Below are positions 1 to 64,000 of a stretch of 64,000 bases of DNA, one piece after another. The notes beneath the pieces were generated by a model. It had not been told where the DNA came from and did not search any database. It saw only the letters and a list, made by a program, of their open reading frames with translations. Both the position numbers and the translations under genes were made by a program. Position 1 is the stretch's first letter; each line of letters begins with the position of its first letter. Source of the stretch: Natronolimnobius sp. AArcel1 (GTDB lineage: Archaea; Halobacteriota; Halobacteria; Halobacteriales; Natrialbaceae); contig NZ_JAAKXY010000005.1 of assembly GCF_011043775.1 (NCBI RefSeq), forward strand, positions 186,001 through 250,000. The letters are read 5' to 3'.

Positions 1-187
1 CCTGTTGCTGGCATCAACACGCTATCGACTTCGGTCACCACGCATTCGTACATTCGAACTGTCCTTTTCGCATGTCTCTCGAGGTCGCTCTTGCAGCGAG
101 TAGTAGCTGCGCACAGCATCTTCGACAGCCTCTAGTTTCGTCACAAGAAATATGTGCCATCAAACCGTTACTGTTGCGTATGATACT

Positions 188-1021
188 ATGGTGAACTACG
201 AGTACAGCGTTCGGTCGGTCGAGACCGTGTTTCGAATCATCGAGACGCTTGACGAGTTGGGTGCAGCCGGGATTTCTGAACTTGCAGCGGAGGCTGATGT
301 CTCCAACAGTACAGTACATAAGCATGTCAACACGCTTCGGTCGATGGGATACGTAAAAAAGGACGGCACAACGTACTCCTTGACGCTCCACTTTCTCGGG
401 ATTGGTATCCGCGCCCGCGCGCAATACGACATCGTTCGTACTGCGAAATCGATAGTCGACGACCTCAGTACCCGTACCGAACTGATCACATCCCTTGTCG
501 TCCTTGAGGACGGATACGGTGTTTTCACGTATCGCTCGCCGCCGTCTGTGAGTTCACCTGGGTCGCTGCCAGCTATTGGCGATCGAACCTACCTCCAAAC
601 GACGGCTGCCGGAAAGGCGATGCTCTCAAAGCTTGAGTGGGACGCAGTCCGTTCGATTATCGACGACGTTGGGCTTCCGGATCCGTCTGATCGGACTGGC
701 AGTTCGGATCGCGATCCCAAGCAGGAGCTCCCGTTACAGGACTACTCGACGAGCCGTCGCGGGCGGACGATCTTTCATCTGAGACGGGAACTCCAATCCA
801 TTCAGGAGCAGGGGTACGCACTCGAGCGTGATGAACACGGAACCACTCACCCAGCCCTTGCAGCACCGATTACCATCGGTGGAACGCCGGTTGCAGCTCT
901 CTCTGTTTCTGCTTATAGTCGACAGCGGACACAACTGCTTGGGCAGACGCCTTCGTTGGCCACACAGGTAACGGACGCTGCTGCCGATGTCGAAGCAAAA
1001 ATCTCCAGATTAGAGACGTAA
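188..1021 (+). CDS. IclR-family transcriptional regulator
   Basis: This is a DNA-binding regulator of the IclR family, cytoplasmic, of about 277 residues, which is close to the family's usual 250-280. An N-terminal winged helix is visible (LDELGAAGISELAAEADVS, then the recognition helix NSTVHKHVNTLRSMGYV), followed by an effector-binding domain that includes the typical TAAGKAMLSKL segment. An in-frame ATG at 152 exists, but 188 (MVNYEYSVRSVETVF) fits the usual IclR N-terminus better, where the protein begins a few residues before the helix that reads SVETVFRIIETL. The effector domain carries an extra stretch around residues 170-205 compared with the other two IclR proteins of the window. Its target is not evident: no catabolic gene lies next to it on the right, and the left neighbour is outside the window. 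Family call is firm; ligand unknown. Confidence 0.93.
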   Translation: MVNYEYSVRSVETVFRIIETLDELGAAGISELAAEADVSNSTVHKHVNTLRSMGYVKKDGTTYSLTLHFLGIGIRARAQYDIVRTAKSIVDDLSTRTELITSLVVLEDGYGVFTYRSPPSVSSPGSLPAIGDRTYLQTTAAGKAMLSKLEWDAVRSIIDDVGLPDPSDRTGSSDRDPKQELPLQDYSTSRRGRTIFHLRRELQSIQEQGYALERDEHGTTHPALAAPITIGGTPVAALSVSAYSRQRTQLLGQTPSLATQVTDAAADVEAKISRLET

Positions 1022-2116
1022 TCGAATTTCTGCTGTGTTCAATTTCGACAGTCGAAATCCGATCAGTTCTAGTAGACTATTCGCGGTGTGTTTTACGCTT
1101 GTATGTCTGTATTTTTAGCTACGTCGTGTGTAACTGATCGCTCTCAGAAACCTGTATTGACCCCGTTTTCACTGACGGACTTCCGTAACGGGACCGCATG
1201 AACAGGGTTAGTGGTACAACGACTCTCTCCTCGTTGGAATGCTGGTATTTCGCTTTGCGAAATCCTTCCCAAGGCGGATTGCTCACACTCGAGAGGAAGT
1301 ATAGTGACTGTCTGGTGTCTACTGTTGTTTCCTATTGACTTCCTGTTAGTATGTTGTATAATCGGACTTTCTCACTCAAACCACATCGCAAATATCTATT
1401 ATGTGCCGAAAAGATATTACAATAGCACAATTGTAATTGGCCGTGGTGGTAATTCGGAAAATCAATCATTCGGGAGTGAAACTGACCAGGGGGCGGTGCT
1501 ACTAACTCTACTCTGCGGTTTGAGTACCGCAGTAACTAACTATCTAATATACTATTGTCCATTTTGATATATTGGGGGATTTTTACATATCCTGATTGGT
1601 AATTGAGTTCCTGCGGTGACTCTGCAGCCAGATATCGGTTTGATTTGGTTTAGTATTGATGATGCTGGATCTATGGGTGATCTGGTTTTGGTGAGTCCAC
1701 ACTCTTTGACCATTATATGGCGTTGTACACTATAACCCGTTATTTTGATATCTGAACGCACGACTTCAGATTGCCGAAAACCGGCTAAGGCTATCGTCCA
1801 TTTTCAATCTAGTTGAACTGTTGTGATTATTTGGCAGTCTCTCTTAGGCGTACATAGTACAAAAACTCACTTGAATGATGTGTCTTCATAGAATAAGAAC
1901 GTTGTACATGTTCGATTTTCGACTATCTGTGTATAGATGTGGTTCCAACTCATCATTCTAATAGGTACGATAGGTACCTATTTTGATTTCCAGCGATACT
2001 GACGCTCACACACCTGTATATCTAACACTAAATTGACAGTGTTGCTCACGTAATATTCAATTTCTGTGAACCGGCAATCGATTTATGCCACCTCCTGACT
2101 GCTTATATACTACACA
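1022..2116. other. AT-rich intergenic region without a supportable gene
   Basis: About 1.1 kb separates the IclR gene from a small zinc-ribbon gene. Base composition is clearly more AT rich than the surrounding genes. Open frames here (for example 1211-1567 on the plus strand) have hydrophobic, Cys-rich, non-acidic translations unlike haloarchaeal proteins. I see one compact hairpin (1513-1532, 7-bp arms CTGCGGT/ACCGCAG around a 6-nt loop) and a 12-bp palindrome ATAGGTACCTAT at 1970-1981 preceded by a direct half copy at 1961-1969. A possible TATA-like box for the next gene (ATTTATG) sits near 2080-2086. Confidence 0.6.
1513..1532. promoter_or_regulatory. short perfect hairpin in intergenic DNA
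   Basis: Arms CTGCGGT (1513-1519) and ACCGCAG (1526-1532) are perfectly complementary around the loop TTGAGT. It stands alone in AT-rich DNA. It could be a terminator, an operator or a relic; nothing ties it to a particular gene. Confidence 0.35.
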
Positions 2117-2350
2117 ATGCCATTTCGTATTCTTGATCGAGTGGTGGACCGGTTTACTGCGTCAAACACCTCAGATGATGTCCGTCCGTCGTCCACGGAA
2201 TCACCGCCAGCAAATGAACTCTATACCTGTATAGACTGCGCCGAGACTTATATTAAAAACGATATGAAACGATGTCCCCACTGTGACGAGGTCGTAGAGA
2301 AGACGCCAACATTCGCTGAGTTGGGGATCGGACCTGAATCCAGACGCTGA
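2117..2350 (+). CDS. small zinc-ribbon protein (77 aa)
   Basis: A 77-residue protein with two zinc knuckles: CIDC at about residues 38-41 and CPHC at about residues 54-57, the spacing expected of a one-zinc ribbon. The N-terminal 30 residues are polar and probably unstructured; the C-terminus (PTFAELGIGPESRR) is a short acidic tail. Small proteins of this type, often with a CPxCG motif, are abundant in haloarchaea and mostly lack assigned functions. It is followed after 9 nt by the convergent stop of a histidine kinase. No signal peptide or membrane segment is seen. The gene is credible because both CxxC pairs and the acidic composition are preserved, but its role is unknown. Confidence 0.75.
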   Translation: MPFRILDRVVDRFTASNTSDDVRPSSTESPPANELYTCIDCAETYIKNDMKRCPHCDEVVEKTPTFAELGIGPESRR

Positions 2351-2359
2351 ACTACGGTT

Positions 2360-4546
2360 TCAGGTATTTGCGGTCGAAATTTCAAAGCGAGCACCTTCTG
2401 TCTCCCCTTCGGTTATCGAGACCGCCCATTCGTGTGCGTCAACGACTCGAGCCACAATGTGGAGACCGAACCCGGTGCCATCGTCTGCGGTCGTGTAGCC
2501 GGCATCAAAAATATCGTCTCGAGCAGCGGCTGGGATACCCGGGCCGTTATCCTCGATATAAAACCCGGTCTCGGTATCACCGACAGTTACTGTGACGGTT
2601 TCATCGGCATGTTCAACGGCGTTGCGAAACAGATTTTCGAACAGTTGGTGGAGCTGTTTCTCGTCGGCTTGGATCGTCTGTTCCGTTTCAATCTCGAGTG
2701 CTGCTGTGTCCGTGGCAACGGTGGTCCAACAGTCTTCGACAAGGTCACTGAGTGATACTGACTCAATTTCCATCGCATCGTTTCCAACCTGTGCGAGCGT
2801 GAGCACGTCTTCGATGAGTGCGTCCATCCGAGTGAGTGCGTAGTCGATATCGTCGAAATGTTCGCTTTCACAGTCCTCTTTGAGGAGTTGCAGACGGCCC
2901 TGTGCAAGCTGGAGCGGATTCCGAAGGTCGTGACTGAGAATGCTCGTAAAGCGATCCAATCGTTCGTTTCGCTCGAGGAGTTCCTCTTGGCGCTGTTTCT
3001 GGTCGCTAATATCTCGGTCCATCGCGACGAATCGATCTTTCCCATCCAGATTGAGCCGGATGAGGTGGATTTCGACCGGCACAGTTGTTCCATCGGCACG
3101 CTCGAGTTCCCCTTCGAAACGCCGGGGCGAGTTCGTTGGGAGTGACTCCCAGAACGCTCGTGCTCGCGTTGGATCGGCAGTGGGATCGATATCCCAGACG
3201 GCTGTACCAGTCAGTTCCTCTTCCGTGTATCCAAGTTCGTCACACATCCGCTGGTTGACGTCGTGGATAACGCCATCGGCATCGTGGATGGTGATCATAT
3301 CCGGAGAATGCTCGAGAAGAGCTTCGAGACGTGCTGCCTGTGAACGGAGTTTTGATTCGTAGGTTTTCTCGCGTGTCACGTCATCTTGGAAGCCGACGTA
3401 GTATTCGATTTCACCATCGTCATCGAACAGTGGGGCGATTCGAACACGATTCCAGAACTCGGTCCCGTCCTTCCGGTAGTTCCGCAACTCGACACTAACT
3501 GGTTTTTCGGTGGCAATTGCGTCCCGAAGTCTGGTTACTGGACGCTCACGTGTTCGCTCGCCTTGCAGAAACCGAGTGTTCTGACCGAGGACGTCATCTC
3601 TGGAATAGCCGGTGAGTTCGGTGAACTCCTCGTTGACGTAGATTATTGGGTTGTCTTCTGTGTGTGGGTCTGTGATGGTAATGCCGACCGGTGCTTTGTC
3701 CATCGCTCGTGCTCTTGTTGGACACTCTTTGTCAGTTGCTTCAGTCACTGACGGCTCCGATAGTGTACAAATAAGCGATTCGTCGGCTGTATACGAGAGT
3801 GTGTGCTCGACGGCGAGCAACGTGCCGTCACTTTTGAGCATTGGTTTTTGTCCCTGCCAGTAGCCGTCTTTCGCTGCTGGAAGCAAGATGTCGTACACTT
3901 CGTCGACATCGTCCTCACGATAGAGTATTTCCCAGTGGGAGCCAATGAGCTCATCACGCTCATAGCCAAGCAACGCTGCATATGCCGTATTGAGATACTC
4001 GATGTATCCGTCCTCACTCAATATTGCAATTCCCTCTTGGGCTGTCTCGATCGCCTCGAGTCCGCGAGTGAGGTGACGTTCTGCACGGTAGTGTTCGACG
4101 ACGTTCTGGATCCGATTTGCAAGGACCGTATACTGTTCTGTGCCGCCACCTTTCTGGAGATACTCCGTGACGCCGGCAGTGATCGCTTCGCTTGCAATCT
4201 CTTCGGATCCTTTCCCGGTAAAGAGAATAAACGGGAGATCAGGATCCGTTTTCCGGACGTACTCAAGGAGTTCGAGACCGTTCAAGCCGGGCATATCGTA
4301 GTCGCTAATGACGCACTCGAGGTCAATATCTCCGTCTTTGAGTGTTGCAAGTGCCTCCGTAGGGTCTGTTTCAGTGTGGACGGTAAACGCTGGCCGTTCA
4401 CGCTCAAGAAACGTTGCGACCAGATCTGCAAAATCTGGTTCGTCGTCAATATGAAGGATATGTATGGCCGCTGAGTCGGCGGGAATGTCGGTAGTGGTAG
4501 AGGTAGGTGGAGACATACGAAACTGATTGACACTGAGACTACTCAC
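2360..4546 (-). CDS. REC-PAS-PAS-PAS sensor histidine kinase
   Basis: A cytoplasmic signalling kinase of 728 residues. Domains in order: receiver (residues about 27-140, HILHIDDEPDF, phosphoacceptor Asp in the VISDYDMPGLNG strand, Lys in YLQKG), three PAS domains (about 155-265, 280-395, 400-515), a HisKA dimerisation helix with the phosphoacceptor in ILSHDLRNPL, and a HATPase_c domain with N box (LFRNAVEHA), G1 (IEDNGPGIP) and G2 (GTGFGLHIV). There are no membrane segments, so it senses a cytosolic or redox cue. PAS2 resembles a LOV domain but has GQNTRFLQG where photoactive LOV proteins have GxNCRFLQ, so the adduct-forming Cys is replaced by Thr. The start at 4546 is the first in-frame ATG; a second ATG at residue 11 is possible. 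No partner regulator lies beside it. Confidence 0.93.
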   Translation of the reverse strand: MSSLSVNQFRMSPPTSTTTDIPADSAAIHILHIDDEPDFADLVATFLERERPAFTVHTETDPTEALATLKDGDIDLECVISDYDMPGLNGLELLEYVRKTDPDLPFILFTGKGSEEIASEAITAGVTEYLQKGGGTEQYTVLANRIQNVVEHYRAERHLTRGLEAIETAQEGIAILSEDGYIEYLNTAYAALLGYERDELIGSHWEILYREDDVDEVYDILLPAAKDGYWQGQKPMLKSDGTLLAVEHTLSYTADESLICTLSEPSVTEATDKECPTRARAMDKAPVGITITDPHTEDNPIIYVNEEFTELTGYSRDDVLGQNTRFLQGERTRERPVTRLRDAIATEKPVSVELRNYRKDGTEFWNRVRIAPLFDDDGEIEYYVGFQDDVTREKTYESKLRSQAARLEALLEHSPDMITIHDADGVIHDVNQRMCDELGYTEEELTGTAVWDIDPTADPTRARAFWESLPTNSPRRFEGELERADGTTVPVEIHLIRLNLDGKDRFVAMDRDISDQKQRQEELLERNERLDRFTSILSHDLRNPLQLAQGRLQLLKEDCESEHFDDIDYALTRMDALIEDVLTLAQVGNDAMEIESVSLSDLVEDCWTTVATDTAALEIETEQTIQADEKQLHQLFENLFRNAVEHADETVTVTVGDTETGFYIEDNGPGIPAAARDDIFDAGYTTADDGTGFGLHIVARVVDAHEWAVSITEGETEGARFEISTANT

Positions 4547-4629
4547 GACCCCTGTATAAAAGCCACGTCTACTACTATTCGGGTGCTGTCAAAAAGAAAT
4601 CAAAATAGAGAGCATACGGCTCGAGTCTG

Positions 4630-4776
4630 TCAGAGCCGGTAGCTTGCGATCTCTTCGGAGTTACATTCCGGACAGGAATCGATTTCGGTCGGGACGGCCG
4701 TTCCGCACTGTCGACACTCACGGTGTTGTGGTGTCTGGCGTGACCGTGATAGCCGTTCTTTGAGTTGTCGGAACAT
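4630..4776 (-). CDS. micro zinc-ribbon protein (48 aa)
   Basis: A 48-codon reading frame (ATG at 4776, TGA at 4630) encodes a protein starting MFRQLKERLSRSRQ with two CxxC knuckles: CRQC at residues 21-24 and CPEC at residues 35-38, ten residues apart, then a short tail ending SYRL. The two perfectly spaced pairs, basic N-terminal helix and acidic ribbon make a real gene likely despite its length. The ATG lies one nucleotide after the end of an 86-bp palindromic element, so any promoter or leader must be inside that element. It is on the same strand as the upstream edge of the histidine kinase gene (83 bp from its start). Function unknown; nucleic-acid or protein binding through a zinc ribbon is the general expectation. 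Confidence 0.65.
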   Translation of the reverse strand: MFRQLKERLSRSRQTPQHRECRQCGTAVPTEIDSCPECNSEEIASYRL

Positions 4777-4777
4777 T

Positions 4778-4862
4778 CTATAGTAACAATTGAAACTGTT
4801 TACACACCAATCGCATAGCCGTCATGCAATTGGGTGTGCACTGACTGTCAGTGGCTACTATA
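4778..4862 (-). repeat. 86-bp palindromic element, copy A
   Basis: One of three copies in the window (others at 22472-22557 and 40173-40258). Read on the minus strand it begins TATAGTAGCCACTGACAG and ends CAATTGTTACTATAG; the ends are complementary. Inside, CACTGA-CAG-TCAGTG forms a small hairpin and a longer hairpin has arms AATTGCAT/ATGCGATT extended by CACACC/GGTGTG around a GACGGCT loop. It abuts the ATG of the 48-residue zinc-ribbon gene. It is either a small non-autonomous mobile element or a structured RNA. Confidence 0.85.
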
Positions 4863-5540
4863 TTCCATCACCGCGTAATCGCGCTCACGTTGGTGCGTTC
4901 TCACCGGCAAACTCGTCGCTTGCATACCGTCTCTGTCTGTGCGTCCGTGAGTGGTAGTGTGCATTGTTTTCGTCCCAAAGCGTGTGAGTGCTGCGGGCCG
5001 AAACACCCGCTGTCGAGCACAAGTGCCTGATGACGTATATACGTCTGCCAACCAGAGTGAAAGTGAAACACGACTGTGGTTCGAGAGGTACGTTACCAAT
5101 TACTGATCAAAACTCTTCCTTGACAAATCAAACCTCTTTTGGATACTTCTCACAATGGTCCAAAACAAGTCTGTACTCATCCAAACGATGTGTATCAAAC
5201 ACTATATGGTTAATTTTGTGAAGAAGCCAGTCTGGAGACCAATATTCTGTTCGATTTGTCCCAGGTCTGTTCTCTGGTTCGACTCAATCCACACTGGAAG
5301 TCTCAGTGGGCGGATTAATGCGTGATAGACGAAACCATCGCATCTGAGTATCTATCGCACAGTTGTGGCCTGCCAGACACATTAAACTGTTCAATTTATA
5401 ATTTGTTGATAGTACTTACAACTTCCATATACTTCGTACTGTTTATGCAGTGATTGGTCCTCGTTTTCTTCGGCTACGTTGTTCAATCGATACGTATACA
5501 TGTGGCTGCCAGTATCGAATGAGTGGGTTCGTATCAGTCG
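4863..5540. other. AT-rich intergenic region, no gene supported
   Basis: Roughly 680 bp between the palindromic element and the MFS gene. The stretch 5100-5400 has lower GC than neighbouring genes and no frame with an acidic haloarchaeal composition. It may hold decayed sequence but I could not match it to any family. The 150 bp before the MFS gene contain several TATA-like stretches (for example TTTATAATTTG near 5396). Confidence 0.5.
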
Positions 5541-6713
5541 ATGAAATGGCGATATCGTGAGACTGTGCTGGCGCTGTGTACGCTTGCGTTTTTCGTGACG
5601 ATGGTCGGCCGATTAGCGATCAGTCCTGTCGTCCCCGATATTGTCTCGGCGTTTTCGACGACGAACGCGGCTGTTGGCCTCTCGCTGACGGGAATGTGGT
5701 TTGCGTACGGAATCGCCCAGTACCCAAGCGGCATCTTGGCAGATCGGTACGGCGAACGACGTATTATCCTCATCGCCGTTGCTGGTACCGCAAGTGCTGT
5801 ATTACTTGTTGCACTGGCACCAGCGTTCTGGCTCTTTTTCACTGCCACAGTCGTCCTTGGTGGCGTTGCTGGCTTGCACTACAGCGTTGCCACGACCTTG
5901 CTCGCACGGACGTACGACTCTGTCGGGACTGCAATCGGCGTTCACAACACCGGTGGGACCATCGCCGGATTAATGGCTCCTGTCGGTATCGCGTGGCTCG
6001 GTATTCACGTTGGCTGGCGTGTTGCAATCGCCACCGTCGCGATTGTCGGCATTCCAGTCGCCGCGCTGTTTGCCCTGAAGATTCGCTCCACTCAGCCACG
6101 GTACCCGGAGACACCGCTTCGAGACCAAGTTGATTATCATGCTGCCAAAACGGTTCTCACTCGCCCAGCAGTTGCGTTTACGCTCCTCATTTCGATTGTT
6201 GGCGAGTTCGCATGGCAAGGCACCGCCTCGTTTCTTCCGACGTTTCTCATCGAACACCACAACGCCTCGACGACGCTTGCCGGTGCGATCTTCTCGGCGT
6301 ATTTCGTCGTCCAGGGGATTGCCCAGATTGGCGTCGGCGCTGTCTCAGATCGGTTCGGTCGAGACGGGACCATCGCAGGGTGTTTCTTCGCCGGCGTGTT
6401 GGGGTTCGCTATTCTCATCTGGGCAACCGGACTCGAGTGGATGCTCCTTGGCGTTGCACTCCTGGGCATCGCGATGAGTTTTGACGCCGCGTCGATGCCG
6501 CGGTTTTTCCGTGCGTTCTCGAGTGAGGAACAGAACACGAGCTTCGGACTCGTGCGAACGATCTATATGATCGTCGCGGCCTCTGGTTCGGTTGTCGTCG
6601 GTGTGCTTGCTGATACGGCCAATTGGGCCGTCTCCTTTGGCTTTCTCGGTGGGATTCTCGCGATTATCGGCCTCGCAATCGTCGTCAACTGGGCGTTCGA
6701 TCTTGGCTACTGA
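5541..6713 (+). CDS. MFS transporter
   Basis: An integral membrane transporter of the major facilitator superfamily, 390 residues with about twelve predicted helices. The loop 2-3 signature is visible as GILADRYGERR and its second-half counterpart as GAVSDRFGRDG, both typical of MFS. An upstream in-frame GTG at 5523 would add six residues; the ATG at 5541 (MKWRYRETVLALC) is chosen because it leaves a short basic N-terminus before helix 1. The substrate cannot be read from sequence. Its stop is directly adjacent to the stop of the convergent rbsD-type gene, so it is close to the pentose module; a sugar or organic acid is plausible by location only. Confidence 0.9.
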   Translation: MKWRYRETVLALCTLAFFVTMVGRLAISPVVPDIVSAFSTTNAAVGLSLTGMWFAYGIAQYPSGILADRYGERRIILIAVAGTASAVLLVALAPAFWLFFTATVVLGGVAGLHYSVATTLLARTYDSVGTAIGVHNTGGTIAGLMAPVGIAWLGIHVGWRVAIATVAIVGIPVAALFALKIRSTQPRYPETPLRDQVDYHAAKTVLTRPAVAFTLLISIVGEFAWQGTASFLPTFLIEHHNASTTLAGAIFSAYFVVQGIAQIGVGAVSDRFGRDGTIAGCFFAGVLGFAILIWATGLEWMLLGVALLGIAMSFDAASMPRFFRAFSSEEQNTSFGLVRTIYMIVAASGSVVVGVLADTANWAVSFGFLGGILAIIGLAIVVNWAFDLGY

Positions 6714-7202
6714 TCACGGTCTCTCGCCATGCATTTCCTCGTATCGCTGCTCGTAGGCCTCGGGCATCACCTCTCGGTCACCATCGAAGAAGGGTTTCGG
6801 ATCTGTCCCACACTCGATGATAACGTTGCCCCAGGGCACGTACGAGCCAGTTCGGACGATTGCTTTTGCCTCGGCCCCGTGAGCGATCACGTCCTCGTGT
6901 GGAATCGTCTCGAGTGCTGTTCCAGTTCCCCCATACAGTTCCTGTAGCCGTTCGTCCATTGCTGGATTGTTCTCGGGCACAGCGTCGGCGTAGGTGACTG
7001 TCTCGGGGATCAGTTCCGCGTGGATCGCCTCGAGGACGTCGTAGAGCCCCGGAACGCCGCGTGTCAGTGCGAGATCGATCCGCCAGGCGTCCTGTGGAAT
7101 CGGAAAGCCCGCGTCGGTGACGATGAGCGTGTCTGTATGGCCCATGCGTGCGATTGCGTGATTCAACTCAGCGTGTAGAATGCCGTCTTCGTCTCGTTTC
7201 AT
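6714..7202 (-). CDS. rbsD: RbsD/FucU-type sugar pyranase
   Basis: Cytoplasmic D-ribose pyranase family protein, which interconverts pyranose and furanose forms of an imported sugar so that a kinase can act on it. The hallmark N-terminus is present: LNHAIARMGHTDTLIVTDAGFPIP, with the catalytic His in GHTD. The middle (VPGLYDVLEAI) and the end (YVPWGNVIIECG) match the family. The chosen ATG at 7202 (MKRDEDGILH) fits family N-termini; an ATG ten codons upstream is less likely. The protein is about 162 residues against about 139 in E. coli, because of a C-terminal extension of some 25 acidic residues (DPKPFFDGDREV and onward). It is transcribed divergently from the deoC-like and kinase genes across 144 bp that hold a 9-bp inverted repeat. 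Confidence 0.9.
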   Translation of the reverse strand: MKRDEDGILHAELNHAIARMGHTDTLIVTDAGFPIPQDAWRIDLALTRGVPGLYDVLEAIHAELIPETVTYADAVPENNPAMDERLQELYGGTGTALETIPHEDVIAHGAEAKAIVRTGSYVPWGNVIIECGTDPKPFFDGDREVMPEAYEQRYEEMHGERP

Positions 7203-7260
7203 GTGGATCTCTCCCGTGACATATTTGTGCACACACCTCTTGAAGGTATTCCCGCATACG

Positions 7261-7290
7261 CAACTGGCAGTGGGGGAATAGTGCCAGTTG
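7261..7290. promoter_or_regulatory. inverted repeat between divergent rbsD and deoC-like genes
   Basis: CAACTGGCA (7261-7269) and TGCCAGTTG (7282-7290) are perfect 9-bp arms separated by 12 nt, in the middle of the divergent intergenic region. Extending three more bases on each side keeps two of three pairs. Position and symmetry suggest an operator that controls both directions, for an IclR- or TrmB-type regulator; the regulator is not identified. Confidence 0.55.
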
Positions 7291-7346
7291 TGTGGGTTGC
7301 TAGCCCATAACGTTTTGTTGGCGTGCGGAATTGTGATAGCTGTTCT

Positions 7347-8027
7347 ATGTCACGAGAGCCAAGCGATGTGGCCGGGACGATCCAACACACGAACGTCAAC
7401 CCGTCCGCCACGGAGGATGATATCCGAACGCTCTGTGCAGAATGTCTCGAGTATGGATTCGATGGGGCAATGGTACAGGCGTGTTGGGTCCCATTCGTCC
7501 GCGACCAACTCGCCGGGAGCGACGTTACCGTCTGTTCGGCCGTTGGGTTTCCGATGGGCGGCGATAGACCGCTCTCGAAGGCGATGGCAATCCGCGACGT
7601 CGTTGCCGCCGGCGCAGAAGAAGTCGATGTCATGCCAAACATCGGCTTTGTGAAATCGGGACGCTTCGACGAGGTTGGCCGAGAAATGGACCTCATTGTC
7701 GAGGCAAGCGGCGACGCGACGTGCAAGGCCATGCTCGAACTCGGAGCGTTAACCGACGACGAAGCCGAACAGATCGTTGACCTCGCGATAGACGCCGGAT
7801 TCGACTACATCAAGAACTCGAGCGGCTGGGGCGAGGGTGGGAAAGCAACGGTTGATCGTATCGAGTTCCTGTGCGCACGTGCGGGCGATGAGACGCGTGT
7901 CAAAGCAAGTGGCGGCATCAAATCGCTCGAGGATGCAACCGAACTGCTCGATGCTGGCGCGGAACTGCTCGGCGCCTCGAGCGGCGTCGAGATCGTGACC
8001 GGAGGTGTCGGTGATGGCGAGTACTGA
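7347..8027 (+). CDS. deoC: DeoC-type aldolase (deoxyribose-phosphate aldolase family)
   Basis: Class I aldolase of the DeoC family, which in known members splits 2-deoxyribose 5-phosphate into acetaldehyde and glyceraldehyde 3-phosphate. The Schiff-base Lys lies in DYIKNSSGWG (family consensus FIKTSTGF), the proton-relay Lys in VKASGGIKS, and the conserved Asp in EEVDVMPNIG (consensus EIDMVINIG). These motif differences show a divergent branch, so the exact substrate may differ. ATG at 7347 (MSREPSDVAGTIQHT) is preferred to one eight codons upstream. It overlaps the kinase gene by 14 bp and is divergent from rbsD, which supports a pentose or deoxypentose catabolic unit. Confidence 0.88.
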   Translation: MSREPSDVAGTIQHTNVNPSATEDDIRTLCAECLEYGFDGAMVQACWVPFVRDQLAGSDVTVCSAVGFPMGGDRPLSKAMAIRDVVAAGAEEVDVMPNIGFVKSGRFDEVGREMDLIVEASGDATCKAMLELGALTDDEAEQIVDLAIDAGFDYIKNSSGWGEGGKATVDRIEFLCARAGDETRVKASGGIKSLEDATELLDAGAELLGASSGVEIVTGGVGDGEY

Positions 8028-8952
8028 GTCGGAGGGAAAGACACCGTCTATTGCGGTTGTCGGAAGCTATAATGTTGGGTTGACGATGCGTGTCCCACAG
8101 TTTCCTATTCCGGGCGAGACGGTCATCGGCGAGGGATTCGCCGAAGGTCCTGGCGGAAAGGGATCGAATCAGGCAATCGCTGCGAGTCGACTCGGTGCGG
8201 AGACAACATTCATCGGCCGTGTTGGAACTGACCGCTACGGCGACGACGCGTTCGATCTCTGGGAGCAAGAGGGAATCGACACCTCACAAGTCAGCCGGGA
8301 TGCAGAGGCCCATACGGGTGCTGGCTTCGTGCTCGTCGACGCCGAGGGAGAAAACGAGATTACGGTCGCACCCGGTGCAAACGCGACGTTGTCCGCGCAT
8401 CACGTCGATGACGCTGCCGATGTCATTGCTGAAAGTGATGTGTTGCTCGTCCAGTTAGAGATTGAAACGGATCCGATCGAACGCGTACTCGAGGTGGCTG
8501 CGAGCAACGATGTCGAGGTCGTGTTGAATCCGGCACCGGTACGGGATCTCGATCCGGCGGTACTCGACCAAGCGGCGTACCTCACACCGAATCAAAATGA
8601 GGCTCGCTCGCTCGCGGGAATTGATCCAGAAGACGAGGTTGCTGATCGAGCGATCGCCGAACAACTCTCAGAGCAGGTGGATGGGACAGTCGTGATGACC
8701 GTAGGGAGCGATGGAGCACTGCTCGTCGACGAGGCAGTAACTGCTGTTGATGCCCCGACGGTTGACCCGGTTGACACTACTGGTGCGGGTGATGCGTTCA
8801 ATGGTGCCTTTGCAGTTGGATTGGCATCCGGAATGACCCAAACTACGGCCGCCCATTTTGCGTGCGCTGCGGGAGCGTTGACCGTGACTGCGTCGGAGGT
8901 TGTCCCTGGGTTGCCGACACGGGACGCTGTTGAAGAGTTACATTCTAGTTGA
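8014..8952 (+). CDS. rbsK: PfkB-family sugar kinase, ribokinase-like
   Basis: ATP-dependent sugar kinase of the ribokinase branch, about 312 residues. Visible motifs: the sugar-binding GPGGKGSNQA, the ATP/anion-hole signature DTTGAGDAFNG with catalytic Asp, and LTPNQNEA. In E. coli ribokinase the first motif is GSINADH, whose Asp contacts the sugar hydroxyls; here the equivalent segment reads GSYNVGL, with Gly in place of that Asp. That argues for a substrate other than ribose, and the adjacent deoC-like gene makes a deoxypentose attractive. ATG 8014 (MASTESEGK) lies inside the end of deoC, so the two are translationally coupled. Followed by 190 bp and the sugar importer operon. Confidence 0.9.
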   Translation: MASTESEGKTPSIAVVGSYNVGLTMRVPQFPIPGETVIGEGFAEGPGGKGSNQAIAASRLGAETTFIGRVGTDRYGDDAFDLWEQEGIDTSQVSRDAEAHTGAGFVLVDAEGENEITVAPGANATLSAHHVDDAADVIAESDVLLVQLEIETDPIERVLEVAASNDVEVVLNPAPVRDLDPAVLDQAAYLTPNQNEARSLAGIDPEDEVADRAIAEQLSEQVDGTVVMTVGSDGALLVDEAVTAVDAPTVDPVDTTGAGDAFNGAFAVGLASGMTQTTAAHFACAAGALTVTASEVVPGLPTRDAVEELHSS

Positions 8953-9084
8953 ACGGCCTCGTGCGCTTTCAGTCATTTTATCTTCTCAATCTTACCCAAG
9001 AGTGTACAGGATTAATTAAACTTATTCCCCAAAACAACCGTTTTCGCCCGCTGTTTCTTTTTCCGACGACGTATAGTGGCTATG

Positions 9085-9107
9085 TTATCGGCAGCCTGGT
9101 GCGATAA
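9085..9107. promoter_or_regulatory. inverted repeat upstream of the sugar-binding protein promoter
   Basis: TTATCG (9085-9090) and CGATAA (9102-9107) flank an 11-nt spacer just upstream of the TATA-like box at 9112-9121. The position overlaps where the BRE and an operator would sit. Short arms, so this is tentative. Confidence 0.35.
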
Positions 9108-9111
9108 TAAC

Positions 9112-9121
9112 AATATTTATT
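9112..9121 (+). promoter_or_regulatory. TATA-like box for sugar ABC operon 1
   Basis: The AT-rich stretch ATATTTATTA ends about 25 nt before the ATG at 9146, the distance expected for a leaderless haloarchaeal transcript. This decides between the ATG at 9122 and that at 9146 in favour of 9146. Confidence 0.55.
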
Positions 9122-9145
9122 ATGATACTCCCGCTTGTCTGTGCT

Positions 9146-10330
9146 ATGCCACCGGATGACAAGAGCAGAGTCAACATACGGCTCGGGAAGGGCGTGTCTC
9201 GGCGAGATGTCATGCGTCAAGTCGGCGCAGCGAGTGCCGTTGGGGCTGCTGCCGGACTCGCCGGCTGTACCGATCTCGTCTTTCAGGAAGATTCCGACGA
9301 TGATGATACACCGGCAGGCGGCAACGGTGGGAACGGGAACGGCGACGTGCCCGATTTCCAACTTGTCGAACTGATTCCGCCACCGACCGACCTCGACTAC
9401 GAGAGCGAGTGGGAGGAGATGGACGTGAGCATGGTCACCCACGATGCTGCCACGTCCTTCTTCGATCCCGCAATTGCCGGCTTGCACGACGCCGCCCAGC
9501 AACTCGGTTGGAGCGCGAACTTCACTGGCCCGACCGGCGGCGAAGACGTCGAAGAACAGGTCCAGATCCTCGAGTCGACGGTCGATGCAGGACCGGACGT
9601 GATCATCACGACGGTTATCGATGAGAACGCCTACGATGCGGTGATTGAGGAGGCACTTGATAACGACATCGTCGTGATGTTGTACAACACCAACGCCTGG
9701 TCGGTCGATGACATGCAAGACCGCTTCGGTCGGACGCTGCCATACACGGGACAGGACAACTACGCTGCTGGGTACGTGGTTGGTCTTGAAGCAGCTGATC
9801 GACTCGAGAGCGAGGACGGCCAGGTAACAATCGCGACCTGTTGTCCCGGTCACTCTGCGCTTGGTGAGCGGGCAGACGGAATCGAAGCCGCACTCGAGAA
9901 CGAGACGGATGTAAGCACGGAGGTACTCGACATCACCGACGACTCCAACGAGGGGATTACACGCCTCGAAGATCACATCACAGCCGAAGATGACATTCTG
10001 GCCATCCTTGGGACCGATGCGTACACGTGGTTCATCGCGGAAGCGCTCGAGGCCCAGGGTGTCGAAGACGAGATTATGGGCGGCGGGTTCGACCTCGAGG
10101 AGCCGACGATGGAGGCGATCGAAAACGGGATCATGGAGTTCACGATCGGACAGGACCCCTTCTCACAGGGGTACGTCCCGACGATGCTCGCCTGGCTCTA
10201 CATGGAACGAGGTATTCCACCCAAAGACTACCGAACCGGCGCGGAAGTCATCGACCAGGAGAACATCGACTTCGCCTTAGAGCGAGATGATTGGTCGACG
10301 CTGATGGACTGGCAGGACGACAACTACTAG
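9146..10330 (+). CDS. CUT2-type sugar-binding lipoprotein (Tat exported)
   Basis: Substrate-binding protein of a ribose-type (CUT2) ABC importer, anchored outside the membrane. The N-terminus has a Tat twin arginine (GVSRRDVMRQV), a hydrophobic stretch (GAASAVGAAAGLAG) and a lipobox ending in Cys (GLAGC), then an acidic glycine/asparagine linker before the binding domain. The remainder matches the periplasmic-binding-protein type 1 fold: VSMVTHDAATSFFDPAIAGLHDAAQQLG, GPDVIITTVIDENAYD, and a C-terminal DPFSQGYVPTMLAWLY that is typical of ribose/ruminose binders. About 394 residues. It is the first gene of a three-gene importer unit and follows the kinase gene, so it probably supplies the sugar for that module. 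Confidence 0.92.
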   Translation: MPPDDKSRVNIRLGKGVSRRDVMRQVGAASAVGAAAGLAGCTDLVFQEDSDDDDTPAGGNGGNGNGDVPDFQLVELIPPPTDLDYESEWEEMDVSMVTHDAATSFFDPAIAGLHDAAQQLGWSANFTGPTGGEDVEEQVQILESTVDAGPDVIITTVIDENAYDAVIEEALDNDIVVMLYNTNAWSVDDMQDRFGRTLPYTGQDNYAAGYVVGLEAADRLESEDGQVTIATCCPGHSALGERADGIEAALENETDVSTEVLDITDDSNEGITRLEDHITAEDDILAILGTDAYTWFIAEALEAQGVEDEIMGGGFDLEEPTMEAIENGIMEFTIGQDPFSQGYVPTMLAWLYMERGIPPKDYRTGAEVIDQENIDFALERDDWSTLMDWQDDNY

Positions 10331-10365
10331 CGCGTCCGCCAAACTTCATTTCAGACACCTATAAC

Positions 10366-11172
10366 ATGAGTTCCAATTCACCCGTTATTCAGACGCAAGG
10401 ACTGACAAAAGAGTTCGGTACGATCAAAGCCGTCAATAACGTCGATTTCAGCGCCGAAGAGGGCGAGATCATGGCGATCGTCGGTGACAACGGTGCGGGC
10501 AAATCGACGCTCATTAAGATGCTCTGTGGCGTCCTCGAGCCGACCGAGGGCGAGATATTCGTTAGAGGTGAGAGCGTCTCCTTTGACGACTACAACGATG
10601 CCCGACAGATGGGTATCGGCACGGTCTATCAGGATCTCGCGTTGACACACAGTCAAACCGTTGCCTCGAACGTGTTCCTCGGAAACGAACCGGTTCGGGA
10701 GGGAATCGCCGGTCGACTCGGACTGGTCGACAAAGAGCGAATGAACAGAGAGGCCACGGAGGCACTTGAGAAAGTCAAGATTCCAGTTGACCCGAACTCA
10801 CAGGTGAGAAACCTCTCGGGCGGCCAACAACAGGCAGTCGCAATCGCTCGCGCACTCCAGTTCAATCCGGATATCCTGATCATGGACGAGCCGACGAGTG
10901 CACTGTCAATCGAGGGTGTCAGAAACGTACTCAACGTTGTCAACACACTTCGAAAGGAGGGAATCTCGATCATCCTCATCAGTCACAACATCGAGGAAGT
11001 GCTCGGAATCGCCGACCGGATTTCGGTGCTTCATCAGGGTGAACTCATGGGCGTGCTCGATGCGAAAACGTCCGACCGTGAGGATATCGTCCTCAAGATG
11101 ATGGGCGGCAAAGAGTCGGGTCAGGCGGCCCCGCTCGAGGATATTAGAGATGATGGGAGGTCCACAGCATGA
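10366..11172 (+). CDS. Sugar ABC transporter ATP-binding protein (single domain)
   Basis: ATPase of the CUT2 importer, cytoplasmic face of the membrane. Walker A is GDNGAGKST, the signature is LSGGQQQ, Walker B is ILIMDEPTSAL, and the switch His follows in ISHNIEEVL. The protein has 268 residues and only one ABC domain, whereas classical RbsA has two fused copies, so the functional unit should be a homodimer. The ATG at 10366 (MSSNSPVIQTQGLTKEF) is chosen; the open frame extends upstream through the end of the previous gene but that part has no family match. Spacing to the binding protein is 35 bp and it overlaps the permease by 4 bp (ATGA). Confidence 0.94.
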   Translation: MSSNSPVIQTQGLTKEFGTIKAVNNVDFSAEEGEIMAIVGDNGAGKSTLIKMLCGVLEPTEGEIFVRGESVSFDDYNDARQMGIGTVYQDLALTHSQTVASNVFLGNEPVREGIAGRLGLVDKERMNREATEALEKVKIPVDPNSQVRNLSGGQQQAVAIARALQFNPDILIMDEPTSALSIEGVRNVLNVVNTLRKEGISIILISHNIEEVLGIADRISVLHQGELMGVLDAKTSDREDIVLKMMGGKESGQAAPLEDIRDDGRSTA

Positions 11173-12206
11173 GCGAAGAGACAAGTAAGCCGGGTAGTGG
11201 CGGTGGTGGCGGTGCATCTGCCACTGTTCGCGGCCCCTCGACGCTCATTGGCCGGCTCACCTCACGTCGCGAAGCCGGCGTGTTGTTCGGATTTATTGTC
11301 CTGTACGGCATCATTGCAGTGAGTCGACCGGATATCTTCTTTAGCTGGGGAGATATCTCTGGCGTTACGTTCCGGCTGTTCCGCACAGCGTCGATCTACA
11401 TCATCATCGGCATCGGGATGAGCTTCCTCATCATCAGTGGCGAGTTCGACCTCTCTGTGGGGTCAATGTTCGCTGTCGGCGGGCTTTCGTTCGCCATGCT
11501 GATTCAGGACTTCCAGTTGACCGTCTTTGCGGCGATGGTCGTTGTCCTGCTGATCGCTGCCGGCGTTGGCGTGACTAACGGTGTGATCGTCACGAAGATT
11601 GGTGTTCCTTCGCTGATTGCGACGATCGGCATGCTCAGCGTCCTCAGGGGGGTTGCGCTCTCGATAACCGACGGCTCGTGGGGCGTCCCGCGAGATAATT
11701 CCGCTATCCACCTGCTCGGCGGCACGACAGAGGTCTTCGGTGTAAGTGTTGCCCATCAGGTAGTCTGGGCGCTCTTGCTGGTGATCGCATTCGGGTTCGT
11801 CCTTCATCAGACGCGCTTTGGCTACCACATCTACGCCGTGGGTGACGATCAGGATGCAGCCGAGAAGACGGGGATCAACGCCGACCGGGTGAAGATCTTG
11901 AACTTCGTCATCGTCGCCATGCTGGCAGCACTGGCCGGCATGATCAGCATCTCCTACTACGGGTCGATGTTCGCCTCGAGTGGGGCAACCTACGAACTGC
12001 TGATCATCGCTGCGGTGGTCATCGGCGGGACCAACCTCTTCGGCGGTGAAGGGACGCTCTCGGGGATGGTCCTCGGGGCACTCGTAATCGCCATCATCCC
12101 GCAAGTGCTCGTCCTGAACGGCATGAGCGTCGACATCCAGGAATTACTGACCGGCGTCATCATCATCGTCGCCGTCGTCCTGGACATCATCTTCCGCGGG
12201 CGCTAA
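11169..12206 (+). CDS. Sugar ABC transporter permease (RbsC-like)
   Basis: Membrane subunit of the CUT2 importer, 345 residues with about eight to ten helices. The family motif is visible as SGEFDLSVGSMFAVGG (consensus GGIDLSVGS) and the cytoplasmic loop that meets the ATPase as YAVGDDQDAAEKTGIN. A glycine-rich N-terminal segment (GSGGGGGAS) precedes the first helix. It overlaps the ATPase gene by 4 bp, so ATPase and permease are translated together. The next gene on the strand (12243) starts 36 bp later and may share the transcript. Confidence 0.94.
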   Translation: MSEETSKPGSGGGGGASATVRGPSTLIGRLTSRREAGVLFGFIVLYGIIAVSRPDIFFSWGDISGVTFRLFRTASIYIIIGIGMSFLIISGEFDLSVGSMFAVGGLSFAMLIQDFQLTVFAAMVVVLLIAAGVGVTNGVIVTKIGVPSLIATIGMLSVLRGVALSITDGSWGVPRDNSAIHLLGGTTEVFGVSVAHQVVWALLLVIAFGFVLHQTRFGYHIYAVGDDQDAAEKTGINADRVKILNFVIVAMLAALAGMISISYYGSMFASSGATYELLIIAAVVIGGTNLFGGEGTLSGMVLGALVIAIIPQVLVLNGMSVDIQELLTGVIIIVAVVLDIIFRGR

Positions 12207-12242
12207 CGCCCTCGGGAACCCGATTTATTCACGCTGCAATTT

Positions 12243-13043
12243 ATGGCTGCATTCAGACTCAGACAACCGACATACACCGGTGAGAATCGCTGTGGAGCTT
12301 GCACCGCCGTCAACGTCGCGATCAGTGTGCTCGTGGGCGGTGTGCTCGCAATGAGCTGGCCGATTGCAGGGATCGCGTTCGTCGCGCTCGCGCTCGTCAT
12401 CATCTACTTGCGGGGCTATCTCATCCCCGGGACACCGACGCTCACACAACGGTACGTCCCACAACCCGTCTTGAATTGGTTCGGGAAACAGCCCGCAGTA
12501 CCGGCCGAGGACGACTCAACTCTCGAGCCGAACCCGGACGGTAACGCGAGTGTCGAGTCCATCCTCGAGTCGTTTGTCGTCGAATGCGAAGACGTCGATG
12601 ACCTCTGTCTCGAGGAGTCGTTCCGAGCCGACTGGCGCGAGGAGATGGCCCGTCTACGCCGAACTGACGGCGGGACAGCGCGCCTTGCGAGCGAACTCGG
12701 GGTCGAACCGGCACGTCTCGAGACCGAGACGACCGAGAACCGATTCGCTGTCGCGGTCGACGGGACGCAGGTCGCCCGCTGGAACTCGCAGCCGGCGTAT
12801 CTAGCGGATATCGCCGCCATCGTCGTGCTCGGTGAGCGCGACGACGACTGGGCGACGCTCGAGGAAGCAGAACGGAGTCGCACGCTCGCGACACTTCGGT
12901 CGTTTCTCGAGCACTGTCCCGCCTGTGACCAGCCACTGGCTGCGGCCGACGAAAGCGAGCGATTTTGCTGTGGCGGTGAGCAGACGCTCACGCTCCAGTG
13001 TGAGGCATGTGAGGTTGCCGTTTTCCGGACGACACACGCCTGA
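12243..13043 (+). CDS. Membrane-anchored zinc-ribbon protein of unknown function
   Basis: I do not recognise a named family. The 266-residue protein starts with CGAC, then two hydrophobic helices (about residues 24-60) and the loop YLIPGTPTLTQRYVP, an acidic soluble region, and a C-terminal zinc-ribbon-like part with CPAC, FCCGG and CEAC. It is therefore likely an integral membrane protein with a cytosolic domain that can hold zinc. It follows the sugar permease by 36 bp on the same strand, so co-transcription with the importer is likely, but an unrelated housekeeping role is equally possible. The converging CoA-transferase gene begins 13 bp downstream of its stop. Confidence 0.72.
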   Translation: MAAFRLRQPTYTGENRCGACTAVNVAISVLVGGVLAMSWPIAGIAFVALALVIIYLRGYLIPGTPTLTQRYVPQPVLNWFGKQPAVPAEDDSTLEPNPDGNASVESILESFVVECEDVDDLCLEESFRADWREEMARLRRTDGGTARLASELGVEPARLETETTENRFAVAVDGTQVARWNSQPAYLADIAAIVVLGERDDDWATLEEAERSRTLATLRSFLEHCPACDQPLAAADESERFCCGGEQTLTLQCEACEVAVFRTTHA

Positions 13044-13056
13044 GACGGAAACAGAA

Positions 13057-14262
13057 TTACTCTGGAGTGTCGTCCGCGTCGGCGACGACCACGTCGTTTT
13101 CGACCAGTTCGTCGACTTCCTCGTCCGTGTAGCCGCGCTCGAGTAAGACCGTACGCGTATCCTGTCCAAGCGCCGGTGGCGAGTGACGCACGTCGCCCCC
13201 GCTTTCGGAGAGCTTCGCGGGAAAGCCGGTCGTCTTGAACGACTCGCCGTCGGGTCGCTCGATCTCGAGTATCATGTCGTTGTGCTGGACCTGTGGGTCC
13301 GATTCCACCTCAGTGAGGTCGCGTGCGACGCTCGCTTGCACGTCGGCATCGACGAGGTCGTCGACGATCTCCTCGGCGCGGTGGTCGGTCGTGTAGGTTT
13401 CGATCAGATCGTGGATCTCGTCTCGATGCTCGAACAGTTCCTGTTGGTCCTCATATGCCTCGAGTTCGGGCAGGTCGAACGTCTCAGCGATGCGCTCCAT
13501 CGGCGACATGCCAATCGCGACGTGGCCGTCGCTGGCCTCGTAGATGCCATATGGCGGGTACAGGTAGGCATGTCCGTGCGTCTTTTCCCCGCGCGGGAGG
13601 CCTTCCTCGAGGTTCATCGCGAAGGTGAGTTCGTTACACTGGCGATCAACGGCGGCGTTGAGCAGGCTCGTTTCGACGCGCTGGCCCTCGCCGGTTCGTT
13701 CGCGGTGATAGAGTGCCTCGACGGTGTGCATCGCGGCTAGCGTGGCTGTGTGTTCGTCGACGACGACAGTGCCGGCTGGCGTCGGCGGATCATCGTTTCG
13801 GCCCGTATAGGAGGTGAGGCCAGTCATCGCTTGGTAGATGAGGTCCTGGCCGGGTCGGTTCGCGTACGGTCCCGATGAGCCATAACCGGAGATTTCGACG
13901 AAGATGATGTCTGGATTCACCTCAGTCACCTCGTCGTAACTCAGCGACAGGCGCTCCATCACGCCGGGACGGAAGTTGTGGATTAACACGTCCGCGTCCT
14001 CGATAATGTCTGTCGCGATCTGATGGCCCTCGTCGGTTTTCAGATCAATGGCCACGCTTCGCTTGTTCCGATTCATCGTTAGATAGCCCACACCGTTCCC
14101 CTCGAGCGTCTGACCGCGGTAACTCATCGTCCGCTGAACCTCACCCGCAGGATGCTCGAGTTTGATCACGTCTGCACCCATATCTCCGAGTTTCTGGGCT
14201 GCCCATCCGCCAGCCATTAGCTGTGTAAAATCAGCTACTGTGACATCTGCTAACGATTGCAT
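13057..14262 (-). CDS. CaiB/BaiF (class III) CoA-transferase
   Basis: Moves CoA between acyl-CoA and a free carboxylic acid by the class III (formyl-CoA transferase) mechanism. The family N-terminus is clear: VTVADFTQLMAGGWAAQKLGDMGADVIKLEHP, followed by NRNKRSVAIDLK, and the catalytic Asp is expected in the GQDLIYQAMTGL segment (PGQD). Start at 14262 (MQSLADVTVADF) fits the family; the longer open frame to 14337 adds a basic, proline-rich stretch with no family match. About 401 residues. It is divergent from an IclR gene 209 bp away and resembles the second CoA-transferase at 28604-29806, so the pair may act on related acids. The acid is unknown. Confidence 0.92.
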   Translation of the reverse strand: MQSLADVTVADFTQLMAGGWAAQKLGDMGADVIKLEHPAGEVQRTMSYRGQTLEGNGVGYLTMNRNKRSVAIDLKTDEGHQIATDIIEDADVLIHNFRPGVMERLSLSYDEVTEVNPDIIFVEISGYGSSGPYANRPGQDLIYQAMTGLTSYTGRNDDPPTPAGTVVVDEHTATLAAMHTVEALYHRERTGEGQRVETSLLNAAVDRQCNELTFAMNLEEGLPRGEKTHGHAYLYPPYGIYEASDGHVAIGMSPMERIAETFDLPELEAYEDQQELFEHRDEIHDLIETYTTDHRAEEIVDDLVDADVQASVARDLTEVESDPQVQHNDMILEIERPDGESFKTTGFPAKLSESGGDVRHSPPALGQDTRTVLLERGYTDEEVDELVENDVVVADADDTPE

Positions 14263-14440
14263 ACTGGTAGCTATTCGCGTGATGGTAGGTAAAGCATTGG
14301 GGTTAGTAGGTAATTGCCTCTGTGGAAATACGCTCATAGTGGCTGCTCACCCCCACTACCCGCTAGACTATCTCTCCGCCGTCACGATCTCGAGGTGATT
14401 CTGTCGGCCCAGTTCACCCGGGCGTTCAGTCATTCCAAAT

Positions 14441-14450
14441 TATTATATGG
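14441..14450 (+). promoter_or_regulatory. TATA-like box for the IclR gene at 14472
   Basis: TATTATATGG is centred about 26 nt before the ATG at 14472, consistent with a leaderless transcript. Confidence 0.5.
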
Positions 14451-14471
14451 GTAGTTACTGTCTAGCGTGAT

Positions 14472-15239
14472 ATGAGCGATCCGCCCAAAAATCCAGTTAA
14501 GTCGATTCAACGAGCTGTGGCTCTCCTTTCGGTGCTTAAAGAAACCGGTGGTGCGCGTATTGTCGATCTTGAGGAGCGTGTCGATCTCTCGAAGGCGACG
14601 ATACATAGCTATCTGGCGACGCTCGAGGAGGCTGGCTTCGTCGAAAAAGATGGTGTCACGTATCGGCTCGGGTTGGCGCCGCTGACACTCGGTGGGTATG
14701 TCCGGGATCACGACCCGCTGTACATGGCTGGGCGTGACGGCGCTGATGAACTCGCTGAGCAAACGGGCGAACTGGTCGCGTTGATGACCGAGTGGAACGG
14801 CCGGTCGACGTACCTGTACCAGACATCGGGCGATCAAGCACTTGCGATGGACTCACACCTCGGCGTCCAGTTGCCGATGCACTGTACCGCTGCAGGGAAG
14901 GCGATTCTCGCAGAACTACCTCGTGATCAAATAGACGCGATTATCGAGAGACACGGACTTCCAGCCTGGACCGCGAACACGATTACTGACCGTGAGCATC
15001 TTCTCGCAGAACTCGAAGAGATTCAGTCCCGGGGTGTCGCTTTCGATGATGAAGAGCGAATTACCGGCTTGCGTGGTGTCGGTGTGCCGGTAACAACTGA
15101 TGACTCGCTGCTCGGTGCAATTGCCCTCGCGGGCCCTGTCAACCGGCTACAAGGAACGCGATACTGGGAGGATTTACCGGAACAGTTGACAAAAATCGAA
15201 CGAATGATCGAGGTGAAAGCGACGTATCCGCCGGCGTAG
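14472..15239 (+). CDS. IclR-family transcriptional regulator
   Basis: Cytoplasmic DNA-binding regulator, 255 residues. The N-terminal winged helix reads SIQRAVALLSVLKETGGARIVDLEERVDLSKATIHSYLATLEEAGFV and the effector domain contains the typical QLPMHCTAAGKAILAELP and FDDEERITGLRGVGVPV. It is very similar in layout to the regulator at 25087 (both have the DDEER motif near residue 190). It diverges from a CaiB/BaiF CoA-transferase and precedes the aldose-epimerase-like gene and the two Gfo/Idh/MocA genes, so it is the likely controller of one or both. A TATA-like box lies at the leaderless distance from the ATG. Confidence 0.94.
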   Translation: MSDPPKNPVKSIQRAVALLSVLKETGGARIVDLEERVDLSKATIHSYLATLEEAGFVEKDGVTYRLGLAPLTLGGYVRDHDPLYMAGRDGADELAEQTGELVALMTEWNGRSTYLYQTSGDQALAMDSHLGVQLPMHCTAAGKAILAELPRDQIDAIIERHGLPAWTANTITDREHLLAELEEIQSRGVAFDDEERITGLRGVGVPVTTDDSLLGAIALAGPVNRLQGTRYWEDLPEQLTKIERMIEVKATYPPA

Positions 15240-15428
15240 GCACACGTTTGGCTATACCGAACGGCTCCGTCTTTGGTCACTTCCTGTGCGACTCACACGC
15301 ATTCTATTACAGCGGTACATATGTAATCATGCTCAGCAGTAGTGAGCACTGTGATCGGTTGTTCGGCCATTCCAAACGTCGTGACACGGGGGTGTCCTTT
15401 TTTTACCATGGGGCGCGAGTGAACGCGC

Positions 15429-16502
15429 ATGTCTGCCCGTCAGACTGCGCCGCGAATTGATGATGCATACACCTATCACGGCATTGACGCCGTTCTCCTC
15501 GAGAACGCGCATCTCCGCGTCTTGGTCCTTCCCGGGAAGGGTGGGGATATTCTTGAATTCCGTGATAAACAGACTGATGTCGATGTCCTGTGGCACGCCG
15601 ACCACGAGTGGATGCCACCTGATACTGGGACGGTTCCTGAACCGGAATCTGCGTCCTGGCTCGATCACTATCCCGGTGGCTGGCAACTCAATCTTCCGAT
15701 CGCTGGCACTGTTACGGATGATAACGTTCCGTATGGGCTCCACGGCGAAAGCGCCCTCATCCCGTGGTCGTACACGACTTCGACTACCGATGATGCCGTG
15801 GTACTCGAGTTACAGACTGACCTGTTGCGATATCCATTCGCACTCGAGCGGACGCTGACGCTTTCAGCCACGGACCCAACACTCGAAATTACCGAGCGCG
15901 TGACCAACGAGGGGGGCGTTGATCTTGAGTACATCTGGCAACAACATATTGCGCTCGGGCAGCCATTGATTGGACCAGGTGCACGACTTGATGTCCCGAC
16001 CAGTATGGGCCAGGTCGCGGAGTATCGGCCGGGCCACGAGAACGCGCGACTCGAGTCCGGAGCGACCTTCGAGTGGCCCGATGCACCGGGAACCGACGGC
16101 ACGATGATCGACCTCCGCCAGTTCCCGCCACTCGATTCGACGATCCATGATGTGGCGTACGCGACCGACCTCGAGGCAGGCTGGTTTGCCGTCACGAATC
16201 CCGATCTCGACGTTGGCTTCTGTTTTACCTTCCCCACTGATCCGTTCGAGTGTCTCTGGTACTGGCAACCATTCGGTGGTCACGCCGAAGCGCCCTACTG
16301 GAACCGTAACTACAACGTTGGCCTCGAGCCGACAACCGCCTATCCGGCTGTCGACGTTCCCGCTGCCCAGCGAGACAACGGGACGATGAAAACGCTTGGC
16401 GCGGGAGAGACGCTCGAGGCATCGTTTGTTGCCCGCACCTACCATGATGTCGCGTCTGTGCGCGCTGTCGACGCGGACGGCACCATTCATGAAGACATGT
16501 GA
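15429..16502 (+). CDS. Aldose-1-epimerase-like (galactose mutarotase fold) protein
   Basis: A 357-residue beta-sandwich protein of the galactose-mutarotase superfamily. Recognisable are the N-terminal strand (LRVLVLPGKGGDILEF), the WQLNLP segment, the LHGES segment that corresponds to the catalytic His region of aldose 1-epimerases (NVPYGLHGESALIPW), and the late region WYWQPFGG. It probably interconverts anomers of a sugar or acts on a related substrate; the branch is not the classical GalM, and a DUF4432-like assignment is possible. No signal peptide, so cytoplasmic. It stands 190 bp after an IclR gene and 66 bp before two oxidoreductase genes on the same strand, which fits a sugar oxidation unit. 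Confidence 0.75.
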   Translation: MSARQTAPRIDDAYTYHGIDAVLLENAHLRVLVLPGKGGDILEFRDKQTDVDVLWHADHEWMPPDTGTVPEPESASWLDHYPGGWQLNLPIAGTVTDDNVPYGLHGESALIPWSYTTSTTDDAVVLELQTDLLRYPFALERTLTLSATDPTLEITERVTNEGGVDLEYIWQQHIALGQPLIGPGARLDVPTSMGQVAEYRPGHENARLESGATFEWPDAPGTDGTMIDLRQFPPLDSTIHDVAYATDLEAGWFAVTNPDLDVGFCFTFPTDPFECLWYWQPFGGHAEAPYWNRNYNVGLEPTTAYPAVDVPAAQRDNGTMKTLGAGETLEASFVARTYHDVASVRAVDADGTIHEDM

Positions 16503-16544
16503 TACAATGGCATAGCTTGATTATGTTACTCAGCGTACACGGTC

Positions 16545-16561
16545 CACCAGGGTTCCTGGTG
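16545..16561. promoter_or_regulatory. short perfect inverted repeat before the oxidoreductase pair
   Basis: CACCAGG (16545-16551) and CCTGGTG (16555-16561) are perfect 7-bp arms around GTT, ending 7 bp before the ATG at 16569. It could be an operator, a translation-control hairpin or the terminator of the upstream gene. Confidence 0.35.
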
Positions 16562-16568
16562 TGTTACC

Positions 16569-17687
16569 ATGACATGGACTGTTGCTGGCATCAACTTCGC
16601 GCACTTTCACATGGGCGATAACTTACGACTCGTCGAAGACCATCCCGACGCCGAAATCGTCGCCATCTGCGATGAGGACCCAGATGAATCGACACTCGGA
16701 CTCGAGGACACGGCCGGAGAGTTCGACATTCCCGACGACCGCGTCTATCGAGATCACGAGGCGTGTCTCGAGGAAACCGAGCCCGATATCGTCATCCTCT
16801 GTCCTGTCCCCTCCGAACACGCCGACTGGGTCGAAAAGGTCGCCCCCTACGGCGTGAACGTCGTTCTCGAGAAACCGTTCGCAACCTCGGTTGAAGACGC
16901 CGACCGCATCCTCGAGGCGATGGCCGAGGGTGGCGGCAAACTCGCAGTCAACTGGCCGCTGGCATGGTACGAATCCCACCGAACCGCAAAGCGCGTCCTC
17001 GATGAGGGGACCATCGGCGACGTTCGCGAGGTCCACTACTACGACGGCAACAAGGGCAGCGGCCGCTTCACGCAGGTGGAGTACACCGACTCGGGCGAAC
17101 TGCACTTCGCGGGTGACGACCTCGAGGACACCGACGAAGCCGCCGCAACCTGGTGGCATCAGGCCGACCGCGGCGGCGGCTCGCTCAACGACTACCTCGG
17201 CTATGGCGTCACCCTCGGCACCTGGTTCCGCGACGGTGAACTCCCGCTCGAGGTGACGACCGAGACACACACGCCCGAGTGGTCGCCGGTCGACACTCAC
17301 AGCATCACAATCGCGAGCTACGAACACGGTCTCTCGAAGTACGAGACACGCTGGGGGACGTTCACCGACCCCTGGGTTCACCAGCCCCAACCAAAGTGTG
17401 GATTCGTCCTCGTCGGTACCGAGGGAACAATTGTAAGTTACGACTACGAGGAGACCATCCGCGTGCAAGACGACGACCATCCTGAGGGCTACGACATCGA
17501 AGTTGACCCGCTCGAGGAGCCACTCGAGAACGTCATCCAGTATTTGATCGACCGCCTCGAGAACGACGAACAGGTTGCGTTTCCGCCGCTGAATCCCGAG
17601 CACTGTCGAGAGGCCCAGCGGGTCATTGACACCGCCCACCTGAGCGCCGAACGCGGCGAACGAGTGGAACTCGTGGGGGACCGATGA
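16569..17687 (+). CDS. Gfo/Idh/MocA-family oxidoreductase
   Basis: NAD(P)-dependent dehydrogenase of a sugar or inositol-type compound, 372 residues, cytoplasmic. The N-terminal Rossmann region is atypical (VAGINFAHFHMGDN in place of GxGxxG), but the family hallmark EKP is present (VVLEKPFATS) with the active-site Lys, as is the substrate region WPLAWYESHRTAK. It overlaps the next oxidoreductase gene by 4 bp (ATGA), so the two are co-translated and may form a mixed complex or act in sequence on the same sugar. The substrate cannot be assigned from sequence. Confidence 0.9.
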   Translation: MTWTVAGINFAHFHMGDNLRLVEDHPDAEIVAICDEDPDESTLGLEDTAGEFDIPDDRVYRDHEACLEETEPDIVILCPVPSEHADWVEKVAPYGVNVVLEKPFATSVEDADRILEAMAEGGGKLAVNWPLAWYESHRTAKRVLDEGTIGDVREVHYYDGNKGSGRFTQVEYTDSGELHFAGDDLEDTDEAAATWWHQADRGGGSLNDYLGYGVTLGTWFRDGELPLEVTTETHTPEWSPVDTHSITIASYEHGLSKYETRWGTFTDPWVHQPQPKCGFVLVGTEGTIVSYDYEETIRVQDDDHPEGYDIEVDPLEEPLENVIQYLIDRLENDEQVAFPPLNPEHCREAQRVIDTAHLSAERGERVELVGDR

Positions 17688-18796
17688 GCGACGACGACGA
17701 GACCTACGGCATCGCCGACATTGCCGATCTCGAGGAGATCTCCCCACCAGATCTGCCGTACAAACCGAAACATGTCGGCGACTCGCCGCCAATCGCGCTC
17801 ATCGGCACGGGCGGCATCGCCGAACAGCACCTCACGGCGTACCGCGATGCGGGGTACGACGTGCGGATGCTGTGTAACCGAACACGGGAACGCGCCGAAA
17901 AGTACCGCGAGACGTTCTATCCCGACGCAGACGTCACCAGTGACTATCACGAGGTCCTCGAGCGCGACGATATTCCTGTCGTAGATGTGCTTCCGCATCC
18001 GGTCGACCGCGCGCCGATTCTCGAGGATGCACTCGAGGCGGGCAAGCACGTCCTCAGTCAGAAGCCGTTCGTCGTCGACCTCGAGTTCGGCGAGCGACTC
18101 GTCGAACTGGCCGACGAACGCGGCGTTGCACTCGCGGTGAACCAGAACGGCCGCTGGGCCCCCCACTGGAGTTACATCCGCCACGCAATCGCCGAGGGGT
18201 TGATCGGCGACCCACACGGCATTCACTGCAGCGTCGACTGGGATCACAACTGGATCGCCGAGACCGAGATCAACGCAATCGAACACGCCGTCCTCTACGA
18301 TTTCGCGGTCCACTGGTTCGACATCGTCACCTGCTTCATGGGTGATGCCGAGCCAAAGCGAGTCTACGCATCGTACGAACCGTCGCCAACCCAGCAGGCC
18401 GACCCACCGCTGCTTGGACAGGCGGTCATCGAGTACGAGAACGCACAGGCGACGCTGTCGTTCGACGCCGACACGCCGGTTGGACCCAAAGACCGAACCA
18501 CTGTCGTCGGCACAGACGGGACGATTAGAAGTGAGGGGCCGGACCTCGAGCAGCAATCGGTGACCCTGTATACAGCGGAGGGCTATGCAAGACCCGATCT
18601 CGAGGGGACCTGGTTCCCCGATGGCTTTCACGGTGCGATGGCCGAGTTGCTGTCCGCCATCGACGAGGGCCGCGAGCCGTCGAACAGCGCCCGCAACAAC
18701 CTCCGAACGCTCGAACTCTGCTACGCGGCGGTCGCGAGCGCTGAGGACCACGAACCGGTGGTTCCGGGCTCGGTGCGCCAGCTGCGGGGTGAGTGA
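17684..18796 (+). CDS. Gfo/Idh/MocA-family oxidoreductase
   Basis: Second member of a co-translated pair, 370 residues. The nucleotide-binding motif is standard (IALIGTGGIAEQHLTAY); the family EKP motif appears as SQKPFVVD, with Gln replacing Glu but the catalytic Lys kept. The substrate half contains VNQNGRWAPHWSYIRHAI and EHAVLYDFAVHWFDIVTCF, with the family His in place. A 40-residue N-terminal extension (DIADLEEISPPDLPYKPKH) precedes the Rossmann domain, as also seen in part in the protein at 31697. The overlap with the upstream gene argues for a joint function in sugar oxidation or dehydration. Confidence 0.91.
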   Translation: MSDDDETYGIADIADLEEISPPDLPYKPKHVGDSPPIALIGTGGIAEQHLTAYRDAGYDVRMLCNRTRERAEKYRETFYPDADVTSDYHEVLERDDIPVVDVLPHPVDRAPILEDALEAGKHVLSQKPFVVDLEFGERLVELADERGVALAVNQNGRWAPHWSYIRHAIAEGLIGDPHGIHCSVDWDHNWIAETEINAIEHAVLYDFAVHWFDIVTCFMGDAEPKRVYASYEPSPTQQADPPLLGQAVIEYENAQATLSFDADTPVGPKDRTTVVGTDGTIRSEGPDLEQQSVTLYTAEGYARPDLEGTWFPDGFHGAMAELLSAIDEGREPSNSARNNLRTLELCYAAVASAEDHEPVVPGSVRQLRGE

Positions 18797-18808
18797 CTCG
18801 CTACTGCG

Positions 18809-20479
18809 TCACTCCGGAAAGAGCGTCGCCCGGTCGAGTTTCCCCGTCCGCGTTCGTGGCGGGTCCTCGAGCACCTCGATCTCGTGGGGCGTCTTGTGTG
18901 GCCCGAGACTGTCTCTGACGTGCTGGCGCAGCGTCTCTTCGATTGGTGCCTGCCCACTCGCTTCAGCCGGCGTCTCCACCGCTTTCCCGAGCAAGACGTA
19001 CGCGACGATCCGTTGACCCCGTTCGTCGTCTGAGACTCCACCAACGGCGGCGTTAGCAACCATCGGCGACCGACAGAGCGCGGCTTCGACCGCCGTTGGG
19101 CTGACCCGGTAACCCGAGGAGATGATGAGGTCGTCAGCCCGGCCCGCGAAGGTCACGTATCCGTTTTCGTCCATCCGCGCCAGATCGCCGGTAAGATACC
19201 AGTCGCCGGCATAGCACGCCTCGGTTGCCTCCTCGTCGCCGAGATAGCTTTCGAAGAGGACAGGATCGGATCGCTCGAGTGCGATCTGTCCGACCGAACC
19301 AGGCGCGACTGGCTCGAGGTCCTCGTCGAGAATCGCGCACTCGTGGCCCGGATAGATGCGCCCCATCGAGTCCGGTTTTGACTCATAGAGCGCCTGACAG
19401 TCCCCGATCAGCGCGTTGGCTTCCGTCTGGCCGTAGGCTTCGTTGACGACGATCTCGAGTTCGCGTTCGGCCCACTCCTTGACCGGTTCGGGCAGCTTCT
19501 CGCCACCACACATCACGACCTCGAGCGCCTCGAGATCCGCCGCACTTGGCTTTGTCTCCTCCCGGATCTGCCACATCGCTGTTGACGGCATGAACGACCG
19601 GCTCACGTCGAATTGCTCGATCAATGCGAGGGCGCCGACGGGGTTAAATCCACTGCGGCGCACGCTCGAGACGACGATCCCACCGCAGGCGAGCGTCGGG
19701 AAGACGGCGTCGAACAGTGCTCCCGCCCAGGCCCACTCGGCAGGCGTCCAGACGCGCTCTCGGTGCTCGTCGCCGAAGCAGTGAAACCAGCACTGATAGC
19801 CCGGGAGCGTCCCGATGAGGTACTGGTGGCGCTGCACGACTCCCTTAGGTGTTCCCGACGTTCCGGACGTGTAGACAATGATTGCCGGCTCGTCCGGTTT
19901 CGTCGCGACGATGTCGCTCGAGCGGTCACTCGAGACGTGGTCGGCGAACGCGCCGAGATGTCGTTCGGGTCCGTCGTACGTTTCGGCTGCGAGATCGACG
20001 ACCAGTTTGACCGGCAAATCGGCGTCTTCGACGGTCGTCTCAAAGTGCTCGTAGACTGTTGCGTCGGCGAGCAATGCGCTTGCCTCGCTGTGTGCGAGAC
20101 TGTGCTCGAGGGACTCCTGACCAAGCAGCACCGAGAGCGGCACCGCGAGACAGCCGATTCGATACGTTGCCAGATGGGCAACCAGCAGTTCGGGTGACTG
20201 GGGAAAACAGAGCGCGATCCGATCACCGGACTCGAGGCCAGCCTCGAGGAGATGTGCGCCGAGTGCGCTTGCGGTATCGTCCAGTTCGGCATAGGTAAAT
20301 CGGTGCGCTCTACCGTGATCGTCCCGATGAATAAGGGCGGTCAGATCCCGCGTCTCGTCGGCTTTCTCTACAGTTTCGGCCAGATTATAGGTCTCGGGAA
20401 GGTCCCACTCGAAGGCCTCGTTCAGATATGCATCGGTGTCGAGTGACTCTTCGCTCGGGAACGAATACCCCACAGGCAT
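18809..20479 (-). CDS. AMP-dependent acyl-CoA synthetase
   Basis: Activates a carboxylic acid to its acyl-CoA through an acyl-adenylate, 556 residues. The adenylation core motif is IIVYTSGTSGTPKGVV, the A5-type motif NEAYGQTE, the A7/A8 motifs WYLTGDLARMDENGY and GRADDLIISSGYRVSP, and the C-terminal catalytic Lys lies in RTRTGKLDR. The layout fits medium-chain or acetate-type acyl-CoA synthetases; the acid is not readable. It converges with the Gfo/Idh pair (12 bp between stops) and diverges from an enoyl-CoA hydratase 103 bp away, so it may share regulation with the latter. Confidence 0.94.
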   Translation of the reverse strand: MPVGYSFPSEESLDTDAYLNEAFEWDLPETYNLAETVEKADETRDLTALIHRDDHGRAHRFTYAELDDTASALGAHLLEAGLESGDRIALCFPQSPELLVAHLATYRIGCLAVPLSVLLGQESLEHSLAHSEASALLADATVYEHFETTVEDADLPVKLVVDLAAETYDGPERHLGAFADHVSSDRSSDIVATKPDEPAIIVYTSGTSGTPKGVVQRHQYLIGTLPGYQCWFHCFGDEHRERVWTPAEWAWAGALFDAVFPTLACGGIVVSSVRRSGFNPVGALALIEQFDVSRSFMPSTAMWQIREETKPSAADLEALEVVMCGGEKLPEPVKEWAERELEIVVNEAYGQTEANALIGDCQALYESKPDSMGRIYPGHECAILDEDLEPVAPGSVGQIALERSDPVLFESYLGDEEATEACYAGDWYLTGDLARMDENGYVTFAGRADDLIISSGYRVSPTAVEAALCRSPMVANAAVGGVSDDERGQRIVAYVLLGKAVETPAEASGQAPIEETLRQHVRDSLGPHKTPHEIEVLEDPPRTRTGKLDRATLFPE

Positions 20480-20582
20480 GCAAGCAGCGTACGCTGCGGC
20501 GTGGTATGTAGCTTGCGACCAGTCACGCTCTCGAGTCGCCGGTCGCCGATGGCTCTATGTACTATACTGACAATGCACATGT

Positions 20583-21344
20583 ATGGAGCCAGACCACCTG
20601 CTACTCGAGCGAGCGCCACCCATCCAGCGAATCACCCTGAACCGCCCTGACCGATTGAACGCACTCGCAACCCAGACCTGGGCCGAACTCCGTGATGCGT
20701 TGCGCGACGCCGACGAGGACGACGAGGTACGGGTGATCATCCTTGGCGGCGAAGGCCGGGCGTTTTGCTCGGGCGACGACATCGCGGACTTCGAGTTCGA
20801 GACGACTGCGGACGCTCGCGCCTACGCCAGACACATCATGTCCTGTGGGCTGACCATCGAACGGATCGAGACGCCGGTGATCTCGAGCGTTCATGGGCTG
20901 GCCCACGGCGGCGGCTGCGAAATCGCCGCCCTCGCCGACGTCACGATTGCGAGCGAGGAGGCGACGTTCCGACTTCCCGAAGCACTCGTCGGTGCCGTCC
21001 CTGGCATCGGCCTCGTCCGGTTCCCCGAACTCATCGGACTCAAGCAAACCCGTGAACTCATGCTCACGGGCCGCGAATTCGACGCGACAGAGGCCCACGA
21101 CCTCGGCCTCGTCAACGAGGTCGCCCCTGCCGACGAACTCGAGGACGTCGTCACCGAGCGCGCCGAAGACGTCGCCCGAACGGCACCTGTTTCCGCCCAA
21201 CTCATCAAGCGCATCCTCAACTCGAGACTCGAGGACGAAGCCGAAGCCGTCAACGCCCTCACGCTGATCTTCACGATGGACGACGCGGTTGAGGGGATGG
21301 AGGCCTTCTTCGACGGACGAGAGCCGGAGTGGTCCGGCAACTGA
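20583..21344 (+). CDS. Enoyl-CoA hydratase/isomerase (crotonase) family
   Basis: Acyl-CoA-processing crotonase, 253 residues, cytoplasmic. The oxyanion-hole regions are visible: AFCSGDDIADFEF and HGLAHGGGCEIAALAD, followed by FRLPEALVGAVPGIG, where the first catalytic Glu of hydratases would lie. The C-terminal part reads TAPVSAQLIKRILNSRLEDE, as in this family. It diverges from the acyl-CoA synthetase and converges with a metallo-hydrolase, suggesting a short acyl-CoA degradation unit inserted among sugar genes. Confidence 0.93.
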   Translation: MEPDHLLLERAPPIQRITLNRPDRLNALATQTWAELRDALRDADEDDEVRVIILGGEGRAFCSGDDIADFEFETTADARAYARHIMSCGLTIERIETPVISSVHGLAHGGGCEIAALADVTIASEEATFRLPEALVGAVPGIGLVRFPELIGLKQTRELMLTGREFDATEAHDLGLVNEVAPADELEDVVTERAEDVARTAPVSAQLIKRILNSRLEDEAEAVNALTLIFTMDDAVEGMEAFFDGREPEWSGN

Positions 21345-21359
21345 CGGACTGCTGTACTG

Positions 21360-22352
21360 TTACGGTCGGGTCCAGGCGACTCTCCCATCGCGATCGACGG
21401 TCTCGAGGTCACCGCGGTCAACCAGGTCACCGTAGTGGGCAGTGAGTGGAAACGCCAGATCGTGGTCGAGACCAAAACTCCCGCGTCGGTCGACGACAGC
21501 GTCGATTGCCTCCTCGAGCGTGACGGGGCCGTGCTCGTTGACGATCTCGATGGCGAGCGCCTCGATTTCGGCGACAAAGTCCAGCGATTCGGCGACGAAC
21601 TCATCAATGTCGTCGCCGGCAAGTACGTCGTAGTGGGTAAAGGAGAGTTGGTCGGGCTCGAGCGAGGCGACGAGTTGGATTGTGTTCTCGTATTCGGGAT
21701 ACAGGTAGTACGGCGGCGGCTGGAGGTACTCACCTTCAGCGTCGTACAGCCCGCGCCCAAAGAAGGCGTCGCCACCGATCACCAGCCCGTACTCGTCGTC
21801 GTACAGCGCAAGGTGGCCCTTCGTATGTCCCGGGGTATGCAGCACCCGGAGCTGTCGGTCCTGTACGCGGATCGACTCGCCACCGCGCAGATGAAGATCG
21901 ATCGGTTCGTCCGGCCCCATCATCCCGGTAAGCCAGTCGTAGACTTCCTGCTCGTAGGTCAGGCCGTGCTCATCCGCGAACTGACGGTAGCGGTCCTCGA
22001 GAATTCGGTCGACGCTCTCCATTAGCGGGGCGTCGGCGACGTGTCCGGCGATCGTCACGCCCGGGCTGTGTTCGCGGAGTTCGTGGTTCCCGCCGAAGTG
22101 GTCGGCATCGGAGTGGGTGACGACAGCGAGAGAGACGTCTGCGAGCGACCAGCCCAGATCGACGAGAAACGGCTCGTAGACGGTCGTCGGTGCGTCCACG
22201 TAGCCCGGATCGACAAGAATCGGTCCCGTTGCCCCCTCGAGGACGTGATAGCCGTGGATTTTCCCGTCAGTGATCGTTTCGACCCGGTGGATGCCGGGCG
22301 TGAGCTCTGTCGCCTCGATAGTGGTAGTGTCAGTATCGGCGTCTGGTGGCAT
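21360..22352 (-). CDS. MBL-fold metallo-hydrolase
   Basis: Metallo-beta-lactamase fold hydrolase of 330 residues, cytoplasmic. The metal-binding motif THSDADHFGG (HxDxDH), the second His in LHTPGHTKGHLALY, the Asp in IGGDAFFG and the late His in FTHYDVL are all present, so an active di-metal centre is likely. The C-terminal winged-helix-like part (VTLEEAIDAVVDRRGSF and HYGDLVDRGDLETV) matches the LACTB2-like thioesterase/glyoxalase group. It could be a thioester hydrolase acting with the neighbouring acyl-CoA genes, but that is inference from position. Confidence 0.9.
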   Translation of the reverse strand: MPPDADTDTTTIEATELTPGIHRVETITDGKIHGYHVLEGATGPILVDPGYVDAPTTVYEPFLVDLGWSLADVSLAVVTHSDADHFGGNHELREHSPGVTIAGHVADAPLMESVDRILEDRYRQFADEHGLTYEQEVYDWLTGMMGPDEPIDLHLRGGESIRVQDRQLRVLHTPGHTKGHLALYDDEYGLVIGGDAFFGRGLYDAEGEYLQPPPYYLYPEYENTIQLVASLEPDQLSFTHYDVLAGDDIDEFVAESLDFVAEIEALAIEIVNEHGPVTLEEAIDAVVDRRGSFGLDHDLAFPLTAHYGDLVDRGDLETVDRDGRVAWTRP

Positions 22353-22471
22353 GGAAACCTCCTCGTCGCGGCTTCAACACGAATCGTGATAAATGTGTGT
22401 CCACATACCACGGTCACTCGACGACGGTATCGATCTCTGTCACAGCTTTCAGGGGTGACAACGGACGCATC

Positions 22472-22557
22472 CTATAGTAGCCACTGCAAGTCAGTGCACT
22501 CCTGATCGCCAGATGGGTCGGCGATCAGTGTGTAAATAGTTGCAGTTGTTACTATAG
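22472..22557 (+). repeat. 86-bp palindromic element, copy B
   Basis: Begins CTATAGTAGCCACTGC and ends CAGTTGTTACTATAG, with complementary ends (15 of 18 pairs). The inner hairpin has arms TGATCGCC/GGCGATCA around an AGATGGGT loop; arm sequence differs from copies A and C but pairing is kept. It lies 46 bp upstream of the SDR gene in the same orientation. Confidence 0.88.
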
Positions 22558-22603
22558 TTTCGCGACGAACAGTTAAGTTCCACTATAACGAAGACTCACG
22601 GAG

Positions 22604-23398
22604 ATGTCGATTATTAATAGCACACAACACGACGGCCGGACGGTGATCATCACCGGTGGCTCGAGTGGCATTGGCCGGGGAATCGCGCTGGCGTTCGCCG
22701 AGGCGGGCTCGAACGTCGTCATCGCCGACGTAACACGCGAACCGCGACAGGGCGAGCGTTACGAAACCGACGTAACAAGGCCCACCGACGAAGTTGCACG
22801 CGAGGAGTTCGACGTCGACGCGACGTATCTCGAGACGGACGTCAGCGATCCCGATGCAGTTGAGGCGATGATCGACATGACGCTCGAGGAGTACGGCCGG
22901 ATCGATGTGGTGGTGAACAACGCCGGCATATTCATCGAGGGCGACTCGCAGGACCTGACTGTCGAGGAGTGGGACACCGTGACTGGCGTTAACCTCGATG
23001 GGTCGTTCTTTTGTGCGAAGTACGCTATTCCCCACCTCAAAGAGCACAACGGCGTGATTCTCAACGTTGGCTCGGTCAACTCCCAGGAAGGCGGCGGCGG
23101 GCCACCCTATGCCAGTTCGAAAGCGGGAATCGTCAATCTCACACGTGATCTCGCGGTCGAACTCGGTGACGACGAGGTGAACGTTAACGCGATCTGTCCC
23201 GGCTTCATCGAAACGGCGATTCAGGACTACCAGACTGACGAAAGCCTCGAGCAACAACTCGGACACACGCTCTTGCCTCGAGCGGGCACGCCCGAAGACG
23301 TCGGTACACTGGCTGTCTTTTTAGCGAGCGACGAGGCTTCGTTTATCCACGGCGAGGAGATCTACATCGACGGCGGCTGGACCGCTCATAGCCTTTAA
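22604..23398 (+). CDS. Short-chain dehydrogenase/reductase
   Basis: NAD(P)-dependent classical SDR, 264 residues. Cofactor motif TGGSSGIGRG, structural motif NNAG, and catalytic Ser (GSVNSQEGG) with YxxxK (YASSKAG) are all present, so the enzyme should be active. It is typical of sugar or 3-oxoacyl reductases; the operon context (5 bp before a GH88-type hydrolase) favours a sugar. A GGAG stretch just before the ATG could act as a ribosome-binding site. An 86-bp palindromic element sits upstream in the same orientation. Confidence 0.94.
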   Translation: MSIINSTQHDGRTVIITGGSSGIGRGIALAFAEAGSNVVIADVTREPRQGERYETDVTRPTDEVAREEFDVDATYLETDVSDPDAVEAMIDMTLEEYGRIDVVVNNAGIFIEGDSQDLTVEEWDTVTGVNLDGSFFCAKYAIPHLKEHNGVILNVGSVNSQEGGGGPPYASSKAGIVNLTRDLAVELGDDEVNVNAICPGFIETAIQDYQTDESLEQQLGHTLLPRAGTPEDVGTLAVFLASDEASFIHGEEIYIDGGWTAHSL

Positions 23399-23403
23399 AT
23401 ACC

Positions 23404-24549
23404 ATGACTGACACTCCAATCGACACAGACGAAGTACTGACCGCTCTCACCGCGCGCATCGGGACGACCCTCGAGCAGACTGGCTCGGAATTTCCGTACG
23501 TCGCTGATCCAGCGACCGAACTGTGGGAGACGACCTCCGACGGAAACTGGTGTGGCGGCCACTGGGTGCATGCCCTCTGGCTGGCATACGACCACACTGG
23601 TGAGGAACGATTCGCCGACGCGGCCCGCGAACACACTGATATCGTCGTCGACTCGATGGTTCGCCCGTCCATGTTCTGCGGGATGAACTTTCACTATGCC
23701 GGGTTCAGAGCCTACGATATCACAGGCGAGGACCGCTATCGGGACCTGGGTATCGAGGGAGCTGACGAGATGGTCTCGTACTACCACCATGGGGCGAGAC
23801 AGATCGCCCTCGGTACCCTCGAGATCGATGGCCCCTCGAGCGAGTTCCGTGGCCCTGAATCCGACGAGGGACCGTCTGGGGATTCACTTGGTGCTGTGGA
23901 CGCGATCTACACCTCGCTGCCCGTTCTCTGGCGTGCCTACCGGGAGACGGGCGACCCGATCTATCGCGACACCGCAATCTCCCACGCCGACCGCCACCTC
24001 GACTGGTACATCCGTGAAGACGGCAGCACCTGGCATCACGCAGAGTTCGACCTCGAGACTGGCGAACTCCGCCGGCAGTACAACGAACTCGCCTACTCTG
24101 ATGAGACCTGTTGGGCGCGTGGGCAAGGCTGGTGTATCGCCGGCTTAGCTCGGGCCTACGAGGAAACCGGTGCTGAGCGTTATCTCGACGCCCTCGAGCA
24201 CACGACAGCGTACTATCGCGATCATGTCCCCGATGATCTGGTGCCATTCTGGGATTTCGAGCATCCCGATCGGCCAAACATTCCCCGCGACACCAGCTGT
24301 GCGGTACTTACCGCCTACGGGCTCACGAGGCTTTCAGAGACGCCAGAAACTGCGGATCTCAGGTCGTTCGGTGAGGACGTTCTCGAGTCGCTCTCTCAAA
24401 ACTATCTGACACCGGTCGACGCCGATGATGAGCGCCATCCCGGGATTGTACTCGAGGGCTGTTTCAACGGCCCGTCGGGATATGCAGACCGGCACGAACT
24501 CGTCTGGTCGTTGTACTATATGACTTCTATGACTCATGCAGTGAGGTGA
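23404..24549 (+). CDS. Glycoside hydrolase family 88/105-type unsaturated uronyl hydrolase
   Basis: An (alpha/alpha)6-barrel hydrolase of 381 residues. GH88 enzymes remove 4,5-unsaturated uronic acid residues left by polysaccharide lyases, by hydration rather than classical hydrolysis. Family-typical segments are GGHWVHALWLAYDHTGEERF, the SLGAVDAIYTSLPVLW helix with its conserved Asp, ETCWARGQGWCIAGLARAY and VPFWDFEHPD. No signal peptide is seen, so it acts in the cytoplasm on imported oligosaccharides. The gene follows the SDR by 5 bp, so the product of one may be the substrate of the other. Which unsaturated oligosaccharide is used cannot be read. Confidence 0.88.
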   Translation: MTDTPIDTDEVLTALTARIGTTLEQTGSEFPYVADPATELWETTSDGNWCGGHWVHALWLAYDHTGEERFADAAREHTDIVVDSMVRPSMFCGMNFHYAGFRAYDITGEDRYRDLGIEGADEMVSYYHHGARQIALGTLEIDGPSSEFRGPESDEGPSGDSLGAVDAIYTSLPVLWRAYRETGDPIYRDTAISHADRHLDWYIREDGSTWHHAEFDLETGELRRQYNELAYSDETCWARGQGWCIAGLARAYEETGAERYLDALEHTTAYYRDHVPDDLVPFWDFEHPDRPNIPRDTSCAVLTAYGLTRLSETPETADLRSFGEDVLESLSQNYLTPVDADDERHPGIVLEGCFNGPSGYADRHELVWSLYYMTSMTHAVR

Positions 24550-25086
24550 TATTCGAGTCGGTCACTGCACAACCTGTTGCGACGACTGGGTAGCTGAACG
24601 GAACTTTCACCTCGCGGGCTAATCTTATGACCCCATCCAATTTCATCTCGGTCGTTTTCAATATATGATATCATATGTCAATTGGTAGTAGGTGCCTATT
24701 TTGGAATCAAAATACGATACAAAAATGCTGAACCTCTACAATTGCAGGTTACTCGCGTAACTACTTTGAGCTATCAAAACCAGTCATATCGACCATCATG
24801 ATTGATGCGTGGGGTAACAATCCCACTGAATCGAAAAAGATACTCCCTCGGGACGTTCTCCTTTCAATAGATTTCTCTGGTGAGTGACAATCGATTGCTA
24901 CTGTTTCAACGACAAAGTAAGATGATTCGACAACTCTAATTCACTACAAGTTTAATGGTTTCCATCAATATCCTCCCTGCCAGTTGGTTCACTACACACT
25001 CAGTTGCGTCTTCTGGACTCCTATTCTGAAAACAGGTTCAGGAGTTTGGAACAACACCTATGTGTGAGCATATCACATGTATTGGT
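24550..25086. other. AT-rich intergenic region upstream of the third IclR gene
   Basis: About 540 bp without a credible gene. It contains a 14-bp perfect palindrome (24663-24676) and a TAGGTGCCTATTTTG stretch near 24686 that resembles the palindrome at 1970-1981. Composition is AT rich, as in a regulatory or decayed region. Confidence 0.5.
24663..24676. promoter_or_regulatory. 14-bp perfect palindrome
   Basis: ATATGATATCATAT reads the same on both strands. It lies midway between the GH88 gene and the IclR gene, about 410 bp before the latter. AT-only palindromes can arise by chance in such DNA, so this is weak evidence for an operator. Confidence 0.3.
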
Positions 25087-25851
25087 ATGACTAAGCAAGC
25101 AGTAAATCCCGTCCACTCGCTCGAGACCGGTTTTGCGATAGTCCAGGCACTGCAATCACTTGACGGTGCAGGCGTCACCGAGCTTGCCGCCAATTTGGAA
25201 TTACCGAAAAGCACCGTTCACAACTATCTTAGTACGCTTGAACAAGAAGAGTACGTCGTCAACACTGACGGAACATATCGACTGGGAACGCGATTTCTTG
25301 AACATGGTGCGTACGCACGTTCTCAGTTACAAATCTATGACATCGCTCGAGAAGAAGTCGATAAACTCGCCGCCGAAACTGGGGAGTTGGCAAATCTTAC
25401 TGTTGAGGAGCATGGGTATGGCGTGTATCTGCATCAATCTCGCGGGGATCAGGCCGTGAACGTCGATTCGTACGTCGGTACTCGTGTGCCCCTTTACTGT
25501 ACTGCACTTGGAAAAGCGATGCTTGCTCACTTCCCGACTGATCGTGTTGATGAACTCATCGACCGTCATGGGCTACCAAAAAACACAGACAAGACACTTA
25601 CCTCTCGAGAGGAACTGGAAGCGGAATTTGAGGCCATACGCGAGCGCGGATTTGCGTTTGACGACGAAGAGCGACTGCCTGGCCTGCGCTGTGTTGGCGC
25701 TCCAATTCTTTCAAACAATAACCGAGTACTCGGTGCAGTCAGTGTTGCTGGGCCAACGAATCGACTCCGTGACAACAAGTTCCGCCAATCCGTTCCTGAG
25801 CGCGTCCTCGAGACTGTGAACGTAATTGAGCTTAATGTGACATACGCGTAG
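25087..25851 (+). CDS. IclR-family transcriptional regulator
   Basis: Cytoplasmic regulator of about 254 residues, with the winged helix SLETGFAIVQALQSLDGAGVTELAANLELPKSTVHNYLSTLEQEEYVV and an effector domain including VPLYCTALGKAMLAHFP and FDDEERLPGLRCVGAPI. ATG 25087 (MTKQAVNPVHSLETGF) is preferred over the ATG at 25060 because it gives the usual N-terminus. It is close in layout to the regulator at 14472. It precedes the enolase-superfamily dehydratase and Gfo/Idh gene on the same strand and is the natural candidate to control them. Confidence 0.94.
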   Translation: MTKQAVNPVHSLETGFAIVQALQSLDGAGVTELAANLELPKSTVHNYLSTLEQEEYVVNTDGTYRLGTRFLEHGAYARSQLQIYDIAREEVDKLAAETGELANLTVEEHGYGVYLHQSRGDQAVNVDSYVGTRVPLYCTALGKAMLAHFPTDRVDELIDRHGLPKNTDKTLTSREELEAEFEAIRERGFAFDDEERLPGLRCVGAPILSNNNRVLGAVSVAGPTNRLRDNKFRQSVPERVLETVNVIELNVTYA

Positions 25852-26318
25852 CCGTTCCATATCCCTGAACACCGGTTCGAGATTGTGACTCTGTTTGAGC
25901 ACGTCCCGTTACAACCGTATTGTTGTAATTATCCTCGGTCAAACTGGGTAATATGCTCACCTGGATTAGTATGTGAACATTGGGGCTGGTCCATACTGAC
26001 GGGCTTGTCCCTCTCACGTTGCGGTCTGGCAGATTCGAGAGTACGTGTCAGAGATGTTGTGTTTCACTTCCAGGTATACCAAATTCGCTGCAACAGTGTG
26101 TCATCCACCATCGAATGGACGCGTTGGATTTTTGAAATACAGAAATAAGATAGCGTTATGCGAGCGGTTCGTCAGTAGTATACTCTTCACATTGGGTGTC
26201 TTTGTGAGGCAACAACCGGTTCGAGCCGTCCGTTCCACTATACTGAACAGGTGGCACTCTGGTAGTGGCTAGTTCATTCTCAGGTAGTTTTATACCGGCC
26301 CGCAGGCCTTCGTTAGCC
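25852..26318. other. intergenic region with promoter of the dehydratase operon
   Basis: About 470 bp. No open frame here has a credible translation. The last 35 bp contain a clear TATA-like box (26287-26293). The rest is lower in GC than the genes and shows no repeat I can recognise. Confidence 0.5.
26287..26293 (+). promoter_or_regulatory. TATA-like box for the enolase-superfamily gene
   Basis: TTTTATA is centred 29 nt before the ATG at 26319. This is the spacing of a leaderless or nearly leaderless transcript and supports 26319 rather than the upstream in-frame ATG at 26265. Confidence 0.6.
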
Positions 26319-27494
26319 ATGGCGCCTACGATTACAAAAATTGTAAGCCGTGAGTTTCAGTATCCTCTAGAGGATCTCGGCACAGATGAGCACGGGTTCA
26401 ATCTGGTCTATCAACCGGGCGAGACGACCCACCGGAAACTGTTCGGCCTCAAAATCCACACTGATACGGAGGTTACAGGAGAGTACGTCGGCGGCAACTC
26501 CCCTGCTGCAGCACAGATCAACATGTTCGCTGAGTATTTGGTGGGGAAAAATCCGCTCGAGCGAGAAAAACACTGGAGCGAAATCAAGCGTGCACTTCGG
26601 AAGTACGATCGGATGGGTATCGGTCCAATCGACATCGCGTTGTGGGATTTCGCTGGAAAGTACTACGATGCACCCATTCACGAGTTGTTAGGCACGTATC
26701 GGAGTAAGATTCCTGCGTATGCCTCAACGTATCACGGCGATGAAAACGGTGGTCTCGATTCGCCGGAAGCATTTGCAGACTTTGCTGACGAGTGTCAAAA
26801 CATGGGGTATACGGGATACAAAATCCACGGGTGGGGAGGTGGCGATGCGAGTCGACAGATTGACCGCGAAATAGACGCAATCCACGCTGTCGGCGACCGC
26901 GTTGGCGACGACATGGATCTCATGTATGATCCGGCCTGTGAGTACGAGACGTTCGCCGATGCGCTCACAGTCGGCCGTGCGCTCGACGAACAGGGCTTCA
27001 TGTGGTACGAGGACCCCTACCGCGACGGCGGCATCTCACAGCACGGTCACAACAAGCTCGGTGAGCATCTCGAGACGCCAATTCTACAGACTGAGCACGT
27101 GCGTGGCCTCGAGCCACATACTGATTTCATTGCCAGCGGTGCGACGGATTTCGTTCGCGCTGACCCTGAGTACGATGCGGGCATCACGGGTGCGATGAAA
27201 ATCGTGCGTGTCGCCGAGGGATTCGGGCTCGATGTCGAGTTCCACGCCCCCGGCCCCGCTCAGCGCCAGTGTATCGCTGCAACGCGTAATACCAATTATT
27301 ATGAGCTCGCACTGGTCCACCCCGACTGTCAGAACACACAACCACCCGTGTACAACGGGACATACTCAGATATGCTCGACACGATCGATGAGGACGGGTA
27401 CGTCTCAATCCCAGATGGACCGGGGCTCGGAGTTGAGTACGATTGGGAGTACATCGAAGAGAATACAACGGGCTCCGTCCACACATACGAGTAA
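26319..27494 (+). CDS. Mandelate racemase/enolase-superfamily sugar-acid dehydratase
   Basis: TIM-barrel enzyme of 391 residues that, in this superfamily, abstracts a proton next to a carboxylate; most relatives near sugar genes dehydrate aldonic or aldaric acids to 2-keto-3-deoxy acids. Putative catalytic and metal residues: Lys168 and His170 in GYKIHGW (K-x-H in place of the common K-x-K), Asp204 in MYDPACEY, Glu231 in WYEDPY, Glu259 in LQTEHV and His309 in EFHAPGP. The start at 26319 is supported by a TATA-like box. It is followed after 5 bp by a Gfo/Idh/MocA gene and preceded by an IclR gene, so a sugar-acid catabolic operon is likely. The exact acid is not assignable. Confidence 0.88.
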   Translation: MAPTITKIVSREFQYPLEDLGTDEHGFNLVYQPGETTHRKLFGLKIHTDTEVTGEYVGGNSPAAAQINMFAEYLVGKNPLEREKHWSEIKRALRKYDRMGIGPIDIALWDFAGKYYDAPIHELLGTYRSKIPAYASTYHGDENGGLDSPEAFADFADECQNMGYTGYKIHGWGGGDASRQIDREIDAIHAVGDRVGDDMDLMYDPACEYETFADALTVGRALDEQGFMWYEDPYRDGGISQHGHNKLGEHLETPILQTEHVRGLEPHTDFIASGATDFVRADPEYDAGITGAMKIVRVAEGFGLDVEFHAPGPAQRQCIAATRNTNYYELALVHPDCQNTQPPVYNGTYSDMLDTIDEDGYVSIPDGPGLGVEYDWEYIEENTTGSVHTYE

Positions 27495-27499
27495 CCACC

Positions 27500-28597
27500 A
27501 TGACATACTCCGCAGGCATTATTGGGACGGGGGGCATCGCTGGTATGGGAATTCTTGGAATGCACGACCCCGATGACATTGGACAGCGCAAGATCAAAGC
27601 CAGTCACGCAGGCGGCTTTGATGCCGCGTCCGGCATTGAATTAGTTGCCATCGCCGATGTCAACGAAGACAAACTCGAGCAGTTTGGTGACGCCTGGGAC
27701 ATCCCAGAGAACCAGCGCTACGTCGGCCACGAGGCGATGCTCGAGGCCGAATCCCTCGATGTCGTCTCGGTCTGTACGCCATCGTACCTGCACCATCGCC
27801 ACGTCATCGACGCTGCCCAGTCGGCGGCTGATCCGTCACTGATCTGGTGTGAAAAACCGATTGCATCTGAGGTCAGCGCCGCCCAAGAGATGGTTGACGT
27901 GTGTGCGGCGACCGACACCGAGTTGCTGGTGAATCACTCGTTCCGTTTTACTGACAAACTCCAGCGATTACACAAACTGATCCACGAAGAGGAGTTGCTC
28001 GGAGAGGTCAGATCCGTCAGCAGCCAGTTCCGCATGGAACTCTTGCGAAACTCGACGCATTTACTCGATACACTCGTGTATCTGCTCGATGCCCGTGCAA
28101 AAACTGTTGCCGGTCATATAACCGGTGAAAACGAGGCTGTCGATTCTCTCGAGGCCGACCAAGACGTTGATGATGCTGGTGGTGGCGGGTTCGTCGTCAT
28201 GGATGACGACACGTTCGTTACCGTCGATTGTACGATTCCACGCGCAGAGTCTTCGATGACGTTGCAGTTTATCGGCAGCGAGGGGAAACTCTATATGAAT
28301 AACGACGACGGGGAATGGCGGTACTGGGCCTTAGAGGATGGCGAGCACGTCGAACAGCCGCTCCCGGGGATCGAAGGGGCATGGACCTGGGAGGATGACT
28401 ATCAGCGCGCGTTTGCAAATGCCGCTTCCCATATTGTCGATGTTCTTGCTGGCGACGCCGAAAATGGCTCTCCTGGAAGTGAGGCTGCTCGATCCCTTGA
28501 GATCATCATCGCCTTCTATCTCTCCCATCATACCGGCGGTCAGATCGATATCCCGCTTGCTCGACCACTTCGTGATGTCTGTGTTACCTCGTGGTGA
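27500..28597 (+). CDS. Gfo/Idh/MocA-family oxidoreductase
   Basis: NAD(P)-dependent sugar dehydrogenase family protein, about 365 residues. The nucleotide-binding motif is IIGTGGIAGMGILG, the EKP motif is WCEKPIASE, and the substrate side starts NHSFRFTDKLQRLH. It begins 5 bp after the enolase-superfamily gene; ATG 27500 is chosen because the longer frame overlaps that gene. The Rossmann domain contains an insertion (MHDPDDIGQRKIKASHAGGF) between strand 1 and 2. It converges with a CoA-transferase with 6 bp between stops. Probable partner of the dehydratase in oxidising a sugar or its lactone. Confidence 0.91.
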   Translation: MTYSAGIIGTGGIAGMGILGMHDPDDIGQRKIKASHAGGFDAASGIELVAIADVNEDKLEQFGDAWDIPENQRYVGHEAMLEAESLDVVSVCTPSYLHHRHVIDAAQSAADPSLIWCEKPIASEVSAAQEMVDVCAATDTELLVNHSFRFTDKLQRLHKLIHEEELLGEVRSVSSQFRMELLRNSTHLLDTLVYLLDARAKTVAGHITGENEAVDSLEADQDVDDAGGGGFVVMDDDTFVTVDCTIPRAESSMTLQFIGSEGKLYMNNDDGEWRYWALEDGEHVEQPLPGIEGAWTWEDDYQRAFANAASHIVDVLAGDAENGSPGSEAARSLEIIIAFYLSHHTGGQIDIPLARPLRDVCVTSW

Positions 28598-28603
28598 CCA
28601 GTC

Positions 28604-29806
28604 TCACTCGTCATTTTCAACTAGTGTTCCAACAACCCCGTCAGCAACGAGCTCCTTGTACGCTGTCTCGTCATACCCGAGTTCCGTGAGTAGTTCACGG
28701 GTGTGTTCTCCTGCAGCTGGTGGATTCGTCCGAACCGTTGCGGGCGTTTTCGAGTAGTCGACTGGTGAGCCAGTCGTCGTGAACGTCCCTCCATCAGGGT
28801 GCTCGAGTTCGATCAGCATCTCGTTGTGTTTGACCTGTGGATCCTCGGCGACATCGTGAAAGTCGTTGACTGGTGCAACCCACACATCGACGGCGAGTAA
28901 CGCCTCGACGAGATCGTCGGTCGCTCGAGTCCGGGTTTCGGCCTCAAGCAGTCGCTTGATCTCATCGCGGCGCTCGTAGGCATCCGCAGCTGCGTACTCG
29001 GCAAGTTCCTCGAGATCGAGCGCGTCGGACACCGTCTCTAGCGGAGCCATTGCGATAGCCACGTAGCCGTCAGCTGTCTCGTAGATGCCGTAGGGTGCGT
29101 CGAGCCAGGCCTGTGCGATGCCTTCTTCGCTTCGTTCGAACTCGCGCTCGAGGTTGAGCACCGCAGTCAGTTCCTGACACTGCAGGTCGAGCGCGGCGTT
29201 GAAGAGGTTGACATCGACGCGCTGACCCTCATCGGTCCGTTCGCGATGAAAGAGCGCCATCGTTGTGTGTAGCGCGATCAACGACGCGGCGTGCTCGTCA
29301 ACGACGGCCGTTCCGACGGGTGTAGGAGGGTCGTCTCGTCGCCCGGTGTATCTCGCCAGACCGCTCATCGCTTGCAAGAGTAGATCCTGTCCGGGCCGGT
29401 CGACGTAGGGGCCGTCGGGACCGAACCCCGACGCTGAGACATAAATGATGTCTGGATTCTGTTCACTGACCGTCTCGTAATCGAGGCCGAACCGTTCCAT
29501 CACACCCGGTCTGAAGTTCTCAACGACGACGTCCGCGTCCGCAACGAACTCACGAGCAAGTTTCTGTCCGCGTTCGCGTTTTAGATCGAGTTCGATGCTT
29601 CGCTTGTTCCGATTCATCGCGAGGAAAAACGGACTCGTCCCCTCGAGTGTTTCGCCGCCAGCCTCGAGAAAGCGTTCCCACTCGCCGCCAGGTCGTTCGA
29701 TCTTGACGACATCCGCACCCATATCGGCGAGTTTCTGGGTCGCCCACGGTCCCTGCATCATCTGCGTGAAATCGGCTATTCGAATACCGTCGAGTGGCAG
29801 TGTCAT
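28604..29806 (-). CDS. CaiB/BaiF (class III) CoA-transferase
   Basis: Acyl-CoA:carboxylate CoA-transferase, about 400 residues. The start at 29806 (MTLPLDGIRIADFTQMMQGPWATQKLADMGADVVKIERP) matches the family; 53 further residues of open frame upstream are basic and lack family similarity. PGQDLLLQAMSGL contains the expected catalytic Asp. It is a clear paralogue of the protein at 13057-14262, with the same motifs in the same order. It is divergent from a solute-binding protein gene 83 bp away. The acid substrate is unknown. Confidence 0.92.
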   Translation of the reverse strand: MTLPLDGIRIADFTQMMQGPWATQKLADMGADVVKIERPGGEWERFLEAGGETLEGTSPFFLAMNRNKRSIELDLKRERGQKLAREFVADADVVVENFRPGVMERFGLDYETVSEQNPDIIYVSASGFGPDGPYVDRPGQDLLLQAMSGLARYTGRRDDPPTPVGTAVVDEHAASLIALHTTMALFHRERTDEGQRVDVNLFNAALDLQCQELTAVLNLEREFERSEEGIAQAWLDAPYGIYETADGYVAIAMAPLETVSDALDLEELAEYAAADAYERRDEIKRLLEAETRTRATDDLVEALLAVDVWVAPVNDFHDVAEDPQVKHNEMLIELEHPDGGTFTTTGSPVDYSKTPATVRTNPPAAGEHTRELLTELGYDETAYKELVADGVVGTLVENDE

Positions 29807-29888
29807 GTGACGACCTGTCTTCGTGAGCACGTATAGCTTCCGTCGACTGCCCCGCAATCTTCTTGTCTTCGCCCGTGAACTGTGAGCC

Positions 29889-31124
29889 ATGCCAACGCTT
29901 CGCTTTGTCGGGAGACCCTTCGAGGGCTTCGAACGTGCACTCGAGCGACAGATGGACTCGTTCATCGAGCAGGCAGACCAGGATGTTGAGTTCGTCCGCG
30001 ACCATCGGCCGTTGCCCGAAATTCACGAGGAACTTGTCGAGACGGGGGCGATTGCTGACGGGACGTACGACCTCTGTCTGTGTCTGAGCGACTGGTTGCC
30101 CGCGCTCGCTGATGCGGGCCACTTGCACCCACTCGATGAGTACATCACTGACACGCCGCCGGTCGACTGGCCCGAGGGCTGGGCTGATAGCATGCGCGGC
30201 CTCGTCACCTACGAGGGGCACGTCTACGGTGTCCCCTACCACGACGGGCCGGAGTTGTTTCACTACCGTGAGGACCTTTTCGAGAGCGTCGCCGAACAGC
30301 GCGCGTTCAGGCGTGAGTACGGCCGGCCACTGTCGGTCCCCCGAACGTGGACCGAATTTCTCGAGGTCGCCGACTTCTTCACGCGACCTGACGAGGATCT
30401 CTGGGGAACCGTTGTCGCTGCGTTGCCGGACGGCCACAACGATGTCTACGATTTCCTTATCCAGCTCTGGAGCCGTGGCGGGCAGGTGCTCGACGCAGAC
30501 GGCCAACCCGCCTTCGACGACGCGGCCGGCCACGAGGCACTTACGTTCTATCACGACCTGATTCACGAACACGAGGTTGCCCCACCCGAATCCGTCGAAC
30601 TCGAGAGCGTTGAGGCTGGTCAGTGGTACGCTGACGGGAAGGCAGCGATGATGTGGAACTGGGCAGGCTTCGGTGCGATGGCCGAGTCACCCGATTCGGC
30701 GGTGTTCGGACACACAAACTACGGCTTGATTCCGCGGGCAGACACGGAGGCTGGTCTCCACACTTCGCTCACCGTGCTGTATGGCCTGACAATTCCAGCC
30801 GGGAGCGACTATCCTGATCTGGCCTACGACTTCATCCGGCACGCGACGACTTCCGAGGGAGACCGAATCACGACTCTCGAGGGAGCCTCTGGAACTCGGT
30901 TCTCGACGTGGCGCGATCCGGAGGTCCTGCGAGCAAATTCGTTTTACTCCGTGCTCGAGGAGATCAACACCAGCGCCGTCAACACACTGCCACAGATTCC
31001 ACAGTACGTCGAACTCAACGACATCCTAGATGAGATGGTCGCAGAAGCCGTTGTGGACCGATCCGAAACACCTGACAAAGCCCTCGAGCGAGCCGCTGAC
31101 CGGGCTCGTGCACTTCTCGAGTAA
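29889..31124 (+). CDS. Family-1 extracellular solute-binding protein without signal peptide
   Basis: A 411-residue protein with the fold of family-1 (MalE-type) sugar-binding proteins: recognisable are LHPLDEYITDTPPV, YEGHVYGVPYHDGPELFHYREDLFE, TWTEFLEVADFF, WYADGKAAMMWNWAGFG and YDFIRHATTSEG. Such proteins normally start with a Tat or Sec signal and a lipobox Cys in haloarchaea. Here the protein begins MPTLRFVGRPFEGFERALERQ, which is the first strand of the mature domain, and a TGA lies in frame just upstream, so no signal can be added. There are no permease or ATPase genes beside it. It is either cytoplasmic, with a binding or enzymatic role, or an orphan that lost its export signal. Confidence 0.85.
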   Translation: MPTLRFVGRPFEGFERALERQMDSFIEQADQDVEFVRDHRPLPEIHEELVETGAIADGTYDLCLCLSDWLPALADAGHLHPLDEYITDTPPVDWPEGWADSMRGLVTYEGHVYGVPYHDGPELFHYREDLFESVAEQRAFRREYGRPLSVPRTWTEFLEVADFFTRPDEDLWGTVVAALPDGHNDVYDFLIQLWSRGGQVLDADGQPAFDDAAGHEALTFYHDLIHEHEVAPPESVELESVEAGQWYADGKAAMMWNWAGFGAMAESPDSAVFGHTNYGLIPRADTEAGLHTSLTVLYGLTIPAGSDYPDLAYDFIRHATTSEGDRITTLEGASGTRFSTWRDPEVLRANSFYSVLEEINTSAVNTLPQIPQYVELNDILDEMVAEAVVDRSETPDKALERAADRARALLE

Positions 31125-31154
31125 ACCCGAAAACCGTTCCGTTGTGCCTGCCGA

Positions 31155-31604
31155 TCACTTGCGTTCGACGAGGGTGATGTGCTCGCATGCGAGCAGCGTC
31201 TCTCCGTCCTCATCCTCGACGGTGTACGTGTAGACGACTCGGCCGAGATCGTCGGAGTGCGGTTCGGTTTCGATAACCTCTCGATGGGCTGAGATCGTCG
31301 TATCGATGCCGACGGGGGCGATGAACCGCAGTGAGTCATAGCCGTAGGAGAACGACTTTGGGTTCATATCGGCGACCATCGCCTCAGCGATGGAAAAGAC
31401 GAGGTTGCCGTGGGCGATCCGTCCACCGAACTCGGAGTCGGCACCGACGGTCTTGCTCATATGAAGCGGGTGGAAGTCGCCGCTGATACCGGCGAAGTTG
31501 ACGACGTCCGCTTCAGTGATCGTCCGACCGTTTTCGACTGTGAACTGTTCTCCGTCCGTGATCTCCTCGAAGTATCTGTCAGTGTCTTTCGCTGGTGCGT
31601 CCAT
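31155..31604 (-). CDS. MaoC-family (R)-specific enoyl-CoA hydratase
   Basis: Hot-dog-fold dehydratase of about 149 residues. The hydratase-2 motif is intact in FAGISGDFHPLHM, with the catalytic Asp and His, and the second typical segment is GRIAHGNLVFSIAEAMV. It acts on an acyl-CoA hydroxy/enoyl pair in the cytoplasm. Start 31604 (MDAPAKDTDRYFEEITDGEQF) matches family N-termini better than the longer frame to 31664. It is divergent from a Gfo/Idh gene across 92 bp containing a TGTGA/TCACA palindrome. Together with the CoA-transferases it forms the acyl-CoA component of this sugar island. Confidence 0.93.
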   Translation of the reverse strand: MDAPAKDTDRYFEEITDGEQFTVENGRTITEADVVNFAGISGDFHPLHMSKTVGADSEFGGRIAHGNLVFSIAEAMVADMNPKSFSYGYDSLRFIAPVGIDTTISAHREVIETEPHSDDLGRVVYTYTVEDEDGETLLACEHITLVERK

Positions 31605-31622
31605 ACGGTTCTCACAGTTGTA

Positions 31623-31637
31623 TGTGATCGATTCACA
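31623..31637. promoter_or_regulatory. palindromic operator candidate in a divergent region
   Basis: TGTGATCGATTCACA has perfect 5-bp arms (TGTGA/TCACA) around TCGAT, located 19 bp before the MaoC start and 60 bp before the Gfo/Idh start. Position between divergent promoters supports a shared operator. Other, wider pairing (TATGTG/CACATA, 31621-31641) also exists. Confidence 0.4.
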
Positions 31638-31666
31638 CATAAGGGTGTGGGTCAGTGGACACAACG

Positions 31667-31674
31667 TATTATTC
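31667..31674 (+). promoter_or_regulatory. TATA-like box for the gene at 31697
   Basis: The CGTATTAT stretch is centred about 26 nt before the ATG at 31697, consistent with a leaderless transcript. Confidence 0.45.
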
Positions 31675-31696
31675 AGTCGGGAGTCAATAGTGTGGT

Positions 31697-32776
31697 ATGG
31701 TCGACCCTACCATCGAGTACACTGAACGCTACAGCGGCCTCGAGACCCTCGAGATCGGCATCGTCGGCTGTGGCGAGATCGTCGAGAACGCCCACCTTCC
31801 GGCGTACGACGCTGCCGGCTTCGCTGTTGCTGGCGTCACGGACACGAACGCCGAGCGAGCAGACACGATTGCGGATCAATTCGGCGTCACCGCGTACCCG
31901 GACCTCGAGACAATGGTCGAAGACGTGGCTGTCGTAGACGTGGCGGTTCCGCCGCGTTTCCAGCCGGCTATCGTCGATACCGCCGTTGATGCTGGCTGTC
32001 ACCTGCTCTGTCAGAAGCCGCTTGCCGTCGAGTTCGAGGCGGCCGAGGAAATCTGTGAGCGCATCGCGGAGGCGGGCGTGACGGCGGCTGTGAACCAACA
32101 GATGCGCTGGGAGAAGTCCATCCGGGCTGTCTCCGAGTTGCTCGAGGAGGGCGCGCTCGGGACGCCCCTCCGGGCAACCATCGAAGTCAACATCGAAACC
32201 GACTGGTCGAACTGGGGATGGATGCTCGAGTCGCCCCGGCTCGAGGTGCTGTTTCACAGTATCCACTACCTCGACACGATGCGGTATCTCTTCGGTGAGC
32301 CAGTCGGCGTCACCTCATCGATGGCCCGAGTTCCCGACCAGGCGGCCGAGGGTGAGACGCGAACACACCACCTCCTCGAGTACCCAGGCGAGCTACGGGC
32401 GACGATCGATGTCAACCACAACAACTGGGCGGACCCCTATGCCCGGTTCCGTTTCGAGGGAACAGAGGGGCTCGTCCGCGGGACAATCGGCCTCTTTGAT
32501 CACTACCCCGACAGCGGCCCGGATACTTTCGAGTTCCTCGCTGCGAGCGAAACCGAGGCCGAGCGCTACGAACTTCCCGACGCTTGGTTCCCCGATGCGT
32601 TCATCGGGACGATGGGATCGTTGCTCGAGTCGATCGAGGCCAGCGAGACACCGCCGACGCACGTCGAGGATAACCTCGAGACGCTTCGGCTGGCGAACGC
32701 GACGTACAAGTCCTGGAACGAGCGACGCACCGTCGACCCGGCGACAGTCACGACGGATCACGAACCCGAGTGGTGA
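31697..32776 (+). CDS. Gfo/Idh/MocA-family oxidoreductase
   Basis: NAD(P)-dependent sugar oxidoreductase family protein, 359 residues. Cofactor motif IGIVGCGEIVENAHLPAY; EKP equivalent CQKPLAVE, in which Glu is Gln while Lys is kept; substrate side VNQQMRWEKSIRAV and LFHSIHYLDTMRYLF with the family His. It resembles the protein at 17684 most (same QKP form). Only 8 bp separate its stop from the start of the AGE-family gene, so the two are co-transcribed and probably act on the same sugar. Confidence 0.92.
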   Translation: MVDPTIEYTERYSGLETLEIGIVGCGEIVENAHLPAYDAAGFAVAGVTDTNAERADTIADQFGVTAYPDLETMVEDVAVVDVAVPPRFQPAIVDTAVDAGCHLLCQKPLAVEFEAAEEICERIAEAGVTAAVNQQMRWEKSIRAVSELLEEGALGTPLRATIEVNIETDWSNWGWMLESPRLEVLFHSIHYLDTMRYLFGEPVGVTSSMARVPDQAAEGETRTHHLLEYPGELRATIDVNHNNWADPYARFRFEGTEGLVRGTIGLFDHYPDSGPDTFEFLAASETEAERYELPDAWFPDAFIGTMGSLLESIEASETPPTHVEDNLETLRLANATYKSWNERRTVDPATVTTDHEPEW

Positions 32777-32784
32777 GTACTGTC

Positions 32785-33993
32785 ATGGCACTCAACGCAC
32801 GCGAGCACCGGGCGCATCTCCTCGCAACGCTCAGGCTCCAGTACCCTGATATTCGCTCCGACCGCGGCGTTCACCTCCTCGATCCAGCGACCGGCGATCC
32901 GTTCGCCGACGATCAGCACCATCTGGTCGCAACCTGCCGAGTGACGATGGGATTCGCACTCGGCGCGCTCGTCGACGGCCCGCAGTGGTGCTCCGAGACG
33001 GCGGCCCACGCCCTCGAGGCCCTCGAGACGGCACATCGAGGGAACGAAACCGACGGCTACCAGTTGCTCGTTGACGGGAACGGCGATCCGATTGACCGCA
33101 CCCGATCGGCGTACGCCCACGCGTTCGTCCTCGGCGCATATGCTCGAGCGACGGCCGCAAACGTCGCTGGAGCACGCTCTGGCCTCGAGGACTCCGTGAC
33201 GGTACTGGATGAGCGATTCGTCGAAGCAAACGGACTCTTTCGAAGCGATTGCGATCCTGACTGGTCAGAGCGTGAACCGTATCGGGGCATGAACGCGAAC
33301 ATGCACGCCTGTGAAGGCTACCTGGCGGCATACGAGGCAACCGACGACGAGCGCTTCCTCGAGCGAGCGGAGACGATCGCCCATCGGATCACAATTGACC
33401 TCGCTGCCGAGACGGATGGGCTTCTCTGGGAACACTACACCGATGAGTGGACGCACGATTTCGCGTACAACGAGGATCGCCCGGCCGACCGATTCCGTCC
33501 GCCAGGATACCTGCCGGGTCACCACGCTGAGTGGGCGAAGTTCCTCGGCTTGTTGGATCGGTACGGGGCGTCCCCGCCGTCTGGCACCGACTGGTATCGC
33601 CGCGCCACCGAGCTGTTCGAGGCCGCGGTCGATCTTGGTTGGACCGGCGACGGCTTCGTGTACACCGCCGACGCCGATGGCGAGGTACTCGTTCCTGACC
33701 GGTACGGCTGGGCGCTCGCCGAGGCGATTGGCGCATCGGCCGTCCTCGCCGAACGGGCTGTGGCTCACGACGACCCGGAAGCCGAGACGTTCCGTGACTG
33801 GCACGAACAGTTCCTCGAGTGCGTTCCCCGATTCCGAGGGCCAGCGGGACTCTGGTACGAGCGACGCACCGCGCCGGCAGACGGCGACGAGCCGATTGCG
33901 CCGGACCCGCCAGCGGTCGAACCTGACTACCACCCGGCGACCGCGTGGTACGAGAGTTTCCGGTCAGCAGCACTCGTCGAACAGCAGCGTTGA
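32785..33993 (+). CDS. AGE-family (N-acylglucosamine 2-epimerase-like) sugar isomerase
   Basis: An (alpha/alpha)6-barrel protein of about 402 residues in the AGE superfamily, whose members epimerise or isomerise sugars (N-acylglucosamine 2-epimerase, mannose isomerase, sulfoquinovose isomerase). Typical segments with putative catalytic His residues: RGMNANMHACEGYLAAYEATDDERFLERA, PPGYLPGHHAEWAKFLGLL, and the late YGWALAEAIG. The substrate cannot be chosen. ATG at 32785 (MALNAREHRAHLL) is preferred; a start at 32770 would overlap the upstream gene. Co-transcribed with the Gfo/Idh gene and about 100 bp before the rhamnose-mutarotase-type gene. Confidence 0.86.
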   Translation: MALNAREHRAHLLATLRLQYPDIRSDRGVHLLDPATGDPFADDQHHLVATCRVTMGFALGALVDGPQWCSETAAHALEALETAHRGNETDGYQLLVDGNGDPIDRTRSAYAHAFVLGAYARATAANVAGARSGLEDSVTVLDERFVEANGLFRSDCDPDWSEREPYRGMNANMHACEGYLAAYEATDDERFLERAETIAHRITIDLAAETDGLLWEHYTDEWTHDFAYNEDRPADRFRPPGYLPGHHAEWAKFLGLLDRYGASPPSGTDWYRRATELFEAAVDLGWTGDGFVYTADADGEVLVPDRYGWALAEAIGASAVLAERAVAHDDPEAETFRDWHEQFLECVPRFRGPAGLWYERRTAPADGDEPIAPDPPAVEPDYHPATAWYESFRSAALVEQQR

Positions 33994-34096
33994 CAGTGTC
34001 ATTGGCTCTCGAGTCCACCGTGACCGGTGGTCCACTCACCGTTGCTGGTCAACATCGGCGAAACGCCCTTCGTCCTCGAGCGGAAAGTAGTGAATC

Positions 34097-34435
34097 ATGA
34101 CAGACGACCTCGAACGAGCGGTGTATCTCCAGCGCATCGACCCTGATCGGAAAGACGAGTACGTCGCTGCTCACGATGACGTTCCTGACGGCGTTACCGA
34201 CGCGATGGAGCGGGCGGGAGTCGAGCGCTTCGACCTCTACGTTCGCGATGATATCGCAGTATGCATCCTCGAGGCCGAGGATATCTCTGCCTACGACGAC
34301 GTGATGGCAGACGATTCTACTGTTCAAGAGTGGGAACGCCACGTCGCCCAGTTCAAAACAGCGGGCGTCGATGTCGACGCTGCCGAGGACGACCAGATTC
34401 CGTACATGGACCAACTCTGGTCATTCGAGACCTAA
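34097..34435 (+). CDS. rhaM: L-rhamnose mutarotase (RhaM/YiiL) family protein
   Basis: A 112-residue ferredoxin-like dimer-forming enzyme that, in characterised members, converts the alpha and beta anomers of L-rhamnose. Family features seen: an N-terminal strand with the catalytic His/Tyr region (AVYLQRIDPDRKDEYVAAHDDV), the middle strand FDLYVRDDIAVCILEAED, and the C-terminal motif MDQLWSFE that matches the family end. It is the best indicator in the island for a 6-deoxyhexose pathway. A start at 34097 is the only suitable ATG. It converges with an amidohydrolase gene, which could be a lactonase of the same pathway. Confidence 0.85.
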   Translation: MTDDLERAVYLQRIDPDRKDEYVAAHDDVPDGVTDAMERAGVERFDLYVRDDIAVCILEAEDISAYDDVMADDSTVQEWERHVAQFKTAGVDVDAAEDDQIPYMDQLWSFET

Positions 34436-34453
34436 CATCCTGGCCAACGGTCA

Positions 34454-35323
34454 CTAGCCGTGAATACGTTCGAACGTTCGATGGGTGAGAAACGCCAGAT
34501 CGCGACGCGAGAGCGTTTCAACGGTTTCGATCCACGAGAGACAGGATTCGTAATCGGCCCAGCTGTCCATCCACGGGTAATCCGAGCCAAGCATCAACCG
34601 CTCGGGACCGAACCACTCGAGGAGGTTCTCGACGTAGCCGTGCACTGACTCATAGGGCCATGGTTCGGCAGCCGAACGTGGAATTGAACTCACTTTGACA
34701 GCGACGTTTTCGTGCTCTGCGAGGGCTTCAAACGTCGTCCACGGCGACTCGTTCGGAGCAGTCGTCTCGTCGGGCCAGGCCATGTGATCGACGACGATTG
34801 ACGTCTCGGGATATCGTTCGGCCAGCGCCGCAACCTGGTCGAGTTGTTGTGCCTTCGGGAAGACGAACACGCTTGTTTCCAGGTCGCCTGCGGCCCGCCA
34901 GACTGCTTCGAGTCGCTCATCGGAGATCCAGTCGCCGTGTCGGTCGATCGTTGATGGGTGTTCCTCGTACTCGAGGGCGGCGTGCATTCGGACGCCAAGC
35001 ATTCTCTCATGTCCAGTAACGCGCTCTACGTGATCGACTGCCTCAGCCAGATCATCAGGGAAGAAGTCTAGCAGGCCGACACCGTACAGGCGATCACTGT
35101 GGGCTTCGATGCTTCGCATCGTGTACTCGTTTGCTCGGGGTCCTCGGCCGTAGAGCGGAGTTGTTACGATAACTCCCTCTGTGACTCCAGCGCGATCCAT
35201 ATCGGCAATCAACTCGTCGTGTGTGTACGGTCCATCCCACTCTGGTGGTAACACCTCGGCGTTCCACGGTAGTTCTGGTCGATTGTGGCCCCATGTGTGG
35301 GTGTGTGTATCGATCCACTTCAT
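34454..35323 (-). CDS. Amidohydrolase-2 family hydrolase (lactonase-type)
   Basis: TIM-barrel hydrolase of 289 residues in the amidohydrolase-2 family, which contains L-fuconolactonase and L-rhamnono-lactonase besides decarboxylases. Metal or active residues: the HxH motif DTHTHTWG at the N-terminus, His in VVDHMAWPD, and the Asp of MLGSDYPWMD. Start 35323 (MKWIDTHTHTW) is fixed by the family N-terminus; the longer frame adds unrelated residues. Located tail to tail with the rhaM-type gene and upstream of the second sugar importer, consistent with hydrolysis of a sugar lactone. Substrate not certain. Confidence 0.88.
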   Translation of the reverse strand: MKWIDTHTHTWGHNRPELPWNAEVLPPEWDGPYTHDELIADMDRAGVTEGVIVTTPLYGRGPRANEYTMRSIEAHSDRLYGVGLLDFFPDDLAEAVDHVERVTGHERMLGVRMHAALEYEEHPSTIDRHGDWISDERLEAVWRAAGDLETSVFVFPKAQQLDQVAALAERYPETSIVVDHMAWPDETTAPNESPWTTFEALAEHENVAVKVSSIPRSAAEPWPYESVHGYVENLLEWFGPERLMLGSDYPWMDSWADYESCLSWIETVETLSRRDLAFLTHRTFERIHG

Positions 35324-35492
35324 ATCTGTTCTCGAGTTCGTCACTCTGTGAGATAAATGTCCTGTCCACCGTGAACAGAACATCCAGGATACCATATCCC
35401 ATCTGTGTTGGTTATCTAACGTTGATCCTCAATTGAAAATGGTTATAGACTGAGAAAAGTATTAAGTGGTGGTTCGAGAAATGAGACAGTGT

Positions 35493-36695
35493 ATGCCACA
35501 CTTTAACAGGAGAGAGTATGTCACAGCTGTGACTGCACTCGGTGCGATAGGGATTGCTGGCTGTCTCGGTGACGATGACGATGGTAACGGCAACGGTAAC
35601 GGCAATGGAAACGGCAACGGAAATGGAAACGGAGACGACGCTGGCGGAGATGGCCCCAGGATTGGCGTTTCACAGCACTTGTCGGGTGGTGCATGGGTTG
35701 CTGCGTTCTTCGAAGCCGGGCAGTGGTACGCTGACGAACAGGGCATCGATGTTGATATCCGAACACACGATGACGATACCGCTGAACAGATACAACATAT
35801 CCAGCAGTTCATTGCCGAGGATTTCGATGGAATCGTTGCTGCACCGTTTGATGAGGCTGTCGACAGTGCCATCGAAGATGCAGAAGAGGCTGGAATTCCC
35901 GTCTTCTGTGCAAATGACCCGGGGACGACGGAGGCAATCAAAACATATACTGGATTCGACAATCACCTGGCCGGTGAAGAGTGCGCAGAGTTGATGTTAG
36001 AAGCCTTTGAAGAGCAAGATGGCGGGGATGACGAGTATGAAGTCCTGCATGTCCGCGGCCCGTTCACGCAGGCTGGAAATGCTCGAACAGATGGCTTTAT
36101 GGAACGGATGGACGAGGAAGACAATGTTGAGGTCGTTGCGGAACTCGAGTCCGAGTGGACCGAAGAGAGTGGGCAATCTGTAGCACTTGATTGGTTGAGT
36201 GCCAATGACCCACCAGATGGGATCTACTCCTCGAATATGTCCTCGGGATACGGTACCTACCGAGCACTCGAGCAACTTGATTTAGCCGTTCCATTTGGCG
36301 AGGATGACCACATCGTGCTAACGCAACCGGACGGTGGGCCACAGATTCATCCGCTCATTGAGGATGGCTACATTTACGCTGCAGTTGACCAACCAAACTA
36401 CTTCTACGTTCCATTGGCGATGCGCCAATGTCTGAACTACATTGACGAAGGTGAAGAATCCCTTCCTGAGCCTGGTGATGAGGTCACTGAAGAGGACCTC
36501 GAGATTGAACCAGCCCATATCGATGAAATTGACCAAGAGCTTTGGTCTGAGCCGATTTGGGCACCCGCTTCAGTCGAAGAGCGTGACGGCCATCCACACG
36601 TGCTCACACAGGCAATTACGATTACCCAGGAGAATGTTGACGACGACATGCTTTGGGGCAACATCTGGAGTGAAGACGCAGAGGCAGAACAGTAA
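35493..36695 (+). CDS. CUT2-type sugar-binding lipoprotein (Tat exported)
   Basis: Substrate-binding protein of a second ribose-type ABC importer, about 400 residues. The N-terminus has the twin arginine (NRREYVTAVTALGAIGIAGCLG) with lipobox IAGC, followed by a long linker of alternating Gly-Asn (NGNGNGNG type) that separates the lipid anchor from the domain. The binding domain includes IGVSQHLSGGAWVAAFFEAGQWYADEQG and FDGIVAAPFDEAVDSAIEDAEEAGIPVFC, typical of periplasmic-binding-protein type 1. ATG 35493 is chosen because AGTATTAAGT at 35458 lies at leaderless distance; ATGs at 35466 and 35481 are possible. The unit continues with permease then ATPase. Confidence 0.91.
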   Translation: MPHFNRREYVTAVTALGAIGIAGCLGDDDDGNGNGNGNGNGNGNGNGDDAGGDGPRIGVSQHLSGGAWVAAFFEAGQWYADEQGIDVDIRTHDDDTAEQIQHIQQFIAEDFDGIVAAPFDEAVDSAIEDAEEAGIPVFCANDPGTTEAIKTYTGFDNHLAGEECAELMLEAFEEQDGGDDEYEVLHVRGPFTQAGNARTDGFMERMDEEDNVEVVAELESEWTEESGQSVALDWLSANDPPDGIYSSNMSSGYGTYRALEQLDLAVPFGEDDHIVLTQPDGGPQIHPLIEDGYIYAAVDQPNYFYVPLAMRQCLNYIDEGEESLPEPGDEVTEEDLEIEPAHIDEIDQELWSEPIWAPASVEERDGHPHVLTQAITITQENVDDDMLWGNIWSEDAEAEQ

Positions 36696-36721
36696 CTGAT
36701 CAGCAGAAAAAAATATCCTAT

Positions 36722-37723
36722 ATGAGTTTTCAAAATAGAGTTGCGAAGCGTTTTGACGTCCTGTCGGGCAATACAGCGCTAATACTGCTCGAGAATATGA
36801 TTTGGCCAGTGTTACTGGTCACGGCACTGATGGTTTTTGCCGCTGTTCCATCGGTGTTCACGAACTTCTCGACAGTGCAGTTGATGGTGTATACCATGGT
36901 TCCACTCGGGCTGGTCGTACTGGCTGAAAGTGTCTGCTTACTTTCAGGGCATTTCGATCTCTCGGTCGGTTCAATCGCCGGCTTTTCCGCCGTGTTCACT
37001 GCGATGGCGTTCGGCTCATGGGGCCTGATAAGCAATCCGTTCGTTGGCATCTTGTTGATTGTAGCCGTCGGCGGGTTCATCGGTCTCCTCAACGGGATTT
37101 TCATCGCAAAGTTCGGTGTCAACCCGTTTTTGCAGACGCTCGCGTTCCTGATTATCTTCGGGGGCGGAAAACTCGCATTGACAACACAACCGGTATTCGG
37201 CCTCCCAGATGGCTATCTCTTCGTCGGCGGCACCATATGGGTCGCTGTTGGTGTCTTGATTGCCTCGTTCCTTGCTGTCTCGGTCATCTTCAAGTACACA
37301 AACTTCGGCCGCGCAGTCTATGCCGTTGGGAGCGATAAAGAGTCTGCCCGTGAAGTCGGTATCAACGTTGATGGTGTGATTATTGCGGTCTATACGATGA
37401 GCGGCATCTTCTGTGGACTTGCTGGATTGATGCTGACTGGATTCATTGGCGGTGTGCCGCCAGATATTGCAGACGATATGGTGTTCCCAGCGTTCGCTGC
37501 AGCGATTATCGGCGGGATCAGCCTCTTTGGCGGTCGCGGAAAGCTCATGGGGGCATTCGGCGGTCTCCTGTTGCTTTCGCTTATCCAGACATCGCTGAAC
37601 GTTGCCGGGACCGACCCGACAGTTATCGGTGTCATTGAAGGTGTCGTGCTACTGATTGCTATCTTGCTGTACACAACCAAAGCACGCCTGCGACAGCGTA
37701 TCCTGTCCGCGGAGGTGGCCTAA
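36722..37723 (+). CDS. Sugar ABC transporter permease (RbsC-like)
   Basis: Membrane subunit of the second CUT2 importer, 333 residues, about eight to ten helices. The family motif is SGHFDLSVGSIAGFSA; the ATPase-contact loop reads YAVGSDKESAREVGIN. It follows the binding protein by 26 bp and abuts the ATPase gene (its TAA is directly followed by ATG), so the three are one transcript. The order binding protein, permease, ATPase differs from the first importer (binding protein, ATPase, permease). Confidence 0.94.
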   Translation: MSFQNRVAKRFDVLSGNTALILLENMIWPVLLVTALMVFAAVPSVFTNFSTVQLMVYTMVPLGLVVLAESVCLLSGHFDLSVGSIAGFSAVFTAMAFGSWGLISNPFVGILLIVAVGGFIGLLNGIFIAKFGVNPFLQTLAFLIIFGGGKLALTTQPVFGLPDGYLFVGGTIWVAVGVLIASFLAVSVIFKYTNFGRAVYAVGSDKESAREVGINVDGVIIAVYTMSGIFCGLAGLMLTGFIGGVPPDIADDMVFPAFAAAIIGGISLFGGRGKLMGAFGGLLLLSLIQTSLNVAGTDPTVIGVIEGVVLLIAILLYTTKARLRQRILSAEVA

Positions 37724-38512
37724 ATGAGTTCCAGTAACCAATCATCTGCTGAACCCGAATTGACCCAACAGGACGCAAAGATCGCAGTCCAGAACGTCAA
37801 GAAACTATTCGGTCGAATCGTTGCGCTTGATGACGTTAGTTTGGCCGTTGAGGACAACGAAATCCTCGCACTCATTGGCGACAACGGGGCCGGCAAGTCC
37901 ACACTCATGAATATCTTCTGTGGCAACCACGAGCCAACAGACGGACAACTCTACTACGATGGCGAACCAGTGTCGTTCTCGAGCCCTGAAGATGCTCGCG
38001 ACCTCGGTATTGAAACCGTCTATCAGGACTTAGCGCTGATGGGAGATCTCGATGTCGCGACAAACATCTTTATTGGCAACTTCCCGTCGCGAACGATCGG
38101 CCCGATCAATCTCATCGATTGGGATCGAACGTACGACGAGGCTGAGAACATCATCCAAACGCACCTCAAGCGTGATATTGACCCTCGAGCCGAAGTCGAC
38201 TTCCACTCAGGTGGTGAACGACAACTTGTTGCGATTGCTCGTGCGCTCGCATTTGATCCCGAGGTCGTTATCCTCGACGAACCGACGAGTGCACTGTCTG
38301 TTGATGCGACAAACCTCGTTCATGATACCATTACAAACCTCAAGCGAAATGGTCACACCATTATCCTTGTCAGCCACAGTATGGAGGAGGTCTTCTCGCT
38401 TGCAGACCGAGTCGCCGTCCTCCATCAGGGAGAACTTGTTGACGTTGTCCAGACCGATTCCGTCACACAAGATGAACTCGAGCACATGATGACGACCGGT
38501 ACTCGGCCGTAG
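37724..38512 (+). CDS. Sugar ABC transporter ATP-binding protein (single domain)
   Basis: ATPase of the second importer, 262 residues with one ABC domain. Walker A is GDNGAGKST, Walker B VVILDEPTSAL, switch His VSHSMEEVF. The signature is slightly altered, HSGGERQ, where LSGGQ is usual. About 45 percent of the positions I compared by eye are shared with the ATPase at 10366, so the two are paralogues of related importers. It ends the operon; a convergent SDR gene lies 97 bp downstream. Confidence 0.94.
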   Translation: MSSSNQSSAEPELTQQDAKIAVQNVKKLFGRIVALDDVSLAVEDNEILALIGDNGAGKSTLMNIFCGNHEPTDGQLYYDGEPVSFSSPEDARDLGIETVYQDLALMGDLDVATNIFIGNFPSRTIGPINLIDWDRTYDEAENIIQTHLKRDIDPRAEVDFHSGGERQLVAIARALAFDPEVVILDEPTSALSVDATNLVHDTITNLKRNGHTIILVSHSMEEVFSLADRVAVLHQGELVDVVQTDSVTQDELEHMMTTGTRP

Positions 38513-38609
38513 TTTCCGATATTGGTTTTCGTCGCAATCTTGTTCGTACTTGTTTCGCTCCCAACTCGTGTATAGCCGAAATCACTACACTCGCTGGTGA
38601 ATACCGCGT

Positions 38610-39422
38610 TTACTGGAGATTCCCACCGCCACTCACTCGTAAGATTGTGCCGACGACGTATTCGGCTCGATCGCTACACAGAAACAGGACACCATCAGCG
38701 ATATCTCGAGGCTGTCCGAGCCGACCGAGTGGCCGAGCGTCGCCCCACTCTGTGAGGACATCCTCACCGGTTTGATTCGGGTTCTCAGCGGCTATTTGGT
38801 CCGCTTCGTAGCGTAGCTGTCGGGATTCGGTAACGTCGGTTGAAACGGCATTCATACGAATCCCATCTTGGGCGAGTTCGTGGGCCATTCGCCATGTCAG
38901 GCCATTCACTGCCGTGTTTGAAACGCCGTAGATTCCCCGTCCGCCAGTCCGTCGGTCACCAGTCTGGCTGGTGACGTTGATGATTGACCCCGCTACATCG
39001 TTCTCGAGCATCTCTTCGGCGACGAGTTTTGCGGCGTAAAACTGTGACCGGACATTCACTGCCATCGTGAAATCCCAGTCCTCGAGGTCTGCGTCGACCA
39101 TTGAGGACTCTTCGGGCCAGACGGCAGCGTTATTGACAAGTACCGTAATCGTCCCAAGCGTCTCTGTTGCTGACTCGATGAGGTGTGCAATCTCAGCAGG
39201 TTCTGAGAGATCAGCGGCAATTCCGATGACATCACCGCTTCCACACGTCTCCAGTTCGGTTGCCGTTGTCTGGACATCTGACTCTGACCGAGAGTTCACG
39301 ATCACGTTTGCATCGGCTGTGGCGAACGCCTCAGCGATTCCTCGGCCGATTCCACTCGTTGACCCTGTTACAAGCACAGTCTCGTCTGTAAAGTCATATG
39401 ACGCTGTTCCCGTCATGGTCAT
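38610..39422 (-). CDS. Short-chain dehydrogenase/reductase with altered YxxxK motif
   Basis: Classical SDR of 270 residues. The cofactor motif TGSTSGIGRG and the NNAAV motif are normal, and a Ser (NVTSQTGD) sits where the catalytic Ser is expected. The catalytic YxxxK motif, however, reads YGVSN (Tyr165, Asn169), so the Lys that normally lowers the Tyr pKa and binds the nicotinamide ribose is Asn. Such enzymes may be weak, altered or non-redox. The next gene upstream on this strand is a broken PfkB kinase fragment, suggesting that a sugar pathway operon has decayed here. Start at 39422 (MTMTGTASYDF); 39416 is an alternative. Confidence 0.88.
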   Translation of the reverse strand: MTMTGTASYDFTDETVLVTGSTSGIGRGIAEAFATADANVIVNSRSESDVQTTATELETCGSGDVIGIAADLSEPAEIAHLIESATETLGTITVLVNNAAVWPEESSMVDADLEDWDFTMAVNVRSQFYAAKLVAEEMLENDVAGSIINVTSQTGDRRTGGRGIYGVSNTAVNGLTWRMAHELAQDGIRMNAVSTDVTESRQLRYEADQIAAENPNQTGEDVLTEWGDARPLGRLGQPRDIADGVLFLCSDRAEYVVGTILRVSGGGNLQ

Positions 39423-39529
39423 ACTACGGGGTGAATTTCGGATAAACCTACCCCTTTGGTATCAGTGTGCATGGGAACTCTCGGTTCGAACAGCAATTCT
39501 GAATGCGTGCAGGGGTTCCGCTGGCTGTA

Positions 39530-39888
39530 TCACCGCTCATCCCACGGAAGCGGACCGACGAGCGAACGAACTGCTCTCGGCCCGCTTAGTGCGGTGACTG
39601 AGCCTTTCTGTGTCGTCGTCACCGCACCCACACCGTTTGCAATCTCGAGTACGCGATTTGGGTCCGAACAGTCGGCAACGAGCGATGCTATTGCCCCATC
39701 CAAAATCCATCGCCAGCACCTGTCGTATCGACTGTGTCGACGCTATAGCCCTCATATCGATAGCTGCCTGTCATCGGACTTGCCTCCGTTCCGTACGCGA
39801 TCGCGCCGTCTGCCCCACACGTCAGAAACGTTTGTTCACCGCATAATTCTATCTCACGTTTCTGAGACAAGTCTCTGTTTTGCCCCCT
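39530..39888 (-). pseudogene. C-terminal remnant of a PfkB-family sugar kinase
   Basis: Translating the minus strand from 39888 gives residues that match the last third of PfkB kinases: FLTCGADGAIAYG, then the ATP/anion-hole signature VDTTGAGDGF. Just after this, near 39695, the frame ends at a stop; one additional base restores a second frame, IASLVADCSDPNRVLEIANGV and VTTTQKGSVTAL, which is the usual C-terminal end, closing with TGA at 39530. An in-frame stop at 39889-39891 truncates the other side. So this is the C-terminal third with at least one single-base deletion, and is surely non-functional. It may be a former partner of the SDR just downstream. Confidence 0.8.
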
Positions 39889-40640
39889 CTATTTGACACT
39901 CCGAATTCATATTTCCAGTCGACCTCTATCGATAGCTATACTCCTCAAGACGCCCCCAGAAATGGGCTATCATATTGCTAAGGACTCACACTACTGGGTC
40001 GCGTAATTGATTTTCTGCGCTCGTGTATTGTGTGATGCGATTTCTGAATTTTACATCAATTCGTGTGGAAAACACTGTGTTTGAACCTCGAAAATTTTTT
40101 CACCAATTAGTTCTCCGCTGAGTGGGATCCATTTTCAATATAGTCTATACGCCAGTAGGTAGGACTGAAGCGTTATAGTAGCCATTGACAGTCAGTGCAC
40201 ACCTACTCGCACGATGGCTGTGCGAGTCGTGTGTATACAGTTTCAGTTATCACTGTAGTACCTCTTTTCTCCTCTCTACCGATCTCTCAACACTGTTTTT
40301 GATAGAAAATAAACTCATCATTTCTGCCGTTAGTATTGTCCAACCATGTACTTACTATACCACTCTTTTCCAACCACTTAGTCGTCACAGATCTCTCTTC
40401 GTCTCTGTCCACATTCGTTGTGATTGGTAGGTTTTTGACTGCTGCGTACAGAGCACCAAGCAGCACGACGACTCCGTTTGTTTTGCTCCGAAACTGGCGT
40501 CTCATCTGCTCACTACCCGTGCGAATTGAGCGTAGCCCCAAAATGGATTTAAATAGAAAATAACCCACATAACATGAACCGACAACCGTTTCTCTCACTA
40601 TTTTCACTCGAGCGTTCAACAGGTCCTCTCCGTTGAATAC
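39889..40640. other. AT-rich intergenic region with a palindromic element
   Basis: About 750 bp between the kinase remnant and the 7TM-PAS kinase. Contains copy C of the 86-bp element. An open frame at 40287-40619 (minus strand, 110 codons) has a basic, non-haloarchaeal composition and I do not support it as a gene. Confidence 0.5.
40173..40258 (+). repeat. 86-bp palindromic element, copy C
   Basis: Begins TTATAGTAGCCATTGACAG and ends CAGTTATCACTGTAG. Its first hairpin is CATTGA-CAG-TCAGTG (one G-U pair), its second has arms ACTCGCAC/GTGCGAGT around a GATGGCT loop. Same total length and same layout as copies A and B. No gene lies immediately downstream on this strand. Confidence 0.87.
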
Positions 40641-42779
40641 TCACCTCTCTCGAGGATTCGCACTCGTCAGAATCTCGAACCGTGCCCCACCGGCAGCGCT
40701 TTCGCCAACAGCAATCTGCCAGTTGTGTGCTTCGATGACATCACGGACGATTGCGAGACCGAACCCGGTGCCGTTCTGACTCGTCGTCTGTCCGCGTTCG
40801 AAGACAAACTCCCGTTGGGCTGGCGGAATTCCAACACCATCATCTTCGACGACGAATCCTCGAGCGGGATCGTCCTCGAGATGGCTGATTCGAACGGTTA
40901 CTGCTGGTGTGCTGTGCTGTGGTGCTGACTGATCAGTACTCTCGCCCGTCGTCGCTTCAGTGGTGGTGGTCTGTTCTTGCGCTGTCGATGCGGTGTGACC
41001 CAGGCCGTGTTCGACACTGTTTCGAAAGAGGTTCTCGAAGACGTGCAGCAGCTGCGTCTGGTCACCATGAACTGTCCATCCTGCCTCGAGTTCACACTCG
41101 AGTGTCACTCCATCTGTCTGGGTGATGGTCCAGGCATCGGTGATCACTGCCTCGAGGTCGACTGGTTCGGGGTCCGTAACCGTCGTGCCAGCCTGGGCCA
41201 TCGTCAGCAGATTCGTGATCATCTGTTCCATCCGGTCGTGAGCGTTGGCTATTGCCTGAAAATCGTCCGGACTCGCGGAGGATTCAGCAAATTCGACGTA
41301 CCGCCGTGCAATGCTCAGTGGCGTTCGAAGATCGTGACTGACGACACCCGAAAACTCCTCGAGTCGCCGGTTTGTCCGCTCGAGTTCGCGCTCGCGGTCG
41401 TTTCGCTCGGTGACGTCACGTGAGTTGATCACGACGCCGCCGACGATATCGTTCTCACGCAAGTCGACGGCGACGCCCTCGAGGACGAGACAGGAGCCGT
41501 CACGATGGTGCACGCGATATTCGAATCGTCGTTCGGTTTCTGGCCCGTCGCACAGCGCGGTGAACTCCGCAATTGCGTCGTCACGGTCATCCTCGTGGAT
41601 GATCCGAAACAACGCATCGCCGATGCGGGCGTCGGGTTGATAGCCGAGAACAGTCTCTATTGAGGGACTGGTGTACGTGATGATGCCGTTTTCGTCGACG
41701 ACGGTTACAAGGTCAGAGACGTTTTCGATGAGCGCCTGGAAGCGCTTTTCGGCGCGGCGCTGTTCGGTCACGTCCCGAAGCATCAAGACGACACCGCTGC
41801 TCTTGCCGTCGTCGACTACTGACACACTTGCGGTGACGATAGTTCCGTTTTTCTCGAACGTCGTTTCTCGCACCGCTCCCTCGAGTAAGGGGAGACACTC
41901 TGGTAGGACGGCATCGATGGATTTCCCGACCGCCTGGCTGTCAACAAGCAGTGACTGGGTGGCTGGATTTTGGTCGACGATCCGGTGTTTGTCGTCGACG
42001 ACGAGATAGCCATCGCGCATCTCATCGATGACGGTGTCACGAGCGATGGGGAGGAGGTCGAGCCATCGATACCGATAGAGTGCAATGGCGATGAGAATTC
42101 CTGTTGCACCAAAACCCCAGACCGAGTAGTTGATGGCTGTCACGCCACTGAACGCGAGGACGTTTGCCGTTCCAGGGATCAGCGGCGCAAGAACGACTAA
42201 CCGCGCTTGTTTTTGGTAGACACCAGTGCCTCGGGCCTCGAGATATTCGATGAAAAAGAGGAGGATGCCGCCGGCAGAGAGCGACCAGTTCCAGAACACG
42301 TAGAGCCAGTAGCCGGTGTTTTGGTATTCGACGACCGGCAACAAGACCTGTGTATAGGATATTGGTTGGTGCATCCAGTTGTGGATCGGATCCGTCAGGA
42401 TGACGATGAGCCAGGCGCAGGTTCCGAGATACACGATGCCGAGTCGTCCCGGTCGGAGCCAGTCGGTCCGATCGGAATACGTGAGCGCAAAGTGAAAGAG
42501 TCCGGTTGCCATGATGACGGCACCGGCGTTGATGATCACCGACAGCACGAGACCAAGGGTCGGATTCGTGACGAGCAGTAGCAAGCCCTGTGGAAGTGTC
42601 CAGAGCGTTGTTCCGCCCAGAAAGGCACTCAAGGGGACGACGTCGGCTTTCGTCCGGGTTCGCAGGACGAGGCCGGCGAGTGAGAGATTCAAGAGTCCGA
42701 TGAGGACAAGGCTTCCCGCGTGTACCATTGTGAACTCTTGGGGCACATCCTCTCGATTGGTGAGCAGTGTGAAATACAT
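40641..42779 (-). CDS. 7TM-PAS-PAS sensor histidine kinase
   Basis: Membrane sensor kinase of 712 residues. The N-terminal 230 residues form about seven hydrophobic helices (for example VLIGLLNLSLAGLVL, LLLVTNPTLGLVLSVII and LGTCAWLIVILT), typical of haloarchaeal histidine kinase 7TM modules, then two PAS domains (about residues 250-355 and 365-475), a HisKA helix with its His in VVSHDLRTPL, and HATPase_c with LFRNSVEHG, DDGVGIPPAQ and GTGFGLAIV. A repeated Gln/Thr/Ala stretch (HTASTAQEQTTTTEATTGE) is inserted in the ATPase domain between N box and G1. An alternative start is the ATG 17 codons in, just before the first helix. Divergent from the receiver-kinase gene. Confidence 0.93.
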   Translation of the reverse strand: MYFTLLTNREDVPQEFTMVHAGSLVLIGLLNLSLAGLVLRTRTKADVVPLSAFLGGTTLWTLPQGLLLLVTNPTLGLVLSVIINAGAVIMATGLFHFALTYSDRTDWLRPGRLGIVYLGTCAWLIVILTDPIHNWMHQPISYTQVLLPVVEYQNTGYWLYVFWNWSLSAGGILLFFIEYLEARGTGVYQKQARLVVLAPLIPGTANVLAFSGVTAINYSVWGFGATGILIAIALYRYRWLDLLPIARDTVIDEMRDGYLVVDDKHRIVDQNPATQSLLVDSQAVGKSIDAVLPECLPLLEGAVRETTFEKNGTIVTASVSVVDDGKSSGVVLMLRDVTEQRRAEKRFQALIENVSDLVTVVDENGIITYTSPSIETVLGYQPDARIGDALFRIIHEDDRDDAIAEFTALCDGPETERRFEYRVHHRDGSCLVLEGVAVDLRENDIVGGVVINSRDVTERNDRERELERTNRRLEEFSGVVSHDLRTPLSIARRYVEFAESSASPDDFQAIANAHDRMEQMITNLLTMAQAGTTVTDPEPVDLEAVITDAWTITQTDGVTLECELEAGWTVHGDQTQLLHVFENLFRNSVEHGLGHTASTAQEQTTTTEATTGESTDQSAPQHSTPAVTVRISHLEDDPARGFVVEDDGVGIPPAQREFVFERGQTTSQNGTGFGLAIVRDVIEAHNWQIAVGESAAGGARFEILTSANPRER

Positions 42780-42963
42780 TCCGCGTCAACTGAGTGGCAG
42801 TATTCCCTGCTCGTTTGCTCAGGCCCACTGCCATCGTTCCTTCCTCAAGAAATGGGCAAGTGCAGTCGATTCAGTAACATGACTTTCGGTGAACTCATAT
42901 AACTGTTGTCCACAGTTACCATACTGCTCCGCTGGCCTCGCCCGCTTTCGCAGGTGTCAACGA

Positions 42964-44082
42964 ATGTCTCTGACCGATCCCGACGATGCCGTCGAATTGC
43001 TCCTCGTTGAGGACAACCACGACGACGCCCGATTCATCGAACGGCTGATCCACGAACGCCAATCCACCCTCGAGCGAGAGGGGACTGACGCGCCAATCGA
43101 GATCGCTGCGATTGACCATGTTGATCACCTCGAGGCCGCGCTTGAACGAATCCGAACAGACTCGCCGGACGTCGTCCTCCTCGATCTATTGCTTCCTGAT
43201 AGCCGTGGACTCGAGACGATTGAGCGCGTTATCGAGTATGCGCCGGATCTGCCGATTGTCGTTGTGACCGGCCAGAACGAAACCGACACTGGCATCGAAG
43301 CGATCCAGTGTGGGGCCCAAGAGTATCTTTCAAAAGGGACTGTTACTGGCGAGACGATTTTGCGAACGCTTCGCTACGCACTCGAGCGCTCGCGACACCA
43401 GCGTGAACTCGTTGACCGGAATCATCGACTTGCGCTGCTCAATCGGATCGTCAGACAGGATATCAGAAACGACGTGAGCATGATCGTCGGTCTCGGCGAC
43501 CAACTGCAGGACGGTATTGACCCGAACGACGAACGAACCCTCGAATTGTTACTTGACGCGGCTGACCACGCTGTTGATCTCACAGATACGGCTGCTGCAG
43601 TGATTGACGTGATTGCAGCAGATAGTGTCGAACACGATCCGTGTGATCTGCACGCGATTCTCGAACCCGAGGTTACACGGATGCAACAGACTCACAATGT
43701 CGAACTCACGTTCGAACGTGCGGACCCCGACGAGGGACCAGTGATCGTTCGGGCGTCACCGATGCTCGGATCCGTATTCGAACACCTCCTCGACAACGCT
43801 GTTTCTCACTCTGACCAGCCGACACCACAGGTCACCGTGACACTCGAGACGACCGAGACGAACGTCACTGTCACAATCTGCGATGATGGAATCGGTATTC
43901 CGGACGCGCAGAAACAGGCGCTGGCCGATCCGAACGCCCGATTTTCTGCTCGATCTGGAATGGGCGTCGGGTTGTATCTGGTGACGACACTGCTCGAGTC
44001 CTTCGGTGGCCATCTCGAGATTACCGACAATGATCCGCGGGGAACGCAGGTTGCTGTGACGCTCGAGCGAGAGTTGTTGTAA
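42964..44082 (+). CDS. Receiver-kinase protein lacking the phosphoacceptor His
   Basis: A cytoplasmic protein of 372 residues. Receiver domain (residues about 11-135): acidic pair in LLLVEDN (Glu16/Asp17), phosphoacceptor Asp74 in VVLLDLLLPD, Lys124 in YLSKG. The dimerisation helix then reads LLNRIVRQDIRNDV; in related haloarchaeal proteins this is RHDIRNDM, with His the phosphoacceptor. Here position 165 is Gln (codon CAG), so autophosphorylation on that residue cannot happen. The HATPase_c domain looks complete: LLDNAVSHS, DDGIGIPDAQ, GMGVGLYLV. ATG 42964 (MSLTDPDDAVELL) is chosen; upstream codons are non-family. It diverges from the 7TM kinase, which may phosphorylate its receiver. Confidence 0.88.
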   Translation: MSLTDPDDAVELLLVEDNHDDARFIERLIHERQSTLEREGTDAPIEIAAIDHVDHLEAALERIRTDSPDVVLLDLLLPDSRGLETIERVIEYAPDLPIVVVTGQNETDTGIEAIQCGAQEYLSKGTVTGETILRTLRYALERSRHQRELVDRNHRLALLNRIVRQDIRNDVSMIVGLGDQLQDGIDPNDERTLELLLDAADHAVDLTDTAAAVIDVIAADSVEHDPCDLHAILEPEVTRMQQTHNVELTFERADPDEGPVIVRASPMLGSVFEHLLDNAVSHSDQPTPQVTVTLETTETNVTVTICDDGIGIPDAQKQALADPNARFSARSGMGVGLYLVTTLLESFGGHLEITDNDPRGTQVAVTLERELL

Positions 44083-44100
44083 ACGGTACAGCAGACCGTC

Positions 44101-44376
44101 TCAACTCCTCTCAGAGAATTTTGTCGACAGTCGGTCGAGGCGCTCCTGTGCCGATTCCGTGCGCGATTGCGTCTCCTCAGGCAGGTATTTGGCGTCCTCG
44201 AGCGAACCTGCCTCGACAACGACTTCGAGAACCGCTCCCCCGCTTCGTGCGTCTGGAGGTAGCTGGGTTACGTCGACCTCGAGTTGGTCAATGGGTTTGC
44301 TGTCTCCCTCGAGCAAGAGCACGGCCGTCTGTCCGTCGATGATCCGATCGAGGGTTGCGGTGTGGGTGGTGGCCAT
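44101..44376 (-). CDS. DUF3006 family protein
   Basis: A small cytoplasmic protein of 91 residues that matches the DUF3006 family: it begins ATLDRIIDGQTAVLLLEGD and continues with DQLEVDVTQLPPDARSGGAVLEVVV. In other prokaryotes these are often near MBL-fold ComEC/Rec2-like hydrolases; here the nearest such protein is about 12 kb away (55818-56975). The C-terminal third is charged and likely helical (ESAQERLDRLSTKF). It diverges from the HxlR fusion gene by 141 bp and converges with the receiver-kinase (18 bp between stops). Function unknown. Confidence 0.82.
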   Translation of the reverse strand: MATTHTATLDRIIDGQTAVLLLEGDSKPIDQLEVDVTQLPPDARSGGAVLEVVVEAGSLEDAKYLPEETQSRTESAQERLDRLSTKFSERS

Positions 44377-44499
44377 TATCGGCTAGTCGTGCTGTAGCTA
44401 CGTCAAACGGCGGGTCGTCACTGTTTGTGTGTCGCTGGGTAGTTCGTCTGTCTGTCCAGCCATGGCTCACACCTGTCTGGAGGACACACATATAGTGGT

Positions 44500-44528
44500 G
44501 GCCTGTCCAGATGGTGTATGGACAGGCC
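44500..44528. promoter_or_regulatory. perfect 10-bp inverted repeat over the HxlR start codon
   Basis: GGCCTGTCCA (44500-44509) and TGGACAGGCC (44519-44528) are exact inverted copies with a 9-nt spacer. The right arm overlaps the ATG at 44518 and a TATA-like ACATATAG lies at 44487-44494, about 26 nt before the ATG. Binding here would block transcription start, so this is a good candidate for autoregulation by the HxlR-type protein. A CTGTCCAG octamer occurs again at about 44453-44460. Confidence 0.6.
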
Positions 44529-45342
44529 CGACGTGTTCCTCCCACCTGACGATCGGCTCGCGCTTGACGCCCTATCGTTGCTCTCGAATAAGTGGGAGCC
44601 AGTCGTAATCGCCGTTCTTCTGGAGTCTGGTCCCCTTCGGTTCAGCGAACTCGAGGCTGCCATTCCTGATATCTCTCCGAATATGCTCACGAAGACACTC
44701 GAGTCGCTCTCAGAACACGACCTCATCGACCGGTCTGTCGTCACCGACTCACCGTTGACTGTCTCGTATGAGTTGACAGATGCCGGTCGTGACTTGCAAC
44801 CGGTGTTTGACTCGCTCATCGCCTGGGGATCCGACCATATTGGCTCTGTTCGGCCAACGGTCATCCTCGGTGACCGTGATCGCCGACTCCTCGAGTTGTA
44901 CGGCGCGTGGCTAGACAACGAATTCGACAGTCAGACGGTCAGTGACCAAGCACAGCTTCAACGCCGCTTCGCGGAGACACCGGATGTCGTTGTCTTCGAT
45001 ATCGATCTGTGGGATGACGATCCACCCACGTTTAGTCGGCGCTGTCCCGGAACGACCCGACGCATTGGGCTTGTTGGTGACCGTCCTGCCCCGTCACTCT
45101 GTGCGTGGCCATGCGATACGTTCCTTCGGAAACCGCTTCGCAAAGACGAACTGATCGCTGCCGTTGATCGACAGGTCGAACGACTCGGTCAACCAGAGCC
45201 GACACGCGAGCGCGAAGCAATCGAATCGACGCTGTCGCTTCTCGAGGGGACGTACTCGAAGCAACTGTTGGAAACGGACGAGCACGTGGCACCACTCTAT
45301 GATCGGCTCTCATCCCTCGATGATTCACTTAGGGAAACCTAA
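44518..45342 (+). CDS. HxlR-type wHTH fused to receiver-like and HalX-like domains
   Basis: A 274-residue fusion. Residues 1-105 form an HxlR-type winged helix: LDALSLLSNKWEPVVIAVLLESGPLRFSELEAAIPDISPNMLTKTLESLSEHDLI, then SYELTDAGRDLQPVF. Residues about 113-222 look like a receiver: VILGDRDRRLLELYGAWL, Asp161 in DVVVFDIDL, and Lys205 in FLRKPLRKDEL. The final 45 residues (STLSLLEGTYSKQLLETDEHVAPLYDRLSSL) form a coil like the HalX tail of haloarchaeal REC-HalX regulators. Fusing HxlR to a receiver is unusual. The start codon sits in a perfect palindrome, and two kinase genes lie in the same region (40641 and 42964). Confidence 0.8.
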   Translation: MDRPDVFLPPDDRLALDALSLLSNKWEPVVIAVLLESGPLRFSELEAAIPDISPNMLTKTLESLSEHDLIDRSVVTDSPLTVSYELTDAGRDLQPVFDSLIAWGSDHIGSVRPTVILGDRDRRLLELYGAWLDNEFDSQTVSDQAQLQRRFAETPDVVVFDIDLWDDDPPTFSRRCPGTTRRIGLVGDRPAPSLCAWPCDTFLRKPLRKDELIAAVDRQVERLGQPEPTREREAIESTLSLLEGTYSKQLLETDEHVAPLYDRLSSLDDSLRET

Positions 45343-45369
45343 GTGGACTACTACTGAATTTCTAAGCTG

Positions 45370-45379
45370 GATATTATTA
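45370..45379 (+). promoter_or_regulatory. TATA-like box for the giant surface-protein gene
   Basis: GATATTATTA is centred about 27 nt before the ATG at 45402. This supports 45402 as start (MANMGRNTTR) over 45384 and 45411. Confidence 0.45.
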
Positions 45380-45401
45380 CGGGTTGAATTTACTCTATCT
45401 C

Positions 45402-48400
45402 ATGGCAAACATGGGACGGAATACGACCCGGTATAACTCGGGCGTATTCATCTGGGTTGGTTTACTTGCTGTCTGTGGATTGTGCATCGGTGCAGGTGCA
45501 GTCGGAATCGCTACAGCAGACGGTGATCGCGAGTTTTCGTCGGACGGTGTCACACCGACGCAGTTCGATAGTAACGAAAGCGATGTTCTTTGGGAGACTG
45601 ATACAGCCCTCTCGACGGGGGCAGCCCCAACGGTGGTCGACGGAATTCTCGTAACGACAACCGGCATCTCTGGCGGAGACGGGACTGTCACTGCGTACGA
45701 CGTGGGGACGGGTGAGACGCGCTGGACGACCGAGATTCCGGCCGACGGGTCGCCGACCGTCGTCGACGGGACGGTCTACGTCACCGGCGCAGACAGCGTA
45801 TGGGCGCTCGATCTGGAACTCGGGACGCTCGAGTGGGAGGTCGAGTTCGAGGACGGGACCAGTTCCTCGCGAGCGCTCGGGGTCGACGGCGAGTACGTCT
45901 ATGTGGGTTCGGACGGAGATCACCTCCACGCCCTCGACGCCGAGGACGGCACTGAGCAGTGGTCAAAAGAGACGGCGACCATCTACAGCGGTCCAACCAT
46001 CGTCGACGGGACCGTCTACGTTGGTACGGCCGACGAGCTCGTTGCGGTCGATGCGTCTGACGGTGAGGAACAATGGACGTGGGACGACTACGGCGTCCTC
46101 GAGGATCGGTCGGCCATCTCGGAGCCGACGGTGTCCGACGGCCTCCTCTACGTCAGCCTTGGAGAGGGAACCGAACAGGGTGGCTACGATCGCTCCACCG
46201 TGGCGCTCGACCTCAAGGATGGCGTGACTGAGTGGACGTACGAGTTTGCCGATCCCTCGGGAGGAGACGTCTCCCAGACGCCCACGACACCAACAGTCTC
46301 GGGCGAGAACGGTGAGGAAACGGTTTACGTCGCATACGACGGACTGTACGCCCTGGATGCGGCCGACGGTTCCGAACGCTGGACCGACGAGACGACGGTG
46401 TGGGACGCACCGACGGTAGCCGACGGAATGGTGTTCGTTCCGCAGTCGACCGATTCAGAGGCGCTACGAGCGCTCGAGGTGACTGACGGCGAAGAACTGT
46501 GGTCAGTCGAAACGGGTGATCGCAGCAATATTATCGTTGTCGACGGCATTGCCTACGTCGCGGCGCAGACAGGAGATACGCGACTGCTGGCCATCGACGC
46601 CGGCGTCTCGGGATCCAGTGCAGACTCCCGTGTGATGCTCGGCGCGCAAAACAATCACCACGCGTGGACTGGCGAGGTGCCCGAGACGGAGCCTCGCGTC
46701 GTGGACCTCGAGTACGATGAGGGCGTCTTCGCCGGAGACGAGGTTTCGGTCATGGTGACGGCCAGAAACGACTGGGGTCCAACGAGTGCTGCGAATTACG
46801 ACCTCGAGATCGACGGCGAGGCCGAGACCGTGACCCTCGACGTTCCGGCCTACGGGACGAACACCGCCGACTTGTCGTTACCCGCGCCCGATGAAGCAGG
46901 GACGTACGACCTCGAGGTCGATGGCGAGGTAGTCGGGACGATTACCGTCGTTGACGAGTCCGATCCGATCGTCAGGGACGTTCAGCCGTTCTACGAGACG
47001 TGGCTCGAGGGCGAGTCGATACAGATCGCCTATGAGGCGACGAATATCGGGACTGGTGACGACGGCCACGTAGAGGAGGCGACGCTTGAACTCGAAGAAG
47101 TGGATAGCGAGGAACGCGAAGTCGTCGGCTACACGGACGAATCGGAAGCACTCGGTTCAGGTGAGACGAGGACATACTACCTCGATACCGACGGAACCAG
47201 CGACCCCGGCGAGTACACCGCGTACCTCGAAGGAGAGGCAATTGGGACGGTTGTCGTGGTTCCGGAATCAGACCCAGTCCACTTGGCCGACACCAACCGA
47301 CTGCACGATTCGATCATCAGCGGCGTTGAAGCGCCGGTTGACTCGAGCGCTGCAGGCGAGGCGAGCGTCGACGTGCGCTACGAGAACCTCGCCAACGAGG
47401 ATCAGAGTGTCGACAGCGAACTCGTCGCTTACGATGGGGGAAGTGAAGTCTCGAGCGTCACCGAGACCGTTGACGTCGGCGGCGAAAGCGCCGTGACCGC
47501 GCGATTGAGCGTTCCGATTGCCGAAGCCGGTACGTACGATCTCGAGGTCGACGGCCAGCCCGTCGGTGACGTTGAGGTACTCGTCGACGGCGTTCAGGAC
47601 GGTGACAGCATTCAGGACGCAATTGACGCAGCCCAGCCAGGCGAGACGATCCTCGTCGGCGATGGGACCTACGAAGAGTCACTGACGATAGACAAGGAAT
47701 TGACGCTGCGTTCGGTGTCCGACGGTGGTGCCGTCCTCGATGGTGGGGACGAACTCGAGCGTGCGATCACGGTCGAGTCGGATGACGTAACCGTCGACGG
47801 GTTCCGGATTGAGGGGTATTCCGGCGGAGGCGAGGCAGTCTTCATCGATGGTGATCGGTTCACACTTCGAAATACCGTTCTCGTCGACAACGATATTGAC
47901 GCACTTTCAATCAACCGAAACAGTAACGAATTCAGTATCGATCGCAACGAGATTCGCAGAAACAAGGACGGTATTGCCGACGTTGATAGTTTCCACGCTT
48001 CCGACCTGGGTACAATCACGAACAACACGATTAAAGACAACCATGGTCTTGGGATCGACCTTTCAGGGGACGATCACGTTATCGAGACGAACAACGTGAG
48101 CGGCAACGAAAACGGGATTTCTTCGACAGGATGGAGGTCGGAAATCCGTCACAACAACGTGTCGACAGCCGACGGAACTGCCATCGAAACGTTCGCCGGG
48201 GCAATCATCGAGGACAACGTAATCCAGAACACTCCTATCGGAATCGAAGGTAACTGGGACGATCTCACCGTTCATGCAAACGAGTTCTCGGGCACGGAGA
48301 CCGACCTCATCTTGGACGACGTTACCGATATTACTGTCACAGACAACCAGTTCGCTACTGGAATCAGCCTCTCTAACGTTCCTGACAATCTCGACGACAA

Positions 48401-51400
48401 GCCACACGAGATGTCCGGAAACACCGTTGGAGGGGATCCGCTCGTGTACGTCGTTGGCGAAGACAGTCCCGAGATCGACTCGAGTGCTGGACAGGTCATC
48501 CTCGTCGACGTGACAAACCTTGACCTTGAGGGCCACTCCTTCTCGGACGTGACGGCGGGAGTCCAGATAGCACACTCCGATAGCGTCGATGTCACCGGCG
48601 CCGACTTCACTGATATCGGTGACGGCGGCGCGATCAGTATCTGGCACTCGTCGTCTGTGACCGTCGATGATGTCGACGTGATGGACGCAGAATATGGGGT
48701 GGACGTTTTCGATAGTGACGGCGTGACGGTCTCGAATGTGGACTTCACAGCTGTCGGTCGCACCGCGATTCACGTTGAACACGTCGAGGACCTCTCAATC
48801 GTCGGGAACAGCGTCCAGGACGCTAACCGCGGTCTCCACGTACTCACTGCAGACGAGTTGACAGTGATAGACAACGTCATCGAGGACTCGAGCACTGGCG
48901 TTCAGTTCGGTCGGCTCTCGCCTGGCGGTCTGTCCACGGTTGAAAACCTCACGTTCACGAACAACACGATCACCGGAAGTAGCGGCGACGGCGTGAAGAT
49001 GGATTGGGGTTCGCTCACCGGCGACGTGACGGTTCGCGATTCCATCGTTCGTGACAACGACGGAGTCGGAATGGACCTCGACATCGACGGTGTAAGCGCG
49101 ACGGTCGAGAACAACACCGTCAGGGACAACAACGGCGATGCTGGATTCGATCTCAGCGTTGAAGGAGAGACAGTAACGGTTACAAACAACACCGTCAGGG
49201 ACAACGACGGTGACGCCGGATTTGCCATCGATGTCGAGGGCGAGACGGCGACAATCTCGAACAACGTCGTCACGAACAACGGCGCCGACGTCGGGTTCGA
49301 TATCGAAATCGAGACGGTCGACGGTTCGATCGAGTCGAACACCGTCCGACACAACGTCGACGGACTCGTTGTGGCCGGTGCGACCGCTACCGGCGTGAAC
49401 GTCACGATCACCGAGAACCTCATCGAGGAGAACACGGGGACCGGACTCACCGTCAGCGATCACTTCGAGTCTGTTCTCGTTACTGAGAACTCCATCGCCG
49501 ACAACGACGACGGGTTCCACTACAACCGTGGAGACGACGTAGTTCTCAACGCGACGAACAATTGGTGGGGTGCGGCCGACGGGCCGAGCGGCGACGCAAC
49601 CGACCCCGACACTGACGACGTCGCCGAGGGAAGCGGCAACTCGATCACGACCAGCGATCGAGACTGGTTAGACGACGAGTCCGTTCGATTTTCACCGTGG
49701 CTCGAGGTCCCACTCGTTGAGACTGGAACGATCACTGGCACTGTCACAGACGATTCCGACACCCCGCTTGAGGGAGCGACTGTCGTCGTAACCGACAACG
49801 CCGAAATCACTGAAACGGTCGAAACCGACGAAGACGGCGAGTACGAACTCATCGTTCCCGCCGGGACGTATGACCTGACGGTGAGTGCTGACGGCTACGT
49901 CGAGGGCGAAGCGACCGGCCTCGAGGTGACTGAAGACGATACACTTACCGAAGACGTCGAACTCGAGGCGGTCGATGTCGAACCCGAAACAGGAACTGTC
50001 GCCGGCCAGGTGACCGAAGCAGAGACCGACGATCCTGTCATGAGTGCCCATGTCACTGCCACTGGCGGTAGTGATCACGAACTTACGCTCTCTGACGTAG
50101 ACGGAAAGTACGAACTCGAGCTCCAGCCGGGAACGTACATACTCGAGGTGTTCACCGAAGACGTACCGCCGTTGACTGGAACTGCCGAGGAGGTCGTGGT
50201 GACTGACGGTGAAACCACGACGGCCGATATCGTCGTCTCGCCGGAGCCGCTCGAGCCGCCGTCGACCAACGTTTCCGTGGAAATTCTCTCTGACGAGAGT
50301 ACGACGAGCGTTACCGAGGGTTCGGAGCTGACCGTCGTAGCGTCGGTAGAGAACACCGGTGACGAACCAGCCGAGCGCATGACCGGGCTTGGCGTCATGC
50401 CGGCGACCGGTCTCCCTGACGGCGGTGACGGAACGGTTAATTCAGAGATGACCACGGAGGTAGACCGTGTGGAACCACTGTACGAGTCGGATCTTCGTGA
50501 AATCTCCCTCGAGCCAGGTGAAACAACCACCGAGACGTTCACGTTCGAGTCGGACCTCGAGTTCGATGGTGCCGAGGCAATCGTCATCGCTGCCGAACCG
50601 GGTTCGGAGGAGGTGACCGAGTTCGACACCATTGACCTCTCTGTGTCACCGGATACCGATGCACCGGACCTCGCCGTCCGAGAGACGAGCGTGTCGAACA
50701 CAGAACCCGAAACCGGTGACGTGGTGACGATCACCGCGTCAGTCGAGAACGTCGGCGAGGGTGCTGGCGACCTGGTCGTTCCACTCGAGATCGACGGCGA
50801 AACCGTTGATACCGTCACTCGAGAACTGGAAGCCGGTGAGACAGAGGCTGTCGAGTTCACGCACACGTTCGAGACGGGCGGAGAGTTCGATGTCTCCGTT
50901 GGCGGCGAACCGGCGGGCATCGTCATGGTCCAAGAGAGCGCAGACGTTTCGATTTTCGGTGCGAGCGTGGATCGGACGGAGCTACTGGTCGACGAACGGG
51001 CCGAGGTCACCGCGAACCTCTACAACAGCGGCGACGTTGAGGGCGACATAACGGTCGAGTTGTACGCTGAAGGAGAGCATATTGAAGAGACGGTCATCGA
51101 AACCGAAACTCTCACCGCCGAACCGGGAATCACTCGTGACGCCGTCGAGTTCGAGTGGACACCGACTGAGGAACAACTCAATGGCCTCGACAACGATACT
51201 GTCACCATCAGACTCAACGATCTGGTTGTCGAGACGCTGCCGCTTGAGAACCAGTACACAGACCTCCAGGTCATCGCTGCGTCTGCATCGGAAACCGAAG
51301 TCGTGCAGGGAGAGGAGTTCCACGTTGTCGGGAGCCTCTATCAGGCTGGGACGATAGACGGACCAGAGACGATTTCGTTGAACGCGACGGCTCGAGACGG

Positions 51401-54400
51401 CGACACGGAGGTTGAACTCAACGTTACCGACGAGGTTTCGCTCGAGCCAGGGTTCTACCACCTCGGGGCGGTGAACCTCTCGGCGTCGTTCGATGAGGAG
51501 ATCGAGGCCGGAACGTACGATCTCACGCTCGGCGAGCGAGATGCCGGCGAACTCGAGGTTGTCGATGCCTACTCGGATATCCAAGTGATCGCTGCGTCTG
51601 CCTCGGAAACTGAAGTCGTGCAGGGCGAGGAGTTCCACGCCGTGGGCAGCATCTACCAGAGCGGGACGATTGACGGTCCCCAGGATATCTCGTTGAACGC
51701 AACGCATCAGGACGATAGCACCGAGACGGTGACGCTCAACACGTCCGAAGACGTTTCGCTCGAGCCAGGGTTCTACCACCTCGGGGCGGTGAACCTCTCG
51801 GCATCGTTCCACGAGGAACTCGAGGCCGGCACGTACGACCTCACGCTCGGCGAGCGAGATGCCGGCGAACTCGAGGTAATTGAAGCCACCACAGATATCC
51901 AGGTGATCGCTGGTTCTGCATCGGAAACTGAAGTCGTCCAGGGCACGGAATTTCACACCGTGGGCAGTATCTACCAGGGCGGGACGACTGACGGTCCCCA
52001 GAATATCTCATTGAACGCAACGCATCAGGACGATAGCACTGAGACGGTGACGCTCAACACATCCGAAGACGTTTCGCTCGAGCCGGGATTCTACCATCTC
52101 GGGGCGGTCAACCTCTCAGCATCGTTCGACGAGGAACTCGAGGCCGGCACCTACGACCTTACGCTGGGTGAGAACGACATCGGTGAGATTGACGTCATCG
52201 AGTCTTACTCGGATATCCAGGTGATCGCCGCGTCTGCCTCGGAAACCGAAGTTGTACAGGGTGAGGAGTTCCACGCCGTGGGCAGTCTCTACCAGAACGG
52301 GACGACTGACGGTACTCAGGATATCTCGTTGAACGCAACGCATCAGGACGATAGTACCGAGACGGTGACGCTCAACACGTCCAAAGACGTTTCGCTCGAG
52401 CCGGGATTCTACCATCTCGGGGCGATCAACCTTTCGGCGACCATTGATGAGGAGCTTGAGGCCGGCACGTACGACCTCACGCTCGGCGAGCGAGATGCCG
52501 GCGAACTCGAGGTTGTCGACGCCTACTCGGATCTCGAGGTGATCGCCGCTTCGCCTTCGGAGATGAACGTCACCAAGGGTGAGTCGTTCTACGTTGTTGG
52601 GAGCATCTACCAGAATGGGACTGCGTCTGAGCCGGAAGACATCGAGCTGAATATCTCGCCGACCGATGGAGACGAGGTCCACCCACTCAACGTTTCGAAG
52701 GATGTCGAACTCGAGCCAGGAGTCTACCACCTCGGGGCGGTCAATCTCTCGGCGACGATTGGCGACGAGTTCGAGGCCGGCACCTACGACCTCACCCTCG
52801 GCGACCGCGACGCCGGAACGATTGGCGTCGAAGAATCGCCGTCCGACATTCAGGTAATTGCGGGTTCGGTCTCAGAGATCGAAGTTCTCCAAGATGAGGA
52901 GTTCTACGTTGTCGGGAGTATCTATCAGAACGCGACGGCAAATGGCGGCGAGTCGTTCCCCGAGACGATTCCGCTGACGGCGACACCAGAACACGAGAGC
53001 GGCGAGCCAATCGACCTCGGTTCGGAAACTGTCGAACTCGAGCCCGGGGTCTACCATCTCGGCGCGCTCAATATGTCCAATACAATTTCCGACCCAGGAA
53101 CGTACTCGCTCACACTGGGAGAGCATGATGTCGGTGAAATTGAGGTCATCGAAACGCACTCCGATCTGCAGGTGATTGCGGCGTCTGCCTCCAAAGACGA
53201 GATTGTGCAAGGTGAGGAGTTCCACGCCGTGGGCAGCATCTACCAGAACGGGACCGTCTCCGAGCCAGAAGACATCGCGCTGAACGCCTCGCCGACCGAT
53301 AGCGATGACGTCTACTCGCTCAACGTCTCGGAAGACGTCGAACTCGAGCCGGGGGTCTACCACCTTGGGGCGATCAATCTCTCGGCATCGTTCGACGAGG
53401 AACTCGAGGCAGGCACCTACGATCTTACGCTCGGCGATCGAGATGCCGGCGAACTCGAGGTTGTCGACGCCTACTCGGATATCCAAGTGATCGCCGCGTC
53501 TGCATCGGAAACCGAAGTCGTGCAAGGCGAATCATTCCACGCTGTGGGTAGCCTCTACCAGAGCGGGACCGTCTCCGAGCCAGAAGACGTCGCGCTGAAC
53601 GCCTCACCGACCGATAGCGATGCAGTCCACTCGCTCAACGTCTCGGAGGACGTCGAACTCGAGCCAGGAGTCTATCACCTCGGAGCGGTCAATCTCTCGG
53701 CGACCATCGACGAGGACCTCGAGGCCGGCACGTACGACCTCACGCTCGGCGAGCGAGATGCTGGCCAACTCGAGGTTATCGATGCCTATTCAGATCTCCA
53801 GGTGATCGCTGCGTCTGCCTCGCAAACCGAAGTTGTCCATGGCGAGGAGTTCTACGTGGTGGGAAGCATCTACCAGGACGGGACTGTTAACGAACCCGAG
53901 AACGTCTCGCTGACGGCGTCTCACCAGGACAGCACGGAGACGGTGGCGCTCAACACGTCCGAAGACGTTTCGCTCGAGCCTGGATTCTACCACCTGGGTG
54001 CGGTGAATCTCTCCGCGACGTTCGAGGAGGGACAGACCGGGTCCTACGATCTCTTCCTCGGCGAGCAGTCAGCCGGTACGCTCACCGTCAGCGAACCAAC
54101 CGTCGACATCACTGAGATTGACGTCCATGGACATGCCGGCGGCATCGATCCCGATGAAGAGCACGCAAGCGACGAGGCTACTGTCGACGTGACAGTCGAG
54201 TCCGACCTCGCGGTACAGAACGTGAGCGTCTTCGTCGACTCGCTCGAGACGAACTATCTCGTCGAAGTCGATGCAGATCACATCGCTGGCGAGGACTGGT
54301 CGGCCTCGATACCACTCGAGGACCTCCCAGACGACGGCGCGTATACACTCTCTGCACTCGCCGTCGACGAAAGCGACACGGCCGACTCCTTCGCGTCGGA

Positions 54401-55790
54401 CCGAACACTCGTGATCGACCGAGAAGCACCATCACTCGCGGTCTCGCTCGAGGATATCTCCAGCGATGACGCAACGGTCGTCGTCGAGAGCACTGAACCA
54501 CTCGCTGACGTCCCGGACGTCTCCGCGACATTCACTGACGACGACGGCGCGTCCGAATCCGCAACTGTGACGATGGATGATGCGGGTGCAGGTGCGACGA
54601 CGTACACTGGAACGATCGAGTTCGATCACTCTGGAAATTACAGCGTTACGGCTACTGGAACCGACCTGGCTGGAAACTCCGGTGAGGACACCACCTCAGC
54701 GGTCATCTACACCGGGTTTTCACTCGCGGATGAAACGATCACAATCGACGAGACTGGAACGACGATTGACTTCCACGTCGATGATCCAGAACTAACGTCT
54801 GATGATCTCTTCCTCGCGTTCTCCGAAGGCACCGTCAACGCGAATCTAGACGACGATGAACTCGGGGTTGGCTTCTTGTCCGCAGAACTCGATGACCTCG
54901 TCGATTCGTGGTTCGATGACGGAACCATCGACCACGCGACAATCTCGATGCCAATCGAGGAGAGCGACCTCGCCGATGGCTACACCGCATCCGATGTTGG
55001 ACTCTATCACTACGACGAGCAAGACACTACCTGGGATCCAGTCGAATCGACGATCACGAGCCCCGACAGTGATCCAACGCTCGTCGCTGACATCGACGGC
55101 TTCTCCACCTATGGTGCCATCGTTGTCGACGACGAACCACCCGAAGTTATGGCCGAGACACCTTCCGATGGGGAAGTCCTCGATGACGGCACCGACACGG
55201 TCACCGTTCAACTCGAGTATGAGGACTCGCTCTCCGGCATCGACGTGAGTTCGGTCCAACTCGAGGTCGATGGCACTGATCGAACTGACCACGAGAACAC
55301 CTCGATCACGTCGTCCGCAATCGAACACACGATTTCCGTCGAGGACGGCACTGACTACGATGTGTGGCTCTCGGTTGCCGACAATGCAGGGAATGAGGCG
55401 ACGCACGAACTGTCGTTCGAGGTCGACTCACCCTCGACGGGATCACCTATTGGCGGTGGAAGTGGGTCATCTCCACCAGCAGACGACGACACGTCCAGCG
55501 ATGATGAGTCATCGGATACGGACGATGACGAATCTGGTGCCGACGATGACAAACCTGTGTCTGACGACGATGCAGCGGACGATTCTGACGAAGAGACGCC
55601 GCTGCCTGCTGACGATGATCCGTCACCAACTGATGATGAGGCGTCGCCGACTGACGATAGTGACACACCGGCTGATGGCGATGACACGGCCTCGGATGCT
55701 GGATCTGATCGCGTTCCTGGCTTTGGAGTCGTTGTCACCATCGTCACAGTGCTCCTCGTGCTCACGTACCTCCGTCGGTTGCACCACTAA
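45402..55790 (+). CDS. Giant multidomain surface protein with PGF-CTERM-like tail
   Basis: A secreted, cell-surface protein of about 3462 residues. Order of parts by nucleotide: signal peptide (VGLLAVCGLCIGAGAVGIATA, to about 45530); PQQ-like beta-propeller (45586-46670, blades such as VDGTVYVGT and LYALDAADGSERW); three CARDB/Ig-like modules (46690-47580); right-handed beta-helix of NosD/PbH1 type (47582-49705, ending NNWWGAADGPSG); two carboxypeptidase-regulatory-like folds (49730-50250); CARDB-like modules (50255-51250); nine tandem repeats of about 105 residues (51256-54099); Ig-like (54100-54710); a PGF-pre-PGF-like domain (54715-55125); Ig-like (55130-55430); an Asp/Ser/Pro stalk (55440-55700); and a tail VPGFGVVVTIVTVLLVLTYLRRLHH fitting PGF-CTERM, a sorting signal cut by archaeosortase A. 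Probable role: adhesion or matrix. Neighbour signalling genes may regulate it. Confidence 0.93.
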   Translation: MANMGRNTTRYNSGVFIWVGLLAVCGLCIGAGAVGIATADGDREFSSDGVTPTQFDSNESDVLWETDTALSTGAAPTVVDGILVTTTGISGGDGTVTAYDVGTGETRWTTEIPADGSPTVVDGTVYVTGADSVWALDLELGTLEWEVEFEDGTSSSRALGVDGEYVYVGSDGDHLHALDAEDGTEQWSKETATIYSGPTIVDGTVYVGTADELVAVDASDGEEQWTWDDYGVLEDRSAISEPTVSDGLLYVSLGEGTEQGGYDRSTVALDLKDGVTEWTYEFADPSGGDVSQTPTTPTVSGENGEETVYVAYDGLYALDAADGSERWTDETTVWDAPTVADGMVFVPQSTDSEALRALEVTDGEELWSVETGDRSNIIVVDGIAYVAAQTGDTRLLAIDAGVSGSSADSRVMLGAQNNHHAWTGEVPETEPRVVDLEYDEGVFAGDEVSVMVTARNDWGPTSAANYDLEIDGEAETVTLDVPAYGTNTADLSLPAPDEAGTYDLEVDGEVVGTITVVDESDPIVRDVQPFYETWLEGESIQIAYEATNIGTGDDGHVEEATLELEEVDSEEREVVGYTDESEALGSGETRTYYLDTDGTSDPGEYTAYLEGEAIGTVVVVPESDPVHLADTNRLHDSIISGVEAPVDSSAAGEASVDVRYENLANEDQSVDSELVAYDGGSEVSSVTETVDVGGESAVTARLSVPIAEAGTYDLEVDGQPVGDVEVLVDGVQDGDSIQDAIDAAQPGETILVGDGTYEESLTIDKELTLRSVSDGGAVLDGGDELERAITVESDDVTVDGFRIEGYSGGGEAVFIDGDRFTLRNTVLVDNDIDALSINRNSNEFSIDRNEIRRNKDGIADVDSFHASDLGTITNNTIKDNHGLGIDLSGDDHVIETNNVSGNENGISSTGWRSEIRHNNVSTADGTAIETFAGAIIEDNVIQNTPIGIEGNWDDLTVHANEFSGTETDLILDDVTDITVTDNQFATGISLSNVPDNLDDKPHEMSGNTVGGDPLVYVVGEDSPEIDSSAGQVILVDVTNLDLEGHSFSDVTAGVQIAHSDSVDVTGADFTDIGDGGAISIWHSSSVTVDDVDVMDAEYGVDVFDSDGVTVSNVDFTAVGRTAIHVEHVEDLSIVGNSVQDANRGLHVLTADELTVIDNVIEDSSTGVQFGRLSPGGLSTVENLTFTNNTITGSSGDGVKMDWGSLTGDVTVRDSIVRDNDGVGMDLDIDGVSATVENNTVRDNNGDAGFDLSVEGETVTVTNNTVRDNDGDAGFAIDVEGETATISNNVVTNNGADVGFDIEIETVDGSIESNTVRHNVDGLVVAGATATGVNVTITENLIEENTGTGLTVSDHFESVLVTENSIADNDDGFHYNRGDDVVLNATNNWWGAADGPSGDATDPDTDDVAEGSGNSITTSDRDWLDDESVRFSPWLEVPLVETGTITGTVTDDSDTPLEGATVVVTDNAEITETVETDEDGEYELIVPAGTYDLTVSADGYVEGEATGLEVTEDDTLTEDVELEAVDVEPETGTVAGQVTEAETDDPVMSAHVTATGGSDHELTLSDVDGKYELELQPGTYILEVFTEDVPPLTGTAEEVVVTDGETTTADIVVSPEPLEPPSTNVSVEILSDESTTSVTEGSELTVVASVENTGDEPAERMTGLGVMPATGLPDGGDGTVNSEMTTEVDRVEPLYESDLREISLEPGETTTETFTFESDLEFDGAEAIVIAAEPGSEEVTEFDTIDLSVSPDTDAPDLAVRETSVSNTEPETGDVVTITASVENVGEGAGDLVVPLEIDGETVDTVTRELEAGETEAVEFTHTFETGGEFDVSVGGEPAGIVMVQESADVSIFGASVDRTELLVDERAEVTANLYNSGDVEGDITVELYAEGEHIEETVIETETLTAEPGITRDAVEFEWTPTEEQLNGLDNDTVTIRLNDLVVETLPLENQYTDLQVIAASASETEVVQGEEFHVVGSLYQAGTIDGPETISLNATARDGDTEVELNVTDEVSLEPGFYHLGAVNLSASFDEEIEAGTYDLTLGERDAGELEVVDAYSDIQVIAASASETEVVQGEEFHAVGSIYQSGTIDGPQDISLNATHQDDSTETVTLNTSEDVSLEPGFYHLGAVNLSASFHEELEAGTYDLTLGERDAGELEVIEATTDIQVIAGSASETEVVQGTEFHTVGSIYQGGTTDGPQNISLNATHQDDSTETVTLNTSEDVSLEPGFYHLGAVNLSASFDEELEAGTYDLTLGENDIGEIDVIESYSDIQVIAASASETEVVQGEEFHAVGSLYQNGTTDGTQDISLNATHQDDSTETVTLNTSKDVSLEPGFYHLGAINLSATIDEELEAGTYDLTLGERDAGELEVVDAYSDLEVIAASPSEMNVTKGESFYVVGSIYQNGTASEPEDIELNISPTDGDEVHPLNVSKDVELEPGVYHLGAVNLSATIGDEFEAGTYDLTLGDRDAGTIGVEESPSDIQVIAGSVSEIEVLQDEEFYVVGSIYQNATANGGESFPETIPLTATPEHESGEPIDLGSETVELEPGVYHLGALNMSNTISDPGTYSLTLGEHDVGEIEVIETHSDLQVIAASASKDEIVQGEEFHAVGSIYQNGTVSEPEDIALNASPTDSDDVYSLNVSEDVELEPGVYHLGAINLSASFDEELEAGTYDLTLGDRDAGELEVVDAYSDIQVIAASASETEVVQGESFHAVGSLYQSGTVSEPEDVALNASPTDSDAVHSLNVSEDVELEPGVYHLGAVNLSATIDEDLEAGTYDLTLGERDAGQLEVIDAYSDLQVIAASASQTEVVHGEEFYVVGSIYQDGTVNEPENVSLTASHQDSTETVALNTSEDVSLEPGFYHLGAVNLSATFEEGQTGSYDLFLGEQSAGTLTVSEPTVDITEIDVHGHAGGIDPDEEHASDEATVDVTVESDLAVQNVSVFVDSLETNYLVEVDADHIAGEDWSASIPLEDLPDDGAYTLSALAVDESDTADSFASDRTLVIDREAPSLAVSLEDISSDDATVVVESTEPLADVPDVSATFTDDDGASESATVTMDDAGAGATTYTGTIEFDHSGNYSVTATGTDLAGNSGEDTTSAVIYTGFSLADETITIDETGTTIDFHVDDPELTSDDLFLAFSEGTVNANLDDDELGVGFLSAELDDLVDSWFDDGTIDHATISMPIEESDLADGYTASDVGLYHYDEQDTTWDPVESTITSPDSDPTLVADIDGFSTYGAIVVDDEPPEVMAETPSDGEVLDDGTDTVTVQLEYEDSLSGIDVSSVQLEVDGTDRTDHENTSITSSAIEHTISVEDGTDYDVWLSVADNAGNEATHELSFEVDSPSTGSPIGGGSGSSPPADDDTSSDDESSDTDDDESGADDDKPVSDDDAADDSDEETPLPADDDPSPTDDEASPTDDSDTPADGDDTASDAGSDRVPGFGVVVTIVTVLLVLTYLRRLHH
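51256..54099 (+). repeat. Nine tandem protein repeats of about 105 residues
   Basis: Each unit runs from [YT]SD[LI]QVIA[AG]SASE to a Val/Glu end such as AGELEVVDA and contains the phrase LEPG[FV]YHLGA[VI]N[LM]S and, in most units, EAGTYDLTLG. Units 2, 3 and 4 share nearly identical DNA in the centre (for example the block CACTGAGACGGTGACGCTC or its CACCGAG variant), which suggests recent duplication or gene conversion. Unit 6 carries an insertion and is most divergent. Confidence 0.9.
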
Positions 55791-55817
55791 GAAAAGATAA
55801 CGTCGCGTTTGTTCTTT

Positions 55818-56975
55818 CTATCCTGCAATTGGCGCTGTCGTCACGTGTCCTGGTTCTACAAGCGAGGATTGTGTCTCATCATCATCAGCTGGTTTCTCAT
55901 CGAGAAGTGCTGCTGGATCAGTCGAGAACTCGAGTTCTGTCTCGAGTGAAACATCGTCTCCATCAGTCGTAAGCACGATATCGCCGTGGACGGGGGTCCA
56001 GTAGGTTTCGATATCTCGATCAGCGAAATCCTCGAGGACTTCGTCGTGTGGATGTCCGTACTGGGAATCGTACGCACTCGAGATAATGGCGATATCAGGC
56101 GATACGTGGTCCATGAACGGCGTCGTCGAGGACGTTGTCGATCCATGGTGGCCCGCCTGATACGCATCGGCCTCGAGTTCGTCGCCGTGGTCATCGACCA
56201 TTCGCTGTTCGGCATCTTCCTCTGCATCCCCGGTCGTGAGATAGGTAAATTCGCCGAACTCGACAGTGAGTGACACACTGTTGTAGTGTAGGTCCGAACC
56301 GGAGTCACCTGCTGGCGGGTTGCGCACGTTGGCCGTTGCCGCTCCAAACTCGAGTTGGTCGCCGTCTTCGACCAGCAGCAATTCGATGTCGTACTCTTCA
56401 ATCGCATCGAGATACCGGTCGTACGTTTGACTGGTGTGGGAAACACCAGAGTCGTAGGCCGCTCCGATTCCATCGTGTTCGGTTTCATAGTGTTCGATAA
56501 CAGCATCGTGGCCGCCGATGTGGTCGGCGTGAGCGTGCGTTGCCACGAGGTGATCAATTCGGTCAACGTCCTGGGCCTCGAGGTACTCGATTACGTCAGC
56601 CCCGCTCTGTGGCCAATCGCCGGAGTCGATGAGCATCGTCTCGCCAGTCGGCTCGACGAGGAGCGTTGCATCTGCTTGCCCAACATCGATATGGTGAATC
56701 TCGAGTTCACCATCAACGTCGGGTTCCGACTCGCCGCTGTCGGTCTCGTCATCACCAACTGATCCGTCCGATCCGTCATCCGAGTCGCTTTCTGACTCGT
56801 CAGTTGTCTCTGTCTCTGTCTCCGCGTCTGTTTCCTCCTCTTCGGACTCACTCGAGTCCGTCCCCTCAATCTCGTCGTCTATCTCTACCGCTGTATCGTC
56901 GTCTGCACCGGTCTCAGCACACCCTGCAAGTAAGAGTAGCGAAGCGACGACGATCACCACAAACAGCCGTTTCAT
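55818..56975 (-). CDS. MBL-fold ComEC/Rec2-like lipoprotein
   Basis: A secreted, lipid-anchored metallo-hydrolase of 385 residues. The N-terminus is a signal peptide (FVVIVVASLLLLAGC) with lipobox Cys19, followed by about 70 acidic Asp/Glu/Ser/Thr residues as a stalk. The MBL fold then starts IHHIDVGQADATLLV, with the HxHxDH motif in ATHAHADHIGGH, further ligands in YLTTGDAEEDAEQRM and the late QAGHHGSTTSS. This is the arrangement of ComEC C-terminal and related ribonuclease/nuclease-type hydrolases. It ends convergently with the giant surface protein (27 bp), and DUF3006, often a partner of such proteins, lies about 12 kb away. Confidence 0.9.
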   Translation of the reverse strand: MKRLFVVIVVASLLLLAGCAETGADDDTAVEIDDEIEGTDSSESEEEETDAETETETTDESESDSDDGSDGSVGDDETDSGESEPDVDGELEIHHIDVGQADATLLVEPTGETMLIDSGDWPQSGADVIEYLEAQDVDRIDHLVATHAHADHIGGHDAVIEHYETEHDGIGAAYDSGVSHTSQTYDRYLDAIEEYDIELLLVEDGDQLEFGAATANVRNPPAGDSGSDLHYNSVSLTVEFGEFTYLTTGDAEEDAEQRMVDDHGDELEADAYQAGHHGSTTSSTTPFMDHVSPDIAIISSAYDSQYGHPHDEVLEDFADRDIETYWTPVHGDIVLTTDGDDVSLETELEFSTDPAALLDEKPADDDETQSSLVEPGHVTTAPIAG

Positions 56976-57128
56976 CAGCAGTATCGTTTCGCTATAGGTA
57001 TATGATCGTTCGGAACTCCTTCCCTACGAACCAAGAATCGAGTAATAAAATAACAATTGTTGAAAACAAACCAGTTTCTGACTACCGACAGACTCCACAA
57101 ATGCCGCCACCGTGTAGTGCAATCATCA

Positions 57129-58253
57129 CTACATCGAGGGGCCAACCCGCTCAATCGCAAACGATGTAACACCATGGCGCTCTGCTCGACTCTGTTCACC
57201 AGCGGCGACCGATCGAACAGTTTCCTCGAGATCATCAACGGTTGCCTCTCGAGCATCGATATCGATGTCTGTCCCGAGTGCAGTGAGTGTCTCGTCGTTT
57301 GCACAGACTTTGATGACGGGTGCAATTGGGTGTCCAGTTGGAATCCCATCTCCGGTGACGTGGATGATGAGATGGACACCTGCGGCGGCGAGTGCCGTTG
57401 CAGCCTCCTCGAATCGAGAGCTAGCACTGACGAACCCGAGTTGTGTGTCTTGGCTTGGTGTCTCTCCGTGTTCGAGGACTGCATCGACTGGCGCGGTTCC
57501 CCAGGCTCGAGTGCTCTCGTCGAACGTGTAGGACTGGGCGTCGGCTCGCAGGCGTGGCGTTCGCGATGGGCCACGGTTCGCCTCGAGAATGCCATCGATT
57601 CCTGTCTGTTCAGGGGTTTGTGTACTCGCGTTTTCGAAGCGTTCGCGGGCTGCTGATGGATGGGCGGTAATCCGTTCGGTTCCCGCAACAAGCACCCGGC
57701 CGCCGGCATCGATGACGCGGTCGGCAAACGCACCCACAAGCGGGTCAGCCTGCGTCCGTGTCGACTCACTGAGATCGGTACTGACAATCCCAACAGTCAG
57801 CTCATCCAGATCTGTTGGTGCCGTATCGACGCTCGCTCGAGTGCGGATTTCACGAGCGAGTTCGCTCCCCCGATCAACACAGGCTTCCGTACCGCCGACA
57901 CCTTGGATCGAGAGCTCTGCGACATCAACACCCCGTTCTGAGAGTTCGTCAGCGACGGAGTCACTTTGGACGTGCTCGCAGCCAAGGCCAACCACGACCG
58001 TCCCAGCGATATTTGGATGGTCACCGAGTGCGATCAGCGTCTCTCGAGTCAACGCATTGTCGTGGCCGAGTTGCGCACAGCCGTGATCGTGGGGTGCAGC
58101 GACACAGCCCTCGATTTGGTCAGCAATTCGTTCGGCAACAATGTGTGAACAGATCACTGACGGGAGAATCAACACGTTGTCTCTGATTCCACCTGCCGAA
58201 TCTGGTGTACTGGCCTCTTCCTCGAGTTCGCCGTCAGCGTGGTCTGTACTCAT
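57129..58253 (-). CDS. UxaA-C paralogue 2 (retains H..GC and GLGCE, lacks ECGGSD)
   Basis: A 374-residue protein homologous to the large C-terminal part of UxaA/altronate dehydratase and related Fe-dependent sugar-acid dehydratases. The first half keeps the family motifs HDHGCAQLGHDNALTRETL (His55, Gly-Cys 58-59) and VVVGLGCEHVQ (89-93), aligning with the E. coli UxaA region HTYGCSQLGDDH and VIGLGCE. The second half is degenerate: where the family has ECGGSD it reads VSTDLSE (157-163), and the SPGN...GG motif is absent, although the late segment GIPTGHPIAPVIKVC remains. It is the last gene of a three-gene operon, overlapping the SAF gene by 4 bp. Probably a partner subunit, not an independent enzyme. 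Confidence 0.86.
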   Translation of the reverse strand: MSTDHADGELEEEASTPDSAGGIRDNVLILPSVICSHIVAERIADQIEGCVAAPHDHGCAQLGHDNALTRETLIALGDHPNIAGTVVVGLGCEHVQSDSVADELSERGVDVAELSIQGVGGTEACVDRGSELAREIRTRASVDTAPTDLDELTVGIVSTDLSESTRTQADPLVGAFADRVIDAGGRVLVAGTERITAHPSAARERFENASTQTPEQTGIDGILEANRGPSRTPRLRADAQSYTFDESTRAWGTAPVDAVLEHGETPSQDTQLGFVSASSRFEEAATALAAAGVHLIIHVTGDGIPTGHPIAPVIKVCANDETLTALGTDIDIDAREATVDDLEETVRSVAAGEQSRAERHGVTSFAIERVGPSM

Positions 58254-58600
58254 TCGGTTTGCACCTCCGGTTGGTCTGCATCTGTCTCTGGATCGCTCTC
58301 CTCGTCCGTGTCTGCAGTCGCATCGGAAACCTGTCCGCGAAGACTGGTGCAGTTGTGGGTATGAACCCACTCGCCGGCTTCAATCGGCGCTGTTGTGCCG
58401 CCGATGACTTCGTCGTATTTGCAGACCTCATCGCCTTTCTCGTGGTCAACCAGTGCCACCTTGTGACCGAACGGGACGTCCTCGCTGAGAGTAATCGTCT
58501 CGTCATCGCTGAACTCGATTTCGTCGCCTCTATCAGCATCCTCGAGTAACGTTACGACTGTATCTGCTGCATCGAGTCGGATTCCTGGTCGTCGTGTCAT
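58250..58600 (-). CDS. UxaA N-terminal SAF-domain protein
   Basis: A 116-residue SAF-domain protein equivalent to the N-terminal domain of UxaA or to SuyA. The signature regions are DVPFGHKVALVDHEKGDEVCKYDEVIGGTTAPIEAGEWVHTHNC, which corresponds to the E. coli segment GHKFALTDIAKGANVIKYGLPIG and EHVHAHN. The C-terminal 30 residues are an acidic tail. In E. coli the SAF domain is fused to the catalytic part; here it is separate and flanked by two UxaA-C genes, overlapping both by 4 bp (ATGA), so the three are made together and presumably assemble. Confidence 0.9.
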   Translation of the reverse strand: MTRRPGIRLDAADTVVTLLEDADRGDEIEFSDDETITLSEDVPFGHKVALVDHEKGDEVCKYDEVIGGTTAPIEAGEWVHTHNCTSLRGQVSDATADTDEESDPETDADQPEVQTE

Positions 58601-59784
58601 GCTGTCTCACCGAAGCGCTCGATTTCGTTTGGCAGGCGTTCGTTGATCGCAAACTCATGCATGCCTCTGGCTTCTGCAGCAGTCTGTTGGCCGTTTGCGG
58701 TTTCTACGATCGTTTCAAAGAGACGGTCGCCGACGTCCTCGAGGTCGTCTCCGCCGATGATCGTACTGGCGTTGACATCCATGTTCGAGGCCATCCGCTC
58801 CCAGGTCTGGGGGTTTCCACAGACTTTGATCACGGGCGCAATTGGATTTCCGGTGGTGCTCCCACGCCCGGTGGTAAAGACGATGAGTTGGGCACCGCCG
58901 GCGACTTTGCCAACAACGCTCTCGACGTCGTAGCCAGGCGTATCCATGATGACGAGTCCGCCTTCAGTCGGTAGTTGCTCGCCGTATGAAACGATATCTT
59001 GAATTTCTGTTGTTCCGCCTTTGACGATTGCGCCAAGACTCTTCTCTTCAATCGTCGTGAGTCCGCCTTCTTGATTTCCTGGCGACGGCTGGGCACCACG
59101 CAGGTCCACACCCATCAGGTCTGCCATTCCTTCGCGTCGGTCAACGGCGGCAAGCAGACGTTCTCGAACATCGTCGTTTGCACAGCGATCAGCGAGAATA
59201 TGCTCTGCCCCGATAAACTCCGGCGTCTCGCTAAAACTCGCGGTCCCACCGGCCTCGATCAGCGTATCACAGGCCTCACCGACAGCGGGGTTCGAGGCCA
59301 AGCCACTCGTTGCGTCACTCCCGCCACATTCGACCCCGACGATCAACTCCGAAACTGGGGCCTCTTCACGCGTTGTGTCTGCCGTCTCTGCTGCGAGGTC
59401 AGCAAGTTTCGAAATGCCAGTATCAACGGCATCTCGAGTCCCGTTGCATTCTCGAACAGAGAGCGTTTCAACTGGGCGTCCAGTCGCTGCAACCTCATCT
59501 GCCAGCGCCTCGGCATCGAGGACTTCGGTCCCAAGTGAGACGAATACGGTTGCACAGACGTTTGGATTTGTTCCGATTCCTGTCAGGACACGTTTTCCTT
59601 GCTCGAGTGCAGGCGCTGGCGCGTCTGCGGCAAGTTGATGTGGCGTTGCCCTGGCACGCTCCGGACCGCCATCTGCAATAGCCGTCGCAACAGCACTTGC
59701 GGCCACAGAGAGCGGCACGACGGCGATCGTATTTCTGACGCCGACGCGGCCATCCGATCGTCGATAGCCGAGGAAGGTTTCCAT
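58597..59784 (-). CDS. UxaA-C paralogue 1 (retains ECGGSD and SPGN, lacks H..GC)
   Basis: A 395-residue homologue of the UxaA/GarD/SuyB large domain. It keeps the motif VGVECGGSDATSGLASNP (ECGGSD at 152-157), SPGNQEGGLTTIEEKSLG (from 234) and TTGRGSTTGNPIAPVIKVC, matching E. coli ECGGSDGLSG, SPGNKAGGITTLEDKSLG and STGRGTPYG. The N-terminal half is intact in fold (YRRSDGRVGVRNTIAVVPLSVAAS) but has lost the first motif set: where the family has H..GC it reads TPHQLAADAP, and GLGCE is SLGTE (83-87). It starts the operon; a TATA-like TTATGCGTATAG lies upstream (about 59804-59815). Expected role: catalytic half of a sugar-acid or hydroxy-acid dehydratase. Confidence 0.88.
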   Translation of the reverse strand: METFLGYRRSDGRVGVRNTIAVVPLSVAASAVATAIADGGPERARATPHQLAADAPAPALEQGKRVLTGIGTNPNVCATVFVSLGTEVLDAEALADEVAATGRPVETLSVRECNGTRDAVDTGISKLADLAAETADTTREEAPVSELIVGVECGGSDATSGLASNPAVGEACDTLIEAGGTASFSETPEFIGAEHILADRCANDDVRERLLAAVDRREGMADLMGVDLRGAQPSPGNQEGGLTTIEEKSLGAIVKGGTTEIQDIVSYGEQLPTEGGLVIMDTPGYDVESVVGKVAGGAQLIVFTTGRGSTTGNPIAPVIKVCGNPQTWERMASNMDVNASTIIGGDDLEDVGDRLFETIVETANGQQTAAEARGMHEFAINERLPNEIERFGETA

Positions 59785-59940
59785 TTGTGCACACGTACCG
59801 TACTATACGCATAACTCTTCTGGGAATCGGACTTCATCGTGTCTCAACCCCTCCTTGGAACACCGCTCTTGTCCCTTCCAGACGACGTTGAGACTGTTCT
59901 TTTCAGCCAGATGGTGGTCGACTGTTTTTCATGGCAGGCG

Positions 59941-60771
59941 TTACACCGTCGTGAGAAACGCCCGAAGTTCCTCGGTTGCCCGTTCTCGTTCGTCCCAGAA
60001 GACGCAGTGTCCAGCGTTGTCGACGTGTACGAGTTGTCCATCTGGGAGGCACCCAGCTATCTCTCGTTCTCGCTCGCGTTCTGCCTCGCTCGCGTCGGCT
60101 TTCAGAATGAGCGTCGGCGCCTCGAGATCGCCATACATCTCGGTGGGATCGAGTAGTCCGGCTTCGAACACACGGGCGATCTCGGGTCGAAGCCGCTTCC
60201 TGGCTTCGGCCACTCGCCGTGCGAGGTCTGCTTGCCCGGACTCGGTGAGGTCTCTGAACATCGTCTCGGTCTCGAGGAGTTCCTCGACGCTGTGGTCCTG
60301 CCAGTTCGCAATCTGTGCGTCAATATTCTTTCCTGGATCGCCCTCGATCACATCATTAACTCCATCAACCATCCAAACGGGGTCTTCGAGGATGACAGCT
60401 CGGGGCCGGTCTGATTGGCGGGCTGTGGCTTCCGTGACTGTATCGGCACCCATGGAGTGGCCGAACAAGATTGGGTCTTCAATCGCGAGCCCCTCGAGCA
60501 GTCCGAGCAGGTCCGCTGCCCGTTCAGGCGCGCTGTATTCCTCGTCAGGGGCGTCGGAACGACCGTGGCCTCGAGCGTCGTATAGCACAACATCGAACTC
60601 GTCCTCGAGTTCACGGGCGAGGTCGAGCCGACAGTACCCGTCATCAGTCAAGCCGTGGGAAATGACGAACGGCGGACCCGACCCGCCGGTGCGGCAATAG
60701 TGCACCTCGATGCCGTTCGTTTCGATGAATCCGCGCTCCCACTGTTCCGGGACCTGTGTTTGTCCGCTCAT
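59941..60771 (-). CDS. Alpha/beta hydrolase
   Basis: Serine hydrolase of the alpha/beta fold, 276 residues, cytoplasmic. The oxyanion HG is in [10 protein letters not shown], the nucleophile elbow is FGHSMGADT, and the late His in [12 protein letters not shown]; the acid of the triad is likely the Asp in LKADASE. The substrate is not assignable, although lactone or ester hydrolysis would fit the neighbouring sugar-acid dehydratase operon. It lies upstream of the UxaA operon on the same strand with a gap of 156 bp, so it could be co-regulated. Confidence 0.9.
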
Positions 60772-60898
60772 TGAGTTGGATCTTACATCCGGGGCAACAA
60801 ATCATTTCGTCGAAACGTGGCCGATATCGGATCGCTGCTCCACTGGTTCGGTTCTGGTTCTGATTCACGGCAAACAGGACCAGCTTCGGATGCTCGGC

Positions 60899-61258
60899 GA
60901 GAACGGATGCGATGTGATCGCGTTCGAGGACCTAACGAACATCCGTGAGCGGCTTTCGCAGGCGAAGTGGCACCACGTCTGGGCGTTCCGACGCCTCGCC
61001 GAGTCCCTCGAGTACAAGGCACCAGAACAGGGCGTCTCCGTGAAGCAAGTTGTGCCGAAACACACGTCCCAACGCTGTTCTCGGACGGATGCGGGTTCAC
61101 GCATGAGGAGAACCGCCACGGAGAACACTTTGAGTGCCAGAAGTGCGGGTACGAGGTCAACGCGGACTACAATGCGGTCGTCGGATTACATCCGACGGGC
61201 GGCAAAGTCGCAGGCGACTTTGCGACGGCAAAGAACATCGGGCTACGTTATGCCTGAA
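60899..61258 (+). pseudogene. C-terminal remnant of a TnpB (IS200/IS605, IS1341-type) protein
   Basis: One frame gives [20 protein letters not shown], containing the Glu of the second RuvC motif, then [34 protein letters not shown]. After a frameshift near 61080 a second frame gives [22 protein letters not shown], which is the TnpB zinc ribbon, and NADYNAVVG with the third RuvC Asp, then NIGLRYA. The N-terminal two-thirds, including the first RuvC Asp, is missing and no TnpA gene is present, so the element is dead. A 17-residue insert separates DYNA from NIGLRY. Confidence 0.85.
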
Positions 61259-61405
61259 AGCGGAAACACAGACTCTGTTCCTCGTCCAAGTCGGGGGACG
61301 GAGACGTCTTGGAAAGCAGAGCTTACCAATGGTCAGAAAATCGTATATTTCCTTCGACACCAGTAGACGTGCGTGTAAATAGTGGGATGTTGAACGGCGA
61401 AAGTT

Positions 61406-61537
61406 ACCAGCCTATTGCTGGTGACTGATTGCCGGGAGTCCACATCAAAGCCCCATCACCAGAAATCGGTAATTTCTGGTTAGCAGTCAGAAGCTCCGCT
61501 TCTGATGACACCCCAAGGACTGAGGCGCGTATGCGCC
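61406..61537 (+). ncRNA. hairpin-rich 3' flank of the TnpB remnant (possible omega-RNA relic)
   Basis: Four consecutive hairpins follow the TnpB remnant on the same strand: ACCAGC/GCTGGT (61406-61422), ACCAGAAAT/ATTTCTGGT (61458-61480), CAGAAGC/GCTTCTG (61488-61504) and GGCGC/GCGCC (61524-61537). In IS605-type elements the RNA guide (omega-RNA/reRNA) comes from this 3' region and the element's right end is structured. Since TnpB is broken, this may be relic only, or a retained RNA. Confidence 0.5.
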
Positions 61538-61620
61538 GAAGGAGTAGGGTGGGGGTAGTTTACTTCTCTCTCCCCTATACATCACTTTCAAATACTGTTT
61601 TGATCATAGATAATTTCGGT

Positions 61621-61991
61621 ACCAAACCGGCGTGATCGCCCATTCATAATTGGGTTCTGAAAGCCGAACTCCAGTCCACAGACGGAACACAACCGGATCA
61701 CGTCGAGGTCGACGGGACCATGATCCAACTTGCTACTCAGCGCTACTGACTGTACACCGCTGCCAATTCGAAACGAACGTATTTCTCCACGTGAGCTTCT
61801 ATTCCGCGCGAGTAATAGCTCTTATTTCGAGGTCTGTCTCTGAGTTTCGGGAGAAACACGATGTCGATAACGCCGGTTTCTCGTCGGTTCTACACCGTGG
61901 CTTGAAGTGGTCTCTTACGACCACGGGCTCTGGTTTCGATACGAAAAATATAGAGCTCAGAATACGACTGAATATATTTCTTAAGAGATAG
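61621..61991 (+). pseudogene. IS6-type (ISH) DDE transposase remnant
   Basis: Pieces of an IS6-family transposase are spread over several frames: WVLKAELQSTDGTQPDHVEVDGTMIQLATQRY with the DDE strand (VEVDGT in place of VAVDET), a stop where the conserved Trp would be (RY-stop-LYTAANSK), then the segment EFREKHDVDNA and a late segment around 61900 resembling the post-Asp helix. There are multiple frameshifts and stops, so it is non-functional. Terminal repeats were not identified. Confidence 0.7.
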
Positions 61992-62133
61992 TATGGTGGA
62001 TATGTAGATAACTTGCTTTATTAGCTTGTTTTCTCTCAAACGAGCGACGAATAACGCGTGTCTTTCGAAGTGAGACTCGAACGCTTCTCACAAGGTGTTG
62101 TCTCCAACCGGTTATAACGCGATCAACGAACGT

Positions 62134-62790
62134 CTACGGCCACCGCTGGAGTTCGACTTCTGGGTATTTGTCGACCCAATCATCGGACTCAACTTTTGCA
62201 CGTTCGTGAATGCGGTGCAGTTCGCGTATCGCATCGTCGTGTTCATCCACACGAATGTCGTGATGCAGTGAGGGTGTGTCCGGATCGTACACCTTGATGG
62301 CACAACTTTGAGCTGTGTCCCGACGCTTGTCACCTCCTGCCTCTTCACCTGCTCGCAGGGCAGCGAGGAGTCGCTCGTCGAGTGACAGTTCGGAATCCCT
62401 CTCAAAGACTTCCGACATCTTCTCAACTACCTCTGGTCCGGCTAGCATATTTCCGGCAACGGTGTACGTCTCACCATCGATGTGACCGAACCAGTCAACA
62501 CAGTCATTCCCTGAGAAGACGACCGAATTGCCCCACTGATCAACGCCGTGAACCTGTCGGTGCGACGCATCATCGTCTTTCTCGAGCAGTGTTTCGACTG
62601 CATTGTCGATGCTACACTCTTGGTCGAGGAGTCGAGTCGATTTGACACCGATCGGTGTATTGACCATCGACTGTGTCGCAACTACACCGTTGCGCGAAAG
62701 AAACGGTGCAGTCGATCCAACACCGATTGCTTTCGTCGCAATCGCGACCCCGTGATTCTCTCCGTCTGTTGCACAGATTGAGTACGTCAT
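62134..62790 (-). CDS. DUF1028 family protein
   Basis: A 218-residue protein of the DUF1028 family, which has an N-terminal nucleophile (Ntn)-hydrolase-like fold and is commonly found in hydrolase or peptidase contexts. The start at 62790 (MTYSICATDGENHGVAIATKAIGVGS) is fixed by the family N-terminus, where a Ser/Thr follows the Met and could be the nucleophile after processing. Other family segments: LLDQECSIDNAVETLLEKDDDASHRQVHGVD, YTVAGNMLAGPEVVEKM and LDERLLAALRAGEEAGGDKR. It is 1 bp downstream of a 43-residue membrane protein gene and behind a symporter gene, so the three form one transcript. Substrate unknown; processing of an imported amide or peptide is plausible. Confidence 0.9.
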   Translation of the reverse strand: MTYSICATDGENHGVAIATKAIGVGSTAPFLSRNGVVATQSMVNTPIGVKSTRLLDQECSIDNAVETLLEKDDDASHRQVHGVDQWGNSVVFSGNDCVDWFGHIDGETYTVAGNMLAGPEVVEKMSEVFERDSELSLDERLLAALRAGEEAGGDKRRDTAQSCAIKVYDPDTPSLHHDIRVDEHDDAIRELHRIHERAKVESDDWVDKYPEVELQRWP

Positions 62791-62791
62791 C

Positions 62792-62923
62792 TTACCAGAT
62801 CTCCTTACGACGGAACTCGTAGACAGTGTACGCAATGATGACTGCCGACATAACGACCGTTCCAAGGATGCCTAATAACACCACACCGGTGAATACCTCG
62901 AGACTCACTTGTAGCGGAATCAT
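62792..62923 (-). CDS. 43-residue single-span membrane microprotein
   Basis: The reading frame from ATG 62923 to TAA 62792 encodes MIPLQVSLEVFTGVVLLGIL, then a continuing hydrophobic segment (GTVVMSAVIIAYTVYEF) and the basic tail RRKEIW. It is one or two short membrane spans with a positively charged cytoplasmic end. Its ATG overlaps the TGA of the symporter gene (ATGA), and its stop is 1 bp before the DUF1028 start codon, which argues strongly for translation. Small partner proteins are known for some SSS symporters (for example the short subunits near acetate or pantothenate symporters), so a role as accessory subunit is likely by analogy. Confidence 0.75.
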   Translation of the reverse strand: MIPLQVSLEVFTGVVLLGILGTVVMSAVIIAYTVYEFRRKEIW

Positions 62924-64000
62924 TCGTTCTCACCTCCGATTGGTGTCCCAACTTCGCGTAGTCGTTCCCACTCGAATTCTCCCGGTCGGAGGAGGGAGAT
63001 ACCGTACGTCAACACGAAGGAGACCCATCCACTCGCGATGACACCCTGGAGATCTCCGACCGTGAAGTACACCCAGTAGCCTACAGTCGTCGCAGCAATG
63101 ACTGCTATCATGACTGCTGTTGGGTTGGTCTTTTCCCACCAGAGACCGGCGATGATTGGGAAGAGGAACGCGGCATTGATAACGCCTAGGAAGACCAACA
63201 TCTGTAACATAGTCAGAATCTGGGGGAGACTCAGCAACAGCCCGAAAATACCGACGGCGACGGTCAGGTATTTCCCGTACTGGAGGAGTTCCTCGCTGGT
63301 TGCGTCCTCATCAACGTTCGAGGCAATATCGTTCATAATGAGCGTTGAGAGTGAATTGATACTTGCGGCAGTCGTGGAACACAACGCGCTCCAAACTGCA
63401 ATAAGGAAGAGCCACCCAGCCATCTCTCCGCCGTATATTTCCGCAACGAGCGGTGCGACCTGATTGATTTGATCAGGGGAATCGCCGAAGGCCAAGGCAA
63501 CGAACGCCAAACTTGCAACGGCAACCGGAACGAGGCTCCATCCGATACCGCTCAGTGAAAACGTTTTCACAACGACGTCACGACGAATCGCGTATGCGCG
63601 CTGCCAGAACGTATTGTCCATAAACACTTCTCCTGTCCCGACTATTGCGAATCCGAACAAGAATAGTAGTGCTGCCGGTTCAAAGAGACTGAGTGTCTCT
63701 GGAGCGTTCTGCATCATTCCCTCGTAAGTGGGCTCAAATCCAACGTTGAGGTACACGAGTGGTGGAACTATGAGGGCTACCAAGAGAATAAGCAGAACCT
63801 GAAAGTATGCTACTCCGGCGACACTCCGAAACCCGCCAAAGTATGAGTAGGTGATAACTGTAATAAAGGTCAAGAAAACAGCGATATAATACGGAATCTC
63901 GAATATTTGCTCGAGTAGCACACCGCCGCCAACGCCTTGAGTAACGATCATTCCAAGAATGTATATGATCAGTAACACGAGGAAGAGATAGTAGTTCCGA
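62920..64000 (-). CDS. Sodium:solute symporter (SSS family), 5' end beyond window
   Basis: Partial integral membrane symporter; 360 codons lie in the window and the frame continues beyond 64000 (RNYYLFLVLL precedes the first internal GTG). Hydrophobic helices with SSS-typical segments are visible: SYFGGFRSVAGVAYFQVLLIL (the family's GG region), GFAIVGTGEVFMDNTFWQRAYAIRRD, WSALCSTTAASINSLSTLIMNDI with the Ser/Thr-rich sodium-site helix, and LPQILTMLQMLVFLGVINAAF. The C-terminus is short and ends GGENE. Transport of a carboxylate or small organic compound with sodium is expected; substrate unknown. First gene of the trio with the 43-residue protein and DUF1028. Confidence 0.93.
   Translation of the reverse strand, partial: RNYYLFLVLLIIYILGMIVTQGVGGGVLLEQIFEIPYYIAVFLTFITVITYSYFGGFRSVAGVAYFQVLLILLVALIVPPLVYLNVGFEPTYEGMMQNAPETLSLFEPAALLFLFGFAIVGTGEVFMDNTFWQRAYAIRRDVVVKTFSLSGIGWSLVPVAVASLAFVALAFGDSPDQINQVAPLVAEIYGGEMAGWLFLIAVWSALCSTTAASINSLSTLIMNDIASNVDEDATSEELLQYGKYLTVAVGIFGLLLSLPQILTMLQMLVFLGVINAAFLFPIIAGLWWEKTNPTAVMIAVIAATTVGYWVYFTVGDLQGVIASGWVSFVLTYGISLLRPGEFEWERLREVGTPIGGENE

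Follow-up and report, generated by a model that had tools for sequence, protein, structure and literature searches.

Described Routes for Nucleoside Sugars

Among the described systems closest to the locus studied here is a cluster from a soil-metagenome clone selected on 2'-O-methyluridine, which carries a DERA-like aldolase (RK9DPA) together with a nucleoside hydrolase (RK9NH) (PMC6278475). RK9NH gave 100% conversion of both uridine and 2'-O-methyluridine and 0% conversion of 2'-deoxyuridine, and RK9DPA did not complement deoC in E. coli on thymidine. A ribokinase gene lies upstream in the related genome of Intrasporangium chromatireducens, and the same paper cites a cluster of Microbacterium resistens with a hydrolase closely resembling the Agromyces sp. 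MM-1 enzyme (PMC6278475). Only the hydrolase was characterized in that work, the roles of the kinase and the aldolase being left open (PMC6278475).

In haloarchaea, the sugar of nucleosides is handled by the non-carboxylating pentose bisphosphate pathway, which likewise ends in an aldolase step, with a C2 aldehyde formed next to a triose phosphate (PMC9700705). This pathway differs from the one considered below in using a ribose-1-phosphate kinase, an isomerase, a phosphatase and a FucA-type aldolase (PMC9700705). On the synthetic side, E. coli DERA engineered near C2 (L20A, F76A) accepts the OMe-substituted aldehyde and has served to prepare 2-OMe-ribose-5-phosphate in quantity (PMC11821518). 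Among the papers listed by literature searches that covered subscription journals in part, none described a 2-O-methylribose kinase or a natural 2-O-methylribose-5-phosphate aldolase.

Organization of the Locus

The window, that is, the whole stretch of 64,000 nucleotides analysed from Natronolimnobius sp. AArcel1, contains the following features of interest:

5523..6713, plus strand: MFS transporter, convergent with the RbsD gene; cluster membership uncertain
6714..7232, minus strand: RbsD-like pyranase; likely start ATG at 7202; NF008761, 118 bits (cutoff 93)
7258-7269 and 7282-7293, no strand: inverted repeat between the RbsD and aldolase genes; 12-nt arms, 92%
7347..8027, plus strand: DeoC-like class I aldolase of DERA fold, "DeoCv"; TIGR00126, 188.9 bits (cutoff 117.3)
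8014..8952, plus strand: PfkB kinase, "RbsKv"; TIGR02152, 298.1 bits, just below the cutoff of 299.65
9146..10330, plus strand: secreted substrate-binding protein, proposed part of an importer; Peripla_BP_4
10366..11172, plus strand: ABC transporter ATPase of sugar type (family match)
11169..12206, plus strand: ABC transporter permease of ribose type (family match)

DeoCv and RbsKv are working names for the variant aldolase and the variant kinase. The start of the RbsKv gene overlaps the 3' end of the DeoCv gene, both on the plus strand, and the RbsD gene is divergent. An earlier sequence-only reading of this DNA had recognized an RbsD, a DeoC-type aldolase and a PfkB kinase, and all three are indeed present with strong family matches. 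For the binding protein, the top NCBIfam model was that of a rhizopine binding protein, far below its cutoff. The MFS transporter was matched at E 1e-10 only in the sister genome (L032) among 31 other haloarchaeal locus records.

A Separate Clade of DeoC-Like Aldolases

DeoCv resembles DERA (EC 4.1.2.4) in its fold, in Lys167, Lys201 and Asp102 and in the phosphate-binding residues. Its AlphaFold model (mean pLDDT 91) is matched best by DERA structures, the top PDB entry being 3ngj (TM 0.93). Equivalents of the catalytic Lys167 and Lys201 were found in 15 of 15 haloarchaeal DeoCv proteins and that of Asp102 in 14, the phosphate-binding residues also being conserved among the copies. The exception is the Halorhabdus protein of genome G268, which has Gly at the catalytic Asp102 as well as an in-frame stop in its gene, meaning that this copy may be dead.

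DeoCv is unlike DERA in forming a separate clade and in its pocket, altered at residues 16, 47, 73, 139, 140 and 142. The haloarchaeal signature consists of D16Q (14/14 readable copies) and of C47M, V73A, I139M, I140L and T142L (15/15 each), with T168N in 12 of 15, and the ordinary DERA pocket (Asp or Glu16, Cys47, Val73, Ile139, Thr168) is not found in DeoCv. Residue 20 is Val in all 14 readable haloarchaeal DeoCv, and among the 16 other DeoC copies of haloarchaea 13 have Leu there. The KNSSGW and MPNIG motifs, previously pointed out as diverged active-site surroundings, are present in the window protein and belong to this clade-wide signature, the catalytic residues having been conserved. 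Met47 was also met in one ordinary-looking DeoC, from Lentilactobacillus buchneri; none of the DeoC proteins examined outside the clade carried the signature in full.

A tree of 71 rows placed 22 haloarchaeal and six bacterial DeoCv in one group with support of 100/100. Outside this group fell 16 further haloarchaeal DeoC (13 ordinary and three of a third type) and 27 ordinary bacterial ones; the order of branching among the bacterial copies inside the group is unsure. DeoCv does not group with the ordinary DERAs of the same organisms. The 22 haloarchaeal sequences are the distinct ones among 32 rows, 10 having been set aside as copies at least 97% identical, and the members of the clade are related, so that counts taken over them are not independent. 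The aldolase is also rare: a DeoC match occurs in 387 of the 391 genomes of the class and a DeoCv-like copy in only 15, these copies sharing at least 58% identity, with the next rows among the matches listed at 43% or less. A second DeoC match is present in 14 of the 15 carrier genomes, and G282 (91% complete) has DeoCv alone. In Natronolimnobius sp. AArcel1 the second DeoC, encoded elsewhere, is an ordinary DERA with the usual pocket. As judged by sequence comparison, DeoCv is not the DERA of its host cell, because an ordinary DERA is encoded elsewhere in the genome and DeoCv falls in a separate clade.

In bacteria, the DeoCv signature was found in five Actinomycetales loci and in one plasmid copy of Lacticaseibacillus paracasei. 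The Actinomycetales search matched 64 of 396 genomes, and the 30 loci classified comprised the five with the signature and 25 ordinary ones. A further actinobacterial search matched 12 of 396 genomes and gave three loci with the signature in whole or in part and eight ordinary ones, L184 being left out; all three have Ala at 142, residue 47 is Val in L175 and L177, and the latter also has Ile at 139. The L. paracasei protein has Phe at 142, and its gene adjoins a mannose-family PTS, the aldolase being the only cassette member there. A Microbacterium locus (L065) considered as a DeoCv locus was rejected, its protein being, by sight, an ordinary long DERA.

The Aldolase-Linked Kinase

RbsKv belongs overall to the same family as ribokinase RbsK (TIGR02152), whose cutoff it misses marginally, and differs from it at two positions. 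It reads GSYNVGL versus GSINADH in E. coli RbsK, which confirms the reported loss of the ribose-binding Asp (Asp16 to Gly), and it has a second change, Ala98 to Gly. Asp16 of E. coli RbsK is a ribose ligand (PMC9604405), and the view that its loss is meaningful is supported. The window kinase keeps Asn14, Gly42, Lys43, Asn46, Glu143 and the catalytic Asp255, that is, six of the seven ribose contacts named in that study (PMC9604405), and Asp16 is Gly in 15 of 15 haloarchaeal copies aligned, none of which has the full set of contacts. As to the second position, the same source describes Ala98 of E. coli RbsK as facing the 2' and 3' hydrogens, its beta-carbon being the lid atom nearest the modelled arabinose 2'-oxygen, and reports that A98G raises activity on D-arabinose, the C2 epimer, by an order of magnitude (PMC9604405). 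A role as ribose-1-phosphate kinase was considered for RbsKv and rejected (NF053626, 98.2 bits against a cutoff of 330).

Gly16 and Gly98 occur together in every readable aldolase-linked kinase, namely in 21 of 21 haloarchaeal and five of five actinobacterial ones and in that of L174, the kinase of L055 being unreadable at these positions. In the five Actinomycetales kinases residue 14 is Gly as well, and the kinase of L043 has a gap across Glu143. Fourteen haloarchaeal kinase matches lie outside the clusters, nine of them readable at residue 16 (L128-L131 cannot be aligned there and L123, from G203, is a fragment), and eight of these nine have Asp16 and Ala98. The exception, in G236, has Gly16 but Ala98, and its genome lacks DeoCv. 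Three of these Asp16/Ala98 kinases, representing two lineages (G030, and G251 with G287), nest within the Gly16 clade of the kinase tree, and their genomes are without DeoCv. On the strength of this tree, the Gly16/Gly98 state tracks the aldolase rather than descent alone, because Asp16/Ala98 kinases from genomes devoid of DeoCv nest inside the Gly16 clade.

Two Front Ends for One Pair of Enzymes

The kinase gene adjoins that of DeoCv in all 22 distinct haloarchaeal loci. Ten of these loci have a nucleoside hydrolase gene within 3 kb, eight have RbsD and an ABC importer, four have neither and none has both. The window cluster is of the second type and has no nucleoside hydrolase; the secreted binding protein and the ABC importer are conserved in the same proportion, 8 of the 22 clusters. 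These hydrolase, RbsD and importer counts come from tblastn, gene calls being crude (made by length or frame composition) and several neighbours visibly miscalled. Among set-aside copies, L040 has neither a hydrolase nor RbsD with an importer; L052 lies on a short contig and is a near copy of a locus with a hydrolase, but no hydrolase match was obtained for it; L053 and L056 have one. In 20 control DeoC loci (16 ordinary and four of the third type), hand-picked among the DeoC matches listed and not random, neither a hydrolase nor RbsD was found within 5 kb (0/20), and a weak PfkB match (27-32%) was present in six.

The AArcel1 genome gave a single nucleoside hydrolase match, located away from the cluster and of the DTDPG type. 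The cluster hydrolases aligned are of the DTDTA type, all except that of L174. In the hydrolase alignment, the 10 enzymes from haloarchaeal clusters are distinguished at 21 columns from two Halorhabdus hydrolases; a residue set marking 2'-O-methyl specificity was sought among them and dropped, the columns being untied to the 2' position and the controls only two.

The hydrolase/importer split is repeated in a small sample of actinobacteria: a hydrolase accompanies L100, L102, L103 and L174 (only 28% in L174), and RbsD with ABC genes accompanies L099 and L101, which are near copies. No kinase was found at L175 and L177, the two loci with a partial signature. In L102 and L103, genes for GntR, kinase, aldolase, hydrolase and MFS stand side by side, GntR and MFS having been named by sight. 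In its make-up (ribokinase, DERA-like aldolase, GntR and hydrolase) the RK9 cluster resembles L100, L102 and L103, and by gene order RK9DPA is a candidate member of the DeoCv clade (PMC6278475). The combination of ribokinase, DERA-like aldolase and hydrolase is found in these three loci and in 10 of the 22 haloarchaeal ones; in the window, as set against the described RK9 cluster (PMC6278475), RbsD and the importer replace the hydrolase.

As shown by comparison of all these loci, the aldolase is tied to the D16G/A98G kinase, and a hydrolase or an importer with RbsD accompanies the pair in most clusters. Such a split would fit a single free pentose of two origins, set free as furanose within the cell or taken up, mainly as pyranose, and then shifted by RbsD. 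The window RbsD passes the D-ribose pyranase cutoff, and its C-terminus runs about 27 aa beyond that of E. coli RbsD. It has PWGN where the E. coli protein has PYAN, and PWGN was found in 8/8 haloarchaeal and 2/2 actinobacterial aligned copies.

The three genes had also been credited with a shared divergent promoter bearing a 9-bp inverted repeat. An inverted repeat exists (7258-7293), yet the sister genome L032 does not conserve it, and the idea of a conserved regulatory site was rejected on that ground; nor was any repeat found before the importer genes of the window. It would be a weak sign of regulation, because in addition to this lack of conservation RbsD lies beyond the kinase, and not divergent from the aldolase, in six of the eight importer-type clusters.

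Proposed Substrate and Competing Routes

That kinase and aldolase form a coupled pair with changed specificity, shared across domains, is very probable and well supported by comparison. Our best guess for the substrate of the pair is 2-O-methylribose, which we give about an even chance. The cassette would serve a C2-modified pentose, most likely 2-O-methyl-D-ribose coming from the turnover of 2'-O-methylated RNA. In a first step, the ABC system encoded at 9146-12206 would import the free sugar and the diverged RbsD would shift it from pyranose to furanose, a nucleoside hydrolase presumably supplying the sugar in place of import in the sister clusters. RbsKv, devoid of Asp16 and Ala98, would then phosphorylate O5. 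2-O-Methylribose-5-phosphate is barred from the usual pentose routes, because it cannot be isomerized at C2 to ribulose-5-phosphate. In the third step, the equivalent of Lys167 in DeoCv would form a Schiff base at C1 and the C2-C3 bond would be broken, giving glyceraldehyde-3-phosphate and methoxyacetaldehyde. Such a substrate would account for the need to keep O2 away from Asp16, for the changed pocket around C2, and for the requirement of an aldolase where an isomerase would be useless.

Engineered E. coli DERA (L20A/F76A) runs the reaction proposed for DeoCv in the synthetic direction (PMC11821518). DeoCv is changed at other positions, and its residue 20 is Val or Ile in most of the copies seen. 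Some observations speak against 2-O-methylribose: position 76, where engineering worked better, is still Phe or Tyr in DeoCv, C47M and I139M do not introduce smaller residues, the window cluster is without a nucleoside hydrolase, no linked gene for methoxyacetaldehyde processing was noticed on casual inspection of the clusters, and the published hydrolase RK9NH takes plain uridine equally well (PMC6278475).

The main rival is cleavage of ribose-5-phosphate, in which the kinase would phosphorylate ribose and the aldolase would yield glyceraldehyde-3-phosphate and glycolaldehyde, a route that would stand in for the missing non-oxidative pentose phosphate pathway. The genome gave no match to transketolase (PF00456), though ribose-5-phosphate isomerase A is present, and importer, RbsD and kinase all come from ribose-like families; RK9NH, too, frees the base from uridine (PMC6278475). 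We nevertheless regard this route as unlikely, since it leaves unexplained both the loss of the ribose ligand Asp16 and the presence of Asp16 and Ala98 in relatives lacking the aldolase. Moreover, the Halorhabdus kinases L139 and L140 are ordinary Asp16 ribokinases that have a hydrolase 55-57% identical next to them and no adjacent DeoCv.

The sequence-only reading had proposed that a deoxypentose is phosphorylated and cleaved, unlike in classical ribose use. Kinase action followed by aldol cleavage is supported; the deoxypentose is disfavoured as substrate. Production of 2-deoxyribose-5-phosphate and its cleavage to acetaldehyde and glyceraldehyde-3-phosphate would agree with the DERA fold, catalytic residues and above-cutoff TIGR00126 score of DeoCv, and the loss of a residue binding sugar hydroxyls could suit a deoxy sugar. 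However, the cell has its separate ordinary DERA, the whole pocket signature is absent in the other DeoC proteins examined and RK9NH spares 2'-deoxyuridine and RK9DPA fails to complement deoC (PMC6278475). A further counterexample comes from a plasmid of L. buchneri, where deoC, a gene for an epimerase family protein and a kinase gene form what, assuming from gene content, is likely a deoxyribose cluster: the pocket of its aldolase departs from the ordinary kind only at 47 (Met) and 142 (Asn), and its kinase keeps Asp16 and Ala98. Deoxyribose, which would explain neither the hydrolase nor the second DERA, is quite improbable, and a C2-modified pentose, 2-O-methylribose being the best candidate, fits better.

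Another C2-variant pentose, such as D-arabinose (D-arabinose-5-phosphate giving glycolaldehyde and glyceraldehyde-3-phosphate), is very improbable, for although the A98G effect in E. coli RbsK (PMC9604405) is in its favour and Asp16 would presumably meet O2 differently in the arabino configuration, no arabinose-specific family scored above cutoff among the seven cluster proteins searched and the nucleoside hydrolase link points to ribo-configured nucleosides.

Biological Significance

In summary, the comparisons are compatible with a dedicated 2-O-methylribose catabolic cassette in haloarchaea, actinobacteria and at least one lactobacillus plasmid (with the aldolase only in the latter), a proposal that we consider evenly poised between being right and wrong. 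If true, the two enzymes acting after the nucleoside hydrolase would be named, and a natural kinase and aldolase would complete the route from 2'-O-methylated nucleosides to triose phosphate. It would also correct a deoxyribose-phosphate aldolase label seen on public records, and the cassette would become findable by two marker residues of the kinase and the pocket signature of the aldolase. Finally, it may supply natural enzymes for making 2'-modified nucleosides, a purpose to which an engineered DERA has been put (PMC11821518).

Genomic surroundings of the kinase-aldolase cluster

Beyond the cluster itself, which includes the variant PfkB kinase and the aldolase of the DeoCv clade (a DERA-fold clade separate from ordinary DERA), the window contains the following features:

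13057-24549: catabolic island neighbouring the cluster, with genes named as in the Halomontanus record (CoA transferase, IclR, Gfo/Idh oxidoreductases, AMP-binding protein, enoyl-CoA hydratase, SDR and GH88)
35466-38512: second ribose-type ABC transporter of the window (binding protein, permease and ATPase), recognised by sight
45384-55790: open reading frame of 3468 residues that contains repeated segments and whose product seems to be a large, secreted protein of the cell surface

Some relatives, loci L032, L033, L036 and L067 among them, likewise have all or part of this island next to their cluster.

Related aldolases

In a Lacticaseibacillus paracasei plasmid (L066:5950-10229), a DeoCv-type aldolase is adjoined by a GntR regulator and a mannose-family PTS, with no kinase in the annotated stretch. 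Another bacterial aldolase, carrying part of the DeoCv pocket signature (L177, genome G1047), lies beside what its sequence suggests is a BMP-type nucleoside ABC transporter. Haloarchaea also possess a third DeoC type (L021, L022, L029 and also L142), which differs from ordinary DERA and the DeoCv clade alike and has the motifs IDHTNVDP, VVVPYH, MVMNRTAF and KTAVGYDG.

Altered copies and kinase variants

In Halorhabdus amylolytica H27 (G268; L044/L064) the aldolase copy is interrupted by an in-frame stop and carries Gly in place of the catalytic Asp102, the kinase and hydrolase reading frames there appearing open; a second cassette of this genome (L140) combines a hydrolase with an ordinary Asp16 ribokinase. 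The L043 kinase (8329-9228), otherwise a normal-looking cluster kinase, lacks the region of the ribose contact Glu143, and may be inactive or else reflect an assembly error.

The L134 kinase, from a genome without DeoCv (G236), has Gly at the Asp16 position and retains Ala98. It sits in a different catabolic cluster that includes a nucleoside hydrolase, the other members of that cluster being, as judged by eye, a D-2-hydroxyacid dehydrogenase, a ThDP enzyme, a PdxA-like dehydrogenase, a DUF1537-like kinase and a lactate-racemase-like protein. This cluster possibly represents an alternative fate of the sugar proposed for the cassette, a C2-modified pentose.

Follow-up and report, generated by a model that had tools for sequence, protein, structure and literature searches.

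A giant predicted surface protein of haloarchaea with an arm-pair-arm array of CARDB-derived repeats and a linked set of regulator genes

The giant gene and its neighbours

The window, a stretch of 64,000 nucleotides from Natronolimnobius sp. AArcel1 (contig NZ_JAAKXY010000005.1, positions 186,001 to 250,000), carries an intact open reading frame of 3,462 amino acids with homologues in relatives, in line with the protein of about 3460 residues proposed in a preliminary description made from the letters alone. The start codon is the ATG at 45402, and a TTG is found in frame at 45384. The features of the gene and of its conserved partners are the following:

40641 to 42779, minus strand: 7TM-PAS histidine kinase, a conserved partner that in several relatives immediately follows the giant gene
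42889 to 44082, plus strand: receiver and HATPase protein, a conserved partner
44518 to 45342, plus strand: HxlR-type regulator, a conserved partner, with 59 bp between its end and the giant gene
45402 to 55790, plus strand: giant surface protein gene
45402 to 45540, plus strand: N-terminal hydrophobic signal or anchor region, read by eye as a basic start followed by FIWVGLLAVCGLCIGAGAVGI; putative signal
45567 to 46601 (ends approximate), plus strand: PQQ-like beta-propeller head (PF13360, E 4.5e-35), missing from several relatives
46689 to 47591, plus strand: three Ig/CARDB-like modules, recognised by eye, with all Pfam matches under the cut-off
47610 to 49646 (ends approximate), plus strand: right-handed beta-helix (PF13229, E 3.2e-46; NosD PF05048, E 1.2e-29)
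49728 to 50237, plus strand: two carboxypeptidase-regulatory-like folds (PF13620, two stretches; extent of the second by eye)
50652 to 50939, plus strand: CARDB module (PF07705, 45.1 bits), two modules before the array
50937 to 51257, plus strand: CARDB-like module immediately before unit 1 (CARDB 18.3 bits; repeat profile 24 bits)
51258 to 52526, plus strand: arm 1, repeat units 1 to 4 (starts 51258, 51573, 51891 and 52209)
52527 to 52841, plus strand: unit 5, specialised central unit X, with the C-terminal end VEESP
52842 to 53159, plus strand: unit 6, the other specialised central unit (Y), whose insertion NGGESF is also present in the Y units of some relatives
53160 to 54107, plus strand: arm 2, repeat units 7 to 9 (starts 53160, 53475 and 53790)
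54102 to 55436, plus strand: conserved C-terminal block of Ig-like modules and an unnamed domain
55437 to 55703, plus strand: Asp/Ser-rich acidic linker
55704 to 55787, plus strand: PGF-CTERM-like tail (VPGFG, transmembrane segment, RR), in a genome encoding archaeosortase A

The domain inventory given earlier is borne out by Pfam, with PQQ_2 (PF13360), Beta_helix (PF13229), NosD (PF05048), CarboxypepD_reg (PF13620) and CARDB (PF07705) all above their gathering scores. Within the C-terminal block, the unnamed conserved domain occupies positions 54714-55136 and has no Pfam match above the cut-off. Whole-protein matches to PCuAC, malonate decarboxylase and LolC (Pfam/NCBIfam) have been discarded as weak matches summed over the nine repeats, and copper binding has been rejected because single units score far under the cut-off. 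No match was obtained in the phage collection that was searched. Adjoining the giant gene, a pair of neighbouring genes with galactarate/altronate dehydratase domains occupies 57129-59784 (minus strand); no homologue of them turned up next to the giant gene in relatives. Positions 60710-61366 hold what looks like a degraded transposon gene, a TnpB-type fragment with a Cas12f1-like TNB domain (Pfam E 3.5e-8).

The archaeosortase-type tail predicted in the preliminary description can be read as a PGF motif, a transmembrane helix and a terminal Arg stretch, and archaeosortase A (TIGR04125, 324.9 bits) is encoded in the genome. The protein shares these traits with the PGF-CTERM substrates of that enzyme (TIGR04126) but differs from them in that its tail falls under the curated TIGR04126 cut-off (18.7 bits against 24.5, and 11.6 bits in hmmscan). 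The same succession of PGF, transmembrane segment and basic tail is present in every relative in which the C-terminus was read, with the sole exception of L109 (genome G389), a 2960-aa frame with a nine-unit array and no PGF tail. The end of the latter is dockerin-like by eye (DGVVDTAGLLTAISDWR...), its C-terminus has no Pfam match, and an alternative anchor is possible in this protein.

A repeat unit derived from CARDB

The motif LEPG[FV]YHLGA[VIL]N[LM]S is found in nine copies, the number given in the preliminary description, in nine units of 105 or 106 amino acids tiling from residue 1953 (window positions 51258-54107), and Tandem Repeats Finder reports a period of 318 with 8.7 copies and a score of 1933. 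The DNA of units 2 to 4, previously called near-identical, is in fact 82-89% identical, with a longest exact shared stretch of 56 bp. The outlier of the array is unit 6, which contains a short insertion and has 51-60% protein identity to the other units. A two-unit higher-order repeat was sought by comparing identity with lag and was not found, since the trend tracks the central pair and not the even lags.

That the repeats match no recognised domain holds in the sense that no Pfam family scores above its cut-off for any single unit; in a scan of 62 units, CARDB, whose gathering score is 22.7 bits, was not among the matches listed at E≤10. The suggestion of a new family, understood as a new kind of domain, is not supported by fold prediction and profile comparison. 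With an alignment of these 62 units, taken from the window and the named relatives and used both for fold prediction and for the profile, AlphaFold2 predicts for one unit an all-beta fold of eight strands (pLDDT 90.8, pTM 0.82), an Ig/FnIII-like sandwich. The best solved matches of this model in Foldseek are GH3 beta-glucosidases (E 3e-4), which carry an FnIII-like domain of the size of the repeat unit, and we read the matched part as that domain. A CBM20-like match (PDB 1ac0, E 0.068) has been taken as chance. Profile comparison by hhalign aligns the 62 units, over nearly their whole length, with 12 CARDB domains encoded elsewhere in its genome (92.9%, E 3.7e-7) and with a two-sequence CARDB set (96.7%, E 3.9e-10), against 10.5% for the CarboxypepD_reg fold used as negative control. 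Moreover, the repeat profile recovers from another genome an ordinary CARDB-PGF protein (E 1.2e-9), precisely on the stretch that Pfam assigns to CARDB, and the module at 50937 to 51257 is, judged from its sequence, an intermediate bridging CARDB and the repeats.

The unit thus shares with CARDB (PF07705, E-set Ig-like clan) the Ig-like beta-sandwich and a profile alignment over nearly the full unit, but no unit reaches the CARDB cut-off, and the repeat family has marks of its own in the conserved YHLGA.N core and in the signatures GS.YQ.G and SDI.VIA. Our conclusion is that the repeat represents a diverged CARDB offshoot, specific to this lineage, within the E-set Ig superfamily, neither a member of Pfam CARDB nor a new fold.

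Layout and length of the array

Identity matrices place the most deviant units of the arrays in one adjacent central pair. Each array consists of a first arm, a specialised pair X-Y and a second arm, and copy numbers are nearly confined to 9 and 11. Models of X and Y, built from the 11-unit arrays only, recover the pair at units 6-7 in 16 of 16 such arrays when each is left out in turn, at units 5-6 in all nine-unit arrays of the first set except the ambiguous L040, and at units 4-5 in the arrays of 8 and 7 units; in a nine-unit array from another family, added afterwards, the pair again falls at 5-6. Because the models place the central pair, layouts can be counted for 32 arrays: 5+2+4 in 16, 4+2+3 in 13 (including L040), 3+2+3 in two and 3+2+2 in one. 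An earlier assignment of 3+2+4 has been replaced by 4+2+3 for L044; for L040 it is ambiguous, and this array has been counted as 4+2+3 because its unit 5 resembles the X units of L044 and L041. None of the arrays could be given 10 units with certainty, and L043 was excluded from the counts, its apparent 9.5 units falling on an N in the assembly.

The lengths of the two arms shift in the same direction in seven of seven independent pairs (sign test, p 0.016), on trees built from units 1, X, Y and the last unit and, separately, from the C-terminal block, which are both concordant. The comparison of the window with Natrarchaeobius chitinivorans (9 against 11 units) illustrates the point: X, Y and the two terminal units can be matched one to one, and each arm differs by a single unit. 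Arm lengths are therefore statistically coupled. Since the arms are kept in step, array length is under constraint, and copy number is nearly always 9 or 11 because two arms round a fixed pair change together. AlphaFold prediction of the whole array (pTM 0.27) does not tell a straight stalk, a hairpin and other arrangements apart.

The simplest structural idea for the coupling is an antiparallel pairing of the arms. Extended to the whole system, the array would be a length-matched two-arm device in which arms 1 and 2 are paired, either in an antiparallel hairpin turning at X-Y or in an antiparallel dimer crossing there, units would be gained or lost in matched steps, and the resulting fibre would be the dedicated output or sensor of the circuit formed by the 7TM kinase, the receiver-HATPase protein and the HxlR regulator; this proposal is speculative and, as a whole, rather unlikely to be right. 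A stronger candidate, although still somewhat short of an even chance, concerns the arm coupling only and holds that matched arms reflect inheritance and not selection, whole-array recombination among strains and paralogues having spread a small number of ancestral array types (9 and 11). The independent pairs are few, and the X units of two paralogous arrays of one genome (L030 and L031 in G006) are identical, from which it follows that conversion between arrays happens and that the recombination account remains live. However, concordance is still seven of seven on the tree made from units inside the array, and in the clade of the window an alignment by descent of arrays with 9 and with 11 units leaves one extra unit in each arm.

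Copy-number variation, anticipated in the preliminary description, is real between species, which have 7, 8, 9 or 11 units, so that the repeat number is not fixed among relatives; rapid change within a species is unsupported, because the sole same-species pair is equal and DNA identity between units is modest. The pair in question, L110 (NZ_CP027032.1) and L111 (NZ_CP024046.1), comes from Natrarchaeobaculum sulfurireducens, of which the strains AArc1 and AArc-Mg both have 7 units, in DNA that is 99.9% identical and in giant proteins with 100% identity over 2,677 residues; the strains being so close, their equality says little on the long-term rate. In AArc-Mg a 5' truncation within the beta-helix has removed the first ~890 codons of the giant gene, and the HxlR and receiver genes that should precede it are missing as well.

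Periscope proteins are described as having tandem folded domains that vary in number among homologues, with repeats highly similar in DNA and a number that changes within species (PMC8201768, PMC9704523). The giant protein resembles them in the varying number of its tandem folded domains, and differs in the 82-89% DNA identity of its units, the unchanged number in the one species pair and the predominance of 9 or 11 copies. It is on account of these same differences that a fast copy-number-variable stalk of the Periscope kind, as the preliminary description suggested, seems very improbable, even though species do range from 7 to 11 units and some interior units are as alike inside one protein as across species.

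Distribution, linked regulators and possible role

The array has been found in 27 of 125 genomes of the source family (Natrialbaceae) and, outside it, in Natronocalculus (Haloferacaceae), in one genome of one more family and in a Natronomonas MAG, the latter on a 3,390-base contig with three units. There are thus about 30 relatives with the array, with proteins of about 2,200-4,360 amino acids, and several copies of the gene are plasmid-borne. Named carriers are Natrarchaeobius, Natronorubrum, Natronocalculus, Natronolimnohabitans, Natrononativus, Natronosalvus and Natrarchaeobaculum, mostly soda-lake organisms. Heads differ among relatives (propeller and helix, helix only, or neither recognised; a beta-helix in six of seven relatives scanned), with the array and the C-terminal block being kept. 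The combination of domains, earlier regarded as unusual, is therefore confirmed in its components but is one of several heads of a recurring family, in which several relatives are without the propeller. The C-terminal block is common to nearly all relatives; that of L073 was missed by the tblastn probe, yet the segment clusters with L030 in the tree. Literature searches found no description of such an array.

A homologue of the HxlR regulator (E<1e-40) is present in all 27 array genomes against 9 of 98 others (Fisher p 5e-20), and one of the 7TM kinase (E<1e-150) in 18 of 27 against 2 of 98 (Fisher p 3e-13), both tests ignoring shared ancestry. In 12 loci, the window included, the HxlR gene has the same orientation as the giant gene and lies within 400 bp upstream of it. 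The kinase gene is directly downstream, on the same strand and at 28-174 bp, in L035, L041, L044, L045 and L073, and public annotation places it likewise on Natrarchaeobaculum plasmids. Homologues of the partners recur beside the giant gene in shuffled orders, and because gene order is altered among loci a functional linkage is favoured. The HxlR gene is distant from the giant gene in some array genomes (G021, G016 and G025), and the HxlR-receiver pair is found without the array in nine genomes, sometimes beside another large or propeller-bearing protein. In two array-bearing genomes of one genus the HxlR homologue has an in-frame TGA (G153:C2:702046-702840 and G051:C61:24312-25109), which is either regulator decay or a sequencing error.

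Taken together, the protein is probably a fibrillar protein of the haloarchaeal cell surface, carried mostly by alkaliphiles, that is regulated by a signal, anchored by archaeosortase and presents a variable head on a CARDB-derived stalk. It would be secreted through its N-terminus and anchored at its C-terminus after processing of the PGF tail by archaeosortase A. The repeats, assigned to CARDB-derived Ig-like domains by fold prediction and profile homology, would act as a stalk or spacer. Their array is not a uniform rod, with two arms of lengths kept in step flanking the specialised pair. An exchangeable head of beta-helix and/or propeller would be held away from the cell and probably binds a polymer or another cell. 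Linkage and co-occurrence suggest that the 7TM histidine kinase, the receiver-HATPase protein and the HxlR-type regulator control the expression or the activity of the protein.

Fibrillar adhesins are described as combining a surface tail, a stalk of tandem Ig-like domains and a distinct N-terminal head (PMC8286594, PMC9210967). The giant protein has the same plan but, compared with the adhesins as described there, it is archaeal, with an archaeosortase-type tail, no recognised adhesive domain and an arm-pair-arm array. Pfam sees the propeller and the beta-helix, but no domain with a known ligand specificity was recognised in the giant protein, and for this reason the word adhesin can refer only to its architecture. 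The VARTIG modules of Thermococcales are gene modules for large archaeal proteins that are secreted and carry CARDB-type Ig domains, with a hypervariable Ig domain at the C-terminus (PMC8416519); the giant protein is likewise a large archaeal protein with CARDB-type Ig domains in a gene module, but nearly all of its relatives have its C-terminal block in common, and its partners are signal-transduction genes.

The kinase gene directly downstream on the same strand and the strong co-occurrence of kinase and array would also suit an extracellular sensor subunit, and not an adhesin, with a head that binds a polymer or an ion and signals through the 7TM kinase to the receiver-HATPase protein and HxlR. 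This role appears unlikely, given that nine array genomes are without a close kinase homologue and that the cytoplasmic part of the giant protein amounts to a few residues at most. Haloarchaea have giant envelope proteins, and the size, the acidic linker, the PGF-type tail and the Ig-like modules would fit a structural role in the cell coat, either halomucin-like or S-layer-associated and with no specific ligand; the patchy distribution (27 of 125 genomes) and the regulator set linked to the gene speak against a constitutive coat protein and make this a decidedly doubtful explanation.

What is newly seen here is the arm-pair-arm layout of the array and the linked regulator set. Tandem-domain stalks are usually seen as spacers that tolerate any copy number, whereas matched arms round a fixed pair suggest a higher-order architecture, open to testing with purified protein, and the link with a sensor kinase and an HxlR regulator offers a concrete entry to the control of giant surface proteins in haloarchaea.
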